Source: Gillisia mitskevichiae (GTDB taxonomy: Bacteria > Bacteroidota > Bacteroidia > Flavobacteriales > Flavobacteriaceae). From it: DNA of 64,000 nucleotides. The position numbers and the translations under genes are program-made. A model generated the notes under the pieces. It was not told the DNA's origin. It was given only the letters and a program-made list of their open reading frames with translations, and ran no database searches. Below, piece by piece: positions 1 through 64,000 of the stretch. How positions within the stretch are numbered: the first letter of the stretch is position 1; the number at the start of each line of letters is the position of its first letter. The DNA lies in the NCBI RefSeq assembly GCF_003634585.1, contig NZ_RBLG01000001.1, positions 1-64,000 on the forward strand. The letters are read 5' to 3'.

Positions 1-69
1 CTTTTACTCTCAAAATTTACATCGTATTCTCACTAATCAAGGAACTTTTTGTGCCGCTAAACGCGGCTG

Positions 70-102
70 CAAATATACCAACTTTAATTTCATTCCAGCA
101 AA
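70..102 (-). promoter_or_regulatory. Promoter P2, leftward, probably for a stable-RNA operon
   Basis: On the minus strand a TATATTTG box (70-77) follows a TTTG box (99-102) by 21 bases, which fits the Bacteroidota -33/-7 consensus. The box is followed by a GCCGC/GCGGC hairpin. Spacing and flanks match a second promoter at 216-248. No coding gene starts between here and the window edge, so the target lies outside; an rRNA or other stable-RNA operon is inferred. Confidence 0.5.
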
Positions 103-215
103 CTTATTTTGAACTTTTTTTTTAGTTAAATTTTAACCTTAAAAACGCTCGTGTCTCCCAGTATACAATGAACTTCACCTCCCAAATCAACTACTCGTTG
201 ATCGCTTAGCGGGTG

Positions 216-248
216 CAAATATACGTCCTCTTTTTTCTTACCCGCAAA
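216..248 (-). promoter_or_regulatory. Promoter P1, leftward, tandem with P2
   Basis: Minus-strand TATATTTG (216-223) with TTTG (245-248) exactly 21 bases upstream, the same architecture as the promoter at 70-102. Both share AAGTTTGC around the -33 box and a C/G-rich triplet region after the -7 box. AT-rich sequence upstream (250-300) could act as an UP-like element. The paired arrangement suggests strong constitutive transcription leftward out of the window. Confidence 0.5.
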
Positions 249-370
249 CTTTTACTTAAGTATTTTTTAAAATAATTTTAATCTTTTCTTAATACTTTGG
301 TAATACGGGAGTTACTGAGAAAGTTTTTTTCTTCATTTACGGGACTGAAAGGTTTTTAATATAATAAAAG

Positions 371-481
371 GCATCAGTGATGCCCAAGCGTTAGGGATTG
401 AAGCGGTAGCTCCTAATGAAACAATGTGAAATTGGGACTACAAGCGTAAAGCCCGACCCCGAACTTTAGGAGGGGAAACGC
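371..481 (+). ncRNA. Candidate structured RNA element
   Basis: No coding sequence covers this stretch, yet it folds well on the plus strand. A GCATC/GATGC hairpin (371-375 with 379-383) is followed by a closing stem GCGTT/AACGC (388-392 with 477-481). The closing stem encloses two hairpins: GTAG..CCTAAT with ATTGGG.CTAC (406-417 with 431-441) and CCCC/GGGG (457-460 with 472-475). The form resembles intergenic elements I associate with Flavobacteria (possibly the Flavo-1 type), but I cannot confirm the family. It runs toward the porin gene and ends about 18 bases from that gene's stop. Confidence 0.45.
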
Positions 482-498
482 ACAAAAAAGAAAGAAAA

Positions 499-2403
499 TT
501 AAAGAAAGAAATCCCAGACTAGACCAAATCTCACCAAAAAATCTCTGTATGGATTCTCTGGAGCAGAAAAATTATTATTAGCATCTAATAAAGAATTAAG
601 ATGTTCTAACTTAAAAAATATCCTAGTTTGCTTCACTTTTGCATTAAAAAAGAAATCCACTACTGGAAATCCACCTAAACTTTGATCATTCTGCACATAA
701 AATTCGGCAAGAACAGGATCGTAACCATCCATTTGGTAGCTAGTGAAATATTTTAAAGTTAAGCCTGTCTGTAAATAAAGAGCTCGCTTGAACCAATGAT
801 CCCTATAATAGAATGTATTGCGGGTAGTAAACTCTGGAACGTTTAATACACTCTCGCCATTTAGAACTTGTTGATACATTAAGGTATTATCTAAAGCAAA
901 CTTACCGTATTGAAACTCCCTACCGGCTTTCAGTTTAAAATAGCTGATCTCTCCACTTTCTTGAAAGGGTTTTGTAAGGTCTTCTTCATTTGTCGAGAAA
1001 TAGGTATAGTTAGTTATTCTCGTATAGCTTGCATCTACATCTACCAAATTAGTAGATTCTAATTTCACGGCTAAACTTTGGGTATTGGTGTTCTCGAAAT
1101 CTGTTTGCCAATTATAATTTATATAATCACTTTGATATAATTGAAAATTAAAATTAGGAGCACTTTCGTTACTGCGAAGTTCGGCTTTAATCTGATTATT
1201 CTTATTAATGAAATAATCTGCACCGGCTAAAAACTTATGTCCTGTAAGATCCCCTGCTACATTCACCATAAAGTCCCCATACATTTTAAGAGGTCCAAAG
1301 TTTTTGTAATATCCAGCACCGGCAGAATAATTATCACCCTTTATTCTATTGGCAATAACAGATTGATCTTCTAAAATAAATACAGAATTATAGCCATAAT
1401 TATAATGCGTAATGCCAGCCTTCAGTTTTAACGCTCCAAGCGTACTATTAGCATAGGTAACACCAGCAACATTATTTATATTTCTTAGTTTCACTCTATC
1501 TCTAAGATTAGTAGTTTTAAAAGAATCCCCGAAAAAATCTACTGGGGCATCCTGACTAAATACATACTTCTTATCACTAAAGTCTAATTCATGAAAAAGA
1601 GTAAGTTTATTATTCTTCCCATTTGCTAGATCATATTCGTGAGTTAAAAAGAAACGCTTCCCATACAGTACATTTTCTGCATTTTCGAATTTAACTTCTA
1701 AAATGGATCTATCGTCAAATCCAGGTTCCTTACCTATATATTGTTCTAAAGCTTGCTCTGTTAATCCACCATTTTCACGATTTAATAAATCCTGAGACAC
1801 GAAGTGTGTTTTAAGTCTGTACTTTTTATTGAGGGTCGCGTAATTAAGTGTAGCTCTAAAATTCCCTGTGCTGGTTAACATATTTTGATATTTACCTAAG
1901 GACCGTAAGCCTTTATAAGCAATAGAGAAATTTAATCTCTCGGAAGTATTTATTGTAAAAAAGGCATCTAAAGCCTGACCTTGTTCTGGAACAGTTTTAA
2001 AAAAAAGTTCTGTAAGTGGTGTGGGAACTTCATAATAATAAATATCCTGTACTTCCATAAAATTATAATGTCTAGCTCTAGCTCCCAATTCTGGAATTAG
2101 ATCTATCTCATTAAAATTATAGGCAAGTTTATTATAGGTTTGACCCACATTGGCAAAAGAAACTAATTCAAAATTATCCTTTCTTAGATAATTGAATTTA
2201 TAATCCTTTTGGATAGTTAAGGTAGTATCTACGTAAGTGGAATCTCCTGATACTGAAAAAATCTTATAAGCTGTGATTGGTGGCTTCTCTAAAGAATCTT
2301 TTTGGGTGCTGCGTTTATTCACTGATGGATCTCTTTCTGGTTCCTGCGCTAAAAGAAATAATGGAACCAAAAATAAAATAAGAAAAAAAGATAGGTGTTT
2401 CAT
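499..2403 (-). CDS. Putative porin (Porin_10-like outer-membrane barrel)
   Basis: A 634-residue protein with a cleavable signal peptide (hydrophobic residues about 4-18, then AQEPE) and a long run of alternating aromatic and polar strands typical of an outer-membrane beta-barrel. It ends in WDFFL, consistent with the C-terminal aromatic signature of barrel proteins. Length and sequence style fit the putative porin family of Bacteroidota (Porin_10). The substrate is unknown. The gene lies downstream of susCD on the same strand but is separated from it by a strong terminator, and it has its own TACATTTG promoter box about 20 bases before the start, so it is probably an independent unit. The family call is from recognition of the sequence style, not a search. 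Confidence 0.7.
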   Translation of the reverse strand: MKHLSFFLILFLVPLFLLAQEPERDPSVNKRSTQKDSLEKPPITAYKIFSVSGDSTYVDTTLTIQKDYKFNYLRKDNFELVSFANVGQTYNKLAYNFNEIDLIPELGARARHYNFMEVQDIYYYEVPTPLTELFFKTVPEQGQALDAFFTINTSERLNFSIAYKGLRSLGKYQNMLTSTGNFRATLNYATLNKKYRLKTHFVSQDLLNRENGGLTEQALEQYIGKEPGFDDRSILEVKFENAENVLYGKRFFLTHEYDLANGKNNKLTLFHELDFSDKKYVFSQDAPVDFFGDSFKTTNLRDRVKLRNINNVAGVTYANSTLGALKLKAGITHYNYGYNSVFILEDQSVIANRIKGDNYSAGAGYYKNFGPLKMYGDFMVNVAGDLTGHKFLAGADYFINKNNQIKAELRSNESAPNFNFQLYQSDYINYNWQTDFENTNTQSLAVKLESTNLVDVDASYTRITNYTYFSTNEEDLTKPFQESGEISYFKLKAGREFQYGKFALDNTLMYQQVLNGESVLNVPEFTTRNTFYYRDHWFKRALYLQTGLTLKYFTSYQMDGYDPVLAEFYVQNDQSLGGFPVVDFFFNAKVKQTRIFFKLEHLNSLLDANNNFSAPENPYRDFLVRFGLVWDFFL

Positions 2404-2422
2404 AGACTTTTATAGACTACTA

Positions 2423-2430
2423 CAAATGTA
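2423..2430 (-). promoter_or_regulatory. -7 box for the porin gene
   Basis: Minus-strand TACATTTG matches TAnnTTTG and ends about 19 bases before the porin start codon at 2403. No clear -33 TTG box was found upstream. Confidence 0.45.
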
Positions 2431-2464
2431 AAATAATAAAGTTAGATGTAGAAAGTTGTCTAAA

Positions 2465-2491
2465 AAGAAAAACCGCCCCAATGGGGCGGTT
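2465..2491 (-). terminator. Rho-independent terminator of susCD
   Basis: Nine-base perfect stem AACCGCCCC / GGGGCGGTT (2471-2479 with 2483-2491) with a 3-base loop. On the minus strand it is followed by a T-rich tract. It lies just after the susD stop and before the porin promoter. Confidence 0.85.
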
Positions 2492-2518
2492 TTATTATTG
2501 AATGCTATTCTCTTGGAA

Positions 2519-3919
2519 TTAGTATCCGAAGTTCTGTGGTAAGTTAGCATTTGCATCATCTTCTGCAAGAGGAATTGGCAAAGCATAATTAAAACTACCG
2601 TAAGTAGGACCTTCATGTAATTGTAATGCAACATCTACAAATGGAATGTCCATTTTAGTTCTTGCCAAATCATGAAATCTAAATCCTTCAAAAGCTAATT
2701 CTTTTCTTCTTTCTAATAAAATATTAGACTTAGTAGCAGCATCATATAATGTAGCTCCTCTTTCAGCCGGAATTTTATTTAACCAGATTAAAGCTTCAGC
2801 AGGGCTTGCTGTTTCCAACAATGCTTCTGCGTAGATCAATACCATTTCTTCATATCTAATTACAGAGATATTATCTTTGTAAGGAGCATAAGATGGGTAT
2901 TTACCAGTGTTTCTTAAAGTACCATTAGCATATCGAGTTATTACACCTTCTTTATCTGCAGTTGTAACACCTCTAACATCTGTATCTTCATAGATAGCAG
3001 CTAAGTTTGGCAATGCAATAACATCCCCATAACTTCCTTGCTGATAAATATTTGCAAGACCATTGATTCCTTCGTTATCAGTTTCTGAAGCAGCTATTTC
3101 AAATATAGAATTTGAAGCACCATCTATAGAAAAAGAGTTAAGGAAAGCATCTTTAGAAATCACACTAAAGTTAGTAGATAAAATCACTTCTTCAGCAGCA
3201 TCTAAAGATCTCTGCCAGTCACCAAAATAATTAGCGATTCTAGCTTCAACAGCACTTGCAGCATAAGTATTTATATATTCTACACTACCTACACTATCGT
3301 CCATTAAACCTTTAGCAGTTGTTAAATCTGCATAAGCTAAATCTCTAACTTCTTGCACAGTATTACGTGCTGGAAACAAACTGTTTTCATCTCTAAAAGC
3401 AGTTACGTAAGGAACACCTAAAGAAGATAATCCACCACCATTTACATTCTGTTGTCCGTAAAAAGTAAGAAGATCAAAATGAGCTAAAGCTCTAATAACA
3501 TAAGCTTGACCTTTTATCTGATTAACTTCTGCCTCATCTCCAGTAATACCTTCAGCATTAATAACGATGTTAGCAGATCCTATAACAGTATATAATCTTG
3601 CCCATAAAGTTTCTGCAATAGCAGAAGTTGGCAATAAATCCATTCTCGCTTCGGCTACGAAACGGTTTGAATTTGCATTAGAGGAAGTGTTATCTGAAAA
3701 CACCTCTCCTAATATGATCTTGTCTCTTCCATAATAGTCGCTTATAGACATTCTGTTATAAGCTCCGTTGATTACAGCCTGAAGATCATTAACAGTGTTA
3801 ACACTAGTAACGATATCCTTAGATTGCTGTAAAGTTGGATCTAAACTATCTTCAGAGCAAGAGGATAAAACCCCTAAGCCTAAAGCTATTGTAAATAAAT
3901 ATTTAAAACTTTTTTTCAT
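2519..3919 (-). CDS. SusD/RagB family nutrient-binding lipoprotein
   Basis: A 466-residue lipoprotein: the signal sequence ends in the lipobox LSSC (Cys about residue 21). The N-terminal region has the helical TPR-like pattern of SusD/RagB proteins (NDLQAVINGAYNRM), and the C-terminal part holds the conserved block with ILLERRKELAFEGFRFHDLAR. It sits at the cell surface as the binding lid of the SusC channel encoded immediately upstream; the gap is only 5 bases, so the two are cotranscribed and probably form one complex. No glycoside hydrolase, peptidase or regulator of the polysaccharide-utilization type is adjacent, so the substrate cannot be inferred. Confidence 0.93.
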   Translation of the reverse strand: MKKSFKYLFTIALGLGVLSSCSEDSLDPTLQQSKDIVTSVNTVNDLQAVINGAYNRMSISDYYGRDKIILGEVFSDNTSSNANSNRFVAEARMDLLPTSAIAETLWARLYTVIGSANIVINAEGITGDEAEVNQIKGQAYVIRALAHFDLLTFYGQQNVNGGGLSSLGVPYVTAFRDENSLFPARNTVQEVRDLAYADLTTAKGLMDDSVGSVEYINTYAASAVEARIANYFGDWQRSLDAAEEVILSTNFSVISKDAFLNSFSIDGASNSIFEIAASETDNEGINGLANIYQQGSYGDVIALPNLAAIYEDTDVRGVTTADKEGVITRYANGTLRNTGKYPSYAPYKDNISVIRYEEMVLIYAEALLETASPAEALIWLNKIPAERGATLYDAATKSNILLERRKELAFEGFRFHDLARTKMDIPFVDVALQLHEGPTYGSFNYALPIPLAEDDANANLPQNFGY

Positions 3920-3924
3920 TTTTC

Positions 3925-6900
3925 TTAAAATTTAATGTTAACTCCTAAAGTATATGATTCAACAGGAGGCGTAGTTAATGCAGTGTATCCATTAGCTCTA
4001 ACTTCTGGATCCAATAATAAACCATCGTCTTTTACCCATGTAGCAACGTTTGTTCCACGTAAAGTAAGTGTTAAACCGTCAATTCCAACAGATTCAACAA
4101 ACTTAGAAGGTAGAGAATATCCAATTGCAACATTTTTCAATCTTACATAATCTCCATCATATAAATGACGAGAAGAAGTTGCGTGGAAGTTATCATTTCT
4201 ACCATAATCTAATTTAGGTACGTTTGTAACATCTCCAGGCTGTTGCCATCTGTCTAATAATTCACTTACACCATTGTAAGAGTTTAAAGTGAACGAGTTT
4301 GTTCTTAAGTAAAATTGTGCATATTGCTCATAGATCTTATGTCCACCTGCAAAAGATGCATTTCCTTCAGCGAAGAAACCTTTGTAATCTAATCTCATTC
4401 CTAAACCACCAGAATATGTTGGCAAAGCACTAGCACCTTGATCTACTCTAGCTGCAGCGTTATAGTTAGAAGTAACTTCACCATCTACACCATTTAAAAA
4501 CCATTCTGGTGCTCCAGTATCAGCATTCACTCCAGACCAAGTTCTCATATACCATGAACGTAATGGTAAACCAGTTCTAGTTGTTTTATAACTACTTCCA
4601 GCTTCTGTATCTAATTCACTTCCATTTGCTCCAAGAGCTAATTCAGTAACTTCGTTATCTACAGTTGCATAGTTAGCAGAAATATTCCAAGTAAAATCTT
4701 CAGTTTGAATAATATCAATACCTAATTCAGCCTCGATTCCTTTATTCACCATTTCTCCAACGTTTCTAGCTTGCTCATCAAAACCAGTAGTTAAAGATAA
4801 TGGAACGTTTAATAATAGATCGTATGTTCTACGGTTGTAGTAAGCAAAAGATCCAGAAATTCTATTTTGAAGTAATCCAAAAGTAAGACCAATATCAAAA
4901 GATTCACCTTTCTCCCAAGTTAAACCTGCATTTCCAAACTGAGAAGGGAAACCAGCACCATTATCTGCATAATTCGCACTATACGTTAATAAAGGTTGGT
5001 AAGCATTAAGTCCAACACCGTTGTTACCAGTAATACCATAAGAACCTCTTAATCTAAGAGTATTGAAAATATTCCCAGCCATAAAATCTTCTCTATGAAC
5101 ATTCCATGCCGCACCTACAGAACCAAAAGTTCCAAATCTATTTCCAGGAGAGAATCTTGAAGATCCTTCTCTTCTAATAGTACCATCTAAAACATATTTA
5201 CCAGCATAATTATAGTTAACCAAACCTAAGTAAGAAACGTTATACCAGTCTTCGAATTGTGAATCTGCATCGAAATTAGCACTTGCCGTGTTAATTTGAA
5301 TTAAACCATCTACTGGGAAGTTCTCTCCAGAACCGAATAAGTAAGTATTTTGATTCTTTTGGTATTCAAATAAAGTTGTGATATCAAAATTATGATTCTC
5401 ACCTAATTTGAAGCCATAGTTTAAAGATGATTGGTATACTAAGTTAAAGTTCTTTTGATCACTTATAGCAATATCACCATTAATATCATCTGCATCACCT
5501 TCATATCTGTTTCTGTAAGAAGTATACTCGTTTAATTGGTAATCTATACTTACTCTATTAGAGAAAGTAAGACCATCGTATAATTCCCAATCTAATTTAG
5601 TATTTGAAAGTGCTCTTGTTAAAGCATTTCTAGTTACGTTATTCTCGTTAACATAAAATATGTTTGGAAGAGAACCAAAAGGAAGATCGATATTATAAGA
5701 ACCATCATCATTTCTGATGCTGTTAAATGGGTTCATTAAATATCTTGTAATAAAAGGATTCGAAAAGAAAGTTCCGTTTTCAAGAACTGGATTCTGAGTA
5801 ATGTTAGAAACATTCATAGAAGTAGAAAGTTTTAAATTATCTCTCAAATCTCTATCAAAGCTTAATGATCCATTAATTCTCTCAAAAGCACTTCCTATTA
5901 CAGTAGCTTCAGTTTTGTTGTAACCTAAAGATGCATAGAAGTTAGATTTTTCTCCACCTCCAGATGCAGAGAATGTGTAATTTTGCGTTAAAGCATCTTC
6001 ATTTCTAATTTCTCCTGCCCAGTCATTATCTGTTACTCCATCATAGAAATCATCTACAGAAAGCAATTCTGAAATCCCATTTCCAGGAGCAGAAATACCT
6101 AAATCAGCAATAGTACCATTTGGACCGTAAGATCTGTAAAGAGCTTCATTTAATAGAGTATATCTCTCAGCTCCTGTTAATACATCTCTCTTGTTGAAAG
6201 CATCATTTTGAAAACCTACTTGAGAAGAGAATGTGAATTTAGTATCACCTGCTTTACCAGATTTGGTAGTAATTACACCATTAGATCCACGTGCTCCATA
6301 AGCTGCAGTAGCAGAAGCATCTTTTAATACAGTTAAAGTTTCAATATCCTGGCTGTTAATAGAAGCCAAAGGATTCAAACTAGAATAATTATCACTTCCT
6401 GAAACGTTGGTGTTTGCAACTGGCACACCATCTATTACATAAAGAGGATCGTTATCTGCGTTGATCGAACTTATACCTCTAATTCGGATATCCGCGACAG
6501 AACCCGGAGTACCAGAAGCTTGAGACATTTGAAGTCCAGCAACTCTACCTTGTAAAGCCTGATCTACAGAAACTGTTGGAGATTCCGCCAACTCTGCACC
6601 ACTTAATTGAACTGAAGATCCTGTAACTTCTTCAACTCCTTTAGTGCTATAACCTAACACTATAACCTCATCTAGTTGTGATGCATCTTCTTGCATAGAA
6701 ACATTTACAACAGATTGAGTTCCAACTGTAACTGTTTGCTTAAGAAAACCTACATAACTAAAAACTAATTTAGATCCAGTAGCAGCTTTTATACTATACT
6801 TTCCGTCAAAATCAGTTAAAGCTCCGGTATTAGTACCCTGTACTAATACGTTTACACTTGGAAGGGGTAAACCTTCCGCATCAGTTACCGTCCCGGTAAC

Positions 6901-6978
6901 CGTTAAATCTTGTGCAAAGGTTAATTGCACCACAAACGCTAAAAATAGCGTTAGAATTCCATTTAATCTTTTTTCCAT
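3925..6978 (-). CDS. SusC/RagA family TonB-linked outer-membrane transporter
   Basis: A 1017-residue TonB-dependent transporter. After the signal peptide (to about residue 23) comes a carboxypeptidase-D-like regulatory domain (VTGTVTDAEGLPLPSVNV), then a TonB-box-like stretch (LDEVIVLGYS), then the plug with the SusC signature (RIRGISSINADNDPLYVIDG, LKDASATAAYGARGSNGV). The rest is a 22-strand-type barrel ending in NIKF. It imports an unidentified oligomer or peptide together with the SusD lipoprotein encoded 5 bases downstream. No anti-sigma or sigma gene lies next to it, and it has no N-terminal STN domain, so regulation by a classical ECF trans-envelope switch is not indicated. Confidence 0.95.
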   Translation of the reverse strand: MEKRLNGILTLFLAFVVQLTFAQDLTVTGTVTDAEGLPLPSVNVLVQGTNTGALTDFDGKYSIKAATGSKLVFSYVGFLKQTVTVGTQSVVNVSMQEDASQLDEVIVLGYSTKGVEEVTGSSVQLSGAELAESPTVSVDQALQGRVAGLQMSQASGTPGSVADIRIRGISSINADNDPLYVIDGVPVANTNVSGSDNYSSLNPLASINSQDIETLTVLKDASATAAYGARGSNGVITTKSGKAGDTKFTFSSQVGFQNDAFNKRDVLTGAERYTLLNEALYRSYGPNGTIADLGISAPGNGISELLSVDDFYDGVTDNDWAGEIRNEDALTQNYTFSASGGGEKSNFYASLGYNKTEATVIGSAFERINGSLSFDRDLRDNLKLSTSMNVSNITQNPVLENGTFFSNPFITRYLMNPFNSIRNDDGSYNIDLPFGSLPNIFYVNENNVTRNALTRALSNTKLDWELYDGLTFSNRVSIDYQLNEYTSYRNRYEGDADDINGDIAISDQKNFNLVYQSSLNYGFKLGENHNFDITTLFEYQKNQNTYLFGSGENFPVDGLIQINTASANFDADSQFEDWYNVSYLGLVNYNYAGKYVLDGTIRREGSSRFSPGNRFGTFGSVGAAWNVHREDFMAGNIFNTLRLRGSYGITGNNGVGLNAYQPLLTYSANYADNGAGFPSQFGNAGLTWEKGESFDIGLTFGLLQNRISGSFAYYNRRTYDLLLNVPLSLTTGFDEQARNVGEMVNKGIEAELGIDIIQTEDFTWNISANYATVDNEVTELALGANGSELDTEAGSSYKTTRTGLPLRSWYMRTWSGVNADTGAPEWFLNGVDGEVTSNYNAAARVDQGASALPTYSGGLGMRLDYKGFFAEGNASFAGGHKIYEQYAQFYLRTNSFTLNSYNGVSELLDRWQQPGDVTNVPKLDYGRNDNFHATSSRHLYDGDYVRLKNVAIGYSLPSKFVESVGIDGLTLTLRGTNVATWVKDDGLLLDPEVRANGYTALTTPPVESYTLGVNIKF

Positions 6979-7133
6979 TATTTTGTTAATTTGAATTAGC
7001 CAGCGCCAAAAATCCTAATAAATATTGAATAAAACAATATAATTTGAAGTCTTGATGTGTTAAAATCTTAACACTACGCTACTTCGTAGATGCATTATTT
7101 ATAAGAAGGTTGCGTGAGGAGTCAAAAAAAAAT

Positions 7134-7143
7134 GTAAAATTTG
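7134..7143 (+). promoter_or_regulatory. Putative promoter giving a near-leaderless rnhB mRNA
   Basis: The stretch TAAAATTTG resembles TAnnTTTG with one extra spacer base and ends only 4 bases before the rnhB ATG. A TTG lies about 22 bases upstream. If used, the transcript would begin almost at the start codon. Confidence 0.3.
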
Positions 7144-7147
7144 TAAT

Positions 7148-7747
7148 ATGTTATTAAATTCCTTTAAGAAATCTAAGATTGAGTGCGGGACAGACGAAGC
7201 TGGAAGAGGTTGTCTTGCAGGCCCCGTTACCGCAGCAAGTGTTATACTTACATCACAATTTAAGAGTGATCTATTAAATGATTCTAAAATTGTTAAAAGC
7301 ACTAATAGAAATATTTTAAAAAAGATTATTGAAAAAGAAGCCATCACTTTTAGTGTGGCACATATCTTTAATGAAGAGATAGATAAAATAAATATTTTAA
7401 ACGCCTCTATACTTGGTATGCATAAGGCAATTAACCAGCTATTAATTATTCCTGAACATATTTTAGTAGATGGAAACAGATTTAAACCTTATTTGGACAT
7501 CCCACACTTATGTATAATAAAAGGAGATGGGAAATATTTAAACATTGCCGCTGCTTCTATACTCGCAAAAACTTATAGAGACGAGTTCATGAATTTAATA
7601 CATGAGGAATTCCCTATGTATAACTGGAAACAGAATAAAGGATACCCAACTAAAGAGCACCGGGCAGCGATCCAGAAATATGGAGTAACAAAATACCACC
7701 GACTAAGCTTTAAATTACTTCCAGATCAGTTAAAATTAGAGCTATAA
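7148..7747 (+). CDS. rnhB: Ribonuclease HII
   Basis: A 199-residue RNase HII, which cuts RNA in RNA-DNA hybrids and starts removal of misincorporated ribonucleotides. The catalytic acids are visible: Asp16 and Glu17 in GTDEAGRG, Asp108 in LVDGNRF and Asp127 in KGDGKY, at nearly the same positions as in the E. coli enzyme. The NDSK motif (residues 44-47) and the IAAASILAK block are also present. Length is normal for the family. The ATG at 7148 is the only sensible start ahead of the DEAGRG motif, and almost no leader separates it from a promoter-like box. The next gene on the same strand begins 29 bases after the stop and is probably cotranscribed. Confidence 0.97.
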
Positions 7748-7776
7748 CTTATTACTTTTGTGAAAAAGGATATAGA

Positions 7777-10218
7777 ATGAATAAATTTTTACTGGCTCTT
7801 CTTTTGTGCTTCTCCCTGTTTTCATGTGATACTCCAAAAAACCAGGTTAACAATCTATATGAGCTTACTCCTGAAAAAAGTCATTTTATCTTTGAATCTG
7901 AGAATATTCCAGAATTTTTAAATAAAGTAGATAACAATAATTCTTTAAAAGAGTCTGATCTATTTAAGAGTTTCGATTCTCAAGGAATTAAATATTATTC
8001 TTCACTTTCCTCTCCAGCAAACTCCTTAATATGCCTCATTGAAAATGACAGTTTAAAATATGACTATGTATTTATAACTCAATCCACTAATGACAGTTTA
8101 AAAAAACCAGAATTAAAGGATTTCTCTGTTGAAACAATCCGCACCAAAGACTTCAATTACAAAAAAATAAGAATTGGAAAATCTACAATTTATAGTACTA
8201 ACCTTAATAAAGTGGAATTCGCAAGTAATTCTCTGAAGATCCTTAAAAAAACCGTTGATTCAGATAAACAAAATAAGGCCTCTTCAGAAAGTTTTAAAAA
8301 GGCGATCACTGCAAGATCTAAAGGGAAAACATCTTTGTATATAAATCACGAATATTCCAAAACAACTATTACTAAAAAGAATAAAGAAAGTAATTCTCCC
8401 TTAGCAGATTGGAGTGTTGTAGATCTGGAGTTAAGCAACAATAAAATTAGCTTTAATGGAATTGCTATTACCAAAAAACCTTCAAGTCAATTATTAAATA
8501 TATTTCAAGGGGTACAGCAGCAGAAAATTGAAATTTCAAATATCACTCCTGTCTCAGCTAGGGGTTATTTCTCTTTTACCTATGAGGATTTTAATAAACT
8601 TTCAGAAAAATTACATGAGTTTAAAAAGGACAGTATCCTAGATAACAAAACCACCATTTTAAACTATTCCAAAGAAGCCGGTCTTATTTTTATAGGAGAT
8701 GATACTGCAACCGCTCTCACCCTTGTTGATCCAGAAGTAGCTTTAAGTGCATTCCCTATTCAAGAGGAATTAAAAAAAGAATTTCGCGGGATAAATATCT
8801 ACTCAGCTTCCAACAGCGATCATTTAAATTTACTAAAGCCACTTATTAATTCTGGGATTCCAAAATATTCTATGTTTTTAGATAACTTTTTGGTCTATGC
8901 TGAAAAACAAGAAACCTTAGAAAACATTATAAGCAGCTATCAAAACACCTCTACGCTAGCTAAAAATGCCAATTTTATAACTATTCAGGAAGATCTGGCA
9001 AACTCTTCTTCCTTATTAATAGTAAGCAAGCCTCAGCTTTCTAAAACTCAAAGGGAAAACTCATTAATTCTTAACAGTTTAGATCTAATTAATAATATAG
9101 GGGAAGAATATAAGCTTGCTGCTACCCAATTTGTGAGTAATGATGGATTTACTCATATTCATGGAATAATATTAAACGAGGGAGATAGTGACTCTGAAGA
9201 TACACAGGAATTAAAAACAACTACACTTCCCATCAATATTAAAGAGAAGTCCTATATTCTTAAAAACCATAATTCAAATGAGTTAGAATTAGCATTTCAA
9301 GATGACAGCAATGTGTTATCCCTTTTAAATTTAGACGGCAAAGTTCTCTGGAAGAAAAAACTAAAAACACAAATTATTGGCGAAATATCTCAAATAGATC
9401 TTTACAAGAACGGGAATCTTCAAATCGCTTTTACAACTTTAAACAAATTCTATATTTTAGATAGAAACGGAAAAGAGGTAAAACCATTTCCAATAGAATT
9501 TAAGGATGACATCACACAGCCCCTTGCTGTTTTTGACTATAACAACACAAAAGATTATCGGTTTTTAATAGTTCAAGGGAAAGAGCTCTTAATGTATGAT
9601 GCCCAAGGAAAGATTGTTAAAGGTTTCGATTTCAAAAAATCTACCACTGAAATTAGTCATGCCCCAAAACATATTCGAATAAGAAATAAAGATTACATCG
9701 TATTTCCAGAAAAGAATGGAAAACTAAACATTTTAAGCAGACAGGGAAAGGACAGAATCTCTATAAAAGAAAAAATTGAATTTTCTGAAAGCGAATGGTA
9801 TGAAAATAACAACGAGTTTGTATCCCTATCTGAAGACGGGGAATTGCTAAGAATAGATCAAACTGGTAAAACAACTAAAAAGCAATTAAGCTCTAATGGC
9901 AACCTACATATAGTAGCTAATGAAAATGCGCGGGTAATACTTTCAGAAAATATTTTAACCATTAATAATAAAGAAATCACCTTAGATTTCGGCTTATATT
10001 CAATTCCTAAAATATTCGACATTTCGGGTAAGACTTATATAGGGATCACCGATACCCAAGCTAAAAAAGTGTATCTATTTAATGAAAAAGCAGAGTTGCT
10101 TCCAAATTTTCCTGTTTATGGGATTTCATTGATCGACATTATTAATTCCAAAACAAAAAATAGGTCTATTATGTTCGTACTAGGAGAAAGCAATGAAGTA
10201 ATAAGCTATGAATTTTAA
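7777..10218 (+). CDS. Uncharacterised lipoprotein with a propeller-like C-terminal half
   Basis: An 813-residue protein with a signal sequence and lipobox (LFSCD, Cys17), so it is probably an envelope lipoprotein. Residues about 25-470 form a mixed alpha/beta domain that I do not recognise with certainty. From about residue 490 the sequence holds repeated short strands of the type LDGKVLWKKKL, DRNGKEVKPFP, DAQGKIVKGF, RQGKDRISI and DQTGKTTKK, spaced roughly 40-50 residues apart, which suggests a beta-propeller of the PQQ/WD-like kind. It has high Lys and Asn content but base use like its neighbours. It follows rnhB closely in one transcription unit. Function unknown; a role as an envelope scaffold would be inference only. 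Confidence 0.8.
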   Translation: MNKFLLALLLCFSLFSCDTPKNQVNNLYELTPEKSHFIFESENIPEFLNKVDNNNSLKESDLFKSFDSQGIKYYSSLSSPANSLICLIENDSLKYDYVFITQSTNDSLKKPELKDFSVETIRTKDFNYKKIRIGKSTIYSTNLNKVEFASNSLKILKKTVDSDKQNKASSESFKKAITARSKGKTSLYINHEYSKTTITKKNKESNSPLADWSVVDLELSNNKISFNGIAITKKPSSQLLNIFQGVQQQKIEISNITPVSARGYFSFTYEDFNKLSEKLHEFKKDSILDNKTTILNYSKEAGLIFIGDDTATALTLVDPEVALSAFPIQEELKKEFRGINIYSASNSDHLNLLKPLINSGIPKYSMFLDNFLVYAEKQETLENIISSYQNTSTLAKNANFITIQEDLANSSSLLIVSKPQLSKTQRENSLILNSLDLINNIGEEYKLAATQFVSNDGFTHIHGIILNEGDSDSEDTQELKTTTLPINIKEKSYILKNHNSNELELAFQDDSNVLSLLNLDGKVLWKKKLKTQIIGEISQIDLYKNGNLQIAFTTLNKFYILDRNGKEVKPFPIEFKDDITQPLAVFDYNNTKDYRFLIVQGKELLMYDAQGKIVKGFDFKKSTTEISHAPKHIRIRNKDYIVFPEKNGKLNILSRQGKDRISIKEKIEFSESEWYENNNEFVSLSEDGELLRIDQTGKTTKKQLSSNGNLHIVANENARVILSENILTINNKEITLDFGLYSIPKIFDISGKTYIGITDTQAKKVYLFNEKAELLPNFPVYGISLIDIINSKTKNRSIMFVLGESNEVISYEF

Positions 10219-10431
10219 AAGAATGATATTATTTTAAATATTTTTCCTTCAAAATCTGGTTATTTTTAAGAATTTAAATTAAATTTAATAAATGCTATAT
10301 ATCTGTATAATAATTAGTTACATAGTATTTTGTTGCTCCCCTAACATTTAGGTTTTACCTAGCTTTAAAAAATTGCTCCCCACTATATCCCAAAATTTTT
10401 AGCCTTAATTAAGAATTTTAAAGATATAATT

Positions 10432-11115
10432 ATGAAAAATCAAGTATTTGCGATGATGTTCTTTTTGTGCTTCTCAATTGGAACTGCACAAGAATGTAAT
10501 AGTTATTACCCAATGGTTGAAGGAATAACTGCAGAGTTAACTTCTTATGATAAAAAAGGGAAAACTGCTGCGATCGTAAATTACCAAATTACAGATGTTC
10601 GTGAGGAGGGCGGGCAGAAAATTGCCCAAATCTCTTCTTCTGTCAAAGATGAAAAAGGGGAATTATTAGCTAACTCTAATTATGAGGTTACCTGCAGTGG
10701 AGATGTGGTTTCTATCGATTTTAAATCTATGATGAGTCCACAGTTAATGGAGCAATACAAAGACATAGATTTCGAGATCACTGGAAATAATATAGAGATT
10801 CCTAATAATTTAAATGTTGGGGACAAACTTCCAGATTCTAATATGGAGATGATCATGAATATGGCTGGAATGAACATGAAAATGAATGTAGCAATGAAAG
10901 ATCGTAGTGTGTCTGGTAAAGAAACTATCACAACTCCTGCAGGAATTTTTGATTGTGTAGTTATAACCTATACCTCAGAATTTAAAATGGGAATGACAAG
11001 AAATGGCACTGCAAAACAATGGCTTTCCAAGGGAGTAGGAATGGTAAAACAAGAAGACTATAATGGAAACGGAAAACTAACTGGCAGCAGCATGCTTACT
11101 GCCTTTAGTAAGTAA
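10432..11115 (+). CDS. TapB-like secreted protein (DUF3108-like)
   Basis: A 227-residue exported protein: signal peptide to about residue 19 (SIGTAQ), then ECNSYYPMVEGITAEL, the typical N-terminal start of small secreted Bacteroidota proteins annotated as TapB family. The C-terminal part contains TPAGIFDCVVITY and QWLSKGVGMVKQEDY, the pattern of DUF3108-type beta-sheet proteins. There is a Met-rich central stretch (MEMIMNMAGMNMKMNVAM, residues about 137-154). The function is not known. It stands alone between a 213-base gap upstream and the convergent lipB gene, whose stop is 6 bases from its own. No consensus promoter was identified in the upstream gap. Confidence 0.7.
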   Translation: MKNQVFAMMFFLCFSIGTAQECNSYYPMVEGITAELTSYDKKGKTAAIVNYQITDVREEGGQKIAQISSSVKDEKGELLANSNYEVTCSGDVVSIDFKSMMSPQLMEQYKDIDFEITGNNIEIPNNLNVGDKLPDSNMEMIMNMAGMNMKMNVAMKDRSVSGKETITTPAGIFDCVVITYTSEFKMGMTRNGTAKQWLSKGVGMVKQEDYNGNGKLTGSSMLTAFSK

Positions 11116-11121
11116 GCATTG

Positions 11122-11826
11122 TTAAGCCATTTTTAGCTGTGCTTCAAAAACACTGGTAAAGTGTTGTAATAACTTCTGTTCCACTTCTTCCCTGTTTACT
11201 TCTCGCACCCCTAACTCTACATTTAAAGAAGTAACCGCTTTTCCGCGAATTCCGCAGGGAATAATATTATCAAAATAACCCAAATCTGCATTCACATTCA
11301 ATGCAAACCCATGCATAGTTACCCACCGACTAGCACGAACACCCATGGCACAGATCTTTCTGGCAAATGGTGTTCCTACATCAAGCCAAACTCCTGTTTC
11401 CCCAGGACTTCTATCTGGCTTTAGTCCGTATTCCTTCAATGTTAATATGATAACTTCCTCTAGGAAACGCAGATATTTATGAATATCGGTGAAAAAATTA
11501 TCCAGGTCTAGAATTGGATATCCTACTAATTGTCCAGGGCCGTGATAAGTAATATCTCCACCCCTATTTATCTTATAATATTTAGCATTCTTCTCCTTAA
11601 GCTGCGCTTCATTAAGTAGTAAATGTTCTAGATCGCCACTTTTCCCCATTGTATAAACATGCGGATGCTCCACCAATAACAAATAATTAGGTGTCTCTAA
11701 AGAAAGTTCCTCTCTCCTATTCCTGATCTTTAGATCTACAATAGCTTTGAATAACTGCTCCTGATATTCCCAGGTTTCTTTGTAATCTTTTAACCCAAGA
11801 TCCTGAACTTCTATCAATTTGTTCAT
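11122..11826 (-). CDS. lipB: Octanoyltransferase (lipoate biosynthesis)
   Basis: A 234-residue LipB, which transfers octanoyl groups from acyl carrier protein to lipoyl-dependent enzymes. Motifs seen: INRGGDITYHGPGQLVGYP (residues 86-104), the catalytic Lys157 in ARKICAMGVRASRW, HGFALNVN (172-179), and the catalytic Cys191 in IIPCGIRGK. Its ATG overlaps the stop codon of the upstream 51-residue membrane protein as TAATG, so the two are translationally coupled and share the promoter at 12010-12017. Its 3' end converges with the TapB-like gene with 6 bases between stops. Confidence 0.97.
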   Translation of the reverse strand: MNKLIEVQDLGLKDYKETWEYQEQLFKAIVDLKIRNRREELSLETPNYLLLVEHPHVYTMGKSGDLEHLLLNEAQLKEKNAKYYKINRGGDITYHGPGQLVGYPILDLDNFFTDIHKYLRFLEEVIILTLKEYGLKPDRSPGETGVWLDVGTPFARKICAMGVRASRWVTMHGFALNVNADLGYFDNIIPCGIRGKAVTSLNVELGVREVNREEVEQKLLQHFTSVFEAQLKMA

Positions 11827-11981
11827 TATTTCCTGTTATTTAAGATAATTAGCGCTGCTATTACTCCCGGGATCCAACCAAGCAATGTTAGAATTAGCAC
11901 AATTAAAATTGAACCACATCCTTTGTCATATACTGCTAATGGGGGAAACAATACCGATAGAATCACTCTCCAAACACTCAT
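11826..11981 (-). CDS. YqaE/Pmp3 family small membrane protein
   Basis: A 51-residue protein that would be missed by length filters. It begins MSVWRVILSVLFPPLAVYDK and continues GCGSILIVLILTLLGWIPGV, the characteristic layout of the YqaE/Pmp3 (UPF0057) family: a short hydrophobic helix with PPLAV, a glycine-cysteine turn, a second helix with LLGWIPG, and a basic tail. It has two transmembrane segments. Family members are stress-related proteolipids of the plasma membrane; the exact role in bacteria is unclear. Its stop overlaps the lipB start (TAATG), and a good TATCTTTG promoter box lies about 29 bases upstream. Confidence 0.9.
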   Translation of the reverse strand: MSVWRVILSVLFPPLAVYDKGCGSILIVLILTLLGWIPGVIAALIILNNRK

Positions 11982-12009
11982 AGATCTTACTTTATTTTTC
12001 TTAAGGCCA

Positions 12010-12017
12010 CAAAGATA
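12010..12017 (-). promoter_or_regulatory. -7 box for the Pmp3-lipB unit
   Basis: Minus-strand TATCTTTG matches TAnnTTTG exactly and lies about 29 bases upstream of the Pmp3-like start. The -33 region is weak. Confidence 0.5.
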
Positions 12018-12078
12018 CCAATTAATAATTGCGGAAAAATGATCCTATTTATTCTTTCTAAATCCTATTAAATTGAAA

Positions 12079-12109
12079 TTGACTAGTTATACGAATGTCA
12101 TTATATTTG
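12079..12109 (+). promoter_or_regulatory. Promoter of lysS
   Basis: TTG at 12079-12081 and TATATTTG at 12102-12109 with 20 bases between, a full match to the Bacteroidota consensus. The leader that follows contains a short CTTATC/GATAAG hairpin before the ATG at 12153. Confidence 0.7.
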
Positions 12110-12152
12110 CAACTTCTTATCCCTGAAGATAAGACACAAATTAAAAGACATC

Positions 12153-13853
12153 ATGCAGCTATCTGAACAAGAAATTGTAAGAAGGGAAAAATTAGCTTCT
12201 CTTAGAAAATTAGGCATCAATCCTTATCCGGCAGATCTATTTCCGGTAGATCATACAACCGCCAAGATCAAATCTAAGTTTGAAGAAGGCAAGAAAGTAA
12301 TAGTTGCAGGGCGACTTATGTCTAGAAGAATTCAAGGAAAGGCATCTTTTGCAGAGATACAGGATTCAGAAGGAAAGATCCAGGTATATTTTAACAGAGA
12401 TGAGATTTGTCCTGATGAAGATAAAAGTAAATACAACGACGTTTATAAAAAATTACTAGATATAGGTGATTTTATAGGAATCCACGGAGAGTTATTTACC
12501 ACTCAGGTTGGTGAAAAAACGATCATGGTAAAGGAATTCTCTTTGCTTAGTAAATCATTACGGCCTTTACCACTTCCCAAAACAGATAAGGAAGGTCACG
12601 TTTTTGATGAATTTAATGATCCTGAACTGCGTTATAGACAACGTTATGCAGATCTTGTAGTGAATCCAAAAGTGAAAGAGGTTTTTGTAAAGAGAACAAA
12701 ACTTTTTAATGCCATGCGTAATTTCTTTAATGATGCTGGTTATTTTGAGGTTGAAACTCCTATCCTTCAATCTATTCCAGGGGGAGCTGCCGCAAGGCCT
12801 TTTAAAACGCATCATAACGCATTAGATATGCCTCTTTATATGAGAATTGCCAATGAATTGTATCTTAAAAGATTGATCGTTGGAGGTTTTGATGGAGTTT
12901 ATGAGTTCTCAAAAAACTTCAGAAATGAAGGTATGGACAGAACGCATAATCCCGAGTTTACGGCAATGGAGATCTATGTAGCTTATAAGGATTACAATTG
13001 GATGATGGAATTTTGTGAGCGACTTTTGGAACATTGCGCAATAGCAGTTAATGGAACTACCGATGCAACTTTCGGTAAACACTCTGTAAGCTTTAAAGCT
13101 CCCTACAAAAGAGTGACCATGACCGATTCTATTATTGAATTTACAGGTTTCGATATCACTGGAAAAACTGAAAAAGAACTTTTCGAGGCAGCCAGAGGAA
13201 TGGGAGTAGATGTAGATGAGACTATGGGTAAAGGAAAACTTATAGATGAGATCTTCGGTGAAAAATGTGAGGGTAACTACATACAGCCAACTTACATTAC
13301 AGATTACCCAAAAGAAATGAGTCCATTATGTAAAGAGCATAGAGATAACCCAGAATTAACAGAGCGTTTTGAATTGATGGTTTGCGGAAAAGAGATCGCG
13401 AATGCATATTCTGAATTAAACGACCCTATAGATCAACGAGAACGTTTTGAGCACCAAATGGAATTGGCTAAAAAAGGAGATGATGAAGCTACCGGGGTTA
13501 TAGATTACGACTTTTTACGAGCTTTAGAGTACGGAATGCCTCCAACATCTGGAATGGGAATTGGAATGGACAGATTGATCATGTTTTTAACCAACAATCA
13601 ATCTATTCAAGAAGTACTTTTCTTTCCTCAAATGAAACCAGAGAAGAAAGCAACAGTTCCAAAACCTGAAGATTTTATTAAAATTGGAGTGCCGCAGGAT
13701 TGGGTAGAAGTAGTCATGAATGAGTTTTTAAGTGTAACAAAACTTAAAGAAAATAAGGCAACACAAGTGCATCAGAAATTAAATGGGTTGAGAAAAAAGA
13801 ACAAATTAACAATTCCTGCTCTGCAACTAGAAGAAGTAGAAAAATGGTTTTAA
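12153..13853 (+). CDS. lysS: Lysyl-tRNA synthetase, class II
   Basis: A 566-residue class II synthetase that charges tRNA-Lys. It has the N-terminal OB-fold anticodon-binding domain (residues about 45-140), motif 2 with FRNEGMDRTHNPEF and the class-defining motif 3 with GMGIGMDRLIMFL. It is about 60 residues longer than the E. coli enzyme; the extra C-terminal tail (after about residue 505, ending EEVEKWF) appears to be a feature of Bacteroidota LysS. It has its own strong promoter and a clear terminator downstream, so it is monocistronic. No T-box or other recognisable tRNA-sensing leader was found. Confidence 0.98.
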   Translation: MQLSEQEIVRREKLASLRKLGINPYPADLFPVDHTTAKIKSKFEEGKKVIVAGRLMSRRIQGKASFAEIQDSEGKIQVYFNRDEICPDEDKSKYNDVYKKLLDIGDFIGIHGELFTTQVGEKTIMVKEFSLLSKSLRPLPLPKTDKEGHVFDEFNDPELRYRQRYADLVVNPKVKEVFVKRTKLFNAMRNFFNDAGYFEVETPILQSIPGGAAARPFKTHHNALDMPLYMRIANELYLKRLIVGGFDGVYEFSKNFRNEGMDRTHNPEFTAMEIYVAYKDYNWMMEFCERLLEHCAIAVNGTTDATFGKHSVSFKAPYKRVTMTDSIIEFTGFDITGKTEKELFEAARGMGVDVDETMGKGKLIDEIFGEKCEGNYIQPTYITDYPKEMSPLCKEHRDNPELTERFELMVCGKEIANAYSELNDPIDQRERFEHQMELAKKGDDEATGVIDYDFLRALEYGMPPTSGMGIGMDRLIMFLTNNQSIQEVLFFPQMKPEKKATVPKPEDFIKIGVPQDWVEVVMNEFLSVTKLKENKATQVHQKLNGLRKKNKLTIPALQLEEVEKWF

Positions 13854-13911
13854 ATGTTAATTTTTCAGTTTCTTTCTGAATACATTAAACCTTTTAATAA
13901 TAATTAAGTCT

Positions 13912-13938
13912 AAAGGCTACCAAGAGGTAGCCTTTTTT
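13912..13938 (+). terminator. Terminator after lysS
   Basis: Ten-base stem AAAGGCTACC / GGTAGCCTTT with a 4-base AAGA loop, followed by a T run. It separates lysS from the metalloprotease gene. Confidence 0.9.
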
Positions 13939-14006
13939 CGTTTTATATTTCACTAAAAGAAAGCTTCGTCTTATATTCAACTAATTATTCAATTAAAACG
14001 TTTTAC

Positions 14007-16502
14007 ATGACCAAACAGTTCACCCACAAGCTATTACTTATAGCCTTGTCAATTTCTGTATCCGGTTGTGCCGTTTTTCAGCCAAAAGAAAAAAAGGCCC
14101 CGGCACAAGCATCTGCAAAATCGGATTCTAAAGACAAAAATGGTGTTAAACCTTACGACAAGGTGATCACCAAAGATGCGAAATCTGACAAAGGTTTATT
14201 TACAGTACACAAAGTAGATGAGAATTATTTCTACGAAATCCCAGACAGTCTTCTAAATCGTGAAATGCTTACTGTTACCAGAATTGCTAAAACCGCTAAT
14301 GGTATTGGTTTTGGTGGAGGCAAACAAGATACTCAAGTTCATAAATGGGAAAAAAAGAATAACCAGATCTTATTAAGAGTTGTTTCTCACGAGATCTTTG
14401 CTGCAGATTCTTTACCTGTACATGAGGCCGTAACTAATTCTAACTTTGAACCTATTTTACAGGCTTTCCCTATTAAAGCTTTTCATAAGGATTCTTTAAG
14501 CCAAAATTATGTGATAGACGTTACAGATCTTTATTCTAAAGATGTAATGGCTTTAGGTTTACCAGATAGAGATAGAAAAGAATACAAAGTTTCTAGATTA
14601 GACGATGCACGTTCTTATGTAGATACTATTAAAAGTTTTCCAGAGAACATTGAAGTGCGTCACGTAAAAACATACAATGCTTCGAATCCTCCTTCCAATG
14701 AGAGTACTGGATCTATTTCATTAGAATTCAGTAATTCTATGATCTTATTGCCAAAAGTTCCAATGAAGCGTAGATATTTCGATCAGCGTGTGGGTTGGTT
14801 TGCAAGAGGACAAGTTGACTATGGTTTAAGTGATCAGAAAAGTAAAACGGTTAGATATCTTGATAGATGGAGATTGGAAGTAAAGGACGAAGATCTTGAG
14901 AAATTCAACAATGGAGAACTGGTAGAACCAAAAAAACAAATTGTTTATTATATAGATAGAGCAACTCCAAAACAATGGGTTCCTTTTATTAAGCAAGGTA
15001 TCGAGGATTGGCAAGTAGCTTTTGAAGCAGCAGGCTTTAAAAATGCTATTATAGCTAAAGATGCACCAACTAAAGAGGAAGATCCAGATTGGAGCCCTGA
15101 AGATGCAAGATATTCTGTGGTTAGATACTTAGCTTCTCCAATACCTAATGCTAATGGACCTCACGTAAGTGATCCAAGATCTGGGGAGATATTAGAATCT
15201 GATATCAACTGGTATCATAATGTAATGACATTATTAAGAAACTGGTTCTTTGTACAAACAGCAGCTATTAATGAAGATGCGCGTAGTGTACAATTTAAAG
15301 ATGAAGTAATGGGTAGGTTAATTCGTTTTGTATCGTCTCACGAAGTTGGACATACTTTAGGATTGCCACATAACATGGGAAGTAGTGTTGCTTATTCAGT
15401 AGAAGATTTAAGAGATCCAGAATTCACTAAGAAGTTTGGAACTGCACCTTCTATTATGGATTATGCACGTTTTAATTACATCGCACAACCAGGTGATGGA
15501 GATGTAGCTTTAATGCCAGAAATTGGGGTTTATGACAAATATGCAATTGCTTGGGGTTACAAACCATTATTAGATAAATCTGCAAAAGATGAAAAACAAA
15601 CTTTAGATTCTTGGATCTTAAAACATCAGAATGACCCAATGTACCGTTTTGGAAGTCAGCAAAGTGGCGTGATAGATCCTAGTTCTCAAACTGAAGATCT
15701 TGGAGATGATGCAGTACTTGCTAGCCAGTATGGAATTGCAAATTTAAAACGTATTGTTCCAAATCTAATAGAATGGACTGCTGAAGATGGTAAAGATTAT
15801 GAAGATCTTGATGATCTTTACGGGCAGGTTCTTAGCCAATACAATCGCTATATGGGACATGTAACTGCCAATATTGGTGGAGTTTATCAAAATTACAAGA
15901 CCTATGATCAAGAAGGTGCCGTTTACACACATGTTCCTACTGCAAAGCAGAAAGAAGCCATGGCTTTTCTTCAGAAGGAATTATTTGAAACCCCAGAATG
16001 GTTGATAGATCAAAACATTTTCAACAAAGTTGAATTTGACGGGAATTTAGAAAGAGTTCGTGAGTTCCAGGAAAGAAGTATGAATAATTTGTTAGACTTC
16101 GGAAGAATGGCGAGACTAATGGAAAATTCTGAAATTAATGGTAAGACAGCATATTCCTTATTAAATATGATGACAGATCTTAGAACTGGTATCTGGAGTG
16201 AATTAAATAGAGGGAATTCGATAGATCTTTATAGAAGAAATTTACAAAGATCTTACCTACAACGTATGGAATATTTAATGACAAAGGAGCAAGACCCTAT
16301 TCCTGCTCGTTTTAGAAGTTGGGTTTCCAGAAGTAATGTAGATGTTGCAAATAGTGACATTAGACCAATTGTAAGAGGCGAACTTGTTACGCTTCAGAGC
16401 AATATTAGAAATTCTATGAATAGATCTAACGATAAATTAACGAGATATCATTTACAAGATGCTCTTAAAAGAATAGATCTAATCCTTAATCCTATAAATT
16501 AA
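14007..16502 (+). CDS. Zinc-dependent metalloprotease lipoprotein (DUF5117/DUF5118 type)
   Basis: An 831-residue exported protein with a lipobox (SGCA, Cys22), so it is probably anchored in the envelope. The zinc site is plain: HEVGHTLGLPHNMGSS (about residues 446-461), an extended HExxHxxGxxH metzincin motif, followed by a Met-containing turn (SIMDYARFNY). The N-terminal third carries the beta-rich DUF5118/DUF5117 domains that accompany this enzyme group in Bacteroidota, and the C-terminal part is helical. Substrate unknown. It is flanked by terminators on both sides and is therefore monocistronic. Confidence 0.9.
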   Translation: MTKQFTHKLLLIALSISVSGCAVFQPKEKKAPAQASAKSDSKDKNGVKPYDKVITKDAKSDKGLFTVHKVDENYFYEIPDSLLNREMLTVTRIAKTANGIGFGGGKQDTQVHKWEKKNNQILLRVVSHEIFAADSLPVHEAVTNSNFEPILQAFPIKAFHKDSLSQNYVIDVTDLYSKDVMALGLPDRDRKEYKVSRLDDARSYVDTIKSFPENIEVRHVKTYNASNPPSNESTGSISLEFSNSMILLPKVPMKRRYFDQRVGWFARGQVDYGLSDQKSKTVRYLDRWRLEVKDEDLEKFNNGELVEPKKQIVYYIDRATPKQWVPFIKQGIEDWQVAFEAAGFKNAIIAKDAPTKEEDPDWSPEDARYSVVRYLASPIPNANGPHVSDPRSGEILESDINWYHNVMTLLRNWFFVQTAAINEDARSVQFKDEVMGRLIRFVSSHEVGHTLGLPHNMGSSVAYSVEDLRDPEFTKKFGTAPSIMDYARFNYIAQPGDGDVALMPEIGVYDKYAIAWGYKPLLDKSAKDEKQTLDSWILKHQNDPMYRFGSQQSGVIDPSSQTEDLGDDAVLASQYGIANLKRIVPNLIEWTAEDGKDYEDLDDLYGQVLSQYNRYMGHVTANIGGVYQNYKTYDQEGAVYTHVPTAKQKEAMAFLQKELFETPEWLIDQNIFNKVEFDGNLERVREFQERSMNNLLDFGRMARLMENSEINGKTAYSLLNMMTDLRTGIWSELNRGNSIDLYRRNLQRSYLQRMEYLMTKEQDPIPARFRSWVSRSNVDVANSDIRPIVRGELVTLQSNIRNSMNRSNDKLTRYHLQDALKRIDLILNPIN

Positions 16503-16530
16503 AAAACAGCTTTTTCTAAGCTACATTTTT

Positions 16531-16568
16531 AATAACCTATGGTTTTAACTTCCATAGGTTATTTTTTG
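16531..16568 (+). terminator. Terminator after the metalloprotease gene
   Basis: Twelve-base perfect stem AATAACCTATGG / CCATAGGTTATT with a 9-base loop, followed by TTTTTTG. Confidence 0.9.
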
Positions 16569-16573
16569 TTAAA

Positions 16574-16581
16574 TACGTTTG
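16574..16581 (+). promoter_or_regulatory. -7 box for the Met-rich Spy-like gene
   Basis: TACGTTTG matches TAnnTTTG and lies about 52 bases upstream of the ATG at 16634, just after the preceding terminator. No clear -33 box. Confidence 0.4.
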
Positions 16582-16633
16582 GAATAAATACAAGTTGCTT
16601 ATTTTTAAATAATTATAAATTAAAAAACCAATT

Positions 16634-17197
16634 ATGAAAAATAGAATAAGTTTAATGTTAATAATGTTCATATTCTCTCTTACCACTTTCGCACAGGTAG
16701 AAAAACAAGAAATGAAACATAAGGGAGAAGATCATAAGATGCATATGAAAATGATGGGAGATCAAGATCCAGCTGAATTTTCTGATAAAATGGGAATGAA
16801 GTTAGGATTGAATGCTGAACAAAAAGAAGCAGTGAAAAAAGCTCAACTTAAAAGAAAAGAAAGTTTAATGGAGCTAAATAAAGACCATAAAAAGATCATG
16901 GCAAGTGAAGATGCTGAAAACATGGCTAAAGAAAGGTCTGAAATGCACGCAGGCATGATGGAGATAAATGAAGATTTTAACGAGTCTATGATGGATGTTT
17001 TAGATGATTCTCAATATGTGCAATGGAATACCATGCATACAGAACAAATGAAAATGCACGAAGAGAAAATGAAAATGCATGACGAAAAAAGCAAGATGAA
17101 AGAGGGGAAAATGAAAGAAGGAAAAATGAAGATGAAGATGAAAACCATTAAGACCAAGGAAAAAGATGATATGGATGATGATAATCCAGTTAGATAA
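16634..17197 (+). CDS. Met/His/Lys-rich periplasmic protein (Spy/CpxP-like)
   Basis: A 187-residue exported protein with a signal peptide (to about residue 20, TTFAQ). The mature part is helical and unusually rich in Met, Lys and His. The core (KMGMKLGLNAEQKEAVKKAQ) follows the LTxxQ-like pattern of Spy/CpxP-type periplasmic proteins; the C-terminal third is a low-complexity run of MKMHEEK and MKEGK repeats that could bind copper(I) through methionine and histidine. It stands at the plus-strand edge of the copper island and is followed by a terminator. A role as a periplasmic metal buffer is inference from composition and position. The first of two related genes; the other is at 17372-17857. 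Confidence 0.75.
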   Translation: MKNRISLMLIMFIFSLTTFAQVEKQEMKHKGEDHKMHMKMMGDQDPAEFSDKMGMKLGLNAEQKEAVKKAQLKRKESLMELNKDHKKIMASEDAENMAKERSEMHAGMMEINEDFNESMMDVLDDSQYVQWNTMHTEQMKMHEEKMKMHDEKSKMKEGKMKEGKMKMKMKTIKTKEKDDMDDDNPVR

Positions 17198-17218
17198 TCA
17201 CTCTTTCTTTCAAACAAA

Positions 17219-17248
17219 AAAAACCGGCAGCTTGCCGGTTTTTTTTGT
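17219..17248 (+). terminator. Terminator after the first Spy-like gene
   Basis: Nine-base stem AAACCGGCA / TGCCGGTTT with a 3-base loop, flanked by A and T runs, so it could act in both directions. Confidence 0.9.
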
Positions 17249-17371
17249 TTGAATAATCTCGCTAAATCTCTCTATAAGAAAAAATGACCTTTTTAGTTGA
17301 TAATAGATAAAGAGAATTAAACTAATCTCAGGTTTTCCAGTCTAAACTAATGAACACAAAATAAAAACATT

Positions 17372-17857
17372 ATGAAAAATACAATAATCATTATCTGCTT
17401 TTTAATGTCTGTAACTGCATTTTCTCAGCAAAGGGAACATAGAGAAAAAATGTCCCATCACTCTGAGATGACTTCAGAAGAAATGGCAACGTTAAAGTCT
17501 AAAAAAATGGCACTTCAATTAGATCTGAACAAATCTCAGCAAGAACAAGTGAAACAATTATTTGTTGCGAATATGAATGAAAGAAAAGCGATGATGGAGA
17601 ACAAAAAAGAGGCTGGTACAAAAGCTATGGATTCTACTAAAGCAGATCGTTTTAAAATGATGAATTCTAAATTAGACCAACAAATTGCAATGCAGGATAA
17701 AATGAAAAAGATCCTTGATGCAGAGCAATTTAATGAATGGAAGTCTTCTTCAAGAAAAGAAATGTCTAAAAGAAGACGCCATCAAGCTGATACAAAGAAA
17801 AAAATGCACAGAGCTTCTGCCAAAACCCAAATGAGAAAAGAGCTTCACAAGAATTAG
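17372..17857 (+). CDS. Spy/CpxP-like periplasmic protein
   Basis: A 161-residue exported protein with a signal peptide (to about residue 18, TAFSQ) and an all-helical mature part rich in Met, Lys and Gln. The segment [20 protein letters not shown] resembles the LTxxQ motif region of Spy/CpxP-like proteins. It is a probable paralog of the preceding gene but lacks the long Met-Lys-His tail and ends in a basic stretch. Its stop codon overlaps that of the convergent copA gene by four bases (17854-17857). No consensus promoter was found in the gap before it. Envelope metal or protein-folding stress is a reasonable but unproven role. Confidence 0.75.
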
Positions 17858-20577
17858 ATCTTGGCAGACTTCAATCTTAATGCATTTGCTATTACAGAAA
17901 CTGAACTAAAACTCATTGCTAAAGCAGCGATCATAGGAGATAACAATAAGCCAAATATAGGATATAGCACTCCTGCAGCTATTGGAACTCCAATGGTGTT
18001 ATAGATGAGGGCAAAGAACAAATTCTGTTTAATATTTCTCATTACCTTATCACTAAGATTTTTAGCCTTAACAACCCCGTGTAGATCACCTTTTACCAAG
18101 GTGATCTTTGCGCTTTCTATAGCCACATCTGTTCCAGTTCCCATTGCAATTCCCACGTTAGATTGAGCCAATGCCGGAGCATCGTTGATACCATCTCCTG
18201 CCATGGCAACTAATTTCCCTTCAGCCTGCAGACGTTTTACTTCATTCAATTTATCTTCGGGCAACATTCCTGCTTTGAAACCAGATAAATGAAGTTGATC
18301 TGCTACAGATTTTGCAGTTTTTTCATTATCACCTGTAAGCATAACAACTTCAATCCCATCATCCATTAATTCCTTAATTGCTTGGGCACTTGTTTTCTTT
18401 ATAGGATCTGTAATGGTAATATAACCAACAATTTTATTGCTCACAGCAACATAAGAAACTGTTTTGCCTTGCTCTTGCTCACTTTCAACCTGACTTTTAA
18501 ATTCTGAAGTGATCTCTGCATTTTCAGCATCCATCAATTTTTCATTTCCTATCGCTACTCGTTTTCCTTCTATTTCCCCAGTAACTCCTTTTCCTGTAAC
18601 CGAATTGAAATTTGAGGTTTCCGCTAAAGTCACATGTTTCTCTTTAGCGTATTTCACTGTGGCTTGAGCAAGTGGATGTTCACTCATTGCATTTACAGAA
18701 CTTATATAGTGCAACACCTCATCTTCAGAATAAGTAGAAGTTAAGGCTACAACTTTTTCCACAGAGGGTTTCCCTTCTGTGATCGTTCCTGTTTTATCAA
18801 TTATAAGCACATCAATTTTGATCATTTGCTCCAAAGCCTGTGCATTTTTAATAAGCACCCCATTTTGGGCTCCTTTTCCAACTCCTACCATTACAGACAT
18901 TGGCGTAGCTAATCCTAAAGCACAAGGACAAGCGATTATCAATACTGCAATTGCATTTATCATTGCATAGGCATAAGCAGGTTCAGGCCCATATATTGCC
19001 CAAACAACAAAGGTTATCACAGAGATTAGTACTACAATAGGCACAAAATAGCCAGAGATCTTATCGGCTAATTTTTGAATTGGAGCTTGAGAACGGCTAG
19101 CCTCATTTACCATTTTAATAATCTGTGCTAATAAGGTTTCATTACCAACTTTTTCTGCTTTCATTGTAAAACTCTGGTTGCCATTTATGGTTCCAGAACT
19201 CACTTTATCGCCTTCCTCTTTATCTACTGGTATTGGTTCTCCAGTGATCATAGATTCATCCAGACTACTTTGGCCTTTTTTAATAATACCATCTACCGGA
19301 ATTTTATCTCCCGGTTTTACCCTTAGTAAATCTCCAACTACAATTTTATCGGTTGGAATTTCCTCTTCTAATCCATCAATAATTCTGAAAGCCTTATTAG
19401 GAGCTAACTTTAAAAGCTCTTTAATGGCACTATTGGTCTTGCTATGCGCTCTTGCTTCTAATAACTGCCCAAGCAGCACTAAAGTTAAAATAACAGTTGC
19501 AGCTTCAAAATACACATGAACTGTCCCCATTTCAGTCTTAAATTGATCTGGAAAAAGGTCTGGAAATAACAAGCCTACTACACTAAAAACCCAAGCGACT
19601 CCTGCTCCAATTCCAATTAAAGTGAACATGTTAAGATTCCAGGTAATTATAGATCTGTAAGCGCGTTCAAAAAACATCCAGGTTGCATAAAAGACTACAG
19701 GAATGGAAAGGCCTAATTGGATCCAGTTCCAAAACTTCATATCTAACAAATCGTAAAGTGGATTTCCAGGGATCATTTCAGACATCGCAATCAGAAATAT
19801 TGGGAGTGTAAATAAGACTGCGATCTTGAATTTTTTAAGCAGATTTAAATAGGTCTTATTTTCTGCGGAAACATCTGATTTCATTGGCACCAAATCCATC
19901 CCACAAATAGGACAATCTCCAGGCTCATCTTTAATAACTTCCGGATGCATCGGGCAGGTATAATTTGTAGCAGATGCTTTTAAACTCATTTCTTCCACGA
20001 GATCCATCCCACATACGGGACAATCACCTGGTTTAGTATAAGTTTTATCTCCCTCACAATGCATAGGGCAATAAAAAGTTCCAGTTCCTTCTTTTCCTTT
20101 ATCGGTTTCTGCTACAGATTCCTCATTTTTTCCTGAAGGCGCTTCACCATGTTTATAGATCTGATAGCTTCCTCCATCTTCTTTTAGAGCTTTTTGAAAC
20201 TCACTCAATTTAATATGAGAATCCATTTCTATTACTGCTTCCGCTTTTTCCAGATTCACCTGGGCATTGGTAACACCTTTTACTTCTTTTAAAGTGTTTT
20301 CTACATGAGTTCTACAACCATTACAGGTCATCCCTGTTACATCGTATGTATGCTTCATGCTTTTACCGGTTTCATATATCTCATAATTCCCGCCTCCGCT
20401 CTTCAACGCTTCTTGAAAAGTTTCCAACGAAATATGATTCTGCATTTCTATTTCCGCTTCGGCTTTTTCCAGATTCACCTGGGCATTGGTAACACCTTTT
20501 ACTTCTTTTAAAGTGTTTTCTACATGAGTTCTACAACCATTACAGGTCATTCCGGAAATTGTATAGGTATGTTTCAT
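17854..20577 (-). CDS. copA: Copper-exporting P1B-type ATPase with two HMA and two CPMHP-type domains
   Basis: A 907-residue P-type ATPase that pumps Cu(I) out of the cytoplasm. Domains in order: HMA1 (1-73, GMTCNGC with Cys12 and Cys15), HMA2 (74-146, Cys85 and Cys88), a heavy-metal-binding domain CPMH...CPVCGM (about 169-193), a second one CPMHPE...CPICGM (about 208-226), then eight predicted membrane helices with the transport motif IACPCALGL, the phosphorylation motif DKTGT and the hinge GDGINDAP. The two HMA domains share an 89-base perfectly identical DNA stretch, a sign of recent duplication or gene conversion. A perfect 26-base palindrome sits just upstream of the ATG. The gene follows the copper-storage gene and converges on a Spy-like gene. 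Confidence 0.96.
20243..20331 (-). repeat. 89-base perfect direct repeat, copy in HMA2 of copA
   Basis: Identical base for base to 20462-20550, offset by 219 bases, which is exactly 73 codons. It encodes the [18 protein letters not shown] region of the second HMA domain. Confidence 0.95.
20462..20550 (-). repeat. 89-base perfect direct repeat, copy in HMA1 of copA
   Basis: Partner of 20243-20331. The flanking parts of the two HMA domains differ at synonymous and non-synonymous sites, while this core is identical. Confidence 0.95.
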
Positions 20578-20592
20578 TTCTTTTGAATTCAG

Positions 20593-20618
20593 AAAAGCCC
20601 AGAATATTCTGGGCTTTT
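20593..20618 (-). terminator. Palindromic terminator or attenuator between csp and copA
   Basis: A perfect 26-base palindrome, each arm AAAAGCCCAGAAT. It lies 17 bases after the stop of the copper-storage gene and 15 bases before the copA ATG. On the minus strand it ends in TTTT. No promoter is seen between it and copA, so partial read-through would set the ratio of the two products. Confidence 0.65.
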
Positions 20619-20635
20619 AATACTATTTTTTAGTG

Positions 20636-20956
20636 TTATGCTAAATGCGCCTCGCAAACAGCTGCACAATTTCTACAGGCTTTAGCACAATCTTGGCAAT
20701 GTGCGTGATCGTGTTTTTCGCACTCTTCTGCACAGGCATTACAAACCTTTATACAATATCTAATAAGATCATCTACATCTTTATAGCCAGTTGCAAGTAA
20801 TTGATTTAATGTACTGCATACTTCTGCACAAACTTTGTCTGTTCGGATGCAAGTACGCATCATCTTCACATTTTCCTCATCTAAACAGGCATCTGCGCAA
20901 TAATTGCAGTGGTTTATACAATTACCTAAAGCGTGTACCATTTTTTCATTTCTCAT
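20636..20956 (-). CDS. Four-helix-bundle copper-storage protein (Csp-like, 16 Cys)
   Basis: A 106-residue protein with sixteen cysteines (13, 17, 20, 24, 36, 43, 47, 68, 72, 75, 79, 87, 90, 94, 97, 101) mostly spaced 3-4 residues apart so that they line the inside of a four-helix bundle. This is the layout of the DUF326/Csp family, which stores many Cu(I) ions per monomer as thiolate clusters. No signal peptide is present, so it is probably cytosolic (Csp3-like). A HDHAH segment (82-86) may add ligands. It lies upstream of copA on the same strand, with a hairpin between, and has a TAACTTTG promoter box about 26 bases before its start. Confidence 0.92.
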   Translation of the reverse strand: MRNEKMVHALGNCINHCNYCADACLDEENVKMMRTCIRTDKVCAEVCSTLNQLLATGYKDVDDLIRYCIKVCNACAEECEKHDHAHCQDCAKACRNCAAVCEAHLA

Positions 20957-20981
20957 AACATTAGGTTTTGTGGTTTATACC

Positions 20982-20989
20982 CAAAGTTA
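20982..20989 (-). promoter_or_regulatory. -7 box for the Csp-like gene
   Basis: Minus-strand TAACTTTG matches TAnnTTTG and lies about 26 bases upstream of the start at 20956. The -33 region has no consensus, which would suit an activator-dependent promoter. Confidence 0.5.
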
Positions 20990-21049
20990 CTTAATAGATA
21001 TATTAAATACTTTTAAAATTATGGTAAGGATTTATGAAAATATGGGAAT

Positions 21050-21616
21050 TTAAAAGGCATCTAAAGTGTTTCTACCTTGCTGGGATCTTTTGTATTGAGA
21101 AGGAGTTATTCCTGTACTATTTTTAAATTGAGTAGAAAGATAAGCTGCGCTGCCAAAACCTAAATTATGTGCGATCTCAGAAATACTTAGCTCATCGTAT
21201 TCCAGCAATTCTTTAATTCGCTCTACTTTAAGTTCATTTTGATATTTCTGAATACTTTTCCCCTCAGTCTTAGAAAATATAGAGCTTAGGTGGCTATAAT
21301 CAAAATGTAGATTTTCTGTTAAGATCACAGATAAATTCTGATGAGTATCAGAATCTTTTTGAAAGATTTCGTTTAAAATGATCGCTTTAATTTGCTTAAC
21401 AATACGTTCATTTTTTTCTGATAGTATTTCGAAACCAACTTTCTTAAATTCCTTCTGAAGTTCTTCCATTTGATGGAGATCGATAGAATTTGGAAGTTCA
21501 ATAGTTCCCAAGGATATATTTAGAAATTCAATATTATTACGTTGTAGAATCTCCCGCACCGAGAGAATACAACGATCGCAAACCATATTTTTTATATGAA
21601 GTTCCTTATTAGCCAA
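21050..21616 (-). CDS. HMA-like/AraC fusion regulator, copy 1
   Basis: A 188-residue one-component regulator. Residues 1 to about 68 have the beta-alpha-beta-beta-alpha-beta pattern of a heavy-metal-associated domain, with KNMVCDRC giving a CxxC pair (Cys13, Cys16) where HMA domains bind metal. A helical linker follows, then a C-terminal AraC-type DNA-binding domain with two helix-turn-helix units (about 107-120 and 144-166, SISEIAHNLGFGSAAYL). A plausible reading is direct sensing of cytoplasmic Cu(I) or another soft metal and control of the island. It lies directly upstream of the Csp and copA genes. A paralog with the same layout is at 24260-24829. Metal, targets and sign of regulation are unknown. 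Confidence 0.85.
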   Translation of the reverse strand: MANKELHIKNMVCDRCILSVREILQRNNIEFLNISLGTIELPNSIDLHQMEELQKEFKKVGFEILSEKNERIVKQIKAIILNEIFQKDSDTHQNLSVILTENLHFDYSHLSSIFSKTEGKSIQKYQNELKVERIKELLEYDELSISEIAHNLGFGSAAYLSTQFKNSTGITPSQYKRSQQGRNTLDAF

Positions 21617-21632
21617 ATGATATAAATATTGA

Positions 21633-21695
21633 AAATTAAAGCCTATCTACTACATCTAAAAGGTTAAAATAAGATGAAGAGACAGGCTTTAATTT
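21633..21695 (-). terminator. Long inverted repeat between the DUF3347 gene and the regulator
   Basis: Arms AAATTAAAGCCT (21633-21644) and AGGCTTTAATTT (21684-21695), extendable to 17 bases with one mismatch, plus an inner CATCT/AGATG pairing. It lies after the DUF3347 stop and just before the regulator start, and could be a terminator, an attenuator or an operator. Confidence 0.45.
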
Positions 21696-21709
21696 TACTA
21701 GACTTTTAT

Positions 21710-22291
21710 TTAATTTATTACTTCCTCTACTCTACCACATTTAAGCATTTTATCACCAAAATACGGGTTTCTTATTTCTGAAGAAGTAGAATACCAGTAA
21801 TCCCCTTTTCCTTCGAAAGCCATAGGACAGTATTGCTTATAGATCTCTCCAGAAGATAAAGCACCTGTTAAAACAGTTTCCATCTCTTTTGTTATCTTAG
21901 AGAAAGCTTCCCTTTGCTTATTGATATCTGTTGCTTCTACTAATTGATTAGTGGCATCCAATAAAGTTTGCTCAGCCTTAGCTTCTTTTAAACTTTCCAA
22001 TAACAATTTAGCATGCTCCTGAGCCTCTGTATTCTCTGATGCTACTAATGCCGATTTAATTCCGATATAATGCTCGAAAGTTGTTTGAGTAATAGTTTCC
22101 TTGAACTGCACATTTATAACATCTTCTACATCCATTTTATCTACAGAACCTGTTTGTTCTTCAGCATTCATTTCTTCATCCATTACAGTATGGCTTTCAT
22201 CTTTCTTATCCTTGTTTTCTCCACATGAATAAAATCCAAAACTCGCTACTAAAGCAGCAATCATTAATCCGTTTCTAAGTTGTTTTTTCAT
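21710..22291 (-). CDS. DUF3347 lipoprotein
   Basis: A 193-residue lipoprotein (lipobox FYSCG, Cys23) with an acidic, Met-containing linker (about 30-55) and a C-terminal DUF3347 domain. The domain ends in the typical block QYCPMAFEGKGDYWYSTSSE followed by IRNPYFGDKMLKCG, whose Cys, Met and His/Cys residues suggest copper binding. The same domain forms the tail of the CusB adaptor in this island, and a decayed third copy is at 23021-23140. It is probably a periplasmic copper chaperone or buffer for the Cus system; this is inference from domain sharing. A TAATTTTG promoter box lies 114 bases upstream. Confidence 0.88.
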   Translation of the reverse strand: MKKQLRNGLMIAALVASFGFYSCGENKDKKDESHTVMDEEMNAEEQTGSVDKMDVEDVINVQFKETITQTTFEHYIGIKSALVASENTEAQEHAKLLLESLKEAKAEQTLLDATNQLVEATDINKQREAFSKITKEMETVLTGALSSGEIYKQYCPMAFEGKGDYWYSTSSEIRNPYFGDKMLKCGRVEEVIN

Positions 22292-22405
22292 TATTTCTTT
22301 TTTCTAATTATTCTTATTAAAAAATTTTCTAATACTAGGAGACTAGGTCTACCAAATGGTAAATCCAACTTGTACACTTATTAATCCCAGTAAAGAAAAT
22401 ACACG

Positions 22406-22413
22406 CAAAATTA
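22406..22413 (-). promoter_or_regulatory. -7 box for the DUF3347 gene
   Basis: Minus-strand TAATTTTG matches TAnnTTTG. It lies 114 bases upstream of the start at 22291, leaving a long leader. No consensus -33 box. Confidence 0.35.
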
Positions 22414-22435
22414 GTTATTAAAACCGTCTATATTT

Positions 22436-22555
22436 TCATAATCTATAGGTTGCGTCATCCATAGAAAGTCGAACATCTCCAATCTCTATGCCGAATACTC
22501 TCAAATCTTCCGTTTTCTTTGGAACAATGGCTCTTATTCGGTCTGTATTGTTGCA
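22436..22555 (-). other. Protein-like ORF fragment, possibly a remnant
   Basis: Frame-shifted relative to the end of the haem-binding gene, a 40-codon open stretch reads CNNTDRIRAIVPKKTEDLRV then FGIEIGDVRLSMDDATYRL and a stop. The composition is protein-like, but there is no start codon or complete domain. It may be the C-terminal remnant of a lost gene or chance. The rest of the 242-base gap (22292-22533) holds only the promoter box above. Confidence 0.25.
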
Positions 22556-22986
22556 ACCCAATCCATAAGCACTTTCTTATCATCATCTGTTAACTTAGCC
22601 TCTTGATGTAACCAAGTATATTCATCTAAAGGCATCTTGTCATTTTTAACCTCTTTTATAAGTTCCTCTAATTTATGATCTTTTCTCTTCTGAGAATATT
22701 CCCCAAATTCACTGAAATTGAGTTCACTTTTACCCTCATCTACATGATCTGCTAAGTACCAATTCACAGGTTGAACCCTATTATACCATGGATACTCTGT
22801 ATTGTTGCTATGGCAATCATAACAAGAAGCGCGTAATATAGCTTCCACTTCTTTAGGCGGATTGTAGCTTGCGATAAAATCTGACGCTGGAATTGTTTCA
22901 GACTGATTATAATTTTTAGGGAAAAATTGAATTACGATTAGTGCTATTAAAGCAACAATTGCAAGAATTTTTAAAATTTTCATCAA
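22534..22986 (-). CDS. Haem-binding domain protein
   Basis: A 150-residue protein with an N-terminal membrane helix (about residues 5-22) and a periplasmic domain containing one CxxCH motif (CYDCH, Cys55-Cys58-His59), followed by NNTEYPWYNRVQPVNWYL, the typical sequence of the Haem_bd domain (PF14376 type). A distal Met (MPLDEYTWLH) could be the sixth haem ligand. It probably carries one covalently attached c-type haem at the periplasmic face. Its place among copper genes suggests an electron-transfer or redox role in metal handling, which is inference. It lies on the minus strand between two DUF-type genes with remnant-containing gaps on both sides. Confidence 0.88.
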   Translation of the reverse strand: MMKILKILAIVALIALIVIQFFPKNYNQSETIPASDFIASYNPPKEVEAILRASCYDCHSNNTEYPWYNRVQPVNWYLADHVDEGKSELNFSEFGEYSQKRKDHKLEELIKEVKNDKMPLDEYTWLHQEAKLTDDDKKVLMDWVATIQTE

Positions 22987-23020
22987 GTTAAAATTTAGTG
23001 TTATCAGACTTTATTAAATC

Positions 23021-23140
23021 TTAATTAATCAGTTTTTTAATACTCATACAATTAAGAATTTTTCCGCCACCAAAGTACGGATTTTTTGTGGCTTTAGTTT
23101 CACTAATTCAAAATGCTCCCTATCCAAAAAGGCAGTTATT
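23021..23140 (-). pseudogene. Decayed DUF3347 domain remnant
   Basis: In one minus-strand frame the gap between two genes translates to C-L-F-G-stop-G-A-F-stop-ISETKATKNPYFGGGKILNC and then MSIKKLIN-stop. It aligns with the end of the intact DUF3347 domains nearby: GAFWLSESSDVKNPYYGSAM in CusB and IRNPYFGDKMLKCG in the lipoprotein. The Trp after GAF is replaced by TGA, a second stop lies upstream and the CPMA block is shortened. It is clearly a broken copy and not an expressed gene. Confidence 0.8.
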
Positions 23141-23169
23141 GTATTACAAAAATTCTTAATAAACCTATT

Positions 23170-23556
23170 TTAAATATTATTGATAACCTTTTTTAATTTT
23201 TCAGTAATTTCTTCTGCGATCTCTTTTAATTCTGAATTATCGATGGCTTGCATAGAAGCTAATGGATTCACTGCGGCAATCTCTACAGAATTGTCTTTAA
23301 GTTGCTGCACAATTACATTACATGGTAACATAGTTCCTACTTTATCTTCTGCCGTTAAAGCTTTATGTGCATAAGGCGCATTGCAGGCTCCCAAAATTCT
23401 GTAATTCTTGAAGTCTATATCCAGCTTCTTTTTAAAAGTTGCCTTAAGATCGATATCCGTTAATACTCCGAAGCCTTCCTTTTCTAATTCTTTGGAAACT
23501 TTATCTATAACGTTTTCAAAATTCCCCTCTACTGTTTTATTAAAATAATAATTCAT
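23170..23556 (-). CDS. DUF302 family protein
   Basis: A 128-residue protein without signal peptide or membrane segment. The sequence FENVIDKVSKELEKEGFGVLTDIDLKATF and the later NYRILGACNAPYAHKAL and VGTMLPCNVIVQQL blocks are those of DUF302 domains, a small alpha/beta fold often found near metal and redox genes. Two cysteines (in GACNAP and LPCNV) are conserved positions in many members. The biochemical role is not established. It lies on the minus strand among the copper-island genes, with remnants of lost genes on both sides. Confidence 0.88.
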   Translation of the reverse strand: MNYYFNKTVEGNFENVIDKVSKELEKEGFGVLTDIDLKATFKKKLDIDFKNYRILGACNAPYAHKALTAEDKVGTMLPCNVIVQQLKDNSVEIAAVNPLASMQAIDNSELKEIAEEITEKLKKVINNI

Positions 23557-23586
23557 ATTGAAGTTTTTTAATTGTTTGTACTTTGA

Positions 23587-23631
23587 TTAAAATCTCATTG
23601 AAAGTCCGACACTGATTCCAAATCTGTTATC
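23587..23631 (-). pseudogene. Remnant of an outer-membrane barrel C-terminus
   Basis: Fifteen codons in the gap between the DUF305 and DUF302 genes read DNRFGISVGLSMRF-stop, the typical last strand of an outer-membrane beta-barrel ending in Phe. An in-frame TAG immediately precedes it, so no intact gene exists. It is short, so chance cannot be excluded, but it fits other decay in this region. Confidence 0.4.
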
Positions 23632-23690
23632 CTAACTCCTTATTAAAGATAAGTTTTTAGAAAGAAAATATTCCATCCCTGATCTTCTCC

Positions 23691-24185
23691 TTATTTACCC
23701 TCATTCTCCAATCTTTCGATCATTCTTTTCATCTCTAGTATCTCCTTTTTCTGTGCTTTAATTATGTCATCAGCTAATTTCTTCACCTCAGGATCTTTTA
23801 TATCTGCTCTTTCACTGGTAAGAATTGCAATAGAATGATGAGGGATCATCGCTTTCATCCACAACACATCTCCAATTATTGGACTTTGAGCCCTTACTAA
23901 CCCTAATGCACCTAAAAATAGCATCAAACTTCCTATATAAATAGCGATATTCTTCTTCTTATTTTTATACATGTTCAACATAAGAGATAGCATGATCACT
24001 GCCATTGCAGAGATCCCTAAACAGCTCATATAAAATCGAGTTAAACTAAAATAGACATGGTCAATTTGATAGGTGTTTAAATACATGGTGATATACATCG
24101 CCACAAAGGATAAACCAAGCATTAAGAAAAACTTGGAATAATTATTTCCTTGCATTTTATGTTGACTTTTGGCTTCTGGATTCAT
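23691..24185 (-). CDS. DUF305 membrane protein
   Basis: A 164-residue protein with three predicted membrane helices (about 18-36, 51-72 and 79-97) followed by a soluble tail carrying the DUF305 signature MKAMIPHHSIAILTSERA (His116-His117) and a helical region KKLADDIIKAQKKEILEMKR. DUF305 proteins are ferritin-like helical domains often linked to copper resistance, and the double His with nearby Met could bind metal. The N-terminal segment contains several His and Met residues (QHKMQ). It follows the second HMA-AraC regulator with 74 bases between. Confidence 0.88.
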   Translation of the reverse strand: MNPEAKSQHKMQGNNYSKFFLMLGLSFVAMYITMYLNTYQIDHVYFSLTRFYMSCLGISAMAVIMLSLMLNMYKNKKKNIAIYIGSLMLFLGALGLVRAQSPIIGDVLWMKAMIPHHSIAILTSERADIKDPEVKKLADDIIKAQKKEILEMKRMIERLENEGK

Positions 24186-24259
24186 ATTGATTAGTTTTTG
24201 GTTGTCGAACTAAAGTATTGGATTAAAGCTTATTATATTGTTAAAATATTGGATTGTAT

Positions 24260-24829
24260 TTATACTATTTGGTCTAAAGAATTCCTAAAATTTTCATTCA
24301 AACCCTTGTATTCCGTCAAACTCATTCCTGTTTCATTCTTAAACTGGCGGGATAAATAATTCATATTAGCATAATCTAACAACTGACTTATTTCTGTGAA
24401 ATTAAATTCTTTAGACTGTATTAGTTCTTTCACCTTTTCGATCTTCAGTTTTATAAAATATTTCTCTATAGTAACTTTTTCTGTAGCCGAAAAAATCTTG
24501 CTTATTTTAGAATAATCAGAATTCAGTTTAGCAGAAAGTAGATCCGATAGATTTCCTTCAAGCTTAAGTGGGAATTTATTTAACAGTTTGATCAATTCAA
24601 TTTTAACTTCTTCTGTAATTATATTTTCTGGGCTGCTAATTAGAAGGAAACCATTTTCAGTTAAAACCTTATTCAATTTTAATTTTGTTAACTCCTCATT
24701 GTCCGTATCTATAATAACTTTACCTAAAATGACTTCCAAAACAACTACTTCCTCAGCGAGTAGCTCATTCCTGATCACTTTAATGCATCGGTCACAAACC
24801 ATGTTCTTTATATAATATTCCTTGATCAT
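24260..24829 (-). CDS. HMA-like/AraC fusion regulator, copy 2
   Basis: A 189-residue paralog of the regulator at 21050-21616, with the same length and order: an HMA-like N-terminal domain (1 to about 66) with KNMVCDRC (Cys12, Cys15), a helical linker, and a C-terminal AraC domain with helix-turn-helix units around 105-118 and 144-166 (FTEISQLLDYANMNYLSRQF). Sequence identity is concentrated in the CxxC motif and the AraC part; the remainder has diverged, suggesting different metals or target sites. It lies just after the cus operon terminator and upstream of the DUF305 gene. No consensus promoter was recognised before it. Confidence 0.85.
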   Translation of the reverse strand: MIKEYYIKNMVCDRCIKVIRNELLAEEVVVLEVILGKVIIDTDNEELTKLKLNKVLTENGFLLISSPENIITEEVKIELIKLLNKFPLKLEGNLSDLLSAKLNSDYSKISKIFSATEKVTIEKYFIKLKIEKVKELIQSKEFNFTEISQLLDYANMNYLSRQFKNETGMSLTEYKGLNENFRNSLDQIV

Positions 24830-24882
24830 GAGCTTAGTAATTATTTAAAAACTTATCCTATTCTTATTATTTTTTACAACTT

Positions 24883-24908
24883 AAAAAAAGAGATTTTATC
24901 TTATCTCT
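24883..24908 (-). terminator. Terminator at the end of the cus operon
   Basis: Six-base stem AGAGAT/ATCTCT (24889-24894 with 24903-24908) followed on the minus strand by seven T. It overlaps the stop codon of the 43-residue peptide gene. Confidence 0.75.
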
Positions 24909-25038
24909 AAAAGTTTAATACTTGATTTAGAGCTAAGAATATTAAGGTGAATGAAACTATTCCATAAATCAATCTGGCACTCCATTTTTTAAATTCCGAT
25001 TTTGTTTTCTTATCTTCTACTTGACAACACTTTTTCAT
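24907..25038 (-). CDS. 43-residue Cys-Cys membrane peptide coupled to cusB
   Basis: A short gene that is easy to overlook. It reads MKKCCQVEDKKTKSEFKKWS, then ARLIYGIVSFTLIFLALNQV and LNF. The start overlaps the cusB stop as ATGA, which implies translational coupling, and the operon terminator overlaps its own stop. The layout is a charged cytoplasmic head with a Cys-Cys pair at residues 4-5 and one membrane helix (about 22-40). It could deliver or sense metal for the Cus pump, or be an assembly factor, but no function is known to me. The clean coupling and terminator argue that it is real. Confidence 0.75.
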   Translation of the reverse strand: MKKCCQVEDKKTKSEFKKWSARLIYGIVSFTLIFLALNQVLNF

Positions 25039-26768
25039 TTTAAAGTAGATTTCACTTCCCCGCAGGTTAGCATTGCACTTCCATAGTAAGGATTTTTAAC
25101 ATCGGAAGATTCACTAAGCCAAAAAGCTCCTTTGTTACTATTAGCCATTGGACAATGCAATACAAACAATTCCTTACTAGTAAGCTTAAAACTATTTACC
25201 ATTCCAATAGTGGTTTCAGAAAGCTCATCGAAATTATTTCTCATCTCTTGTAAATCATTCGATGAAATCATCGATTGGGTAGATTTTATCAATTCCTTCT
25301 GAAAAGTTCCCCAGATCTTCGCCGACTCTTCTTTAAGCTCGGATGTTTTAAGCATTTTAACACGTTTGTCCAATATTATCACTAGCTTTTTAGCTGAAGA
25401 AAAATCATCGGCCACAAGTGCATCTTTAAATTCTAAGTAGTCGGAAAGTATGGGCTCAAACTGCTGCTTTTCCTTTTCTGAAAGAGTTACAGATATAAAC
25501 TTGTTAGTTTTCTGAGTTTCTTTCTCTCTAGGACTCATCATACTAGGTCTTCCAGAAAGTTGAACAGCAGCATCTACCGTAAAAGTTCCATTGGTAACTA
25601 TTTCTTCTCCAGAATTCAATCCTTCCTCTACCACATAAGAATCTCCCAATCCTGGACCTAGAACGATCTCTCTTAACTTAAAACTAGATCTTCCATCAAC
25701 AGTTTCTTTTATATAAACTACAGAGCGTTTCCCCGTCCATAGCACTGCCGATTTTGGAATTACCAGCTCCTGAGTGTCATTATCGGTGTTATCATTTTTT
25801 ATAATTCCAGATACGAACATTTCTGGCTTTAATCTTCCATCTTTATTATTCACCTCAACTCTTGCTGAAGCTACTCTGGTTTGAGAATTAATAATTGGGT
25901 CTATAAAACTAATAGTTCCTTCAAAGGTTTCTCCTGGCAAAGAATTTACGGTGTAACTAATTTTGCTGCCTTCTTTTACCCAGGCCAGTTCACTTTCATA
26001 AAGATCGAAAAGTACCCAAACCTTAGAAAGGTCGGAAATCTCATAAATTGGCATGCCTCGCTCCACATAATCTCCCAATTCCACCATTTTTTCAGTCACA
26101 ATTCCATTTACATCTGCTCCAATAGGAAATCGTTGAATTGCTTTCCCATTAGCTAAAATTCGATCTATTTGGGTATTCCCTATTTTCCAATTCTTTAGTT
26201 TCTCCTTTGCCGCTTCAAATAATTCTGGCTGACTTTCTTTTATACTTGCTGCCTGTAACAATTCTTCTTGAGCAGTAACCAACTCTGGAGAATACACCAT
26301 TGCCAAAGTTTGGCCTCGGCTTACTTTCTCGCCTGTAAAATTGATAGATAAAGATTCTACTCTTCCAGGGATATGGGTAGATTGAGAATACGCATTTCGT
26401 TCATCTACTTGGATCTTTCCATTTAACCTTAATTCTTTGGAAGCATTTCCCATGCCCACTATTTCTGAAGTAATATTTGCCAACTTCATGGCATTTTCAC
26501 TCATTTGATAGCTATCTGGATCTGCTCCTAAATCTTCTTTTTTCAGCGGAATTAGTTCCATCCCACAAATAGGACAGGCTCCGGGTTCAGATTGTCTAAT
26601 TTGAGGATGCATAGAACAAGTCCAGATCTCCTGATGATCTAATGATTCCAAGCTATGATTTTCTGAAATTTCGTTTGTTTTATCTTCGGTTGGTTTAATT
26701 AACCAACCCAAACCTGCTCCTATTATTAGCGTCGCCAGCACGATTAATATTATCTTTTTATTTTCCAT
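25035..26768 (-). CDS. cusB: CusB-like RND efflux adaptor with CPMHP-type and DUF3347 domains
   Basis: A 577-residue periplasmic adaptor. After a membrane anchor (about 5-24) comes a heavy-metal-binding domain WTCSMHPQIRQSEPGACPIC-GM (49-70), then the barrel-sandwich/lipoyl, hairpin and beta-barrel domains of membrane-fusion proteins (about 110-420), and a C-terminal DUF3347 domain (about 435-577, with HCPMANSNKGAFWLSESS). It connects the inner-membrane pump CusA with the TolC-type channel and probably takes Cu(I) from periplasmic carriers. The extra metal modules at both ends are more than the E. coli protein has. The stop overlaps the start of the 43-residue peptide. A 176-base repeat-bearing gap separates it from cusC. 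Confidence 0.93.
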   Translation of the reverse strand: MENKKIILIVLATLIIGAGLGWLIKPTEDKTNEISENHSLESLDHQEIWTCSMHPQIRQSEPGACPICGMELIPLKKEDLGADPDSYQMSENAMKLANITSEIVGMGNASKELRLNGKIQVDERNAYSQSTHIPGRVESLSINFTGEKVSRGQTLAMVYSPELVTAQEELLQAASIKESQPELFEAAKEKLKNWKIGNTQIDRILANGKAIQRFPIGADVNGIVTEKMVELGDYVERGMPIYEISDLSKVWVLFDLYESELAWVKEGSKISYTVNSLPGETFEGTISFIDPIINSQTRVASARVEVNNKDGRLKPEMFVSGIIKNDNTDNDTQELVIPKSAVLWTGKRSVVYIKETVDGRSSFKLREIVLGPGLGDSYVVEEGLNSGEEIVTNGTFTVDAAVQLSGRPSMMSPREKETQKTNKFISVTLSEKEKQQFEPILSDYLEFKDALVADDFSSAKKLVIILDKRVKMLKTSELKEESAKIWGTFQKELIKSTQSMISSNDLQEMRNNFDELSETTIGMVNSFKLTSKELFVLHCPMANSNKGAFWLSESSDVKNPYYGSAMLTCGEVKSTLK

Positions 26769-26829
26769 GATTTTACTTTTTATGGATGTTTTTTAATGAT
26801 TATCTGTTTGAAGTCTTAAAAGCACTTTC

Positions 26830-26930
26830 GTCCCCTTGTCCCGAAAGCTTTCGCGATTATTTCAGGGTCTCGATTCCCTATGAATTTATATTCTAAGAGA
26901 TTCTGAAACAAGTTCAGAATGACGTCCTTT
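26830..26930. repeat. Dispersed-repeat remnants between cusC and cusB
   Basis: Contains CCCGAAAGCTTTCG and a hairpin ATTCTGAA-ACAAG-TTCAGAAT near 26901-26922. Both resemble intergenic repeats common in Bacteroidota; the CCGAAAGCT core reappears near 60083 in this window. No gene is present in the gap. Confidence 0.55.
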
Positions 26931-26944
26931 TTCAGTTTATGTTC

Positions 26945-28195
26945 TTATTTATAATTTTTTATCATCAAATAATCTAGCTTTGCTTTTGCAATAAACCCGT
27001 CTTTTAAAGCTTCTATTTTCTGGGTTTGCAACAATAAAATATCCTGATTCATTCTTAGCACCTCTTCAAAATTCCCGGTAGCATTACTAAAAGCCGAAAT
27101 ATATAGTTTGTTAGCTTGCGTAGAACTTTGTAGTTGCTTGTTATAAAGTTCTACAAGTTTTTCAGACTTCCTAAATTCATACAGGGTCATTTCCAATGTA
27201 GAGTGCAACTCATTTTTAACTTGCTGCATTTCATTTTCTACACTAACCGACATGAATTTTGCTTCTTCTTTTGCTGCTTTATACTTCTTTCTGAATATTG
27301 GTAAACTCACCGAAACCATAGGCATAAAAGCATCCATCCCATTTCCTTCAGGATTGGCGTCTGCTCTTTTAGAAATTATAGAATAATCTACTCCTAATCC
27401 AATATTTGGCAAGCCTTCCTTTTCTGCTACGATCTCCTGAGCCAGATAAGATTCCTTCTGCTTTTCTAAACCCATTAACATAGGATGCTTATTAAGCACT
27501 TCTTCATAATTATCGAACTCAGGATTATTCGGAATAATTAAAGTGTCTTTTATAATTACTGCTGAAGTTGCTTCCCTATTCAACATTAAATTGAACTTTA
27601 CTCGCAATGGTCTAAGCTGATCTTTCAGTAATTCTATCTCTGTAAAGGCTCCGTCTTTGTCTATATCTACCTTCACCACATTTACCATGGCTCCAGCTCC
27701 ACTTTTAAATCGGCTTAGAGCCAATTCTCTGTAAGATCCAAGAATGCTTAAATTCTTCTCCTTGATCTCGATCACTTCAGAGAGTGCATATAACTCGGCA
27801 TAGATCGATTTCACTTCAAATATCAACTGATTCTGAGAATTTAAATAGGATTGGAATTTAGCTTCAGCCTTTAAATTAGCTGCACTTTCACGCGCTTTTA
27901 AAGTTCCAAACCAAGGAAACATCTGCATTAAATTGAATCGAGCTTCTTGGGCACCCACTCTGGTTTCCACCATTCTTCCCAATCCGCTCATGGTTAAAGT
28001 GGGGTCTGGCAAACTGGAAACTTGAGGAGATTTCCTCATGGCTGCTTCAAACTGCGCATACTCAGATTGTAACTTTGGATTATTTTTAATCGCGATCTCT
28101 AAATACTCTTCCAGAGTTTCTTGAGCTTTCAGTTCTTGAATTCCCAATAGCATGAATGCCGACAGGAAGAGGGTATATATTTTTATATTTTTCAT
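26945..28195 (-). CDS. cusC: TolC-family outer-membrane efflux channel (CusC-like)
   Basis: A 416-residue outer-membrane channel protein. It has a signal peptide (to about residue 24, ELKAQ) and the two-repeat helical architecture of the OEP family: long amphipathic helices (such as LEEYLEIAIKNNPKLQSEYA and the C-terminal MNQDILLLQTQKIEALKDGF) with short strand segments. It is the exit duct of the Cus system. The start lies three bases after the cusA stop, so the genes are tightly linked; cusB follows after a 176-base gap. No lipobox is present, unlike E. coli CusC. Confidence 0.92.
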   Translation of the reverse strand: MKNIKIYTLFLSAFMLLGIQELKAQETLEEYLEIAIKNNPKLQSEYAQFEAAMRKSPQVSSLPDPTLTMSGLGRMVETRVGAQEARFNLMQMFPWFGTLKARESAANLKAEAKFQSYLNSQNQLIFEVKSIYAELYALSEVIEIKEKNLSILGSYRELALSRFKSGAGAMVNVVKVDIDKDGAFTEIELLKDQLRPLRVKFNLMLNREATSAVIIKDTLIIPNNPEFDNYEEVLNKHPMLMGLEKQKESYLAQEIVAEKEGLPNIGLGVDYSIISKRADANPEGNGMDAFMPMVSVSLPIFRKKYKAAKEEAKFMSVSVENEMQQVKNELHSTLEMTLYEFRKSEKLVELYNKQLQSSTQANKLYISAFSNATGNFEEVLRMNQDILLLQTQKIEALKDGFIAKAKLDYLMIKNYK

Positions 28196-28198
28196 CTT

Positions 28199-31100
28199 CT
28201 AAATTTCTTTAGCTTCAATTAATACTTCTCCTGGCGGATCCTTTTTAACTACAGATTCTCTCCAATAGGCTTGTAAAACAGGCACCACAAAAATGGTCAT
28301 GATCTGTATGATCATTCCTCCAACAATTGGGATCGCCATTGGCACCATAATATCGGATCCTTTTCCTGTAGAGGTTAGCACTGGAAATAATGCAATTATT
28401 GTTACCGCTGTGGTCATCATGGCTGGACGTACTCTTTTTAGCCCGGCTTCCATTACTGCATCCCTTACTTCTGTTACCGTTTTGGGCTTTCTTCTTTCAA
28501 AAACTTGATGGATGTACGTTCCCATAAGTACTCCATCATCTGTAGCGATACCGAATAATGCAATAAATCCTACCCATACGGCAACACTTAAGTTGATATT
28601 ATGCATTTGGAAGAGGTCTCTCATATTCATTCCGGAAACCGAGAAGTCCATGAACCAGCCTTGCCCATACAACCAGATCATTATAAAACCTCCCGCAAAA
28701 GCTACAAATACCCCTGAAAAATGAATTGCCGATGCAATGATAGTCTTGAACTGAAAATACAGAAGCAAAAAGATAATCACCAAACTAATTGGGATCACAA
28801 TCGCTAAACGTTTTACAGCTCTAACCTGATTTTCATAATTCCCAGAAAACTTATAGCTGATGCCGGCCGGTACTACTAAATCTCCAGCGTCAATTTTATC
28901 CTGAATGAATTTCTTAGCATCGTCTACCACATTAACCTCAGCGTTTCCATCTCGTTTATCAAATAGTACATATCCAACTAAAAAGGTATCCTCGCTTTTA
29001 ATCATCTGTGGACCTCTGGTATATTTAAGTTCCGCCAATTCGCCCAAGGGAATTTGAGCCCCATTTTTTGTAGGAACTAAGATCTTTTTAATGCTCTCCG
29101 GATCGTCCCTTAATTCTCTAGGATATCTAACTCTTACAGGATACCGCTCTCTACCTTCTACTGTAGTTGTTATCGCCATTCCACCAATTGAGGTTTCTAA
29201 TGTCTGCTGAACATCTTCAATACTCAACCCATATCTCGCAATGGCATTTCGGTCTATATCTATTTCCAAATATGGTTTCCCAACAGTTCTATCTGCAAAA
29301 ACAGCTTCAGATTTAACAGATGGAACCTGTTTTAAAAGTTCCTCTAATTCTATCCCGAATTCCTGTATTGTTTGAAGATCTGGCCCATATACTTTTATTC
29401 CCATTGGAGCCCGCATTCCTGTTTGTAACATCACCAAACGAGTCTCGATAGGTTGAAGTTTTGGTGCTGAGGTAACTCCCGGAATATTAGTTCGGCTTAC
29501 GATCTCATTCCAAATATCATCTGGGTTCTTAATATGAGATCTCCAATTTCTAAAATAGTCTCCATCTTCGTCTTCAATTAAATTCTCTTTGGAAACCCTT
29601 CTTTCTAAGGCTTGTTCATTAGTCAACGAATCGCCAGATTTAAGAATATATCTTCTATCGTTGTCTACTTTAAAGGATACAGGATTTCCATCTTCATTTA
29701 AAATATATTCAGATTTATAATTAATGATATTCTCATACATTGAAATAGGCGCAGGATCTAAAGCGCTTTCTATCCTTCCTAATTTTCCTACCGCAACCTC
29801 TACTTCCGGGATATCTGTAATTGCGATATCCAATTGTTGTAAGGTCTTTTTAGATGCTTCTATCCCTGCATGAGGCATTGAAGTTGGCATGAGGAGAAAA
29901 CTTCCTTCGTTTAGCGAAGGCATAAATTCTTTTCCAACACCAGGGAAGGTATGTGCCATCCCACTCCATCCAGAAGTAGAGCGAATATTCCATCCTATTT
30001 TATTGAATCCGTCGGCTACAGGACCAAAGATCTTTGGAAAACCTAACCAAATTAATACTCCAAAGAATATGGTTATTAATGGAAGCAATAAAAATTTCCC
30101 TTTATTCACTAAACACCAACTTAAGATCGACTTGTAAAATTTCACGATCCCCATAAGGATCAATAACGTGAATGCTAATAGTACTATTACAAATATGTAA
30201 TTAGAAAACAGGGAACTTTGGTGACCAAGCGGGATCCATTCTTCTGTAAGAAAAAATAAGGTTACACCCAGAATAATAATTATTGTAATAATAGTGGAAT
30301 GTTTACCTAAGAATTCTGGATTCTTGTGTTCCAATAATTTTATTAGGCCTATTAAAACCAGTGCTAAAGGCAGCCAAAAACTAAAATAAATGGCTAAAAA
30401 TAAACCACTCACAATAAGTACTATATTCCAAATTCTTGTTGCTCGTTCTTTCTGAACCCGCATATTAAAAGCGTAATAAGAAAGCATGGGCAAGATCAAC
30501 ATTCCAATAAAAAAGGCTGCGCCTAGGGCAAAGGTTTTAGTGAATGCCAATGGTCTGAAGAGTTTTCCTTCCGCATGCTCCATAAAAAAGACCGGCAAGA
30601 AACTTACTATTGTTGTTGCCAATGCTGTAGTTACGGCAGGACCTACTTCCAGTGTGGCATTATAGATAAGCCCTAAGAGCTTGTCATCTTTTGCGCCAGC
30701 ATTTTTTTTCATTTCCAGATGCCGGATAATATTTTCTACAAATACGATCCCGACATCTACCATGACCCCAATAGCGATAGCAATTCCAGACAAGGCCACC
30801 ACGTTAGCATCCACACCAAAATATCGCATTGCTATAAAGGTGACCAGCACCGCCACCGGCAATAAGCTGGAAATAAGAATTGAGGCTCTTAAATTGAGCA
30901 CCAATACTATAATTACGATAATGCTTATTAAAATTTCATGAGAAAGAGCCTTTTCTAGGGTTCCTACAGTTTCGTTTATAAGTTGTGTTCTATCGTAAAA
31001 GGGAACTATGGTAAGTTTACTTATAGTTCCATCTTTAAGGGTTTTTTGAGGTAATCCTGCAGAGATTTCCTTGATCTTTTCCTTGGTGTTTTTAATAACC

Positions 31101-32044
31101 TGAAGCGGGTTAGAACCATATCTAGCCACAACTACACCTCCAACAACTTCTGCTCCTCCTTTATCAAGGATTCCACGACGTTCTGCCGGGCCTAAATGCA
31201 CAACGCCAAGATCCTTAATTAGAACAGGCTTATTATCTACTGCTGTAACTACTGAATTCTCAATATCTTCAACAGATTTAATATATCCTAGTCCGCGAAC
31301 CAGATATTCCACCTTGTTTATCTCCAAAGTTTTGGCGCCGATATCCCTATTGGAATTTTTTACGGCCATCATAACCTGGTCTATTCCAATGTTATATGCT
31401 TTTAAGGCATCTGGGTTTACATCTATTTGGTACTCCTGTACAAAACCACCTACCGAGGCTACTTCAGAAACACCAGAAGTCCCGCTTAATCCAAGCTTCA
31501 CATAATAATCCTGAATAGATCTTAATTCATTAAGATCCCATCCTCCGATAACATTCCCCTCTGGGTCGCGACCTTCTAATGTATACCAGTACACTTGCCC
31601 TAATCCAGTAGCATCCGGACCTAGCGTTGGTTGAACTCCATCCGGCAGAAGCTCTGATGGTAAGGAATTTAATTTCTCAAGTACTCTGGTTCTAGACCAG
31701 TAAAATTCTACATCCTCTTCAAAAATGACATACACTATAGAAAAACCAAACATGGAAGTGCTCCTTATAGACTTTACTCCGGAAATTCCAAGTAAAGTTG
31801 TAGTCATAGGGTAAGTGATCTGATCTTCTATATCTTGTGGAGAGCGACCGGGCCAATTGGTAAAAACTATTTGCTGATTTTCGCCAATATCCGGGATAGC
31901 ATCTACCGGGACAGAATCTTTAGGTAAAAAACCTGTATCCCAATCGAAAGGTGCAGTTACCAATCCCCAACCAACTAAAAACAGCATCAAAAGTACTGTC
32001 ACCAATCTATTATAGAGGAAATATTTAATGAATTTGTTAAACAT
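28199..32044 (-). CDS. cusA: CusA/CzcA-family heavy-metal RND pump, enlarged
   Basis: A 1281-residue RND transporter. Visible signatures: NWPGRSPQDIEDQITYPMTT near the N-terminus, the membrane blocks VDANVVALSGIAIAIGVMVD and GIATDDGVLMGTYIHQVFER with the proton-relay acids, and periplasmic porter domains with RLVMLQTGMRAPMGIKVYGP, where the Met residues agree with the copper-type CusA subgroup. It is about 230 residues longer than E. coli CusA; the extra length is mainly a hydrophobic insert with several predicted membrane helices around residues 535-670, plus a polar loop around 760-830. It pumps Cu(I)/Ag(I) across the envelope with CusB and CusC. Metal specificity is inferred from subgroup and neighbours. 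Confidence 0.94.
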   Translation of the reverse strand: MFNKFIKYFLYNRLVTVLLMLFLVGWGLVTAPFDWDTGFLPKDSVPVDAIPDIGENQQIVFTNWPGRSPQDIEDQITYPMTTTLLGISGVKSIRSTSMFGFSIVYVIFEEDVEFYWSRTRVLEKLNSLPSELLPDGVQPTLGPDATGLGQVYWYTLEGRDPEGNVIGGWDLNELRSIQDYYVKLGLSGTSGVSEVASVGGFVQEYQIDVNPDALKAYNIGIDQVMMAVKNSNRDIGAKTLEINKVEYLVRGLGYIKSVEDIENSVVTAVDNKPVLIKDLGVVHLGPAERRGILDKGGAEVVGGVVVARYGSNPLQVIKNTKEKIKEISAGLPQKTLKDGTISKLTIVPFYDRTQLINETVGTLEKALSHEILISIIVIIVLVLNLRASILISSLLPVAVLVTFIAMRYFGVDANVVALSGIAIAIGVMVDVGIVFVENIIRHLEMKKNAGAKDDKLLGLIYNATLEVGPAVTTALATTIVSFLPVFFMEHAEGKLFRPLAFTKTFALGAAFFIGMLILPMLSYYAFNMRVQKERATRIWNIVLIVSGLFLAIYFSFWLPLALVLIGLIKLLEHKNPEFLGKHSTIITIIIILGVTLFFLTEEWIPLGHQSSLFSNYIFVIVLLAFTLLILMGIVKFYKSILSWCLVNKGKFLLLPLITIFFGVLIWLGFPKIFGPVADGFNKIGWNIRSTSGWSGMAHTFPGVGKEFMPSLNEGSFLLMPTSMPHAGIEASKKTLQQLDIAITDIPEVEVAVGKLGRIESALDPAPISMYENIINYKSEYILNEDGNPVSFKVDNDRRYILKSGDSLTNEQALERRVSKENLIEDEDGDYFRNWRSHIKNPDDIWNEIVSRTNIPGVTSAPKLQPIETRLVMLQTGMRAPMGIKVYGPDLQTIQEFGIELEELLKQVPSVKSEAVFADRTVGKPYLEIDIDRNAIARYGLSIEDVQQTLETSIGGMAITTTVEGRERYPVRVRYPRELRDDPESIKKILVPTKNGAQIPLGELAELKYTRGPQMIKSEDTFLVGYVLFDKRDGNAEVNVVDDAKKFIQDKIDAGDLVVPAGISYKFSGNYENQVRAVKRLAIVIPISLVIIFLLLYFQFKTIIASAIHFSGVFVAFAGGFIMIWLYGQGWFMDFSVSGMNMRDLFQMHNINLSVAVWVGFIALFGIATDDGVLMGTYIHQVFERRKPKTVTEVRDAVMEAGLKRVRPAMMTTAVTIIALFPVLTSTGKGSDIMVPMAIPIVGGMIIQIMTIFVVPVLQAYWRESVVKKDPPGEVLIEAKEI

Positions 32045-32140
32045 GAATCGTATTTAAATAATTTTCTAGAACTAAGTTTTAAAGAGTGCAGGAATTAATT
32101 TCAAAGGGTTAAGCCTATTAAAATTATTAGCACAACAAAG

Positions 32141-32171
32141 CTCAAAACATCCAAAGTTTGGAGTTTTTGAG
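32141..32171 (-). terminator. Imperfect hairpin between the HYC_CC_PP gene and cusA
   Basis: CTCAAAAC/GTTTTTGAG arms enclose the 13-base palindrome TCCAAAGTTTGGA (32150-32162). It lies after the HYC_CC_PP stop and 97 bases before cusA. It could terminate partially or serve as an operator; there is no strong T run. Confidence 0.35.
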
Positions 32172-32185
32172 AAAAATATTTAAAA

Positions 32186-32602
32186 TCAGATAAGGAATAC
32201 CTGATCTAACAGATGTATATCTGTGACCAGTATGGGTGGAGAATAATCTTTAAACGGAATTACAAGCTCTGGAGTTCCTTCAAAAAGTTCAATAATAGAA
32301 AAGGTGAAGGCAGCTACAAAAACTTGCTGATCGAAATTTAAATTGTCGAAGGATATTTTTAATTCATCCTGTCCTTCTATCGCCAGTTGAGTATTGGTAC
32401 AACAGGAATCAGAAAGCATATCTGAAACCATCATGGAATCCATATTATGAGAGGACATCCCACAATCTTTAGCTTTAGAAAAAACAGCTTGATCTACTAA
32501 AAAATCACCACAAAAATGTTTGTCTATAGTAAACGAAAAAGTGGACACAAGCACTAAAAGTGCTAGAATCAAAGAAGATGATTTTTGAATTCCATTTTTC
32601 AT
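32186..32602 (-). CDS. HYC_CC_PP family protein
   Basis: Using the ATG at 32602 the product has 138 residues: a signal peptide (about 8-25), KHFCGD (His29, Cys31), CCTN (Cys67-Cys68) and a C-terminal YSPP. This matches the family named for its H(Y/F)C, CC and PP motifs, found in Bacteroidota near copper genes. An upstream in-frame TTG at 32611 lies inside the -7 promoter box and is not a credible start. The cysteines, His and Met cluster (SSHNMDSMMVSDM) suggest periplasmic metal binding. It heads the gene row leading into cusA, with a hairpin between. Confidence 0.82.
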   Translation of the reverse strand: MKNGIQKSSSLILALLVLVSTFSFTIDKHFCGDFLVDQAVFSKAKDCGMSSHNMDSMMVSDMLSDSCCTNTQLAIEGQDELKISFDNLNFDQQVFVAAFTFSIIELFEGTPELVIPFKDYSPPILVTDIHLLDQVFLI

Positions 32603-32608
32603 TACAAG

Positions 32609-32616
32609 CAAATATA
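32609..32616 (-). promoter_or_regulatory. -7 box giving a near-leaderless HYC_CC_PP mRNA
   Basis: Minus-strand TATATTTG, an exact match to TAnnTTTG, ends 6 bases before the ATG at 32602. Transcription would start at or just before the start codon. No consensus -33 box was seen. Confidence 0.55.
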
Positions 32617-32724
32617 AACAATAATTGTTAAAATAGATATAACCGATTCTACATCAGGATTTATCACTTATTTATTCAGCAAACATAAAACAAACTATCT
32701 TAATTCAATTTCAGTATTATAGGA

Positions 32725-33171
32725 TTAACTTTTAAATTCATGGGCACTCTTACGCCTATAGTAATAAAATGCGGGCATCAGAATAAGCACCAAAATTGGG
32801 TGGATTAAAAAACGTCGAACATAGAAAAGTGCCAAAAAGTTTTGGCTTTCGATTTCAAAAATCAAGAAAACAAAAATAGTGAAGCAGATCACAAAGAAGA
32901 TCGAAAATAAATACACAGAAAATTCTAATATGTTTTTATCGAAAAAGGCAACGTACAGAAGCCCTAATGAAATGACTGAATTAAGTAAATATCTTAATAG
33001 TACATTAAAAAACAACTTTCCTGTCGCAAAATATGGAAAAGCTTCATGTAGATAGTCTGCCTCATAAAACTTTAATAAAGGATCATAAAATAGGTCTTTC
33101 TCAAAATAACGTATCATTGCTAGTAGTATAACTAGAAAAGAGATCATAATAATTTTATATCGCTTTTTCAT
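32725..33171 (-). CDS. Exosortase F-associated membrane protein
   Basis: A 148-residue protein with four predicted membrane helices and conserved charged loops (IRYFEKDLFYDPLLKFYEAD near the N-terminus, FYVRRFLIHP near the C-terminus). It matches the small membrane protein that accompanies XrtF in Flavobacteriia. Its start overlaps the end of xrtF by 17 bases, so the pair is translated together. The role is presumably to stabilise or partner the exosortase, but this has not been shown to my knowledge. Confidence 0.88.
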   Translation of the reverse strand: MKKRYKIIMISFLVILLAMIRYFEKDLFYDPLLKFYEADYLHEAFPYFATGKLFFNVLLRYLLNSVISLGLLYVAFFDKNILEFSVYLFSIFFVICFTIFVFLIFEIESQNFLALFYVRRFLIHPILVLILMPAFYYYRRKSAHEFKS

Positions 33172-33712
33172 CTACTGTGTTTTTAGAAAATAACCGAACC
33201 CAAAAAATCCATAATATAAATACTGTACCGTAAATTATAAGCGGGAAAACTATTGTGTGCAAAAACGATGTGTATTGTGGGTATTCGTAAATACCAATAG
33301 CCAAGATAACGATTCTTAAAATGTTCGCGATATAAATAAGCACTGCACCAGTAAAAATGTACAGAATAGTCATTTTAAACTTGGCAAAAAAGGAAAGTAT
33401 AAATGAAGTGAATAGTATTATGATACTTATAGAATTACAACCTTCTACGATCCTTGCAAGAAATACATCATTAACATATAATTGGAGAGAGGCTTCATCT
33501 GGATGAACCATTATTTTTGAAGTATAACCAAAAGATTCAATCACAGCTTCACTTTGTAAAGCTACTAAATGAGTAAAAAAATCTGGGTAGTAATTAGATC
33601 CTTCAAAAAAAGAGAGATACCCATTATATAAAATCGTGAATATAAAATAGCTTCCCATAAAAATGAGGACGAATTGTAATACCGATCTATATTTTCGAAA
33701 TAGTTGAAACAA
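33155..33712 (-). CDS. xrtF: Exosortase XrtF
   Basis: A 185-residue multi-pass membrane transpeptidase of the exosortase/archaeosortase superfamily. The expected catalytic residues are all present: Cys92 in VEGCNSISI, Arg133 in NILRIVILA and His152 in SFLHTIVFP. XrtF proteins are thought to process surface proteins with a PEP-CTERM-like C-terminal sorting signal in Flavobacteria. No protein with an obvious sorting tail is encoded in this window, so the substrates lie elsewhere. It is followed by its usual partner with a 17-base overlap. Confidence 0.92.
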   Translation of the reverse strand: MFQLFRKYRSVLQFVLIFMGSYFIFTILYNGYLSFFEGSNYYPDFFTHLVALQSEAVIESFGYTSKIMVHPDEASLQLYVNDVFLARIVEGCNSISIIILFTSFILSFFAKFKMTILYIFTGAVLIYIANILRIVILAIGIYEYPQYTSFLHTIVFPLIIYGTVFILWIFWVRLFSKNTVDEKAI

Positions 33713-33775
33713 TTAAAATCTTGATTTTAACAAATTTATAGAAAATACATAGGGGACTGTCCTAATACTTTTTAA

Positions 33776-33783
33776 TACTTTTG
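33776..33783 (+). promoter_or_regulatory. -7 box for the GAF-domain gene
   Basis: TACTTTTG matches TAnnTTTG, 16 bases before the ATG at 33800. An AGGAG, unusual for this lineage, lies just upstream of the start and could act as a ribosome-binding site. Confidence 0.5.
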
Positions 33784-33799
33784 AACAAAAATTAGGAGT

Positions 33800-34258
33800 A
33801 TGTCTTTTCAAAAATTAAAATCGGAAGTTCTTTCCATTATAGAATCAAAAAATTTATCTGTAGATCACAGACTTACAGAAGTTTGCGAATTATTAGAGAA
33901 AAATATTCCTTACTACGATTGGGTAGGATTCTATTTTAAAAATGGAGATAAAAACGAGCTTAAGTTGAGAGCTTTTGCTGGTGAACCTACAGACCACGAC
34001 ATAATTCCATTCGGGAAAGGCATTTGTGGACAAGTAGCTGTTACCAACAAAAATTTTGTGGTGCCAGATGTAAAAGCTCAAGACAATTATATCGCCTGTA
34101 GTATTTATGTGAAAGCTGAGATCGTTGTGCCTTTATTCGTTAATGGAGAAAACATTGGACAAATAGATATAGATTCTCATACAGCAGATCCTTTTTCTAA
34201 AGAAGACGAATTATTCTTAGAGTTTGTAAACGGGGAAATCGCTAAGATCCTTGGCTAA
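33800..34258 (+). CDS. GAF-domain protein, free methionine-R-sulfoxide reductase-like
   Basis: A 152-residue single GAF domain of the fRMsr (YebR) group, which reduces free methionine-R-sulfoxide. Sequence signatures are YDWVGFYF, IPFGKGICGQ with Cys76, NYIACS with Cys100, and IGQIDIDS. Cys76 and Cys100 are 24 residues apart, like Cys94 and Cys118 of the E. coli enzyme. The position of the third cysteine of that enzyme (Cys84) is occupied by His66 here, so the recycling mechanism may differ or use another partner. It is monocistronic with its own promoter. If active, it would protect against oxidised methionine. Confidence 0.85.
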   Translation: MSFQKLKSEVLSIIESKNLSVDHRLTEVCELLEKNIPYYDWVGFYFKNGDKNELKLRAFAGEPTDHDIIPFGKGICGQVAVTNKNFVVPDVKAQDNYIACSIYVKAEIVVPLFVNGENIGQIDIDSHTADPFSKEDELFLEFVNGEIAKILG

Positions 34259-34259
34259 A

Positions 34260-34360
34260 AAATTCAGGATTCAGGATTCAAGGTTTAAGGTTTAAGGTTT
34301 AGGAAATATGCATTTTGAATATTGAATTCGAAATTTTGAATTTTGAATTTTAAGTCTTGA
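34260..34360. repeat. Short tandem repeats in the GAF/ABC-permease gap
   Basis: Heptamer repeats ATTCAGG and AAGGTTT (about four units) are followed by several GAATTTT-type units. The gap is only 109 bases and holds no gene. Such simple repeats are prone to slippage. Confidence 0.7.
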
Positions 34361-34367
34361 ATTAAAT

Positions 34368-35621
34368 TTACATTCCGGTTCTAATTGCTTCTACTGGATC
34401 TAGTTTGGAAGCTGCAATTGCAGGTATTATTCCTGAGATCAAGCCAATAATTGCTGAAACCATAGTTCCTATGAACATATTCCATGGGGATAATACAAAT
34501 TCGAAATCTCCTGTGAATTGTGATGCAAGGAGAGAAACTATCCATACTAAGAATAATCCTATTAAACCTCCAATAATAGCAAGGATCACTGCTTCAAATA
34601 AGAATTGAAACAAGATGAATCTGTTCTTGGCACCTAAAGATTTTTGAATTCCAATTAAATTGGTTCTTTCCTTAACACTCACAAACATAATATTCGCAAT
34701 TCCGAAGCCACCAACCAATAAGGAAAACCCACTTATTATAAGACCCATAAAATTAAGCTGTCCTGTAATATTATCTATAAGATCTGCAAATCCTTGCAAC
34801 TGATTTACGAAGAAATTACTTACCTCATCTGGCTTTAAAGCCCTGTAATTACGAAGCTTCTGAGTTAATAATGCTATAAACTCTGCATTATCTACGCCTT
34901 CATCTGGTTTTATTATTATTTGTGAGACAGCACTTTTATTATTATCTCCATAAATTCTTCTCAACACATTTACTGGCAAGAATACCGCTGTATCCTTAGA
35001 TCCCCCAAACAAACCTGCACCTTCCTTTTTTAGTACTCCAATTACCGTAAATCTTTGGCCATACATTCTAATTTGCTTCTGTAAAGGATCACTCTCACCA
35101 AATAAATTCTGGGCGATCTCATGCCCCAAAATAATTACATGAGTCCCACTAACAGATTCCGATTCGTTAAAGAATCTTCCCTGTGCCAATTGCAACTCTT
35201 CAATGTCATAATAATTATGGGTAACCGCTCCAATCTCTACTTGAGAAACCGTTTTTTCTTCAAATTTTATAGTTTCACGCCCAACGTTTAGCGAATAATC
35301 GATTGCGTCTACATCTGTTAAATTTTTCTCTAAGTATTGATATTCATCATAAGAAACATCTGGAAATTGCTCTCTTTTCCAACGCGGGATATCTGAAGGG
35401 CCAAAATTAAAACGCATTACAATAATGGTACTATTATCCAGAGAACTTAAACTTCCTTTTATTTCTCGTTGTAGAGAATCTACTGCAGCAAGCACCGCAA
35501 TAATGGAAAATATTCCAATGGTAACACCTAACAAAGATAGGAAGGTGCGCAATTTATTGTTTCTTAACGCATTGACAGCGAAATTAAAACTCTCTCTTAA
35601 TAGCCTTAAATATATTAGCAT
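34368..35621 (-). CDS. ABC transporter permease (MacB/FtsX type)
   Basis: A 417-residue permease with the MacB architecture: an N-terminal membrane helix (about 25-47), a large periplasmic MacB_PCD domain (about 50-280) and three C-terminal membrane helices forming the FtsX domain (about 290-410, with GIQKSLGAKNRFILFQFLFE). It ends with the typical KLDPVEAIRTGM. Proteins of this group work with a separate ATPase and often an adaptor for export or mechanical signalling; neither is adjacent here, so the partner must be encoded elsewhere. Substrate unknown. Confidence 0.92.
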   Translation of the reverse strand: MLIYLRLLRESFNFAVNALRNNKLRTFLSLLGVTIGIFSIIAVLAAVDSLQREIKGSLSSLDNSTIIVMRFNFGPSDIPRWKREQFPDVSYDEYQYLEKNLTDVDAIDYSLNVGRETIKFEEKTVSQVEIGAVTHNYYDIEELQLAQGRFFNESESVSGTHVIILGHEIAQNLFGESDPLQKQIRMYGQRFTVIGVLKKEGAGLFGGSKDTAVFLPVNVLRRIYGDNNKSAVSQIIIKPDEGVDNAEFIALLTQKLRNYRALKPDEVSNFFVNQLQGFADLIDNITGQLNFMGLIISGFSLLVGGFGIANIMFVSVKERTNLIGIQKSLGAKNRFILFQFLFEAVILAIIGGLIGLFLVWIVSLLASQFTGDFEFVLSPWNMFIGTMVSAIIGLISGIIPAIAASKLDPVEAIRTGM

Positions 35622-35734
35622 AGAACAAACTGGTGTTTTTGCAAAGAATAAAGATAAGACGTCCAGTGTATATTTTCGTTACATTTTTTTTGAGAAATAA
35701 AACTCTAGAACTTTATAATTCATAGCGATTTAAT

Positions 35735-35742
35735 TACTTTTG
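35735..35742 (+). promoter_or_regulatory. -7 box for purH
   Basis: TACTTTTG matches TAnnTTTG, 22 bases upstream of the ATG at 35765. It may drive purH and the following mre genes. Confidence 0.5.
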
Positions 35743-35764
35743 CAAGCTTAACAAACACAACACA

Positions 35765-37291
35765 ATGAGCAATTTAAAAACGGCGAAATCTGCTTTAATT
35801 TCGGTATTTAGCAAAGATGGATTAGCACCCATAGTTAAGAAAATGGATGAACTAGGAATCACTATTTATTCTACTGGTGGTACAGAAAAATTCATTAAAG
35901 ATCTGGGAATCGCTGTTATTCCAGTAGAAGATCTAACTTCTTACCCTTCAATTTTAGGAGGCCGAGTTAAAACTTTGCACCCAAAAGTCTTTGGAGGAAT
36001 TCTAAACCGTCAAGATAATGAAAGTGATGTTGCAGAGATGAAGGAGTACGAAATCCCTCAACTAGACATTGTGATTGTGGATCTTTATCCTTTTGAAAAA
36101 ACTGTAGCTTCAGGAGCTAATGAAGCAGATATTATAGAAAAGATCGATATTGGAGGAATTTCCCTTATTCGAGCTGCAGCCAAAAATTTTAAAGATGTGC
36201 TTTGTGTTTCTTCAGTAGATGATTATTCTGAGTTTTTAGAGCTTCTATCTGAAAATAAAGGAACTACTTCACTAGAAGAAAGAAAGAAATTTGCAGGAAA
36301 ATCTTTTCAGGTTTCTTCGCATTATGATACTGCTATCTTTAACTTCTTTAATTCTGAAGACAACACCTTCAAACAAAGTTTCAATAAAGGAAAAGAATTG
36401 AGATATGGGGAAAACCCACATCAAAAAGGGACCTTTTTCGGGGATTTTGAAGCAATTTTCGATCAGTTACATGGAAAAGAACTTTCTTACAATAACTTGT
36501 TAGATGTAGATGCTGCTGTGAATTTGATGAACGAGTTTAAGAATGACGATCCTACATTTGCTATTTTAAAGCATAATAATGCCTGCGGATTAGCACAAAG
36601 AGATACCATTTTAGAAGCTTATAAAGATGCTTTAGCAGGAGATCCTGTTTCAGCATTTGGAGGAGTTTTAATTAGCAATTCTGAAATTGATAAAGCTACT
36701 GCAGAAGAAATACATCAGTTATTTTGTGAAGTGGTGATCGCTCCTTCTTTTTCTTCAGAAGCGATCGAAGTTTTAAAAGGAAAGAAGAATAGAATTATTC
36801 TTGTTCAGAAAGAACAGGAATTGCCACAAAAACTAGTGAGAACTTGTTTAAATGGGGTTTTGGTTCAAGACAAAGATCTTAAAACAGATTCTGAAGCAGA
36901 ATTAACAGAGGCTACAAACAATAAACCCACTTCTAACGAGTTAAAGGATTTGATTTTTGCATCTAAAATTTGCAAACACACAAAATCCAACACGATCGTT
37001 TTAGCAAAAAACAAACAATTACTAGCAAGCGGAACCGGACAGACTTCTAGAGTAGATGCTTTAACACATAGTATTGAAAAAGCAAAATCGTTTAATTTCG
37101 ATCTTAAGGGATCTGTAATGGCAAGTGATGCTTTTTTCCCTTTTCCAGATTGTGTAGAGATTGCAGATAATGCAGGAATTACAGCAGTAATACAGCCCGG
37201 CGGCTCTATTAAAGATCAATTAAGCATAGATTATTGTAACCAACATAATATGGCAATGGTAATGACTGGTACTCGCCATTTTAAACATTAA
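35765..37291 (+). CDS. purH: Bifunctional AICAR transformylase/IMP cyclohydrolase
   Basis: A 508-residue enzyme for the last two steps of IMP synthesis. The N-terminal MGS-like IMP cyclohydrolase domain (1 to about 190) shows STGGTEKFIKDLGI, GGRVKTLHPKVFGGIL and DLYPFEKTV. The C-terminal transformylase domain has LRYGENPHQKG, ILKHNNACGLA, SAFGGVLISN and the terminal MVMTGTRHFKH. Length is normal. mreB begins 35 bases after the stop with no terminator between, so purine synthesis and cell-shape genes are probably in one transcription unit. Confidence 0.98.
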   Translation: MSNLKTAKSALISVFSKDGLAPIVKKMDELGITIYSTGGTEKFIKDLGIAVIPVEDLTSYPSILGGRVKTLHPKVFGGILNRQDNESDVAEMKEYEIPQLDIVIVDLYPFEKTVASGANEADIIEKIDIGGISLIRAAAKNFKDVLCVSSVDDYSEFLELLSENKGTTSLEERKKFAGKSFQVSSHYDTAIFNFFNSEDNTFKQSFNKGKELRYGENPHQKGTFFGDFEAIFDQLHGKELSYNNLLDVDAAVNLMNEFKNDDPTFAILKHNNACGLAQRDTILEAYKDALAGDPVSAFGGVLISNSEIDKATAEEIHQLFCEVVIAPSFSSEAIEVLKGKKNRIILVQKEQELPQKLVRTCLNGVLVQDKDLKTDSEAELTEATNNKPTSNELKDLIFASKICKHTKSNTIVLAKNKQLLASGTGQTSRVDALTHSIEKAKSFNFDLKGSVMASDAFFPFPDCVEIADNAGITAVIQPGGSIKDQLSIDYCNQHNMAMVMTGTRHFKH

Positions 37292-37326
37292 TTTCATTAC
37301 ATTTACCTAACCTCAACAAAAGAATT

Positions 37327-38355
37327 ATGGGATTTTTTGATTTTCTCATTGAAGAAATAGCAATAGATTTAGGAACTGCCAACACGTTGGTAATTCATAA
37401 CGATAAAGTAGTAGTAGATAGTCCATCTATTGTAGCCAGAGACAGGACAACCGGTAAAATTATTGCGGTTGGAAAAGAAGCGGCGATGATGCAAGGGAAA
37501 ACCCATGAGAACATCAAAACTATTCGTCCATTAAAGGATGGAGTAATTGCAGATTTTGATGCCAGTGAGAAAATGATAAGTATGTTTATCAAAGAAATTC
37601 CGGCATTAAAGAAAAAGATGTTCACTCCAGCGCTTAGAATGGTTATTTGTATCCCTTCTGGAATTACAGAAGTAGAAATGAGAGCGGTAAAAGAAAGTGC
37701 AGAACGTGTTAATGGAAAAGAGGTATATCTTATTCACGAACCAATGGCAGCAGCAATTGGTATTGGAATAGACATTATGCAGCCTAAAGGAAACATGATC
37801 GTGGATATAGGAGGTGGTACTACAGAAATTGCCGTGATCGCTCTTGGAGGGATCGTTTGTGATAAATCTGTGAAAATTGCAGGGGATGTCTTCACCAATG
37901 ATATTGTATACTATATGCGTACTCAACACAATTTATATGTTGGAGAACGTACTGCTGAAAAAATAAAAATTCAAATAGGTGCTGCTACTGAAGATCTTGA
38001 AATTCCGCCAGAGGAAATGAGCGTTCAAGGTAGAGATCTACTTACAGGAAAACCTAAACAAGTACAAATATCTTATAGAGAAATCGCAAAAGCATTAGAC
38101 AAATCTATTTTAAGAATAGAAGATGCAGTGATGGAAACTTTATCTCAAACCCCACCAGAATTAGCTGCCGATATATACAATACTGGGATCTATCTTGCGG
38201 GAGGAGGATCTATGTTAAGAGGTTTAGATAAACGTTTGTCTTTAAAAACAGATCTTCCAGTGTATATTGCTGAAGACCCACTTAGAGCAGTAGTAAGAGG
38301 AACAGGAATATGCCTTAAAAACCTTGCGCGTTACAAAGGAATTTTGATAAAGTAG
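37327..38355 (+). CDS. mreB: Rod-shape-determining protein MreB
   Basis: A 342-residue bacterial actin homolog that organises the elongation machinery along the inner membrane. The nucleotide-binding motifs are clear: DLGTANTLV (phosphate 1), IHEPMAAAIGIG, VDIGGGTTEIAVIALGG (phosphate 2) and LAGGGSMLRGL (adenosine). The N-terminal amphipathic segment (MGFFDFLIEE) suits membrane contact. It is the first gene of the mreB-mreC-mreD-mrdA-rodA cluster, nine bases before mreC. A TACATTTA sequence about 25 bases upstream could be a weak promoter. Confidence 0.98.
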   Translation: MGFFDFLIEEIAIDLGTANTLVIHNDKVVVDSPSIVARDRTTGKIIAVGKEAAMMQGKTHENIKTIRPLKDGVIADFDASEKMISMFIKEIPALKKKMFTPALRMVICIPSGITEVEMRAVKESAERVNGKEVYLIHEPMAAAIGIGIDIMQPKGNMIVDIGGGTTEIAVIALGGIVCDKSVKIAGDVFTNDIVYYMRTQHNLYVGERTAEKIKIQIGAATEDLEIPPEEMSVQGRDLLTGKPKQVQISYREIAKALDKSILRIEDAVMETLSQTPPELAADIYNTGIYLAGGGSMLRGLDKRLSLKTDLPVYIAEDPLRAVVRGTGICLKNLARYKGILIK

Positions 38356-38364
38356 GATTAACCC

Positions 38365-39186
38365 ATGCAGCAGATATTCAATTTTCTTATCCGCAATAAG
38401 AATAACATCTTATTTCTGTTGCTGTTTGGCCTGTCTTTATTTTTGACAATACAGTCCCATTCTTTTCATAAAAGTAAATTTATAAGTTCTGCCAACTTTA
38501 TAACTGGTGGCATCTATAAGAAAGCGAATAATATTCAATCTTATTTTTATCTTGAAGAATACAATGAGCGTCTTTTAGAAGAGAATAATCTATTAAGGAA
38601 TAAACTCTCCAACGTCCCAGATACTTTGTTCAATGACACTTTTATTGATTCTACGGTTTATGAGGGAATATATGAATTTAGAACTGCTAGAGTAATAAAT
38701 AACAACTACTCCAAAGTAGACAATTACATCACTTTAGATAAGGGCCGAAAAGACAATATTTTACCAGAATCTGGGGTAGTTACAAGTCAGGGAATAGTTG
38801 GAATCATAGATAATGCATCTAAAAATTATTCCAGAGTGATCTCGATCCTGAACAGTGATTCCAAAATAAATGCACAGCTTAAGAAAACAAATCATTTTGG
38901 TTCTTTAGTCTGGAATGGTAAAGATCCAAATATAATCCAACTAATAGATGTTCCTAGATTAGCTCCTGTTAAAAAAGGAGATACCATTATAACTGGAGGT
39001 AAATCTTTAATTTTTCCACGAGGGATTCCAATAGGGAATATTGTAGGTTTTGCTTTAGATGAAAATGGAAGTTACTACACAATAGACATTAAGTTATTTA
39101 ACGATATGACTAACATTGGTCATGTATATGTGATCGTGAACAAGGATAGAAAAGAAATAAGAGAATTGGAGGATATAGATGACTAA
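38365..39186 (+). CDS. mreC: Rod-shape-determining protein MreC
   Basis: A 273-residue protein with one N-terminal membrane helix (about 13-30), a coiled-coil region (about 60-85, YLEEYNERLLEENNLLRNKL) and a periplasmic beta-barrel domain (VITSQG-type strands, GGKSLIFPRGIPIGNIVGF). It links MreB to the periplasmic wall enzymes and activates PBP2-RodA. Its end overlaps mreD by 8 bases, so the genes are translationally coupled. Confidence 0.96.
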   Translation: MQQIFNFLIRNKNNILFLLLFGLSLFLTIQSHSFHKSKFISSANFITGGIYKKANNIQSYFYLEEYNERLLEENNLLRNKLSNVPDTLFNDTFIDSTVYEGIYEFRTARVINNNYSKVDNYITLDKGRKDNILPESGVVTSQGIVGIIDNASKNYSRVISILNSDSKINAQLKKTNHFGSLVWNGKDPNIIQLIDVPRLAPVKKGDTIITGGKSLIFPRGIPIGNIVGFALDENGSYYTIDIKLFNDMTNIGHVYVIVNKDRKEIRELEDIDD

Positions 39187-39685
39187 TACAATTATCTCAA
39201 ATAGCATCCGGTTTGTGGTCTTGGTATTATTACAAGTTCTACTTTTAAATAACATCAATTTTATGGGTTTTATAAATCCATATTTATACCTTCTTTTTTT
39301 AATCGTATATCCATTTAACACGCCACAAGGTTTATTTATGCTTATCGCTTTTTTATTAGGGCTTAGCATCGATACTTTTGAAGATAGCGGAGGGATACAT
39401 GCTGCAGCTTGTGTGTTTATCGCATATATTCGTCCTATAATTTTAAGATTTTCATTCGGTATAAGTTACGATTACCAAACTGTAAAATTATCGAACACTC
39501 CATATGGAGCAAGGCTAAGTTATATTATCTTAATGGTGCTTCTTCATAATTTATTGCTATTCATTTTAGAGATGTTCAGTTTTTCACATGTATATTTAAT
39601 ATTGAAAAAGACATTTTTCACGAGTATTTTCACTATACTTTTAGTCTTAATTAGTTTGACATTATTTAAACCGAAAAGACGATGA
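39179..39685 (+). CDS. mreD: Rod-shape-determining protein MreD
   Basis: A 168-residue integral membrane protein with about five helices (such as LVLLQVLLLNNINFMGFINP and LFLIVYPFN), typical for MreD in Bacteroidota, where sequence conservation is low but the position is fixed. It contains the family-like GLSIDTFEDSGGIHAAACVF. It overlaps mreC (8 bases) and mrdA (4 bases, ATGA), which supports its identity and coupled translation. Confidence 0.92.
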   Translation: MTNTIISNSIRFVVLVLLQVLLLNNINFMGFINPYLYLLFLIVYPFNTPQGLFMLIAFLLGLSIDTFEDSGGIHAAACVFIAYIRPIILRFSFGISYDYQTVKLSNTPYGARLSYIILMVLLHNLLLFILEMFSFSHVYLILKKTFFTSIFTILLVLISLTLFKPKRR

Positions 39686-41550
39686 GAAGGCTGTTGTTGT
39701 ATATAATAATAATTACTACTGGTTTTATATTTTTAGGTAGATTATTCTATTTACAAATTGTAGATGAATCTTTTGCACGTTTAAGTGAAGACAATGCAAT
39801 AAAGGTGGTTTATAATTATCCGCAACGAGGTTATATTTTCGATAGGAATGGAGAATTGTTGGTTTCTAATCAACCTTCTTATGATGTTATGGCTATTCCT
39901 AGAAATGTGAAGCCTTTTGATACCTTAGAATTTTGCAGCATATTAAAACTCACCCCTGAGGAACTTTCTAAAAAATTAGATAAGGCAAAAATTTATTCGC
40001 CTAGGCTTCCTTCTATAATTGTGCCTCAGCTCACCAAATCTGAGTATGCTTACCTTCAGGAGAAAATGCGTAAATATCCTGGTTTTTATATTCAGAAGCG
40101 ATCTTTACGAGACTATCAAACTCAAAATGGCTCCAATGTTCTAGGATATATTGCTGAAGTGAACAATAAAATCATAGATGATAATCCATACTATATTTCT
40201 GGAGATTTAATTGGGAAACAAGGGGTTGAGGGTCAATATGAAGAATTACTTCGCGGAATAAAAGGAGTAAAATACATACAGAAGGATAGATTTAATAGAG
40301 ATATTGGACCTTTTAAAGAAGGAGTTTTTGATACTTTACCTAAAAAAGGCAAAGATGTTACCATATCCATTGATGCCATGTTACAGGCATATGGGGAGAA
40401 ATTAATGGAGAACAAACGCGGGGGAATTGTAGCAATAGAACCAGCAACTGGAGAAATTCTCTCCCTAATTACTGCTCCTAGTTACGATCCTGCTCTACTT
40501 ATGGGAAGGCAACGATCTGCAAATTTCACAAAGCTTTATTACGACACCATAGCAAGACCTTTATACGACAGAGGTTTATTAGCAGAGTATCCCCCTGGAT
40601 CACCCTTTAAGACTATAAATGCCCTTATTGCACTTCAAGAAGGCGTAGTAGATGTGCACGACAAGTTTTCTTGCAATAGAGGATATGTGTATGGAAGAGG
40701 AAGAAAATTAGGCTGTCATGCGCATGCAAGTCCGTTAGATATGATCCCAGGAATTGCACAGTCCTGTAATGCCTATTTTGCAAATGTGTACAGAAGGATC
40801 ATAGAAAAATATCCAACTCCACAGGAAGGGGTAAATACTTGGGCTAAACACTTAAACAGTTTTGGTCTAGGCCAATTCTTAGGTTACGATCTGCCTGCCG
40901 GAAGATCTGGGAAAATTCCAAATGCCGATTATTACAATAAAATATATGAATATCCAACTTACAAGTGGTTTGCAACTGCAACCATTTCTAATGCAATTGG
41001 ACAAGGAGAAGTTTTAATGACCCCAATACAATTAGCAAATATGACCGCGACCATAGCTAATAAAGGCTGGTTTTATACTCCGCATATTCTAAAGAGTATT
41101 GAAGGAGAACCAATTTCTGATCCAGATTATACTAAGAAACATTTCACTACGATAGATAGTGAACATTTTATCCCAGTTATAGAGGGAATGCATCAAGTAT
41201 ATAAAGTAGGTACCGCCTCTGCCCTACAAATCCCAGGTATTGAAATAGCGGGAAAAACTGGAACAGCAGAGAACTATACCAAAATTAATGGTAAAAGAAC
41301 TCAGCTAACAGATCATTCGATTTTTATAGCATTTGCGCCAGTGGAAAATCCTAAAATTGCCATTGCGGTATTTGTGGAAAATGGATATTGGGGAGGTCGT
41401 TATGCAGGTAGAATTGCCAGTTTAATGATAGAAAAATATCTTAGAAATAGCATCTCAAGAAAAGATATGGAAACTTGGGTTCTTACTCACAGTTTAGAAG
41501 ATGAATATTTAAAGCCACATAGTGGAGAACCTTTCTCAATTAATAACTAA
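39682..41550 (+). CDS. mrdA: Penicillin-binding protein 2
   Basis: A 622-residue class B transpeptidase for lateral-wall synthesis. One N-terminal membrane helix (about 5-23), a pedestal domain beginning PQRGYIFDRNGELL, and a transpeptidase domain with all three active-site motifs: SPFK (catalytic Ser in PPGSPFKTIN), SCN (in IAQSCNAYF) and KTG (in AGKTGTAEN). It crosslinks glycan strands made by RodA, whose start overlaps its stop as TAATG. Length and motif spacing are normal. Confidence 0.97.
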   Translation: MRRLLLYIIIITTGFIFLGRLFYLQIVDESFARLSEDNAIKVVYNYPQRGYIFDRNGELLVSNQPSYDVMAIPRNVKPFDTLEFCSILKLTPEELSKKLDKAKIYSPRLPSIIVPQLTKSEYAYLQEKMRKYPGFYIQKRSLRDYQTQNGSNVLGYIAEVNNKIIDDNPYYISGDLIGKQGVEGQYEELLRGIKGVKYIQKDRFNRDIGPFKEGVFDTLPKKGKDVTISIDAMLQAYGEKLMENKRGGIVAIEPATGEILSLITAPSYDPALLMGRQRSANFTKLYYDTIARPLYDRGLLAEYPPGSPFKTINALIALQEGVVDVHDKFSCNRGYVYGRGRKLGCHAHASPLDMIPGIAQSCNAYFANVYRRIIEKYPTPQEGVNTWAKHLNSFGLGQFLGYDLPAGRSGKIPNADYYNKIYEYPTYKWFATATISNAIGQGEVLMTPIQLANMTATIANKGWFYTPHILKSIEGEPISDPDYTKKHFTTIDSEHFIPVIEGMHQVYKVGTASALQIPGIEIAGKTGTAENYTKINGKRTQLTDHSIFIAFAPVENPKIAIAVFVENGYWGGRYAGRIASLMIEKYLRNSISRKDMETWVLTHSLEDEYLKPHSGEPFSINN

Positions 41551-42797
41551 TGGCGAAAGGCACAATTAGCTTTGATTGGGTTACTATATTAATATACCTT
41601 TTACTAATAAGTTTTGGGTGGATGAATATCTATTCAGCCTCCTTAGGGGATGCACCTTCAGGAATTTTTGATTTCGATCAGATATACGGGAAACAAGCTC
41701 TTTGGATGATCCTGGGATTGTTTATGATCGTTATTATATTATCTATCGAGGCAAAGTTCTATATGAAATTTTCGAGTGTTTTCTATATTATTTCCCTCGT
41801 TTCAATTTTAGGATTATTTGTCTTCGGAAAGACCATTAATGGGGCTACTTCATGGTATGTGTTTGGCGGAATAAGTATACAACCTGCAGAATTCGCAAAG
41901 GTTGGAACCGCCTTAGCTCTGGCGAATTATTTAGGAGATATTCAAACCAATATCAAACTTTTTTCAAATCAGCTTAAAGCATTCTTTATAATTGCTTTGC
42001 CCGCGCTAATTATTCTCCCTCAACCAGATGCAGGAAGCGCTATGGTATACGCAGCTTTCCTCTTCCCTTTATATAGAGAGGGGCTATCTGGAATTTACTT
42101 ATTCCTAGGCTTTGCAGGAATAACTATATTTATCTTAACTCTTGTTCTAGGGCCATTATACGTATCTATTGCTGTAGCTATTATTTGTTTGTTCAGTTTA
42201 CTTCTGAAAAAGAGAAGACGACCTACACCTCTTGTCCTCTTAGGAATTATTATAGGCGCTATTGCACTTTCTTATTCTGTAGATTATATCTTTCAGAATG
42301 TGTTCGAACAACGCCATAGAGATCGTTTCAATATAGTTTTAGGAAAAGAAGTAGATGCCCGAGGAATTGGCTACAATACCAACCAAAGTGAAATCGCCAT
42401 AGGTAGTGGTGGCTGGCTAGGAAAAGGTTGGACAGAGGGCACACAAACCAAAGGTCAATTTGTTCCTGAACAACATACAGATTATATTTTTAGTACAGTT
42501 GGTGAAGAATGGGGGTTTTTAGGCACTTCCTTAGTAGTTCTTTTATTTGTGGGACTTCTCTTTAGATTATTACATCTTGCAGAAAGACAGAAATCCACAT
42601 TTAACAGGGTCTATGGTTATAGCTTAGTAGGAATTATGTTTCTTCACTTTCTCGTGAATATAGGTATGGTAACAGGGATCTTCCCAACCGTTGGAATACC
42701 ACTACCTTTCTTTAGCTATGGAGGTTCAGGCTTATGGGGCTTTACTATACTACTATTTATCTTTGTAAAACTAGATTCAGAAAGAATGGCCTTTTAA
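41550..42797 (+). CDS. rodA: Rod-shape-determining glycosyltransferase RodA
   Basis: A 415-residue SEDS-family membrane glycosyltransferase with about ten helices. Signatures include NGATSWYVFGGISIQPAEFAK, PQPDAGSAMVYA, FVPEQHTDYIFSTVGEEWGF and the C-terminal GIPLPFFSYGGSG. It polymerises peptidoglycan strands together with PBP2. It is the last gene of the mre cluster; its start shares a base with the mrdA stop. The following 379-base gap (42798-43176) holds a tiny ORF and an inverted-repeat element but no recognised terminator right after rodA. Confidence 0.97.
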   Translation: MAKGTISFDWVTILIYLLLISFGWMNIYSASLGDAPSGIFDFDQIYGKQALWMILGLFMIVIILSIEAKFYMKFSSVFYIISLVSILGLFVFGKTINGATSWYVFGGISIQPAEFAKVGTALALANYLGDIQTNIKLFSNQLKAFFIIALPALIILPQPDAGSAMVYAAFLFPLYREGLSGIYLFLGFAGITIFILTLVLGPLYVSIAVAIICLFSLLLKKRRRPTPLVLLGIIIGAIALSYSVDYIFQNVFEQRHRDRFNIVLGKEVDARGIGYNTNQSEIAIGSGGWLGKGWTEGTQTKGQFVPEQHTDYIFSTVGEEWGFLGTSLVVLLFVGLLFRLLHLAERQKSTFNRVYGYSLVGIMFLHFLVNIGMVTGIFPTVGIPLPFFSYGGSGLWGFTILLFIFVKLDSERMAF

Positions 42798-42913
42798 TCT
42801 GTCATTGAGAATTTAATTCCAACTCCAGCAAGGATCTAATTATTTGTGCCCTTCCTTAAGTAATCATCATGACTTACATCGTGCAATTGCCCTGAGTGAC
42901 TTAATCAATCTTT

Positions 42914-42991
42914 TTAGTTACAGCGCTCTGCCAATAATAGCACCAGAGCAACAACCACTATAATTACAGGGTAAATATATTTTCTCTTCAT
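42914..42991 (-). CDS. Possible 25-residue hydrophobic peptide
   Basis: A very short minus-strand ORF reads MKRKYIYPVIIVVVALVLLL then AERCN. Basic residues precede a single strong membrane helix, the layout of small membrane peptides and of type I toxins. It lies just outside an inverted-repeat element downstream of prc. There is no clear ribosome-binding site or promoter. Chance is possible given the short length. Confidence 0.35.
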   Translation of the reverse strand: MKRKYIYPVIIVVVALVLLLAERCN

Positions 42992-43010
42992 AAGTAAATT
43001 GTAGAAATAA

Positions 43011-43170
43011 TAAAGAGCCTGTTTAAAAGATTCATTTATACATCCTACTTTGATTGTAATGCTTCAATTATATCAGGATCTCAACTAATTAGAATTAGAT
43101 CCTAGAAATAATATTCATATTTAACCAATCTTTTTTATGACGTACTCAATTCTTTAAACAGACTCTTAAA
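43011..43170. mobile_element. MITE-like inverted-repeat element
   Basis: About 160 bases bounded by near-perfect inverted repeats, AAAGAGCCTGTTTAAAAGA on the left and TTCTTTAAACAGACTCTT on the right, flanked by TAA on each side (a possible 3-base target duplication). The centre holds a second hairpin (AGGATCT...AGATCCT around 43074-43108, with CTAATT/AATTAG). There is no coding capacity. It directly follows the prc stop and may also serve as its terminator. Confidence 0.5.
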
Positions 43171-43176
43171 AAACTT

Positions 43177-45333
43177 TTAATTCTTAATTGTAGCTACTTT
43201 AGATCTTTTAATATTGTTAACCTTAATATCTTCTAGTACATTAATAGCTTCTTCTATATAAACATCACCAGTTAAGCTGGTATGCCATCTATCTCTCTTT
43301 TCTTTCAAGATAGTATCAGATGTATATAATTCAACTTCATAAGGCAAAGATTCATAGGTTAGATTAGAAGTATAATCTGAAATTGCATCAAATCTCTTCG
43401 CATCTTTCTCTGTAAGCAATCTATGATTTTGATATGCAGTATAATTTAGTGGATAGATCTCTTCATCTCTTTTTTCCTTCACCCATTTCGCATTTTCAGC
43501 AATAAGGTTTAACTGAGCATTATTAGACATTCTAACATTACTATTTTTAATAGCATCTTCAAAGTCTATATACCCATCCCAAATTTTATATTTAGCTGCT
43601 TTAATTTGATCCCAAGGCAATGGGTTTTCATAATCCTTCTCCCCAATATCTATATAACTATATCTATCTGGAACAACCACGTCACTTTTAACACCTTCTA
43701 ACTGGGTAGAACCTCCATTTACTCTATAGAACTTCTGAGTAGTCAACTTCAAGGCTCCAAGATCTCCATATTCATTACTTCTTACAGTTTGATTAAGATC
43801 TATCACATTTTGAACAGTACCTTTTCCATAAGTTTGTTTACTTCCAATAATGATCGCTCTTTTATAATCCTGCATTGCGGCCGCGAGAATTTCTGAAGCT
43901 GAAGCAGATAATTCATTTACTAATATCACTAAAGGACCATCCCAAAGAATGCTTGGATCTTGATCTTCTAAGATCTCCTGACCTACGCCTTTACTTTTTA
44001 CTTGTACCACAGGACCTTTTTCAATAAATAATCCAGCGATATCCACAACTGTTTTCAAGGATCCTCCGCCATTGTTTCTAAGATCTAAAACAAGACCTTC
44101 CATTCCTGCCTTCTTCAATCTAATAATTTCCTTTTCTACATCTGATGCAGCATTCCTGTCTGCATAATTTTCCATATCAAAATAGAACTTAGGAAGATTT
44201 ATAAGTCCAAATTCTCTACCCTCTTTATTCACTAAAGCAGATTTAGCATAGGTTTCCTCCAATTCTACAACATCTCTAGTAATGGTAACATCTTCTATAT
44301 TACCCATCACCTTTTTCTTCACCGTTAAAGTAACCTTTGAATCTTTTGGCCCCTTTATAAGGTTAACTGCATCATCCAAACGCATCCCTACAATACTTAC
44401 AGGGTCCTTTTCCTTTTCTTGTCTAACTTTTAAAATGATATCTCCTTCGCTTAATTTATCACTTAACCATGCCGGACCTCCAGAGATCACTTCCATAATA
44501 GTAATATTATCGCTTTTCTTCTGAAGTCTTGCTCCAATACCTTCTAGTTTACCAGACATTGCAATGTCAAATCGATCTTTATCCTGTGGGGCAAAGTAAA
44601 AGGTGTGTGGGTCAAATTCCTCTACAATCGCATTTATGTATACCGTAAAATAATCTTTGCGTTCCAACTCCTCACTAAAATCAAAATATTCATCCATAGA
44701 GGTAAGAATAGTTTCTCGTGCTTCTTTCTCCAATTCCACATCAGATTTCACTTTAAATGATGGATCTTTTTCTAATTCTTTTTCTTGAACTTCTTTGCTA
44801 TCGTAATAATTTCCAAGGGTACTAAACTTCAATTGCTTTCTCCAACGTTCTTTCAATTCTGCTCTAGTAGAGATATAATCTATCTCCTCATAATTGGTAT
44901 TTATTTCTTCATCTTCAGAAAAATCGAATGGTTCTGCTAAAATCTCTTTATAAATTCCTCGAACTTCTTTCATTCTTTCCAATAACCTATCATGAGTTAA
45001 ATTGAAAAAAGTAAGATCTTTTCCTCTTATCTGGTCATCAATCTTATCTTGATAAACTACAAATTCCTCTATATCCTTTTCATAGAAAAATCGTTTTAAA
45101 GGATCTACAGCATCTAAATAATCTTTATATACTTCTTTGGAAAAACCATCGTCTATAGACTTAGCATCGTAATGTCCTCTTTCAAGCACATAAGTAATAA
45201 GATCTATTAGTAATTTATCTTTATTAGGGTCATTGAAAGTTTTCGTAGTAAAACTGCATGATGCAGCCGCCATAAGTAGCACCAACACCAAAAATTTATA
45301 GTTCCTTTTCATAAAGCGAATATATTTCATCAT
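43177..45333 (-). CDS. prc: Carboxy-terminal processing protease (S41, Prc/Tsp)
   Basis: A 718-residue periplasmic tail-specific protease. It has an N-terminal export signal with a lipobox-like SCSF (Cys26), a helical N-terminal domain, a PDZ domain (about 240-330, GIGARLQKKSDNITIMEVIS), the S41 catalytic core with the nucleophile in NELSASASEILAAAM and the general-base lysine in KQTYGKGTVQ, and a C-terminal DUF3340-type helical domain. It degrades or trims envelope proteins. The 13-base palindrome ACAAATAATTTGT near 45385-45397 lies in the shared upstream region with surE and may be a two-way control site. Confidence 0.96.
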   Translation of the reverse strand: MMKYIRFMKRNYKFLVLVLLMAAASCSFTTKTFNDPNKDKLLIDLITYVLERGHYDAKSIDDGFSKEVYKDYLDAVDPLKRFFYEKDIEEFVVYQDKIDDQIRGKDLTFFNLTHDRLLERMKEVRGIYKEILAEPFDFSEDEEINTNYEEIDYISTRAELKERWRKQLKFSTLGNYYDSKEVQEKELEKDPSFKVKSDVELEKEARETILTSMDEYFDFSEELERKDYFTVYINAIVEEFDPHTFYFAPQDKDRFDIAMSGKLEGIGARLQKKSDNITIMEVISGGPAWLSDKLSEGDIILKVRQEKEKDPVSIVGMRLDDAVNLIKGPKDSKVTLTVKKKVMGNIEDVTITRDVVELEETYAKSALVNKEGREFGLINLPKFYFDMENYADRNAASDVEKEIIRLKKAGMEGLVLDLRNNGGGSLKTVVDIAGLFIEKGPVVQVKSKGVGQEILEDQDPSILWDGPLVILVNELSASASEILAAAMQDYKRAIIIGSKQTYGKGTVQNVIDLNQTVRSNEYGDLGALKLTTQKFYRVNGGSTQLEGVKSDVVVPDRYSYIDIGEKDYENPLPWDQIKAAKYKIWDGYIDFEDAIKNSNVRMSNNAQLNLIAENAKWVKEKRDEEIYPLNYTAYQNHRLLTEKDAKRFDAISDYTSNLTYESLPYEVELYTSDTILKEKRDRWHTSLTGDVYIEEAINVLEDIKVNNIKRSKVATIKN

Positions 45334-45384
45334 TTAATATCAATCTATATGTACTAAAAATTGTGCCAACACTCATCATTTGCA

Positions 45385-45397
45385 CAAATAATTTGTT
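45385..45397. promoter_or_regulatory. Palindrome in the prc-surE divergent region
   Basis: ACAAATAATTTGT is a perfect palindrome. Each arm resembles a -7 box with the TA replaced by AT (ATTATTTG, ATAATTTG). Position between divergent genes suggests a shared promoter or operator, not proven. Confidence 0.3.
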
Positions 45398-45459
45398 AGA
45401 CCACTAAGATAAGCTTTCCTTTGAGAATTATTATTTTAGCAGCCTTAAAATATTTATCT

Positions 45460-46242
45460 ATGTCTCAAGAAAAACCTCTTATATTAGTCACAAATGACGA
45501 TGGAATTACTGCCCCTGGGATTCGAACATTAATCGAAGTGATGAAAGAACTGGGTGATGTAATAGTTGTTGCTCCAGATAGACCTCAAAGTGCCATGGGA
45601 CACGCAATCACCATTACCGACACGCTTTATTGTGACGAAGTTACAATCAACAAAAAATATAGTCATAAAGAATATAGTTGCTCTGGAACTCCAGCCGATT
45701 GTGTGAAAATCGCCACACAAGAAATTTTACATCGAAAACCAGACCTTTGTGTAAGCGGAATAAATCATGGTTCTAACTCATCTATTAATGTGATCTACTC
45801 AGGAACAATGAGTGCTGCAGTGGAAGCTGGAATTGAGGGAATTCCTGCAATAGGCTTTTCATTGTTGGATTATTCTTTAAGTGCAGACTTTGAACCCACA
45901 AAGAAATTTATAAAAGCGATCACCAAAAAAGTTCTTAAAAACGGACTTGCAAAAGGCGTGGTCTTAAATGTGAATTTACCTAAACTACAGGAAAAAGAAA
46001 TTAAAGGAATTAAAATCTGCCGACAAGCCAAAGCTTATTGGGTGGAGGAATTCGATAAGAGAACGAGTCCGCAAGGAAGGGATTATTACTGGTTAACAGG
46101 TAAATTTGTAAATGAAGATAGCGGGCAAGATACAGACGAATGGGCCCTAGAAAATGGATATGTTTCTGTAGTTCCTGTTCAATTTGATCTTACGGCGCAT
46201 CATTATATTAAAGATCTTAACGATTGGGAATTAAATGATTAA
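45460..46242 (+). CDS. surE: 5'/3'-nucleotidase SurE
   Basis: A 260-residue phosphatase that removes phosphate from nucleoside monophosphates. The metal-binding start LVTNDDGITAPGI, the SGTPADCVKIA block and VSGINHGSNSSINVIYSGTM are typical. The ATG at 45460 (MSQEKPLILVTNDDG) is chosen; an upstream in-frame TTG at 45421 would add a 13-residue tail not expected in the family. The end overlaps the next gene by 8 bases. It is the first gene of a plus-strand row with a small membrane protein, lpxB, an NlpC/P60 lipoprotein and comEC. Confidence 0.96.
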   Translation: MSQEKPLILVTNDDGITAPGIRTLIEVMKELGDVIVVAPDRPQSAMGHAITITDTLYCDEVTINKKYSHKEYSCSGTPADCVKIATQEILHRKPDLCVSGINHGSNSSINVIYSGTMSAAVEAGIEGIPAIGFSLLDYSLSADFEPTKKFIKAITKKVLKNGLAKGVVLNVNLPKLQEKEIKGIKICRQAKAYWVEEFDKRTSPQGRDYYWLTGKFVNEDSGQDTDEWALENGYVSVVPVQFDLTAHHYIKDLNDWELND

Positions 46243-46516
46243 AAAACACGTGTTTATTGGTTTCCTTATTGGTTTGTTAGCAAATCTTGCGGGAATATTC
46301 TTTTATATTCTGCTTTTTTCAAAAATGAGCTTAGAAGATACCCTTCAACATTCCTTACAAAATGATTATTTAGGGAAAATAATAGCGCTTGGCGCCATAT
46401 TAAACTTTTTCCCCTTTTTTGTTTTTATAAAGAAAAACCAGATCTATAAAGCGAGAGGAGTTCTTTTAGCTACCGTTCTTATGGCAGTGGTAATAGCAGT
46501 TACCAAATTTATTTGA
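46235..46516 (+). CDS. Small membrane protein of unknown function
   Basis: A 93-residue protein with three predicted membrane helices (about 6-28, 48-64 and 73-92) and a basic loop FIKKNQIYKARG. I do not recognise a named family, but it is tightly placed: it overlaps surE by 8 bases and precedes lpxB by 28 bases, which argues for a real gene translated with surE. A role linked to the envelope or lipid A is suggested only by position. Confidence 0.75.
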   Translation: MIKKHVFIGFLIGLLANLAGIFFYILLFSKMSLEDTLQHSLQNDYLGKIIALGAILNFFPFFVFIKKNQIYKARGVLLATVLMAVVIAVTKFI

Positions 46517-46544
46517 TAACTTTCAATCCTTAAAATCCCTTATA

Positions 46545-47660
46545 ATGAAATACTACCTTATTGCAGGTGAAGCTTCCGGAGATCTACATGCTTCCAATTT
46601 AATGTTGGCTTTAAAAAAGGTAGATCCAAAAGCAGAATTTAGGTTTTGGGGAGGTGATCTAATGCAAGAAGCTGGAGGAACTCTAGTAAAGCATTATCGG
46701 GAATTAGCATTTATGGGTTTTTTAGAAGTGATAGCTAATCTTAGAACCATATTAAAGAATATTAAAGTTTGTAAGAGTGATATTCTAAATTACAAGCCAG
46801 ATACCATAATTTTTATAGATTATCCAGGCTTTAATATGCGTATTGCCAAATGGGCAAAGGAGTTAAATATCTCTACTCAATACTATATTTCTCCGCAAAT
46901 CTGGGCTTGGAAAGAAAATAGGATCTCAGCAATAAAAAGGGATGTAGATAACATGTATGTGATCCTACCCTTCGAAAAGGATTTTTATGAAGAAAAACAT
47001 CAATTCCCAGTTCATTTTGTTGGGCATCCTTTACTAGATGCAATCGCTAAAAAAGAATTAGTTGTTCCAGATGAATTCAGAAAAAGGCATCAATTAGACG
47101 AAAGACCAATTATAGCTTTACTTCCTGGTAGTAGAAAACAAGAGATTTCCAAAATGTTGGAAACAATGTTAAGCATTACCGATGATTTTAAGGATTATCA
47201 ATTTATAATTGCCGGAGCACCTAGCCAAGATCCAGAATTTTATAAGCCATTTATCAAAAAGAAAAATATTCATTTGGTAATGAATAATACTTACGATGTC
47301 CTAAGTCTTTCTACTGCAGCACTCGTAACCTCTGGAACAGCTACTTTAGAAACAGCTTTGTTTAAGGTACCAGAAGTTGTTTGTTATAAAGGGAGTACAA
47401 TTTCTTATCAGATCGCAAAAAGAGTAGTGGATTTAGACTATATTTCGCTGGTTAATTTGATCATGGACAAAGAAGTAGTTACAGAATTGATCCAGAGTGA
47501 CTTTAATCCGAAAAAATTAAAAGAAGAGCTCGATAAAATATTAGATCCTGCAAACAGGAATACAATATTTGAGGCATACTTTGAGTTAGAAAGAAAGTTA
47601 GGGGGAGCAGGAGCTAGTGAAAAGACTGCACAACTAATATTTAATAGTATCATAAAATAA
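46545..47660 (+). CDS. lpxB: Lipid-A-disaccharide synthase
   Basis: A 371-residue glycosyltransferase (GT19) that joins UDP-diacylglucosamine and lipid X to give the lipid A disaccharide. Typical sequence: AGEASGDLHASNLM at the N-terminus, FWGGDLMQEAGG, IFIDYPGFNMRIAKWAK, YYISPQIWAWKENRI, and in the donor domain LLPGSRKQEI and TSGTATLETALFKVPEVVCY. Length is normal. It begins 28 bases after the small membrane protein and is followed within 10 bases by the NlpC/P60 gene. Confidence 0.97.
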   Translation: MKYYLIAGEASGDLHASNLMLALKKVDPKAEFRFWGGDLMQEAGGTLVKHYRELAFMGFLEVIANLRTILKNIKVCKSDILNYKPDTIIFIDYPGFNMRIAKWAKELNISTQYYISPQIWAWKENRISAIKRDVDNMYVILPFEKDFYEEKHQFPVHFVGHPLLDAIAKKELVVPDEFRKRHQLDERPIIALLPGSRKQEISKMLETMLSITDDFKDYQFIIAGAPSQDPEFYKPFIKKKNIHLVMNNTYDVLSLSTAALVTSGTATLETALFKVPEVVCYKGSTISYQIAKRVVDLDYISLVNLIMDKEVVTELIQSDFNPKKLKEELDKILDPANRNTIFEAYFELERKLGGAGASEKTAQLIFNSIIK

Positions 47661-47669
47661 CATTTTTAT

Positions 47670-48236
47670 ATGAGTAGATATTCTTACTACGTGTTTTTTA
47701 TCATGTTTTCTCTTTTGCTAACTAGTTGCGGTGCTTCCAAAACCAAAAGGGCTGTTGTCCAACAAAATTTGAATTCCAACGAAGTAATAATCAACCACAA
47801 GGCTCCAGAAAATAAAATAAATACAGCTGCGGCCTCAGTACAGCCAAAAGACAACCGGGTTTATAATATCACATCCACTGCACTAAAGTTTAAAGGGACT
47901 AAATATAAGTACGGGGGAACTACAGAAAATGGAATGGATTGTTCCGGGCTCGTATTCACCTCATTCTTAGAAGAGAATATACAACTTCCACGCTCTTCCA
48001 GAGATATGTCTTTAGAAGGCGAGCGCTTATCTTTAGTAGATGTAAATATTGGAGATCTCTTGTTTTTTGAAACCAATAAGAATAAAAAAGTAATAAATCA
48101 TGTAGGATTGGTGGTGGAAATTCAGCCAGGACATATTTTCTTCATACATTCTTCTTCCTCCAAAGGCGTAATAGTGTCTTCATTAGCAGACGATTATTGG
48201 TTTGATCATTTTGTAATGGCAAGGCGAGTGATCTAA
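47670..48236 (+). CDS. NlpC/P60 (C40) family lipoprotein
   Basis: A 188-residue envelope lipoprotein (lipobox LLTSC, Cys20) with a C-terminal NlpC/P60 peptidase domain. The catalytic Cys91 (GMDCSGLV), His144 (NHVGLVVE) and a third polar residue at His160 (FFIHSSS) are in place. It probably cleaves peptidoglycan stem peptides. It is transcribed with lpxB and comEC. Confidence 0.93.
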   Translation: MSRYSYYVFFIMFSLLLTSCGASKTKRAVVQQNLNSNEVIINHKAPENKINTAAASVQPKDNRVYNITSTALKFKGTKYKYGGTTENGMDCSGLVFTSFLEENIQLPRSSRDMSLEGERLSLVDVNIGDLLFFETNKNKKVINHVGLVVEIQPGHIFFIHSSSSKGVIVSSLADDYWFDHFVMARRVI

Positions 48237-48274
48237 TTATTTACTATCTTCAATAGACATTTAGACTTTGGAGA

Positions 48275-50323
48275 TTGTACAACTTTACACTTATAAAACT
48301 TACATTTTTTCTAATAGTCGGGATACTATTAGGATTTTATATTGATATTTCGCTCTTCATCCTTTTAACGACTGGTGTCCTACTATTTTCAGCATTCCTA
48401 ATCACTTATTTTCTAGCAAAAAAAAGTTTCCTTCAAAATCCCATCTTTGGTGTTTTCGGTTTCCTAATGTTCTTATATCTAGGGTTTGTAGCTTCCTATT
48501 CCCAACTACCTAAAAATAATTCCGACCACTTTACAAACCATATACACACTATATCAGATGGCTCTTCTCCATTAATTTTTGCTGAAGTTCATGAAATATT
48601 AAAACCGGGCGTTTATCAAGATAGATATATTTTAAAGCTTACCCTACTGGATTCAAACTATACTGAAGGGAAATTACTTTTAAATATTTCTAAAGACAGC
48701 TTATTGCCAAGGCTAAAAGTTGGTCAACGTCTCGTGACTTTAGGTCAATTTAAAGATATACAAGGAAGTTTAAACCCTTATCAATTTAACTACAGTCGTT
48801 ATATGAAAACTTTGGGAGTTTACAGCCAACTAAATATTCTCCCAAACCAATTTAAAACACTCGAAACTTCCACAAATTCCTTCCGATCTTACTCCGGGGA
48901 CTTAAGAGAATACATCATCTACAAACTAAGAAAACAAAACTTCAGTAAAGATGAATTAGCCGTAATCCAAGCATTGCTATTAGGCCAGAGACAGGAATTA
49001 TCATCCGAAATTCAACAGAACTATGCGTCAGCAGGAGTGATACATATTTTAGCAGTCTCTGGATTGCATGTAGGGATCATTTTATTTCTTCTCAACTGGG
49101 TTTTAAAATTTATGGATAGCTGGAAATACGGAAAAGCTGTTAAAACACTCATTCTACTAATATCTCTTTGGGGTTTTGCGCTTATTGCTGGTCTCTCACC
49201 ATCTGTGGTACGCGCTGTTAGCATGTTTTCCTTTGTAGCTATTGGATTGCAATTAAACCGGAGAACCAGCATTCTAAACACGTTATTTGCTTCACTATTA
49301 ATTCTATTACTAATAAATCCCCTATTTCTATTTCAGGTAGGATTCCAACTAAGTTATTCAGCTGTCTTTGCTATCGTAGTTTTTCAGCCTGCAATTATGA
49401 AATTAATAAATACTGAAAATAAATCTTTGAGATATATTTGGAAGATCGTCTCGGTTACTCTCGCCGCACAAATTGGAGTATTGCCTTTAAGTTTATTTTA
49501 TTTCCATCAATTTCCGGGGTTATTTCTAATTTCCAACATCCTCATTTTGCCTTTTATGAGCTTAATATTAGCTGTAGGAATTATATTGATATTTCTAATC
49601 CTCCTCGGAATAAATCCGTTTCTATTATCCACAACTTATGCTTGGATGATTTCAACATTAAATAACTTTGTAGCATTTATAGCTTCGCAAAACACATTTA
49701 TAATAAAAGATATTTCATTTTCGCTATTTCTATGTTTATCGTTTTTTGTGCTGCTTATCTCGATATCGTTTCTTCTGAAGAAAATAAGCTTTAGAAATAT
49801 TGCCTTAGTATTAAGTTCCATAATACTTATCCAAATGGTTTTCTTATATGAAAAGCTGGAAAAACCTATCAACGAGCTTGTGATCTTTCATAGGTCACGA
49901 AATACAGATATAGGGATAACACGTAATAATAACTTCAATCATTTTAGTTCCAATACACAGGAAAAACCAGGATTTATAAGAGATTATGAAACAGGAAGTA
50001 AATTACAAACCGATACAATTTTAAAGTTGAAGAATATTTATTCATTTGCCGAGAAAGACATCCTTGTTTTAGATAGTCTTGGAATTTATAAAGTGAATAA
50101 GCTTAAACCAAAGCTCATATTGCTTACCAATTCTCCAAAATTAAATCTGGAAAGACTAATCACAGATCTAAAACCTGAACAAATAATTGCTGATGGCAGT
50201 AATTACAAAAATCTTATTGCGATCTGGCGAAAAACTGCTGAAAATAAAAAGCTCCCTTTTCACGCTACTGGCGAAAAGGGAGCTTTTATAATAAAATCAG
50301 TAACTAGTACTGAAGGTAACTAA
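48275..50323 (+). CDS. comEC: ComEC/Rec2-type DNA uptake membrane protein
   Basis: A 682-residue membrane protein with an N-terminal DUF4131-type region, then the competence domain with LLLGQRQELSSEIQQNYASA and HILAVSGLHVGIILFLLNW, many membrane helices, and a short C-terminal region; the metallo-beta-lactamase domain of Bacillus ComEC is missing, as is usual for the Bacteroidota form. It may transport single-stranded DNA into the cytoplasm. No ATG fits; the TTG at 48275 follows an in-frame stop at 48254-48256 and is the best start. The last codons contain a 15-base perfect hairpin (50247-50287). Confidence 0.9.
   Translation: MYNFTLIKLTFFLIVGILLGFYIDISLFILLTTGVLLFSAFLITYFLAKKSFLQNPIFGVFGFLMFLYLGFVASYSQLPKNNSDHFTNHIHTISDGSSPLIFAEVHEILKPGVYQDRYILKLTLLDSNYTEGKLLLNISKDSLLPRLKVGQRLVTLGQFKDIQGSLNPYQFNYSRYMKTLGVYSQLNILPNQFKTLETSTNSFRSYSGDLREYIIYKLRKQNFSKDELAVIQALLLGQRQELSSEIQQNYASAGVIHILAVSGLHVGIILFLLNWVLKFMDSWKYGKAVKTLILLISLWGFALIAGLSPSVVRAVSMFSFVAIGLQLNRRTSILNTLFASLLILLLINPLFLFQVGFQLSYSAVFAIVVFQPAIMKLINTENKSLRYIWKIVSVTLAAQIGVLPLSLFYFHQFPGLFLISNILILPFMSLILAVGIILIFLILLGINPFLLSTTYAWMISTLNNFVAFIASQNTFIIKDISFSLFLCLSFFVLLISISFLLKKISFRNIALVLSSIILIQMVFLYEKLEKPINELVIFHRSRNTDIGITRNNNFNHFSSNTQEKPGFIRDYETGSKLQTDTILKLKNIYSFAEKDILVLDSLGIYKVNKLKPKLILLTNSPKLNLERLITDLKPEQIIADGSNYKNLIAIWRKTAENKKLPFHATGEKGAFIIKSVTSTEGN
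50247..50287. terminator. Bidirectional terminator-like hairpin inside the comEC 3' end
   Basis: Fifteen-base perfect stem AAAAGCTCCCTTTTC / GAAAAGGGAGCTTTT with an 11-base loop. It lies inside the comEC reading frame, 36 bases before its stop, and downstream of the convergent thioredoxin-like gene. Confidence 0.7.
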
Positions 50324-50330
50324 CTAACAC

Positions 50331-50873
50331 TTAATCTTTAAAAGTCCCTTTGAACTCTTTTTCATACTTGCCCCACGCATCTGCAGTGGTTAATTTTTTA
50401 TAATCGTTGTTCGCAATCATTTTAAGAAAGATCTCTAACTGCTCTGGGGTTCTATAACCCACTACAGGTGCGATAACATTAGATTTTTCATCGAAAAAAA
50501 CTAAACTTGGATAGCCACTAATTTTCAAAGCATTTGCTAAAAAATGCTGACTGTTCCTGCCTTTCCTTTTAGGATCGTGATTAGGGTTTGTATACTTAAA
50601 ATCTTTATATATAACTTCTTCTGTACCTTCTGCATCAAATTTTACAGGGTAAAAATGCTTATTTACATAATTCACTACATCCTTATTGGTAAATGTATTT
50701 TTATCCATCAACTTGCATGGTCCACACCAAGTAGTATAAGCATCCATCAAGATCTTTTTGGGTTGCTTTTCCTGAGCTTCCAGAGCTTCGTTCATGCTCA
50801 TCCATTTTATTTCTTGAGCTTGTGTAAATCCAGAAACCAACAAAATCAATAAAATGCTAATCTTTTTATTCAT
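50331..50873 (-). CDS. Thioredoxin-fold periplasmic protein
   Basis: A 180-residue exported protein: signal peptide (to about residue 20, TQAQ), then a thioredoxin domain with the redox motif TTWCGPCKLM (Cys50, Cys53) and the cis-proline loop SGYPSLVFFDEKSN. The CGPC motif and the N-terminal domain order resemble the DUF255/thioredoxin_7-like disulfide reductases. It is the last gene of the DPP-IV/POT row, 44 bases after a POT transporter. A role in keeping secreted peptidases or imported peptides reduced is inference. Confidence 0.88.
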   Translation of the reverse strand: MNKKISILLILLVSGFTQAQEIKWMSMNEALEAQEKQPKKILMDAYTTWCGPCKLMDKNTFTNKDVVNYVNKHFYPVKFDAEGTEEVIYKDFKYTNPNHDPKRKGRNSQHFLANALKISGYPSLVFFDEKSNVIAPVVGYRTPEQLEIFLKMIANNDYKKLTTADAWGKYEKEFKGTFKD

Positions 50874-50917
50874 ACTTCTAATTTAAAAAGTTTTCCTACT
50901 CAATTATCATTCCGAAG

Positions 50918-52699
50918 TTATCTAATATCGTGCATCAGCCTTTTTAGAAGTGGATTAAGTAAAGCTACCAAAACTCCACCAGCGATAGGCACAATAGTAA
51001 ATATCAAGAAAAATGTAGAAAGATCATATTCCTGAGTAACCGTTTCTATCATTCCTCCTAAAGATCCCGCTAATTTATTTCCTATAGCAATTGCTAAATA
51101 CCACATCCCGAACATAAAGGCAATCATTCTTGCCGGCACTAACTTACTCACATAAGATAATCCCAAAGGTGAAAGACATAATTCTCCTAAAGTATGTAAT
51201 AAGTAAGCTAATATTAACCAGATCATACTCACTTTTGCTCCTTCAGCAACTCCACTAGATCCAAGCGCTAACAGACCAAATCCTAGTCCGAGTAAGATTA
51301 ATCCGAAGCTATATTTAAATGCCGCAGACGGATTATATTTACTTTCCCACCATTTAGAGAAGAAAGAGGCAAATACAATTATAAAAAAGGAATTTAATAT
51401 ACTAAACCAAGAAACGGTGATCTCTGTAGTTTCTGCTGTAAATTCTCTAAACAACATCCAAACTACCAGTGCCCAAATTCCAGCAAAACAAATTCCTAAA
51501 ATGATATTAGATCCCGGAATCTTATTAAAGGTTTGTTTCCATAATAAATATAGAACCCAAGTAATAATTGCTAATGGTACTACCGTTAATAAGGCATTTA
51601 CTACATTAAAAATAGTGGCTGAATTTCCTACTAGTACCCTGTCTACATTATCCCGTGCAAAAATAATAAGGGATGAAGCTCCTTGTTCAAAAGACATAAA
51701 AAAGAAAACAGTAAAAAACGCAAAAATTATTACTGCTATCAATCTGTCTCTAACAATTCGAGAATATCTAGAGATCCTGGAAATAACCAGAATTAAAAAT
51801 AAAATTAAACCTATTATAGCTATTCCTATTGGCCCGTTGAGGGGTTCTCCTCCAAAATTCACTGGCAGAACTTCTGGAAACAAATTAACATTTGCTATTT
51901 TAGATAAAGGATCATTAATTAAATACACAAATCCTATACTAGCAGATGCTGCAACCAAGATCTTATCTATTAGAGTAAAAGGATTCGGTTTATGAGCTAC
52001 TCCTTTGCTTTCTTCTTCGCGTAAATGTTTTTCAGCTAATTCTTTATCTGGAACTCCACCTACTTTTCCAAAAAGAGGTTTAGCCAACCAAAACTGAAGT
52101 GTACCTAATAACATAAAAATACCAGCAAGACCAAAGCCCCAACTCCATCCTATTTTTTCTGCAAGATATCCACATAACATCATTCCAAAAAAGGCACCTG
52201 CATTAACTCCCATGTAAAATATGGTGTAAGCGCCATCTTTCTTATCAGATTTGCCCTCATACATTTCAGAAATAATAGAAGTGATATTAGGCTTAAAGAA
52301 ACCAGTACCAATCACTAATAATCCTAATCCGAAGTATAAAGAAAATTCTGTTTCTAGAGCCATGGAAGCATGACCAAGCGTCATTATTCCCGCGCCTATA
52401 ATCACAGCCCAACGATAGCCTGTAAATTTATCGGCAATTAAGCCTCCCAATATTGGTGTTAAATATAGCAACCCGGCATAGGTTCCAAAAAGAGCACCTG
52501 CATTTTCTGCAGACCAACCCCATCCAGGATTGTCTACTCCCACAATGGCCATGGTCAGGAAGTTAACCAAGAGCACTCTCATTCCGTAGAATGAGAAGCG
52601 TTCCCACATTTCGGTAAAAAATAAAACAAATAATCCAGAAGGATGACCTAAGACATTGGATTTAAAAAAATCTACAGGAGTCGCCTTTTCTACAACCAT
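50918..52699 (-). CDS. POT-family proton-coupled peptide transporter
   Basis: A 593-residue major-facilitator protein of the PTR2/POT family with about 14 predicted helices. The ExxER motif appears in FFTEMWERFSFYGMRVLL, and the PTR2 signature lies in GAYTIFYMGVNAGAFFGMML. It imports di- and tripeptides with protons. It begins 8 bases after another POT gene and follows a DPP-IV gene, so dipeptides cut outside are imported by the neighbours. Confidence 0.94.
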   Translation of the reverse strand: MVVEKATPVDFFKSNVLGHPSGLFVLFFTEMWERFSFYGMRVLLVNFLTMAIVGVDNPGWGWSAENAGALFGTYAGLLYLTPILGGLIADKFTGYRWAVIIGAGIMTLGHASMALETEFSLYFGLGLLVIGTGFFKPNITSIISEMYEGKSDKKDGAYTIFYMGVNAGAFFGMMLCGYLAEKIGWSWGFGLAGIFMLLGTLQFWLAKPLFGKVGGVPDKELAEKHLREEESKGVAHKPNPFTLIDKILVAASASIGFVYLINDPLSKIANVNLFPEVLPVNFGGEPLNGPIGIAIIGLILFLILVISRISRYSRIVRDRLIAVIIFAFFTVFFFMSFEQGASSLIIFARDNVDRVLVGNSATIFNVVNALLTVVPLAIITWVLYLLWKQTFNKIPGSNIILGICFAGIWALVVWMLFREFTAETTEITVSWFSILNSFFIIVFASFFSKWWESKYNPSAAFKYSFGLILLGLGFGLLALGSSGVAEGAKVSMIWLILAYLLHTLGELCLSPLGLSYVSKLVPARMIAFMFGMWYLAIAIGNKLAGSLGGMIETVTQEYDLSTFFLIFTIVPIAGGVLVALLNPLLKRLMHDIR

Positions 52700-52707
52700 A
52701 ATCCTGC

Positions 52708-54624
52708 TTAATTAAAATCTTTTTCACCAAGATCATATTGCTCCTGTTCTGGCAATTCTCTTTCATCATCTTCAGCTCCATGCGTTAATCTCTTAAGAGG
52801 CTTAAGCATTAATAATACTAATGATGCAAAGATTACTGTGAAAATGGTAATTCCTAAGAATGTTCTAAACTCCATTTCGGTTTGCACTTCATCTATTATT
52901 ACAATTCCAGAATAATCCAATTCTTCTTTAGATAATTCTTCATCATTATTTCTAAAGCTGAAGACTGCATAATAAGGGTTTTCCTGAGTTACATTCTCCT
53001 CTTTTAGAAGATTGATTATCTCATTCTTCCCATTTTCATTTTCAAATTTCACTAAGTCTAAAACCGACTCATTTGTATTAAGATCTACGGCATTAAACTC
53101 TCCATTTACCGGATAAATTTTCGTCTTTATTTCAAAGTTTTTCCTTTGTTCAAGAATGCTATCATTCACATTTAAAAATGGAGTTAAGTCTCCGCTAGAT
53201 GCAATTAGCTCAATATTTGTAGGTTCTCCTTGTGAAAATTCACCAATCACTCCCGCAACTTTATTTCCTAAACCAGTAGCTGCAAAATAAACACCCATCA
53301 TTAAGGATGCATATCTTACTGGAGCTAGTTTAGTGATGAATGATAAGGCAACTGGGGAAGAACAAAGTTCTCCAATAGTATGTAGCAAATAAGCTAAAAC
53401 TAACCAGTACATAGCTGCTGCTCCATTAGAAGCATATTGATGAGATGCAGCGGCCATAAACACAAATCCAAGACCCATGATAATTACCCCTGTAGCCATT
53501 TTAAAAATGGAAGAAGCTTCTTTATTTTTAAGTTTACGTTTCGCCCAGAAATTAGCGATAACCACCCCAAAAAGAATTATAAACAACGCATTCAAGGATT
53601 GAAAAAAGGAAGCAGGAACCTCGTTTCCTATTAAGGGTAAACTAAAAGGTAAAATCCTGTCAGTCTTATCTAGTGCGTAAATATTCATTAAACCACCAGC
53701 CTGCTCAAAAGCTCCCCAAAAAACAATTACCAAAGTGAAAGAAAGTAACATTACTACATATCTATCTTTCATCACCTGACTTGTAAGATCCTTATAAACC
53801 ATTAGCATCATTGCTACTACCAAGGTTAAGAAAAGAAATAATAAACCGTATCCAAAACCTAATTCTAACCAACCCCAGATTGAAGCTCCTAATAAGATAA
53901 TAGATATAATTAATTGGGTTGGAGATTTCAATAATTCACTAAATAAATTACCTAAGGAAGCTCCTTCATTACGTTCAACCTTAGAAAGAAGATTACCAAC
54001 ATTCGTTAGGTATTTTTGTCCCCATAGATATACTATAAGACCTAAAGCCATTGCAATTCCCGCAAGACCAAATCCGTAATGCCATCCGATATTTTCACCT
54101 ACATAACCTACTATTAAACTGGAAAGAAAAGCTCCCAGGTTAATACCAATATAGAATATGGTGAAACCTTTATCTCTTCTAATATCGCCTTCCTTATAAA
54201 GTCCACCTACCATGGTAGAAATATTCGGTTTTAATAGACCAACCCCAGCTATAATTAATCCAAGACCAGTATAAAATGCCCACATTTCCTCTACGGCAAG
54301 GATTCCGTGTCCACACACCAAAATGATCCCTCCAATTAAAACAGCCTTTTTCTGGCCAAAGACCTTATCGGCTAAAATACCTCCAGGAATAGAAACAACA
54401 TACACTAACATTGTATACCAACCGTAAAGCGCTAGAGCTTCCGTAGAAGTCCAACCTAAACCGGCATTTCCACCAGTTGTTGCACTTACAAGATAAAGTA
54501 CAAGAATTGCGCGCATCCCATAATAGGAAAAGCGTTCCCACATTTCTGTGAAGAATAAAATATACAATCCTATAGGATGTCCGAATAATTCCTTTTGATT
54601 TGCCGGAGGTGCAGTATTTGCCAT
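52708..54624 (-). CDS. POT-family peptide transporter with a periplasmic insert
   Basis: A 638-residue paralog of the following transporter, with the same ExxER motif (FFTEMWERFSYYGMRAIL) and PTR2 signature (KGFTIFYIGINLGAFLSSLI). An extra soluble segment of about 115 residues (roughly 480-590, rich in Glu and Asn) is inserted before the last membrane helix. The insert could bind peptide or a partner in the periplasm. It begins 30 bases after the DPP-IV gene and ends 8 bases before the second POT gene. Confidence 0.93.
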   Translation of the reverse strand: MANTAPPANQKELFGHPIGLYILFFTEMWERFSYYGMRAILVLYLVSATTGGNAGLGWTSTEALALYGWYTMLVYVVSIPGGILADKVFGQKKAVLIGGIILVCGHGILAVEEMWAFYTGLGLIIAGVGLLKPNISTMVGGLYKEGDIRRDKGFTIFYIGINLGAFLSSLIVGYVGENIGWHYGFGLAGIAMALGLIVYLWGQKYLTNVGNLLSKVERNEGASLGNLFSELLKSPTQLIISIILLGASIWGWLELGFGYGLLFLFLTLVVAMMLMVYKDLTSQVMKDRYVVMLLSFTLVIVFWGAFEQAGGLMNIYALDKTDRILPFSLPLIGNEVPASFFQSLNALFIILFGVVIANFWAKRKLKNKEASSIFKMATGVIIMGLGFVFMAAASHQYASNGAAAMYWLVLAYLLHTIGELCSSPVALSFITKLAPVRYASLMMGVYFAATGLGNKVAGVIGEFSQGEPTNIELIASSGDLTPFLNVNDSILEQRKNFEIKTKIYPVNGEFNAVDLNTNESVLDLVKFENENGKNEIINLLKEENVTQENPYYAVFSFRNNDEELSKEELDYSGIVIIDEVQTEMEFRTFLGITIFTVIFASLVLLMLKPLKRLTHGAEDDERELPEQEQYDLGEKDFN

Positions 54625-54654
54625 TATATAGTTATTAGTTTATGAGTAAGGTTA

Positions 54655-56826
54655 TTATAAATTTTCTTTAATGAAGTTTGTCATCTTAGTGTACAAATGC
54701 AATCTGGTGTTTCCACCATAGATCCCATGATTTCTATCTGGATAGATAGCCCAATCGAACTGTTTATTAGCTTGTACCAAAGCCTCTATTAATCTCATAG
54801 AGTTTTGAACATGTACATTATCATCTCCAGAACCGTGAACTAAAAGATATTTTCCTTTAAGTTTTTCTACATGGTTAATTGGAGAGTTTTCATCATAACC
54901 ACTTGCATTTTCTTGCGGCGTGGTCATATATCGTTCTGTATAGATCGAATCATAGAATCTCCAGCTAGATACTGGCGCAACAGCAATTGCCATAGAGAAC
55001 ACATCGTTCCCTTTTAAAATAGCGTTGGTAGACATAAATCCACCATAACTCCATCCCCAAATACCAATTCTTTCTGAATCCACATATTCAAGCTCTCCTA
55101 ATTTCTTAGCTACTGCAATTTGATCTTCCAATTCCAGTTTCCCAAGCTCATTTTGAGTTACTTTCTTAAATTCAGCTCCTTTAAAACCTGTTCCTCGACC
55201 ATCTACAGTTACAATAATGTATCCCATATCTGCAAGCATCTGATACCAGTAATCATTCGTGTTGAAATATGAATTTGAAACAGACTGAGATCCAGGACCT
55301 GAATATTGATACATTAGAACTGGATATTTTTTAGTAGCATCAAAATCTGATGGCTTAATAGTCCACATATTCAACTCATTCCCATTGATCTCTATAGTAG
55401 ACAATTCCTTTGGTGAAAAATTAAAGGCTTTTTCTAAATCTATTAATGCTGAATTATCCTTGATCTTTCTAACTAGTTTTCCGTTCTCTGCATTATGAAG
55501 AGTGTATTCATTAGGAGTACTTGTACTGTTGAAAGTATTTATGAAATAAGTATAATCTGCACTAAAATCTGCATTATTAGTTCCAAGCTTTTGAGTAAGT
55601 CTTGTTTTTTTAGAACCATCGGTTTTTATAGAATATACATCTCTGTTCACACTTCCATTTTCTGTGCTCTGAAAATATATTTTTTTAGATTTAGGATTGA
55701 AGCCATAGTAATTGGTCACTTCCCAATCTCCCTTTGTAATTCTGTTAAGAAGTTTTCCTGATTTGTCGTAGTGATAAATATGATTATATCCATCTTTCTC
55801 GCTGGTCCAGATAAAACTGTTATCTGCTAAAAATGTCAAGTTATCGGTAACATCCACATAAGCAGCGTCTTTCTCATTCAAAACGATCTTTGCTTCATTG
55901 TTTTTAGCATTCACAAAAATAAGATCCAAGTTATTCTGATGGCGGTTTAGAACCTGTACACTTAAGATCTCAGGATCATTAGTCCATTTAATTCTTGGAA
56001 TATAAAAATCTTTATAATCCCCTAAATTAACATCACTTGTTTTCGAAGTCGCAACATCATACATATGTAAGGAAACTAGAGCATTTGCTTCACCAGCCTT
56101 TGGATACTTAAAAGTAGATGCTGTTGGATATAAGTCTTTTCCTATAATATCCATTGAAAATTCTGGAACTTCGGCTTCATTAAATCTTAAAAAAGCCACT
56201 TTCGTTCCATCTGCATTCCAATCGAAGGCTCTTACAAAAGCAAATTCCTCTTCGTAAACCCAGTCTGTAACTCCATTGATCACTTCATTTTTCTTACCAT
56301 CTTTAGTGATCTGAGTTTCTTTTCCAGAAGCCAGCTCTTTTACAAAAAGATTGTTTTCAAAAACATAAGCAACTTTAGAATTATCGGGAGAAAATGTTGG
56401 CTCCTGTACTTTATTTTCACTTAACTTTTTTAATTCTTTAGATTTCACATCGTAGATATAAAAAATCCCTTGAGTAGAATGACGATAGATTTGGTCTACA
56501 TCTGTAGCTAATAAAACCATATTTTCATCTGCACTCAGCTCATAAGATTGAAATTTAGAGAGTTCAGAAAGATTGGAACTATGTAAAAGACTACCTTTTT
56601 TCTCTCCAGACTTATAATCGTAAATATCTATACTGGAAGATCCGGCTTTTCTATCATGATTTAGAACGATATACTGTGTTCCGTTATTTAAAGATTTTAA
56701 AGATTCAAGTCTTTCTTGGCTAAAGGTGCCACTCCATATATCTTCTAAAGTAACTTGTTTTTCTTGTGCGAAAATTGCAGAAGTTCCCACCAAAAATAGG
56801 GTAAGGACAAATTTTGGTATTCTCAT
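54655..56826 (-). CDS. Dipeptidyl-peptidase IV (S9B)
   Basis: A 723-residue exported serine peptidase: signal peptide to about residue 20 (AIFAQ), an eight-bladed beta-propeller domain (about 40-460, with the S9B-type DWVYEEEFAF glutamate motif) and an alpha/beta-hydrolase domain with the nucleophile in GWSYGGFMS, the acid in HGSGDDNVH and the histidine in DRNHGIYGG. It releases X-Pro or X-Ala dipeptides from the N-terminus of peptides. It starts a four-gene minus-strand operon with two POT dipeptide importers, matching product with uptake. A weak CAAGTTTA (TAAACTTG) box is at 56853-56860. Confidence 0.95.
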   Translation of the reverse strand: MRIPKFVLTLFLVGTSAIFAQEKQVTLEDIWSGTFSQERLESLKSLNNGTQYIVLNHDRKAGSSSIDIYDYKSGEKKGSLLHSSNLSELSKFQSYELSADENMVLLATDVDQIYRHSTQGIFYIYDVKSKELKKLSENKVQEPTFSPDNSKVAYVFENNLFVKELASGKETQITKDGKKNEVINGVTDWVYEEEFAFVRAFDWNADGTKVAFLRFNEAEVPEFSMDIIGKDLYPTASTFKYPKAGEANALVSLHMYDVATSKTSDVNLGDYKDFYIPRIKWTNDPEILSVQVLNRHQNNLDLIFVNAKNNEAKIVLNEKDAAYVDVTDNLTFLADNSFIWTSEKDGYNHIYHYDKSGKLLNRITKGDWEVTNYYGFNPKSKKIYFQSTENGSVNRDVYSIKTDGSKKTRLTQKLGTNNADFSADYTYFINTFNSTSTPNEYTLHNAENGKLVRKIKDNSALIDLEKAFNFSPKELSTIEINGNELNMWTIKPSDFDATKKYPVLMYQYSGPGSQSVSNSYFNTNDYWYQMLADMGYIIVTVDGRGTGFKGAEFKKVTQNELGKLELEDQIAVAKKLGELEYVDSERIGIWGWSYGGFMSTNAILKGNDVFSMAIAVAPVSSWRFYDSIYTERYMTTPQENASGYDENSPINHVEKLKGKYLLVHGSGDDNVHVQNSMRLIEALVQANKQFDWAIYPDRNHGIYGGNTRLHLYTKMTNFIKENL

Positions 56827-56988
56827 AAATGTATTAAATAAATTTTGTAGGCCAAGTTTACTAAAAATTCAGCAAAAAACGCTGTTTTTAGGTGTTAAAT
56901 ACTAATAGTCTGTTAAACCTGAAAACTTGCCTAAGGCCCGTTCCACTAATTCTAAGACCACTTGTTTTCTCCATAAGAGTAGTAATTG

Positions 56989-56996
56989 TATCTTTG
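56989..56996 (+). promoter_or_regulatory. -7 box for the HMG-CoA reductase gene
   Basis: TATCTTTG matches TAnnTTTG, 20 bases before the ATG at 57017. A TTG lies about 24 bases upstream of it. Confidence 0.55.
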
Positions 56997-57016
56997 AAGC
57001 ACAAATCTATTAACTA

Positions 57017-58333
57017 ATGATCACACCCATTACTGGTTTTTCTAAATTGAATAAGGAAGAAAAAATAAACTGGTTATTAAAAACTTACTTACAAAATTCC
57101 GAAGATTCTGAGAAAATTTTAAAACAATATTGGAATGTAAATGATGAAGTGCAACAACTGCATGAGGAATTTACCGAAAATACTCTAAGTAATTTTTATT
57201 TGCCATTTGGCATAGCTCCTAATTTCCTAATTAATGGAAAACTAATGGCCATCCCAATGACCACGGAAGAAAGCTCTGTAATTGCTGCTGCTAGTAAAGC
57301 TGCAAAATTCTGGCAAACTCGCGGAGGTTTTAAAGTAAAAGTTCTAAATACTACTAAAAATGGCCAAGTTCATTTTATTTATAATGGGGATCATAACAAA
57401 TTAATAAAATTCTTTCATGCTTCTAAAGAGACACTTTTAGATTCTGTAAGTACAATCACCAAAAACATGCGTAAGCGTGGAGGTGGAGTTCTAGATATTG
57501 AACTGCTTGATAAAACCGAAATGCTAAATGGGTATTTCCAGTTACACTGCACTTTTGAAACGAAAGATTCTATGGGCGCCAATTTTATAAACTCTTGTTT
57601 AGAAAAATTTGCTGATACTTTAAAAGATGAAGCCGTAAAATTCCAGGACTTTAATGCTGAAGAAAAACACCTGGAAGTCATAATGAGTATCCTTTCTAAT
57701 TATGTGCCGGAATGTTTAGTAAGAGTAGAAGTTTCTTGTCCAGTTTCAGAATTATACGATGATAAGCAAATTTCTAACGAGGGCTTTGCTGAAAAGTTTT
57801 TAACTGCAATTAGAATCGCTGAAGTTGAACCTTATCGTGCGGTTACGCATAATAAAGGGATCATGAATGGGATAGATGCAGTGGTTTTGGCAACCGGTAA
57901 CGATTTTAGAGCGATAGAAGCTGGTATTCACGCGTTTGCTTGCAAAGACGGCTCTTACACGAGCTTAACTCATGCGAGCATAGAAAATAATGTTTTTAAA
58001 TTCTGGATGGAGGTTCCACTAGCCCTAGGGACTGTTGGGGGCCTTACAAATCTTCACCCACTTGTAAAAGTTGCTTCAGAAATACTTCAGAAGCCATCTG
58101 CAAGAGAATTAATGGAAATTGTGGCGGTAGCAGGTTTGGCTCAAAATTTTGCCGCTGTAAAGTCCTTAGTGACAAATGGGATACAACAAGGACATATGAA
58201 AATGCATTTAATGAATATCCTGAATGCCCAGAAAGCAACTCCAGTTGAAAAGGAAGAGCTTATTAAATATTTCACAAAACACACGGTTACCCATAGCAAC
58301 GTTGCAGAACAATTAGAACGAATTAGAAATTAA
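57017..58333 (+). CDS. mvaA: Hydroxymethylglutaryl-CoA reductase, class II (degradative type)
   Basis: A 438-residue enzyme that interconverts HMG-CoA and mevalonate. Typical class II sequence: LPFGIAPNFLINGKLMAIPM near the N-terminus with the active-site TEESSVIAAAS glutamate, KDSMGANFINSCLE for cofactor binding, HNKGIMNGIDAVVLATGNDF with the catalytic Lys and Asp, and VPLALGTVGGLTNLHPLVK. Although the class is named degradative, in Bacteroidota with a mevalonate pathway it is thought to work in isoprenoid synthesis. The GHMP kinase starts 12 bases later. Confidence 0.95.
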   Translation: MITPITGFSKLNKEEKINWLLKTYLQNSEDSEKILKQYWNVNDEVQQLHEEFTENTLSNFYLPFGIAPNFLINGKLMAIPMTTEESSVIAAASKAAKFWQTRGGFKVKVLNTTKNGQVHFIYNGDHNKLIKFFHASKETLLDSVSTITKNMRKRGGGVLDIELLDKTEMLNGYFQLHCTFETKDSMGANFINSCLEKFADTLKDEAVKFQDFNAEEKHLEVIMSILSNYVPECLVRVEVSCPVSELYDDKQISNEGFAEKFLTAIRIAEVEPYRAVTHNKGIMNGIDAVVLATGNDFRAIEAGIHAFACKDGSYTSLTHASIENNVFKFWMEVPLALGTVGGLTNLHPLVKVASEILQKPSARELMEIVAVAGLAQNFAAVKSLVTNGIQQGHMKMHLMNILNAQKATPVEKEELIKYFTKHTVTHSNVAEQLERIRN

Positions 58334-58345
58334 GTTTAAGCCTTT

Positions 58346-59269
58346 ATGACTACTTTTCGAAGTAATGGAAAATTATTGATCACTGGAGAATACGTTGTTT
58401 TAGATGGAGCCGTGTCCTTAGCATTGCCTACAAAATACGGCCAGAGTCTTAATGTGGAGAAGGTTCCAAGAAGTGGAATACAATGGACTGCTTATGATAA
58501 TGAGGATAAAATCTGGCTAAACGTTTTTTTTGAACTGGAAGAACTAATATTAAAACCTGCTGTTATTAACGCAGAAACATCGATTTCCGAAGAAACGTAT
58601 CTTCTAAAAATATTACAAACGGCAAATTCTTTAAACCCTAGTTTGCTTCAGCAAGCAATTGGATTTAATGTAATTACCAAACTAGAATTTCCAAAGAATT
58701 GGGGGTTAGGCACATCTTCTACATTAATCAATAATATAGCTCAATGGTTCATTATAGACGCTTATAAACTGCTACAATTAACCTTTGGAGGAAGCGGATA
58801 TGATATTGCTGCAGCACAACATAATAATGCCATTACATATGAGTTAACTAAGGAAAAAAGCAATGTTTTGAATGTAGACTTTAATCCACAATTTAAAGAG
58901 GAGTTGTTTTTTATACATCTTAACCAAAAACAAAACAGTAGAGATTCAATCCAACATTATAGAAATCAATCTAAGGTTGAATTACAAAATAATATTACCA
59001 AAATATCTGGATTAACCAGCAAGTTTCTTACTTGTGAATCCTTAAAAGAATTTGAATTATTAATTGAAATTCATGAATCCATTATTTCTAAAATAATAAA
59101 CACTCCAAAAGTGAAATCAGCGCTTTTTCCAGATTTTTCGGGAGCCATTAAAAGCCTTGGCGGATGGGGAGGAGATTTTATATTAGTAACTGGAAAAGAT
59201 TCCGATCTGGATTATTTTAGAGAAAAAGGATACGATACAATTATTCCTTTCTCTGAAATGGTTTTGTAA
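58346..59269 (+). CDS. GYDIA-family GHMP kinase
   Basis: A 307-residue small-molecule kinase of the GHMP superfamily. It has the N-terminal GKLLITGEYVVLDGAVSLAL, the ATP-binding WGLGTSSTLINNIA loop and the GGSGYDIAAAQ motif that names the group; the C-terminal GGWGGDFILV closes the active site. Placement 12 bases after HMG-CoA reductase suggests it is a mevalonate-pathway kinase (mevalonate or phosphomevalonate). The precise substrate is not shown by sequence. Confidence 0.9.
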   Translation: MTTFRSNGKLLITGEYVVLDGAVSLALPTKYGQSLNVEKVPRSGIQWTAYDNEDKIWLNVFFELEELILKPAVINAETSISEETYLLKILQTANSLNPSLLQQAIGFNVITKLEFPKNWGLGTSSTLINNIAQWFIIDAYKLLQLTFGGSGYDIAAAQHNNAITYELTKEKSNVLNVDFNPQFKEELFFIHLNQKQNSRDSIQHYRNQSKVELQNNITKISGLTSKFLTCESLKEFELLIEIHESIISKIINTPKVKSALFPDFSGAIKSLGGWGGDFILVTGKDSDLDYFREKGYDTIIPFSEMVL

Positions 59270-59304
59270 ACCATACCTGAATTCCTCTAACCCTAAATTA
59301 TTTT

Positions 59305-59844
59305 TTACTTTTTAAAAAGTGCATCAAAATAATTAGATGTCGTTAGGTACTCTAATCTTTCCTGCTTTAGGTAGTTTATAACCACTTCCCTATCCCCGTA
59401 ATTTGGATCTAAACAATCGTTCATTTTGGAGTCTGATACTGTGAGAACAATATACCAGTTTCCAGTTCGTGTAGAATGCATATCTTCTAAGAGAGGAGAA
59501 TATCCATTTGAATCAAGCCCCGCATCGATTACCAATGGTATTAAATTCAATGTTTTCGTGATTTTTTCTACTTCGTGAAAGGAAAGAAAATACTCATAAC
59601 CGTTAATTATAATAGGCACATTATACGATACATCTTCATGCCCTAAGTCATACTTAGTATTTATATAATTATAAAACTCATTTGCATCTTTAGGATCTTC
59701 AAAAACATAAGAATGTTTTCTAGGCAGCGTTCTTTTAAATTTTTTAGCAACTATAAGTTTTTCGCCTTTTATATTTGGAGCAATTCTTAATGGAATACAG
59801 GAAGTTAAAATCAACAATAAAAATAAGAGTAGAAGTGATTTCAT
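59305..59844 (-). CDS. Uncharacterised lipoprotein
   Basis: A 179-residue protein with a short signal sequence and lipobox (LTSCI, Cys16). The mature part is mixed alpha/beta, with FEDPKDANEFYNYINTKYDL and HSTRTGNWYIVLTVSD. I do not recognise a family. It lies alone on the minus strand, convergent with the GHMP kinase (35 bases between stops), with a repeat-rich non-coding gap upstream. Confidence 0.75.
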   Translation of the reverse strand: MKSLLLLFLLLILTSCIPLRIAPNIKGEKLIVAKKFKRTLPRKHSYVFEDPKDANEFYNYINTKYDLGHEDVSYNVPIIINGYEYFLSFHEVEKITKTLNLIPLVIDAGLDSNGYSPLLEDMHSTRTGNWYIVLTVSDSKMNDCLDPNYGDREVVINYLKQERLEYLTTSNYFDALFKK

Positions 59845-59995
59845 TTAATGTTTTAATTAATTCTTTCAATTATCATCAAACAACGCGCCAATATATTCAA
59901 TAAAAAGAAATACCAACAGGAGTGTCTACCTATAAGATGTTCGTTTATTCTGAAGATCCGGAAATAATGTATTTCTAAAAGATCCTTCGACAACA

Positions 59996-60055
59996 CTTCG
60001 ACAAGCTCAGTGTGACAAAGTGCTAATCACCAATGTCAAGCTGAGCCTGTCGAAG
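59996..60055. repeat. Dispersed inverted repeat (CTTCGACA family)
   Basis: Arms CTTCGACAAGCTCAGTGTGA (59996-60015) and TCAAGCTGAGCCTGTCGAAG (60036-60055) are near complements and form a long hairpin. Sequences of this type occur in the intergenic regions of many Bacteroidota. A CCCGAAAGCTATCGGGA palindrome follows near 60083. No gene lies in the 457-base gap 59845-60301. Confidence 0.7.
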
Positions 60056-60127
60056 CTTCTTTTATTTAGCCACTCCTTCCCGAAAGCTATCGGGAGGTTG
60101 ATAAAGGTCTGTTTATTTTTTAAGAGT

Positions 60128-60160
60128 GTTCATTTTTTTGCTTGTCCAAAAAAAACGAAC
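60128..60160. repeat. GTTC-T(n)-A(n)-GAAC intergenic hairpin
   Basis: GTTCATTTTTTTG and CAAAAAAAACGAAC form a stem with a short CTTGTC loop. This resembles a common intergenic hairpin of Bacteroidota and probably belongs to the same repeat cluster. Confidence 0.6.
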
Positions 60161-60248
60161 CAAAAAGCCGCCTGAACATTTTGGATAGGAAGGACACTTT
60201 TTTGTAGGTGATTCTATTTCAGCTTGACGGTGAATTCTTTAGAAACAA

Positions 60249-60277
60249 AAAAGCCCTTGACAATGTCAAGGGCTTTT
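60249..60277 (-). terminator. Terminator of the PpiD-like gene
   Basis: Thirteen-base perfect stem AAAAGCCCTTGAC / GTCAAGGGCTTTT with a 3-base loop and flanking A/T runs, 25 bases after the stop of the minus-strand gene. Confidence 0.9.
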
Positions 60278-60301
60278 CTAACAAAATATATTATTTAAAG
60301 T

Positions 60302-62428
60302 CTAGTAGAAACGAGCTCTATTATCCTCGATATCTGCATTTTCTTTTAAAGCTTCAAAAACTCTAGACACTACTGCTTGTCTTCTTTGGGAAGCTTCTCT
60401 CATTGCAAAACTCTTATAAGAATCCATTTTTGGCGCAGCGTTCATACTTACCATTTCAACTACATAAACTCCTTTATCACCAGAGATTGGTTTACTTACA
60501 ACTCCAGGTTTCAAAGAAAAAGCAGCTCCTACCACTTCTGGCTCATTTCCTGCTCCAGCTAATGTTGGATTATTCAAGTTGATCGCACTTGCCGATTGAA
60601 CACTTACTCCATTGTTTTTAGCGATCTCAGCTAAAGAAGCTCCATTAGCTTTTTCTTTTAAAAGCTTTGCCTTTTTCTCTTTCATCAAGATAGGTGTTAC
60701 AGATGCTGATGCTTCTTCCGAAGACATTAGTCCTTTATCTTTAACAGCAGTAATTTGTGCCACTACATAACCTCCAGCAACTTCAAATCTCTTAATATCT
60801 CCCGCTTTTACATCGTCCTCAAAAGACCACTGCACAATTCTTCTTTGTGCACCAACGCCAGGAATATTCTCCTCTAAAACTTTCATACCTCTTACGGTTT
60901 TCACCTCGTAATTATCGGCTTTTGCAACTTCAGCAAAGTCTTTATCCTTGTCTTTAGCAGCTATTTCAAATTTCGTAACCTTCGTGTAAAGATTATTCAA
61001 TGATTTTTCTGAAGGCTCGATCTCTCTAGCAATTGTTGCCAGTTTCACACCGCGCTCCTCAGCAGTTTTATCTTCAATAGAAATAATATGGTATCCAAAT
61101 TCAGACTCTACCACTCCGATATCACCCTTATTATTGTTGAACACATAATCATTAAAACTTTTTATCATAGAACCTGGTCTAAAAAACCCAAGATCTCCTC
61201 CTTTATCTTTTGAGGCAACATCTGCAGAATATTGAGCAGCTAAAGCTTCAAAGCTTCCTTTATCTTTTCTTACAACTCCAGCAAGGCTATCTGCTAATGT
61301 TTTTGCTTCTTCTTTAGTTCTTAAAGTTTCAGCAGCTGTAGGTAAACCTTTCCATGAGATCATGATATGACTTGCTTTTGCAGAATCTGCAATTTGAACA
61401 GCTTCTACCATTTTAGTCACTTTCCAGTATCCACCTTCTTTGTATGGCCCGTAAGTTTCACCTTCATTCAAATTAAATATTTGATCTGTAAAACTTCCTT
61501 TTAAATCATTTTTGAATAAAATTCTATCCTGATATTGAATATCTGAATTCTGGTTTACAAATGCTTCTACATCACTAGCTTCAGAAAAGCTTGGTAAAGT
61601 ATCATTTTCATTAGAAGCCGAATTAAATTCTACTCTACTATTAAGAACAGATGCCACTACAGCTTTTGCTTCGGTATCATCATCAGAAGATGCTTCTTCA
61701 GGGAAATAAACAAATTGTATATCTCTACTTTTTTCTACTTGGAATCTCTCAGAATGCTTCTTAACGTAATCTTTAATCTCATCTTTAGATACACTTACCT
61801 CAGTATCTGCGATGCTAGAATATGGCAATTGTACAAATTTAAGATCGACATTATCGTTCTCCATTCTATAAGCTTGCTCTCCTTCTAATAAAGTCGCTCC
61901 AATTCCAGCTCTCACCATATTATAGTAGATATTCTCTTTTGCACTCTCTGCAATAGAATTCTCGTAAGCAACCCATTGATCATAGGCTTGAGGTGATGTA
62001 GCTTTTAAATTAGCTACATATTCTTGAAGTTTATTTTCATCGAACATTCCAACTTCATTTACGAAGTTTGGATTTTGAGCCAATTGAAGACGAAGTAATT
62101 GTCTCACTTGCGCTTCTCCTACGTTGATACCAAGCTTTTCAAACTCTTCTTGCAAAACAACTTCACGAAGTTTTAGATCCCAAACTTGGTTTACAACCTG
62201 AGAAGTAGTTGCGTTAGGCCCCATGTTTTGCTGGTAAGCATCTACCTGTCTGGCAAAATCTTCTCTGCTTATCTCTTCTCCATTAACGGTTGCAACCACA
62301 TTTTGTGATTTTTGTGAACTTAAGCCTCCATTACGAATCACATCGGCAAGAACGAATGAGAATAATGCCAATGCAATAATTACGATAAGGAAAACAGACC
62401 GTTGTCTAATTTTATTTAATACTGCCAT
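60302..62428 (-). CDS. PpiD-like membrane-anchored peptidylprolyl isomerase
   Basis: A 708-residue foldase with an N-terminal membrane helix (about 13-30, VFLIVIIALALFSFVLADVI), a SurA_N-like chaperone domain (about 40-200), and at least one rotamase (PpiC-type) domain with KASHIMISWKG and KGGDLGFFRPGSMIKSFNDY (about 345-460). The rest is helical chaperone-like sequence. It helps outer-membrane proteins fold in the periplasm. It follows the CNNM/CBS gene on the same strand, with 95 bases between, and ends at a strong terminator. Confidence 0.93.
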   Translation of the reverse strand: MAVLNKIRQRSVFLIVIIALALFSFVLADVIRNGGLSSQKSQNVVATVNGEEISREDFARQVDAYQQNMGPNATTSQVVNQVWDLKLREVVLQEEFEKLGINVGEAQVRQLLRLQLAQNPNFVNEVGMFDENKLQEYVANLKATSPQAYDQWVAYENSIAESAKENIYYNMVRAGIGATLLEGEQAYRMENDNVDLKFVQLPYSSIADTEVSVSKDEIKDYVKKHSERFQVEKSRDIQFVYFPEEASSDDDTEAKAVVASVLNSRVEFNSASNENDTLPSFSEASDVEAFVNQNSDIQYQDRILFKNDLKGSFTDQIFNLNEGETYGPYKEGGYWKVTKMVEAVQIADSAKASHIMISWKGLPTAAETLRTKEEAKTLADSLAGVVRKDKGSFEALAAQYSADVASKDKGGDLGFFRPGSMIKSFNDYVFNNNKGDIGVVESEFGYHIISIEDKTAEERGVKLATIAREIEPSEKSLNNLYTKVTKFEIAAKDKDKDFAEVAKADNYEVKTVRGMKVLEENIPGVGAQRRIVQWSFEDDVKAGDIKRFEVAGGYVVAQITAVKDKGLMSSEEASASVTPILMKEKKAKLLKEKANGASLAEIAKNNGVSVQSASAINLNNPTLAGAGNEPEVVGAAFSLKPGVVSKPISGDKGVYVVEMVSMNAAPKMDSYKSFAMREASQRRQAVVSRVFEALKENADIEDNRARFY

Positions 62429-62523
62429 TTGTAGTTATTATTTATCTAATATAGTGGGCGAAAATAGTGTTTTTAACCTTATTATAAAACTTAATATTTG
62501 CAAAATATTAACGTAATTAATTT

Positions 62524-63813
62524 TTAATTTTTGTCTTTCAGTTGAAGTTCCACCAATTCAATTTTAGTATTAGTAGCATCAAGGATCTTAAAGTGATAAT
62601 TATTGATCTTTACTTCCTCATCTATTTGTGGAATTTCCTCGGTATGATTGGTAATAAAACCACCGAGAGTTTCATAATTCTCACCTTCAGGAATATCCAA
62701 CTTGTAAGTTTCATTTAAATAATCCACCTCCAATCTAGCCGAAAATTTAAAATGATCTTCTCCAAGTTTTTCTTCAATAAGGATGATAGAGTCATGTTCG
62801 TCTTCTATTTCCCCAAATAGCTCTTCTACTATATCTTCAATAGTGATCATCCCACTAGTTCCTCCGTATTCATCTATTACCACAGCGATACTTTTCCTTT
62901 TCTTGATCAAGATACTAAGTACATCTTTTACCCACATTGTTTCTGGAGCATACACAACGGGAAGTAGAATAGATTTAAGGGTTTTAGGCTTTTTGAAAAG
63001 TTCAAAGGAATGTATGTAACCTATAATATCATCTATAGTTTCATTATACACAAGGATCTTAGAAAGACCGGTTTCAGTAAAGATCTTAACCAAGTCTTTT
63101 GGCTCTACACTTTGGTCTACTGCTACGATCTCGGTTCTGGGAACCATTACTTCTCGAGATTTGATATCTGAAAACTCCAAAGCATTCTGAAATATTTGTA
63201 TTTCTGAATCTACTTCCTCATCAGACTCTACTGTTTCCAATTGCTCACTAATAAAATTCCCTAATTCTAATTTACTGAAAGCCAACTGAACCTCGTCTCC
63301 TTCGGTTTTAAAAAAGCGTTTCAGAATAACATCTGAGATCCAGATAACAAATGAAGAAACAAAACTGAATATGAAATAGAATATATATGCCGGGATCGCA
63401 AAGATCTTTAAGAATGAGTTCGCATAGATCTGAAAAAATACCTTCGGAAGAAATTCTGCTGTAAACAGAATAATTAGTGTAGATATAATGGTTTGAGTTA
63501 GAAGACTAAAATCTGTAACCATAGCGGTTACAAACCCACTTTCTGAAGGTAATAGACCAGACAGGACAGTCATTATTAACTCTCCCATATAAAAACCATA
63601 AACCACCAATGCAATATTATTGCCCACCAACATGGTAGCAATGAATTTTGAAGGTTTTTTAGTTAGTTTTCTAAGGACATTCGCTAATATTCCGGATTGC
63701 CTTTTTTCTATTTCAATAAAGATCTTATTGGAAGAAATGTATGCAATTTCCATTCCTGAGAAAAAGGCCGATAACAATAGGCAACATACAATAATTAGAA
63801 TTTGAACCTCCAT
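62524..63813 (-). CDS. CNNM/CBS-domain transporter-like protein (hemolysin family)
   Basis: A 429-residue membrane protein: a DUF21/CNNM transmembrane domain (about 1-190, beginning FFSGMEIAYISSNKIFIEIE), two CBS domains (about 205-330, with DIKSREVMVPRTEIVAVD and VVIDEYGGTSGMITIEDIVE) and a C-terminal CorC_HlyC domain. Related proteins take part in magnesium or cobalt efflux, and GldE of gliding bacteria has the same layout; sequence alone does not decide. It lies 5 bases after the partial small membrane protein and upstream of the PpiD-like gene, a common order in Flavobacteria. Confidence 0.93.
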   Translation of the reverse strand: MEVQILIIVCCLLLSAFFSGMEIAYISSNKIFIEIEKRQSGILANVLRKLTKKPSKFIATMLVGNNIALVVYGFYMGELIMTVLSGLLPSESGFVTAMVTDFSLLTQTIISTLIILFTAEFLPKVFFQIYANSFLKIFAIPAYIFYFIFSFVSSFVIWISDVILKRFFKTEGDEVQLAFSKLELGNFISEQLETVESDEEVDSEIQIFQNALEFSDIKSREVMVPRTEIVAVDQSVEPKDLVKIFTETGLSKILVYNETIDDIIGYIHSFELFKKPKTLKSILLPVVYAPETMWVKDVLSILIKKRKSIAVVIDEYGGTSGMITIEDIVEELFGEIEDEHDSIILIEEKLGEDHFKFSARLEVDYLNETYKLDIPEGENYETLGGFITNHTEEIPQIDEEVKINNYHFKILDATNTKIELVELQLKDKN

Positions 63814-63818
63814 ATTAA

Positions 63819-64000
63819 TTAATGCTTGTCATTTTCCAATTTCTTCCTAAAACGTCTTTTAAAAAAAAACATAAATATGGCAATAACCACAAAGAAAATA
63901 AAAAGATATGCGCGATTACGCTCTTCACTCCAAATTCTAACAGCTTCGAAGAGAAAAAATGCTGCTATGAATAAATATGCAAATTCAAAATATTTAAAAA
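63819..64000 (-). CDS. Small membrane protein, 5' end beyond the window
   Basis: The last 59 codons of a minus-strand gene: FKYFEFAYLFIAAFFLFEAV, then RIWSEERNRAYLFIFFVVIA, then IFMFFFKRRFRKKLENDKH and stop. It has two membrane helices and a basic tail. The start codon lies beyond position 64000. Small proteins of this form are often found directly before the CNNM/CBS gene in Flavobacteria, and the gap to that gene is only 5 bases, so they are cotranscribed. Function unknown. Confidence 0.8.
   Translation of the reverse strand, partial: FKYFEFAYLFIAAFFLFEAVRIWSEERNRAYLFIFFVVIAIFMFFFKRRFRKKLENDKH

Follow-up and report, generated by a model that had tools for sequence, protein, structure and literature searches.

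The window analysed here, the first 64,000 nucleotides of a Gillisia mitskevichiae contig (NZ_RBLG01000001.1), carries a copper island whose recognized features all lie on the minus strand. Two of its open reading frames, R1 and R2, had been described in an initial annotation as one-component regulators joining an HMA-like domain to an AraC-type helix-turn-helix (HTH), and both are indeed present. The genes and domains are as follows.

17854-20577, minus strand: CopA-type copper P1B ATPase, probable target (TIGR01511, 591.8 bits; two HMA stretches)
20636-20956, minus strand: Csp-like four-helix copper-storage protein, probable target (DUF326; TIGR04401, 44 bits against a cut-off of 100)
21050-21616, minus strand: R1, HMA-AraC one-component regulator, 188 aa, putative TTG start
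21083-21334, minus strand: R1 AraC-type DNA-binding domain, about residues 95-178 (PF12833, model)
21419-21616, minus strand: R1 HMA/ferredoxin-like domain, residues 1-66 (sequence, model, family profile)
21569-21580, minus strand: putative R1 metal site CDRC (sequence)
21710-22291, minus strand: DUF3347 lipoprotein-like protein (domain search)
22534-22986, minus strand: Haem_bd domain protein (domain search)
23170-23556, minus strand: DUF302 protein (domain search)
23691-24185, minus strand: DUF305 membrane protein, probable R2 target (CopM-like domain below family cut-off)
24260-24829, minus strand: R2, HMA-AraC one-component regulator, 189 aa
24305-24550, minus strand: R2 AraC-type DNA-binding domain, about residues 94-175 (PF12833, model)
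24635-24829, minus strand: R2 HMA/ferredoxin-like domain, residues 1-65 (sequence, model, family profile)
24785-24796, minus strand: putative R2 metal site CDRC (sequence)
25035-26768, minus strand: CusB-like adaptor
26945-28195, minus strand: outer membrane efflux protein
28199-32044, minus strand: CusA-like RND pump
32186-32611, minus strand: HYC_CC_PP family protein, head of the cus operon (NF047658, 123.5 bits)

R1 and R2 are paralogs, identical at 66 of 184 positions (36%; E 8e-34), and the genome holds four HMA-AraC copies spread over two copper islands. The sequence KNMVCDRC, noted earlier in both proteins, lies in their N-terminal HMA-like part. The earlier description placed their differences beyond the CxxC and the DNA-binding helix; they do differ outside the CxxC, but the HTH regions taken to be alike (GSAAYLSTQFKN versus ANMNYLSRQFKN) also diverge.

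The C-terminal double-HTH DNA-binding domain (HTH_18) places both proteins in the AraC/XylS family together with AraC, MarA, and YesN-type regulators. PF12833 is matched significantly (E 2.4e-17 for R1 and 1.7e-9 for R2), it is matched at E 0.5 or better by 79 of 79 aligned family members, and Foldseek searches with the R1 and R2 models retrieve the DNA-binding domains of MarA, AraC, and GadX. The usual N-terminal input of AraC/XylS proteins is a cupin or similar ligand pocket; in R1 and R2 an HMA-like domain about 65 residues long takes its place, and domain searches and models of the two proteins revealed no input domain other than this one beside the AraC HTH. The Pfam HMA model (PF00403) misses its cut-off, with 11.8 bits for R2 against the 24.8 needed (E 0.33) and no match to R1 at E 1; among the 79 relatives the best E is 5.3e-5 and 32 match at E 0.5. 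A profile built from these relatives matches the solved HMA domains of ATP7B (1.6e-8) and Bacillus subtilis CopA (7.2e-7), and a chance resemblance was rejected on this ground. AlphaFold2 predicts the order beta-alpha-beta-beta-alpha-beta for the N-terminal part of both proteins (pLDDT 85.8 for R1 and 93.0 for R2), and Foldseek matches of the models to HMA domains are weak by E-value (0.16 for R1, 0.030 for R2) yet have a probability of 1.00. The proposed HMA fold is thus borne out as a prediction by the family profile and the models, and R1 and R2 share with CopZ, Atx1, and the N-terminal domains of CopA and ATP7B the predicted ferredoxin-like fold, profile similarity, and an MxCxxC motif at the first loop. 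They differ from these in the fusion to a DNA-binding domain, in the Pfam score below cut-off, and in the form of the motif, CxRC, whose arginine all 79 aligned members keep. Of the 79, 66 have exactly two cysteines, the CxRC pair, and invariant N-terminal residues cluster around VCxRC, a pattern biased by the use of KNMVC for retrieval.

Of 395 Bacteroidota genomes drawn, 185 gave a match to the family, some of them only near the limit (e.g., 1.4e-16, 3.2e-16, and 9.0e-16), where the matching proteins may be plain AraC regulators. Linkage to copper genes, anticipated from the single island, holds phylum-wide. A CopA-like P1B ATPase is encoded no more than 5 kb from the regulator at 49 of 58 named loci (those having at least 5 kb on each side) and directly downstream, within 300 bp, at 28; no copper ATPase was found within 5 kb at the other nine. 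In a second genome set, linkage was seen in 30 of 40 genomes, against a chance expectation of about 0.2 in all (about 0.005 per genome), and 10 of 40 had no copper ATPase within 5 kb. The ATPases of 46 of the 49 linked loci carry the CPC, YN, and MxxSS motifs, which together we take to be a copper signature. Genes for Csp, multicopper oxidase, Cus proteins, and HMA chaperones also accompany the regulators.

That the usual copper sensors are missing had been noted for the island, and this extends to the whole genome for CsoR, CueR, and CopS/CusS-type kinases. No CsoR (PF02583) was found in the genome, nor does this model match R1 or R2. There is no CueR in the genome; two MerR-type proteins were found, one lacking any cysteine and the other presumably resembling B12-binding regulators. 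Twenty-eight kinase matches in the genome include none above the CopS/CusS-type family cut-off, and no kinase gene was recognized among the island ORFs (partly judged from the first 70 residues); control of the islands by an ordinary two-component system was set aside on this evidence from the kinases. An HMM survey of 76 marine bacteria, few of them Bacteroidota, reported for these few only two-component and ECF sigma systems among copper-regulator homologs, and no known one-component copper sensor (PMC10141476). No description of an HMA-AraC copper regulator was found in a search of open-access PMC papers.

Promoters immediately downstream of the regulator genes share a 32-bp element, a direct repeat with a 21-bp period. 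Motif discovery in 32 regulator-copA promoters gave a log-likelihood of 308.8 (120 starts), compared with 93-111 for eight shuffled control sets (40 starts each), and the matrix correlates with itself at 0.67 at a shift of 21 and at no more than 0.22 at shifts of 1-20 and 22-24. In 27 of 30 cases, TTTG sits exactly 24 nt downstream of the element. In the 200 bp that follow the regulator, 18 of 30 held-out loci have a site reaching 10 bits and 12 have none; upstream controls give 0 of 30. A scan of 1.29 Mb returned 44 non-training sites of at least 15 bits, 39 of them with TTTG or TTTA at 23-25 nt; the reversed matrix returned three over the same 1.29 Mb, none with TTTG or TTTA in place. The genes preceded by the element are copA, chaperone, csp, and HYC-type genes. 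At 80 loci, counts of words upstream of the regulator gene yielded AT-rich words only, and the signal thus lies after the regulator rather than before it. Inverted repeats between R1 and csp were considered as an operator and rejected because the phylum matrix lacks palindromic symmetry (correlation -0.15). As a predicted operator, the element, periodic at 21 bp and at a fixed distance from TTTG, would share with AraC/XylS operators the direct-repeat form and the position upstream of the promoter.

Applied to the window, the many-genome matrix yields two sites of this kind; a third candidate was recognized by eye.

20982-20985, minus strand: promoter TTTG of the site between R1 and csp-copA
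21009-21040, minus strand: predicted operator in the interval from R1 to csp-copA (32-column matrix, 9.5 bits; 31-column matrix, 11.7 bits)
24239-24252, minus strand: candidate half-site CCAATATTTTAACA in the interval from R2 to the DUF305 gene (TTTA follows at 24 nt)
32680-32683, minus strand: TTTG of the candidate cus-operon site
32707-32738, minus strand: candidate operator preceding HYC_CC_PP and the cus operon (9.4 bits)

No window site other than those at 21009-21040 and 32707-32738 has TTTG at 22-25 nt. Simulated windows contain a mean of 0.05 such sites, with two in none of 60, although both the score cut-off and this spacing range were set after the two sites had been seen and their TTTG lies at 23 nt, not 24. 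Both have low scores, two window sites that lack TTTG outscore them, and the candidate site of the cus operon is poorly conserved within the genus. Elsewhere in the genome, csp2 has a site of 24.9 bits and copA2 one of 17.4, the next best in 80 kb reaching 10.0, and R3, in the second island, has none at its adjoining divergent promoter. The first pattern, derived from the csp2 and copA2 promoters, had no window match at three or fewer mismatches; only the many-genome matrix found the window's sites.

A family that adjoins copper-export genes, with a conserved DNA site located there, probably comprises copper sensors that switch these genes on. On sequence evidence, we are fairly confident that R1 and R2 are cytosolic one-component Cu(I) sensors that activate copper genes through the 21-bp repeat. 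The N-terminal domain would bind Cu(I), or else Ag(I), through the two cysteines of MVCxRC, the only ones it has, and the metal would alter how the C-terminal domain, probably as a dimer or a pair, occupies the direct repeat just upstream of the promoter TTTG (-7) element, the change in occupancy turning transcription on. R1 would act on csp-copA, with the cus operon as a possible second target, and R2 mainly on the DUF305-led genes, while the regulator gene itself would usually be transcribed from a promoter without the repeat. Binding of the regulators to the element, Cu(I) as their ligand, activation in preference to repression, dimer binding, and the pairing of paralog with site are all what we infer from architecture, conservation, linkage, and the fixed promoter geometry.

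In an unlikely alternative, the protein would be a repressor, or a repressor and activator, whose apo form sits on the direct repeat until Cu(I) releases or flips it. By its geometry, the second half-site falls about where a -33 element would be and could therefore block RNA polymerase, and copper-responsive one-component repressors such as BxmR and ComR are on record (PMC10141476). Against this, the 250-bp stretch ahead of the anchor regulator gene has no 10-bit site at any of 80 named loci, so that an autorepression loop is not usual; second regulators at three loci (L072, L092, and L109) do come after a site. In AraC itself, activation classically uses direct repeats of about 21 bp that adjoin the -35 region. 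That the HMA domain is a thiol redox switch, or responds to other soft metals (Ag, Au, Hg, or Zn/Cd) rather than copper, seems improbable. A CxxC can form disulfides or hold such metals, Foldseek matches include the HMA domains of GolB (gold), ZiaA (zinc), and CadA, and a single linked ATPase (L102) is of CPH type; the putative copper signature at 46 of the 49 linked ATPase loci and the accompanying Csp, multicopper oxidase, Cus, and chaperone genes nevertheless point to copper. Ag(I) co-sensing is likely by analogy with CueR, for which it has been reported (PMC10141476). About equally improbable is a tethered copper chaperone or buffer in a regulator that senses something else, the CxxC not being its input: copper trafficking is the usual job of HMA domains, but searches found no other input domain in R1 and R2, and the invariant N-terminal residues center on VCxRC (with the retrieval bias given above).

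As Cu(I) sensors acting on copA, R1 and R2 would share the presumed cytosolic role of CueR, from which they differ in metal site and operator and in having an AraC HTH in place of a MerR domain. The presumed job and the linkage to copper ATPase genes are likewise common to CsoR, CopY, and other one-component copper repressors, and the folds of CsoR/CopY-type repressors are unrelated to HMA-AraC. YbtA, an activator of the AraC family, has critical cysteines and a response linked to copper, but it responds to Cu(II)-yersiniabactin, its cysteine-rich N-terminal domain is of another kind, and its targets are siderophore genes (PMC8725597). If it is a sensor, the family would fill the one-component gap seen in the few surveyed Bacteroidota with a new architecture, would bring with it a predicted operator and regulon, and might furnish a copper-responsive promoter part for these bacteria. 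It would also be unusual in that the sensor and the chaperones that might load it share one fold; the findings are compatible with a putative direct exchange of Cu(I) between the sensor's ligands and those of chaperones or CopA. More tentatively, and somewhat less likely than not, HMA-AraC may be the standard cytosolic copper sensor of Bacteroidota in place of CueR, CsoR, and CopY, its HMA domain docking with the very chaperones and CopA domains it resembles and so forming part of a Cu(I) relay, and its paralogs dividing the regulon among promoters by changes in half-site sequence and spacing.

The R2 candidate half-site CCAATATTTTAACA was not picked up by the phylum matrix; it is clear by eye at five of eight same-genus R2 loci, its other half-site lying 19 bp away rather than 21. 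The suggestion that R1 and R2 respond to separate metals finds no support, as CDRC is identical in the two and the copper island is shared. Separate targets are supported by synteny within the genus: csp and/or copA come after 9 of 13 R1-type ORFs (at L172 with one ORF between), and a DUF305 or multicopper-oxidase gene comes after seven of eight R2-type ORFs, two of these seven having a DUF3347 gene in between.

R1 and R2, the two paralogous HMA-AraC regulators of the window's copper island that both carry KNMVCDRC, are genuine open reading frames at the positions given in the initial annotation:

21050-21616, minus strand, R1, open reading frame of 188 aa
24260-24829, minus strand, R2, open reading frame of 189 aa

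They share 36% identity in an alignment spanning almost the full length of both, and the AraC helix-turn-helix is significant in each (Pfam). The HMA match of the N-terminal part lies under the Pfam cut-off in both sequences, and among Pfam and NCBIfam models none over cut-off spans either protein. Run against PDB sequences, a family profile built from 79 members aligned its N-terminal ~60 positions to HMA domains (E 1.6e-8 for ATP7B, 7.2e-7 for CopA of B. subtilis, 0.0021 for CopZ) and its last ~100 to AraC domains. AlphaFold2 models bore out the proposed HMA-like fold, with the ferredoxin-like order beta-alpha-beta-beta-alpha-beta at the N-terminus (residues 4-65 in R1, mean pLDDT 85.8, pTM 0.63; residues 2-64 in R2, mean pLDDT 93.0, pTM 0.83). 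In Foldseek the top ranks went to AraC-type proteins (R1, best E 1.8e-4; R2, best E 1.2e-3, none reaching 0.001), with HMA proteins lower (CopZ at E 0.16 with R1 and E 0.030 with R2, probability 1.00 each). Profile, models and Foldseek are together read as indicating a sequence-distant HMA homologue. The named loci are the best 80 of 555 confirmed; 77 of them, all but three without a clean open reading frame, entered the 79-row alignment. V12, C13, R15 and C16 are invariant in it and CxRC is present in 79/79 members, its cysteines being the only ones in 66/79, while conservation of KNMVC is overestimated because loci were partly retrieved by that pattern. An arginine sits between the cysteines in every aligned member; R1 residues 13-16 correspond to 21569-21580.

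Linkage to copper genes was upheld: a CopA-like P1B ATPase lies within 5 kb in 49 of the 58 named loci (from the best 80 of 555) with flanks of ≥5 kb in each direction, directly downstream (≤300 bp) in 28 of them, and within 5 kb in 56 of all 80, including those with shorter flanks. CPC, YN and MxxSS, which we take to be a copper-type signature, occur together in 46 of the 49 linked ATPase loci, the exceptions being L077 and L089 (CPC only) and L102 (CPH type). In a second set, intended to reduce pattern bias, TIGR01511 ATPases were located in 40 well-scoring genomes picked by hand from the listed profile matches. The best regulator match was within 5 kb of such an ATPase over cut-off in 30 of the 40, the chance expectation being 0.005 per genome from the density of 69 ATPases; G309, G254, G071, G391, G327, G066, G149, G417, G329 and G079 had no linked ATPase within that distance. 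A marker search saw no copper gene in flanks of 6.4 to 9 kb a side at L051, L081, L095, L121 and L122, so there may be solitary copies acting on distant targets.

Word counts ahead of the regulator genes gave no signal beyond AT-rich words; the regulator-copA intergenic stretch looks similar throughout the phylum. Motif discovery in 32 loci with an intact regulator and an ATPase ≤300 bp downstream yielded the 32-column consensus ATcTTAtAAATCatttcCAAAATtctaTAACA, with a log-likelihood of 308.8 (width 28) vs 93-111 in eight shuffled sets, which had fewer starts. The matrix is non-palindromic, and its self-similarity peaks at a shift of 21 (0.67, with ≤0.22 at the other shifts tested from 1 to 24). 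TTTG begins exactly 24 nt past the site in 27 of the 30 training promoters with sites of at least 10 bits; we take it to be the -7 element of Bacteroidota promoters, which would place the second half-site at about -33.

Among held-out loci, at least 10 bits were reached within 200 bp after the regulator in 18/30, including the window's own R1 (10.0 bits) and L149, whose core is common to a training locus, and in 0/30 upstream control regions. Across the named loci (best 80 of 555), no site of at least 10 bits stood in the 250 bp ahead of the anchor regulator (0/80), and 44/76, training loci included, had one in the 250 bp around and after its end. When six Bacteroidales-named loci were withheld from training, the site beat all 200 shuffles in five. 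Both strands of the 80 loci (1,293,615 bp) held 75 sites of at least 15 bits, of which training promoters account for 31. The remaining 44 include 39 with TTTG or TTTA at 23-25 nt and 33 directly ahead of an open reading frame; by hand tally these 33 frames matched CopA/small HMA, HYC-type, Csp or a second regulator in 31 cases and none of these in two (L063, L064). The reversed matrix gave three sites over the same loci, none with TTTG/TTTA at 23-25 nt. At L064 a 35.6-bit site (11873-11904) stands ahead of a 129-aa membrane-protein-like frame, possibly an unrecognised copper gene, followed by a small HMA protein. In L072, L092 and L109 an operator-like site precedes a second regulator, suggesting that some paralogues may be under another copy's control.

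Alongside the observed sequence features, copper-gene linkage and promoter element, the best-supported reading is that R1 and R2 are Cu(I)-responsive AraC-family activators with the HMA domain as input; the regulators would bind metal, dock with a chaperone, dimerise, bind the element and activate transcription. The remark that the usual copper sensors are unseen extends to the whole genome for CsoR (no match), MerR-type (CueR) proteins and CopS/CusS-type kinases (28 kinase matches, none over that cut-off). One of the two MerR-type proteins has no cysteine; the other presumably resembles B12-binding regulators. The predicted role is like that of CueR, although HMA-AraC proteins lie outside its family. 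In a published HMM survey, a known one-component copper sensor was not found among its marine Bacteroidota (PMC10141476). The nearest copper-linked AraC protein in the literature examined is YbtA, which senses a copper-siderophore complex by means of a different N-terminal domain (PMC8725597); no description of an HMA-AraC copper regulator was found in open PMC.

The window's island runs on the minus strand in the order HYC_CC_PP, CusA, outer membrane efflux protein, CusB, R2, DUF305, DUF302, Haem_bd, DUF3347, R1, Csp and CopA. Besides the stand-alone DUF3347 protein (21710-22291), CusB (25035-26768) carries this domain at its C-terminus. The Csp-like protein (20636-20956) is probably a cytosolic copper store, since its start has no visible export signal. 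Upstream of the cus operon, two membrane frames (32725-33171 and 33155-33712) without a Pfam match at E 0.01 resemble an exosortase and its partner.

Of the separate targets or metals suggested for the paralogues, targets are supported by neighbouring genes in same-genus stretches, and nothing points to different metals. Downstream of 9/13 R1-type frames csp and/or copA come next (in L172 with a further frame between; not in L167, L177, L178 and L179). After 7/8 R2-type frames a gene for a DUF305 protein or a multicopper oxidase follows (beyond a DUF3347 gene in L167 and L172; not in L176). The window holds two candidate sites:

21009-21040, candidate site before csp-copA, 9.5 bits
32707-32738, candidate site before HYC-cus, 9.4 bits

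Two TTTG-less sites elsewhere in the window outscore both. With TTTG required at 22-25 nt the two candidates are the sole window sites even at 3 bits, and 60 simulated windows gave a mean of 0.05 such sites at 9 bits and never two, the range and threshold having been picked after both sites were known. TTTG stands at 23, not 24, in both candidates. By eye, the csp-copA site can be made out in several same-genus genomes (L169, L173, L174) and less clearly in the rest. The cus site, poorly conserved within the genus, is only a candidate operator. Downstream of R2, CCAAAATTTTAACA or a similar sequence, with TTTA 24 nt on, occurs by eye in 5/8 same-genus R2 loci, its other half-site 19 bp off vs 21 in the phylum element.

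At E 1e-15, 185 of 395 genomes drawn from Bacteroidota match a 17-row profile, a few near the limit, and the names of the 80 loci (best of 555) are ones we place in that phylum. Plasmids contribute 31 records with at least 80% coverage. The 25 among the matches listed are presumably from Bacteroidota genera, with copies labelled, where annotated, as AraC, response-regulator or helix-turn-helix proteins. A heavy-metal ATPase is near the regulator in two of three annotated plasmid neighbourhoods examined, and a bilirubin oxidase in the third. Full-length copies in the genome itself number four: beside R1 and R2, a second copper island on the same contig contributes two (685.2 and 702.8 kb). There, the two best sites in 80 kb precede csp2 (703390, 24.9 bits) and copA2 (703910, 17.4 bits), both stronger than the window sites; the next best reaches 10.0 bits. 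This island is bracketed by two 404-aa frames (L044, L047; 645312-646526 and 707400-708614), near-identical across their first 70 residues and, as we take them, integrase-like, which suggests a mobile element.
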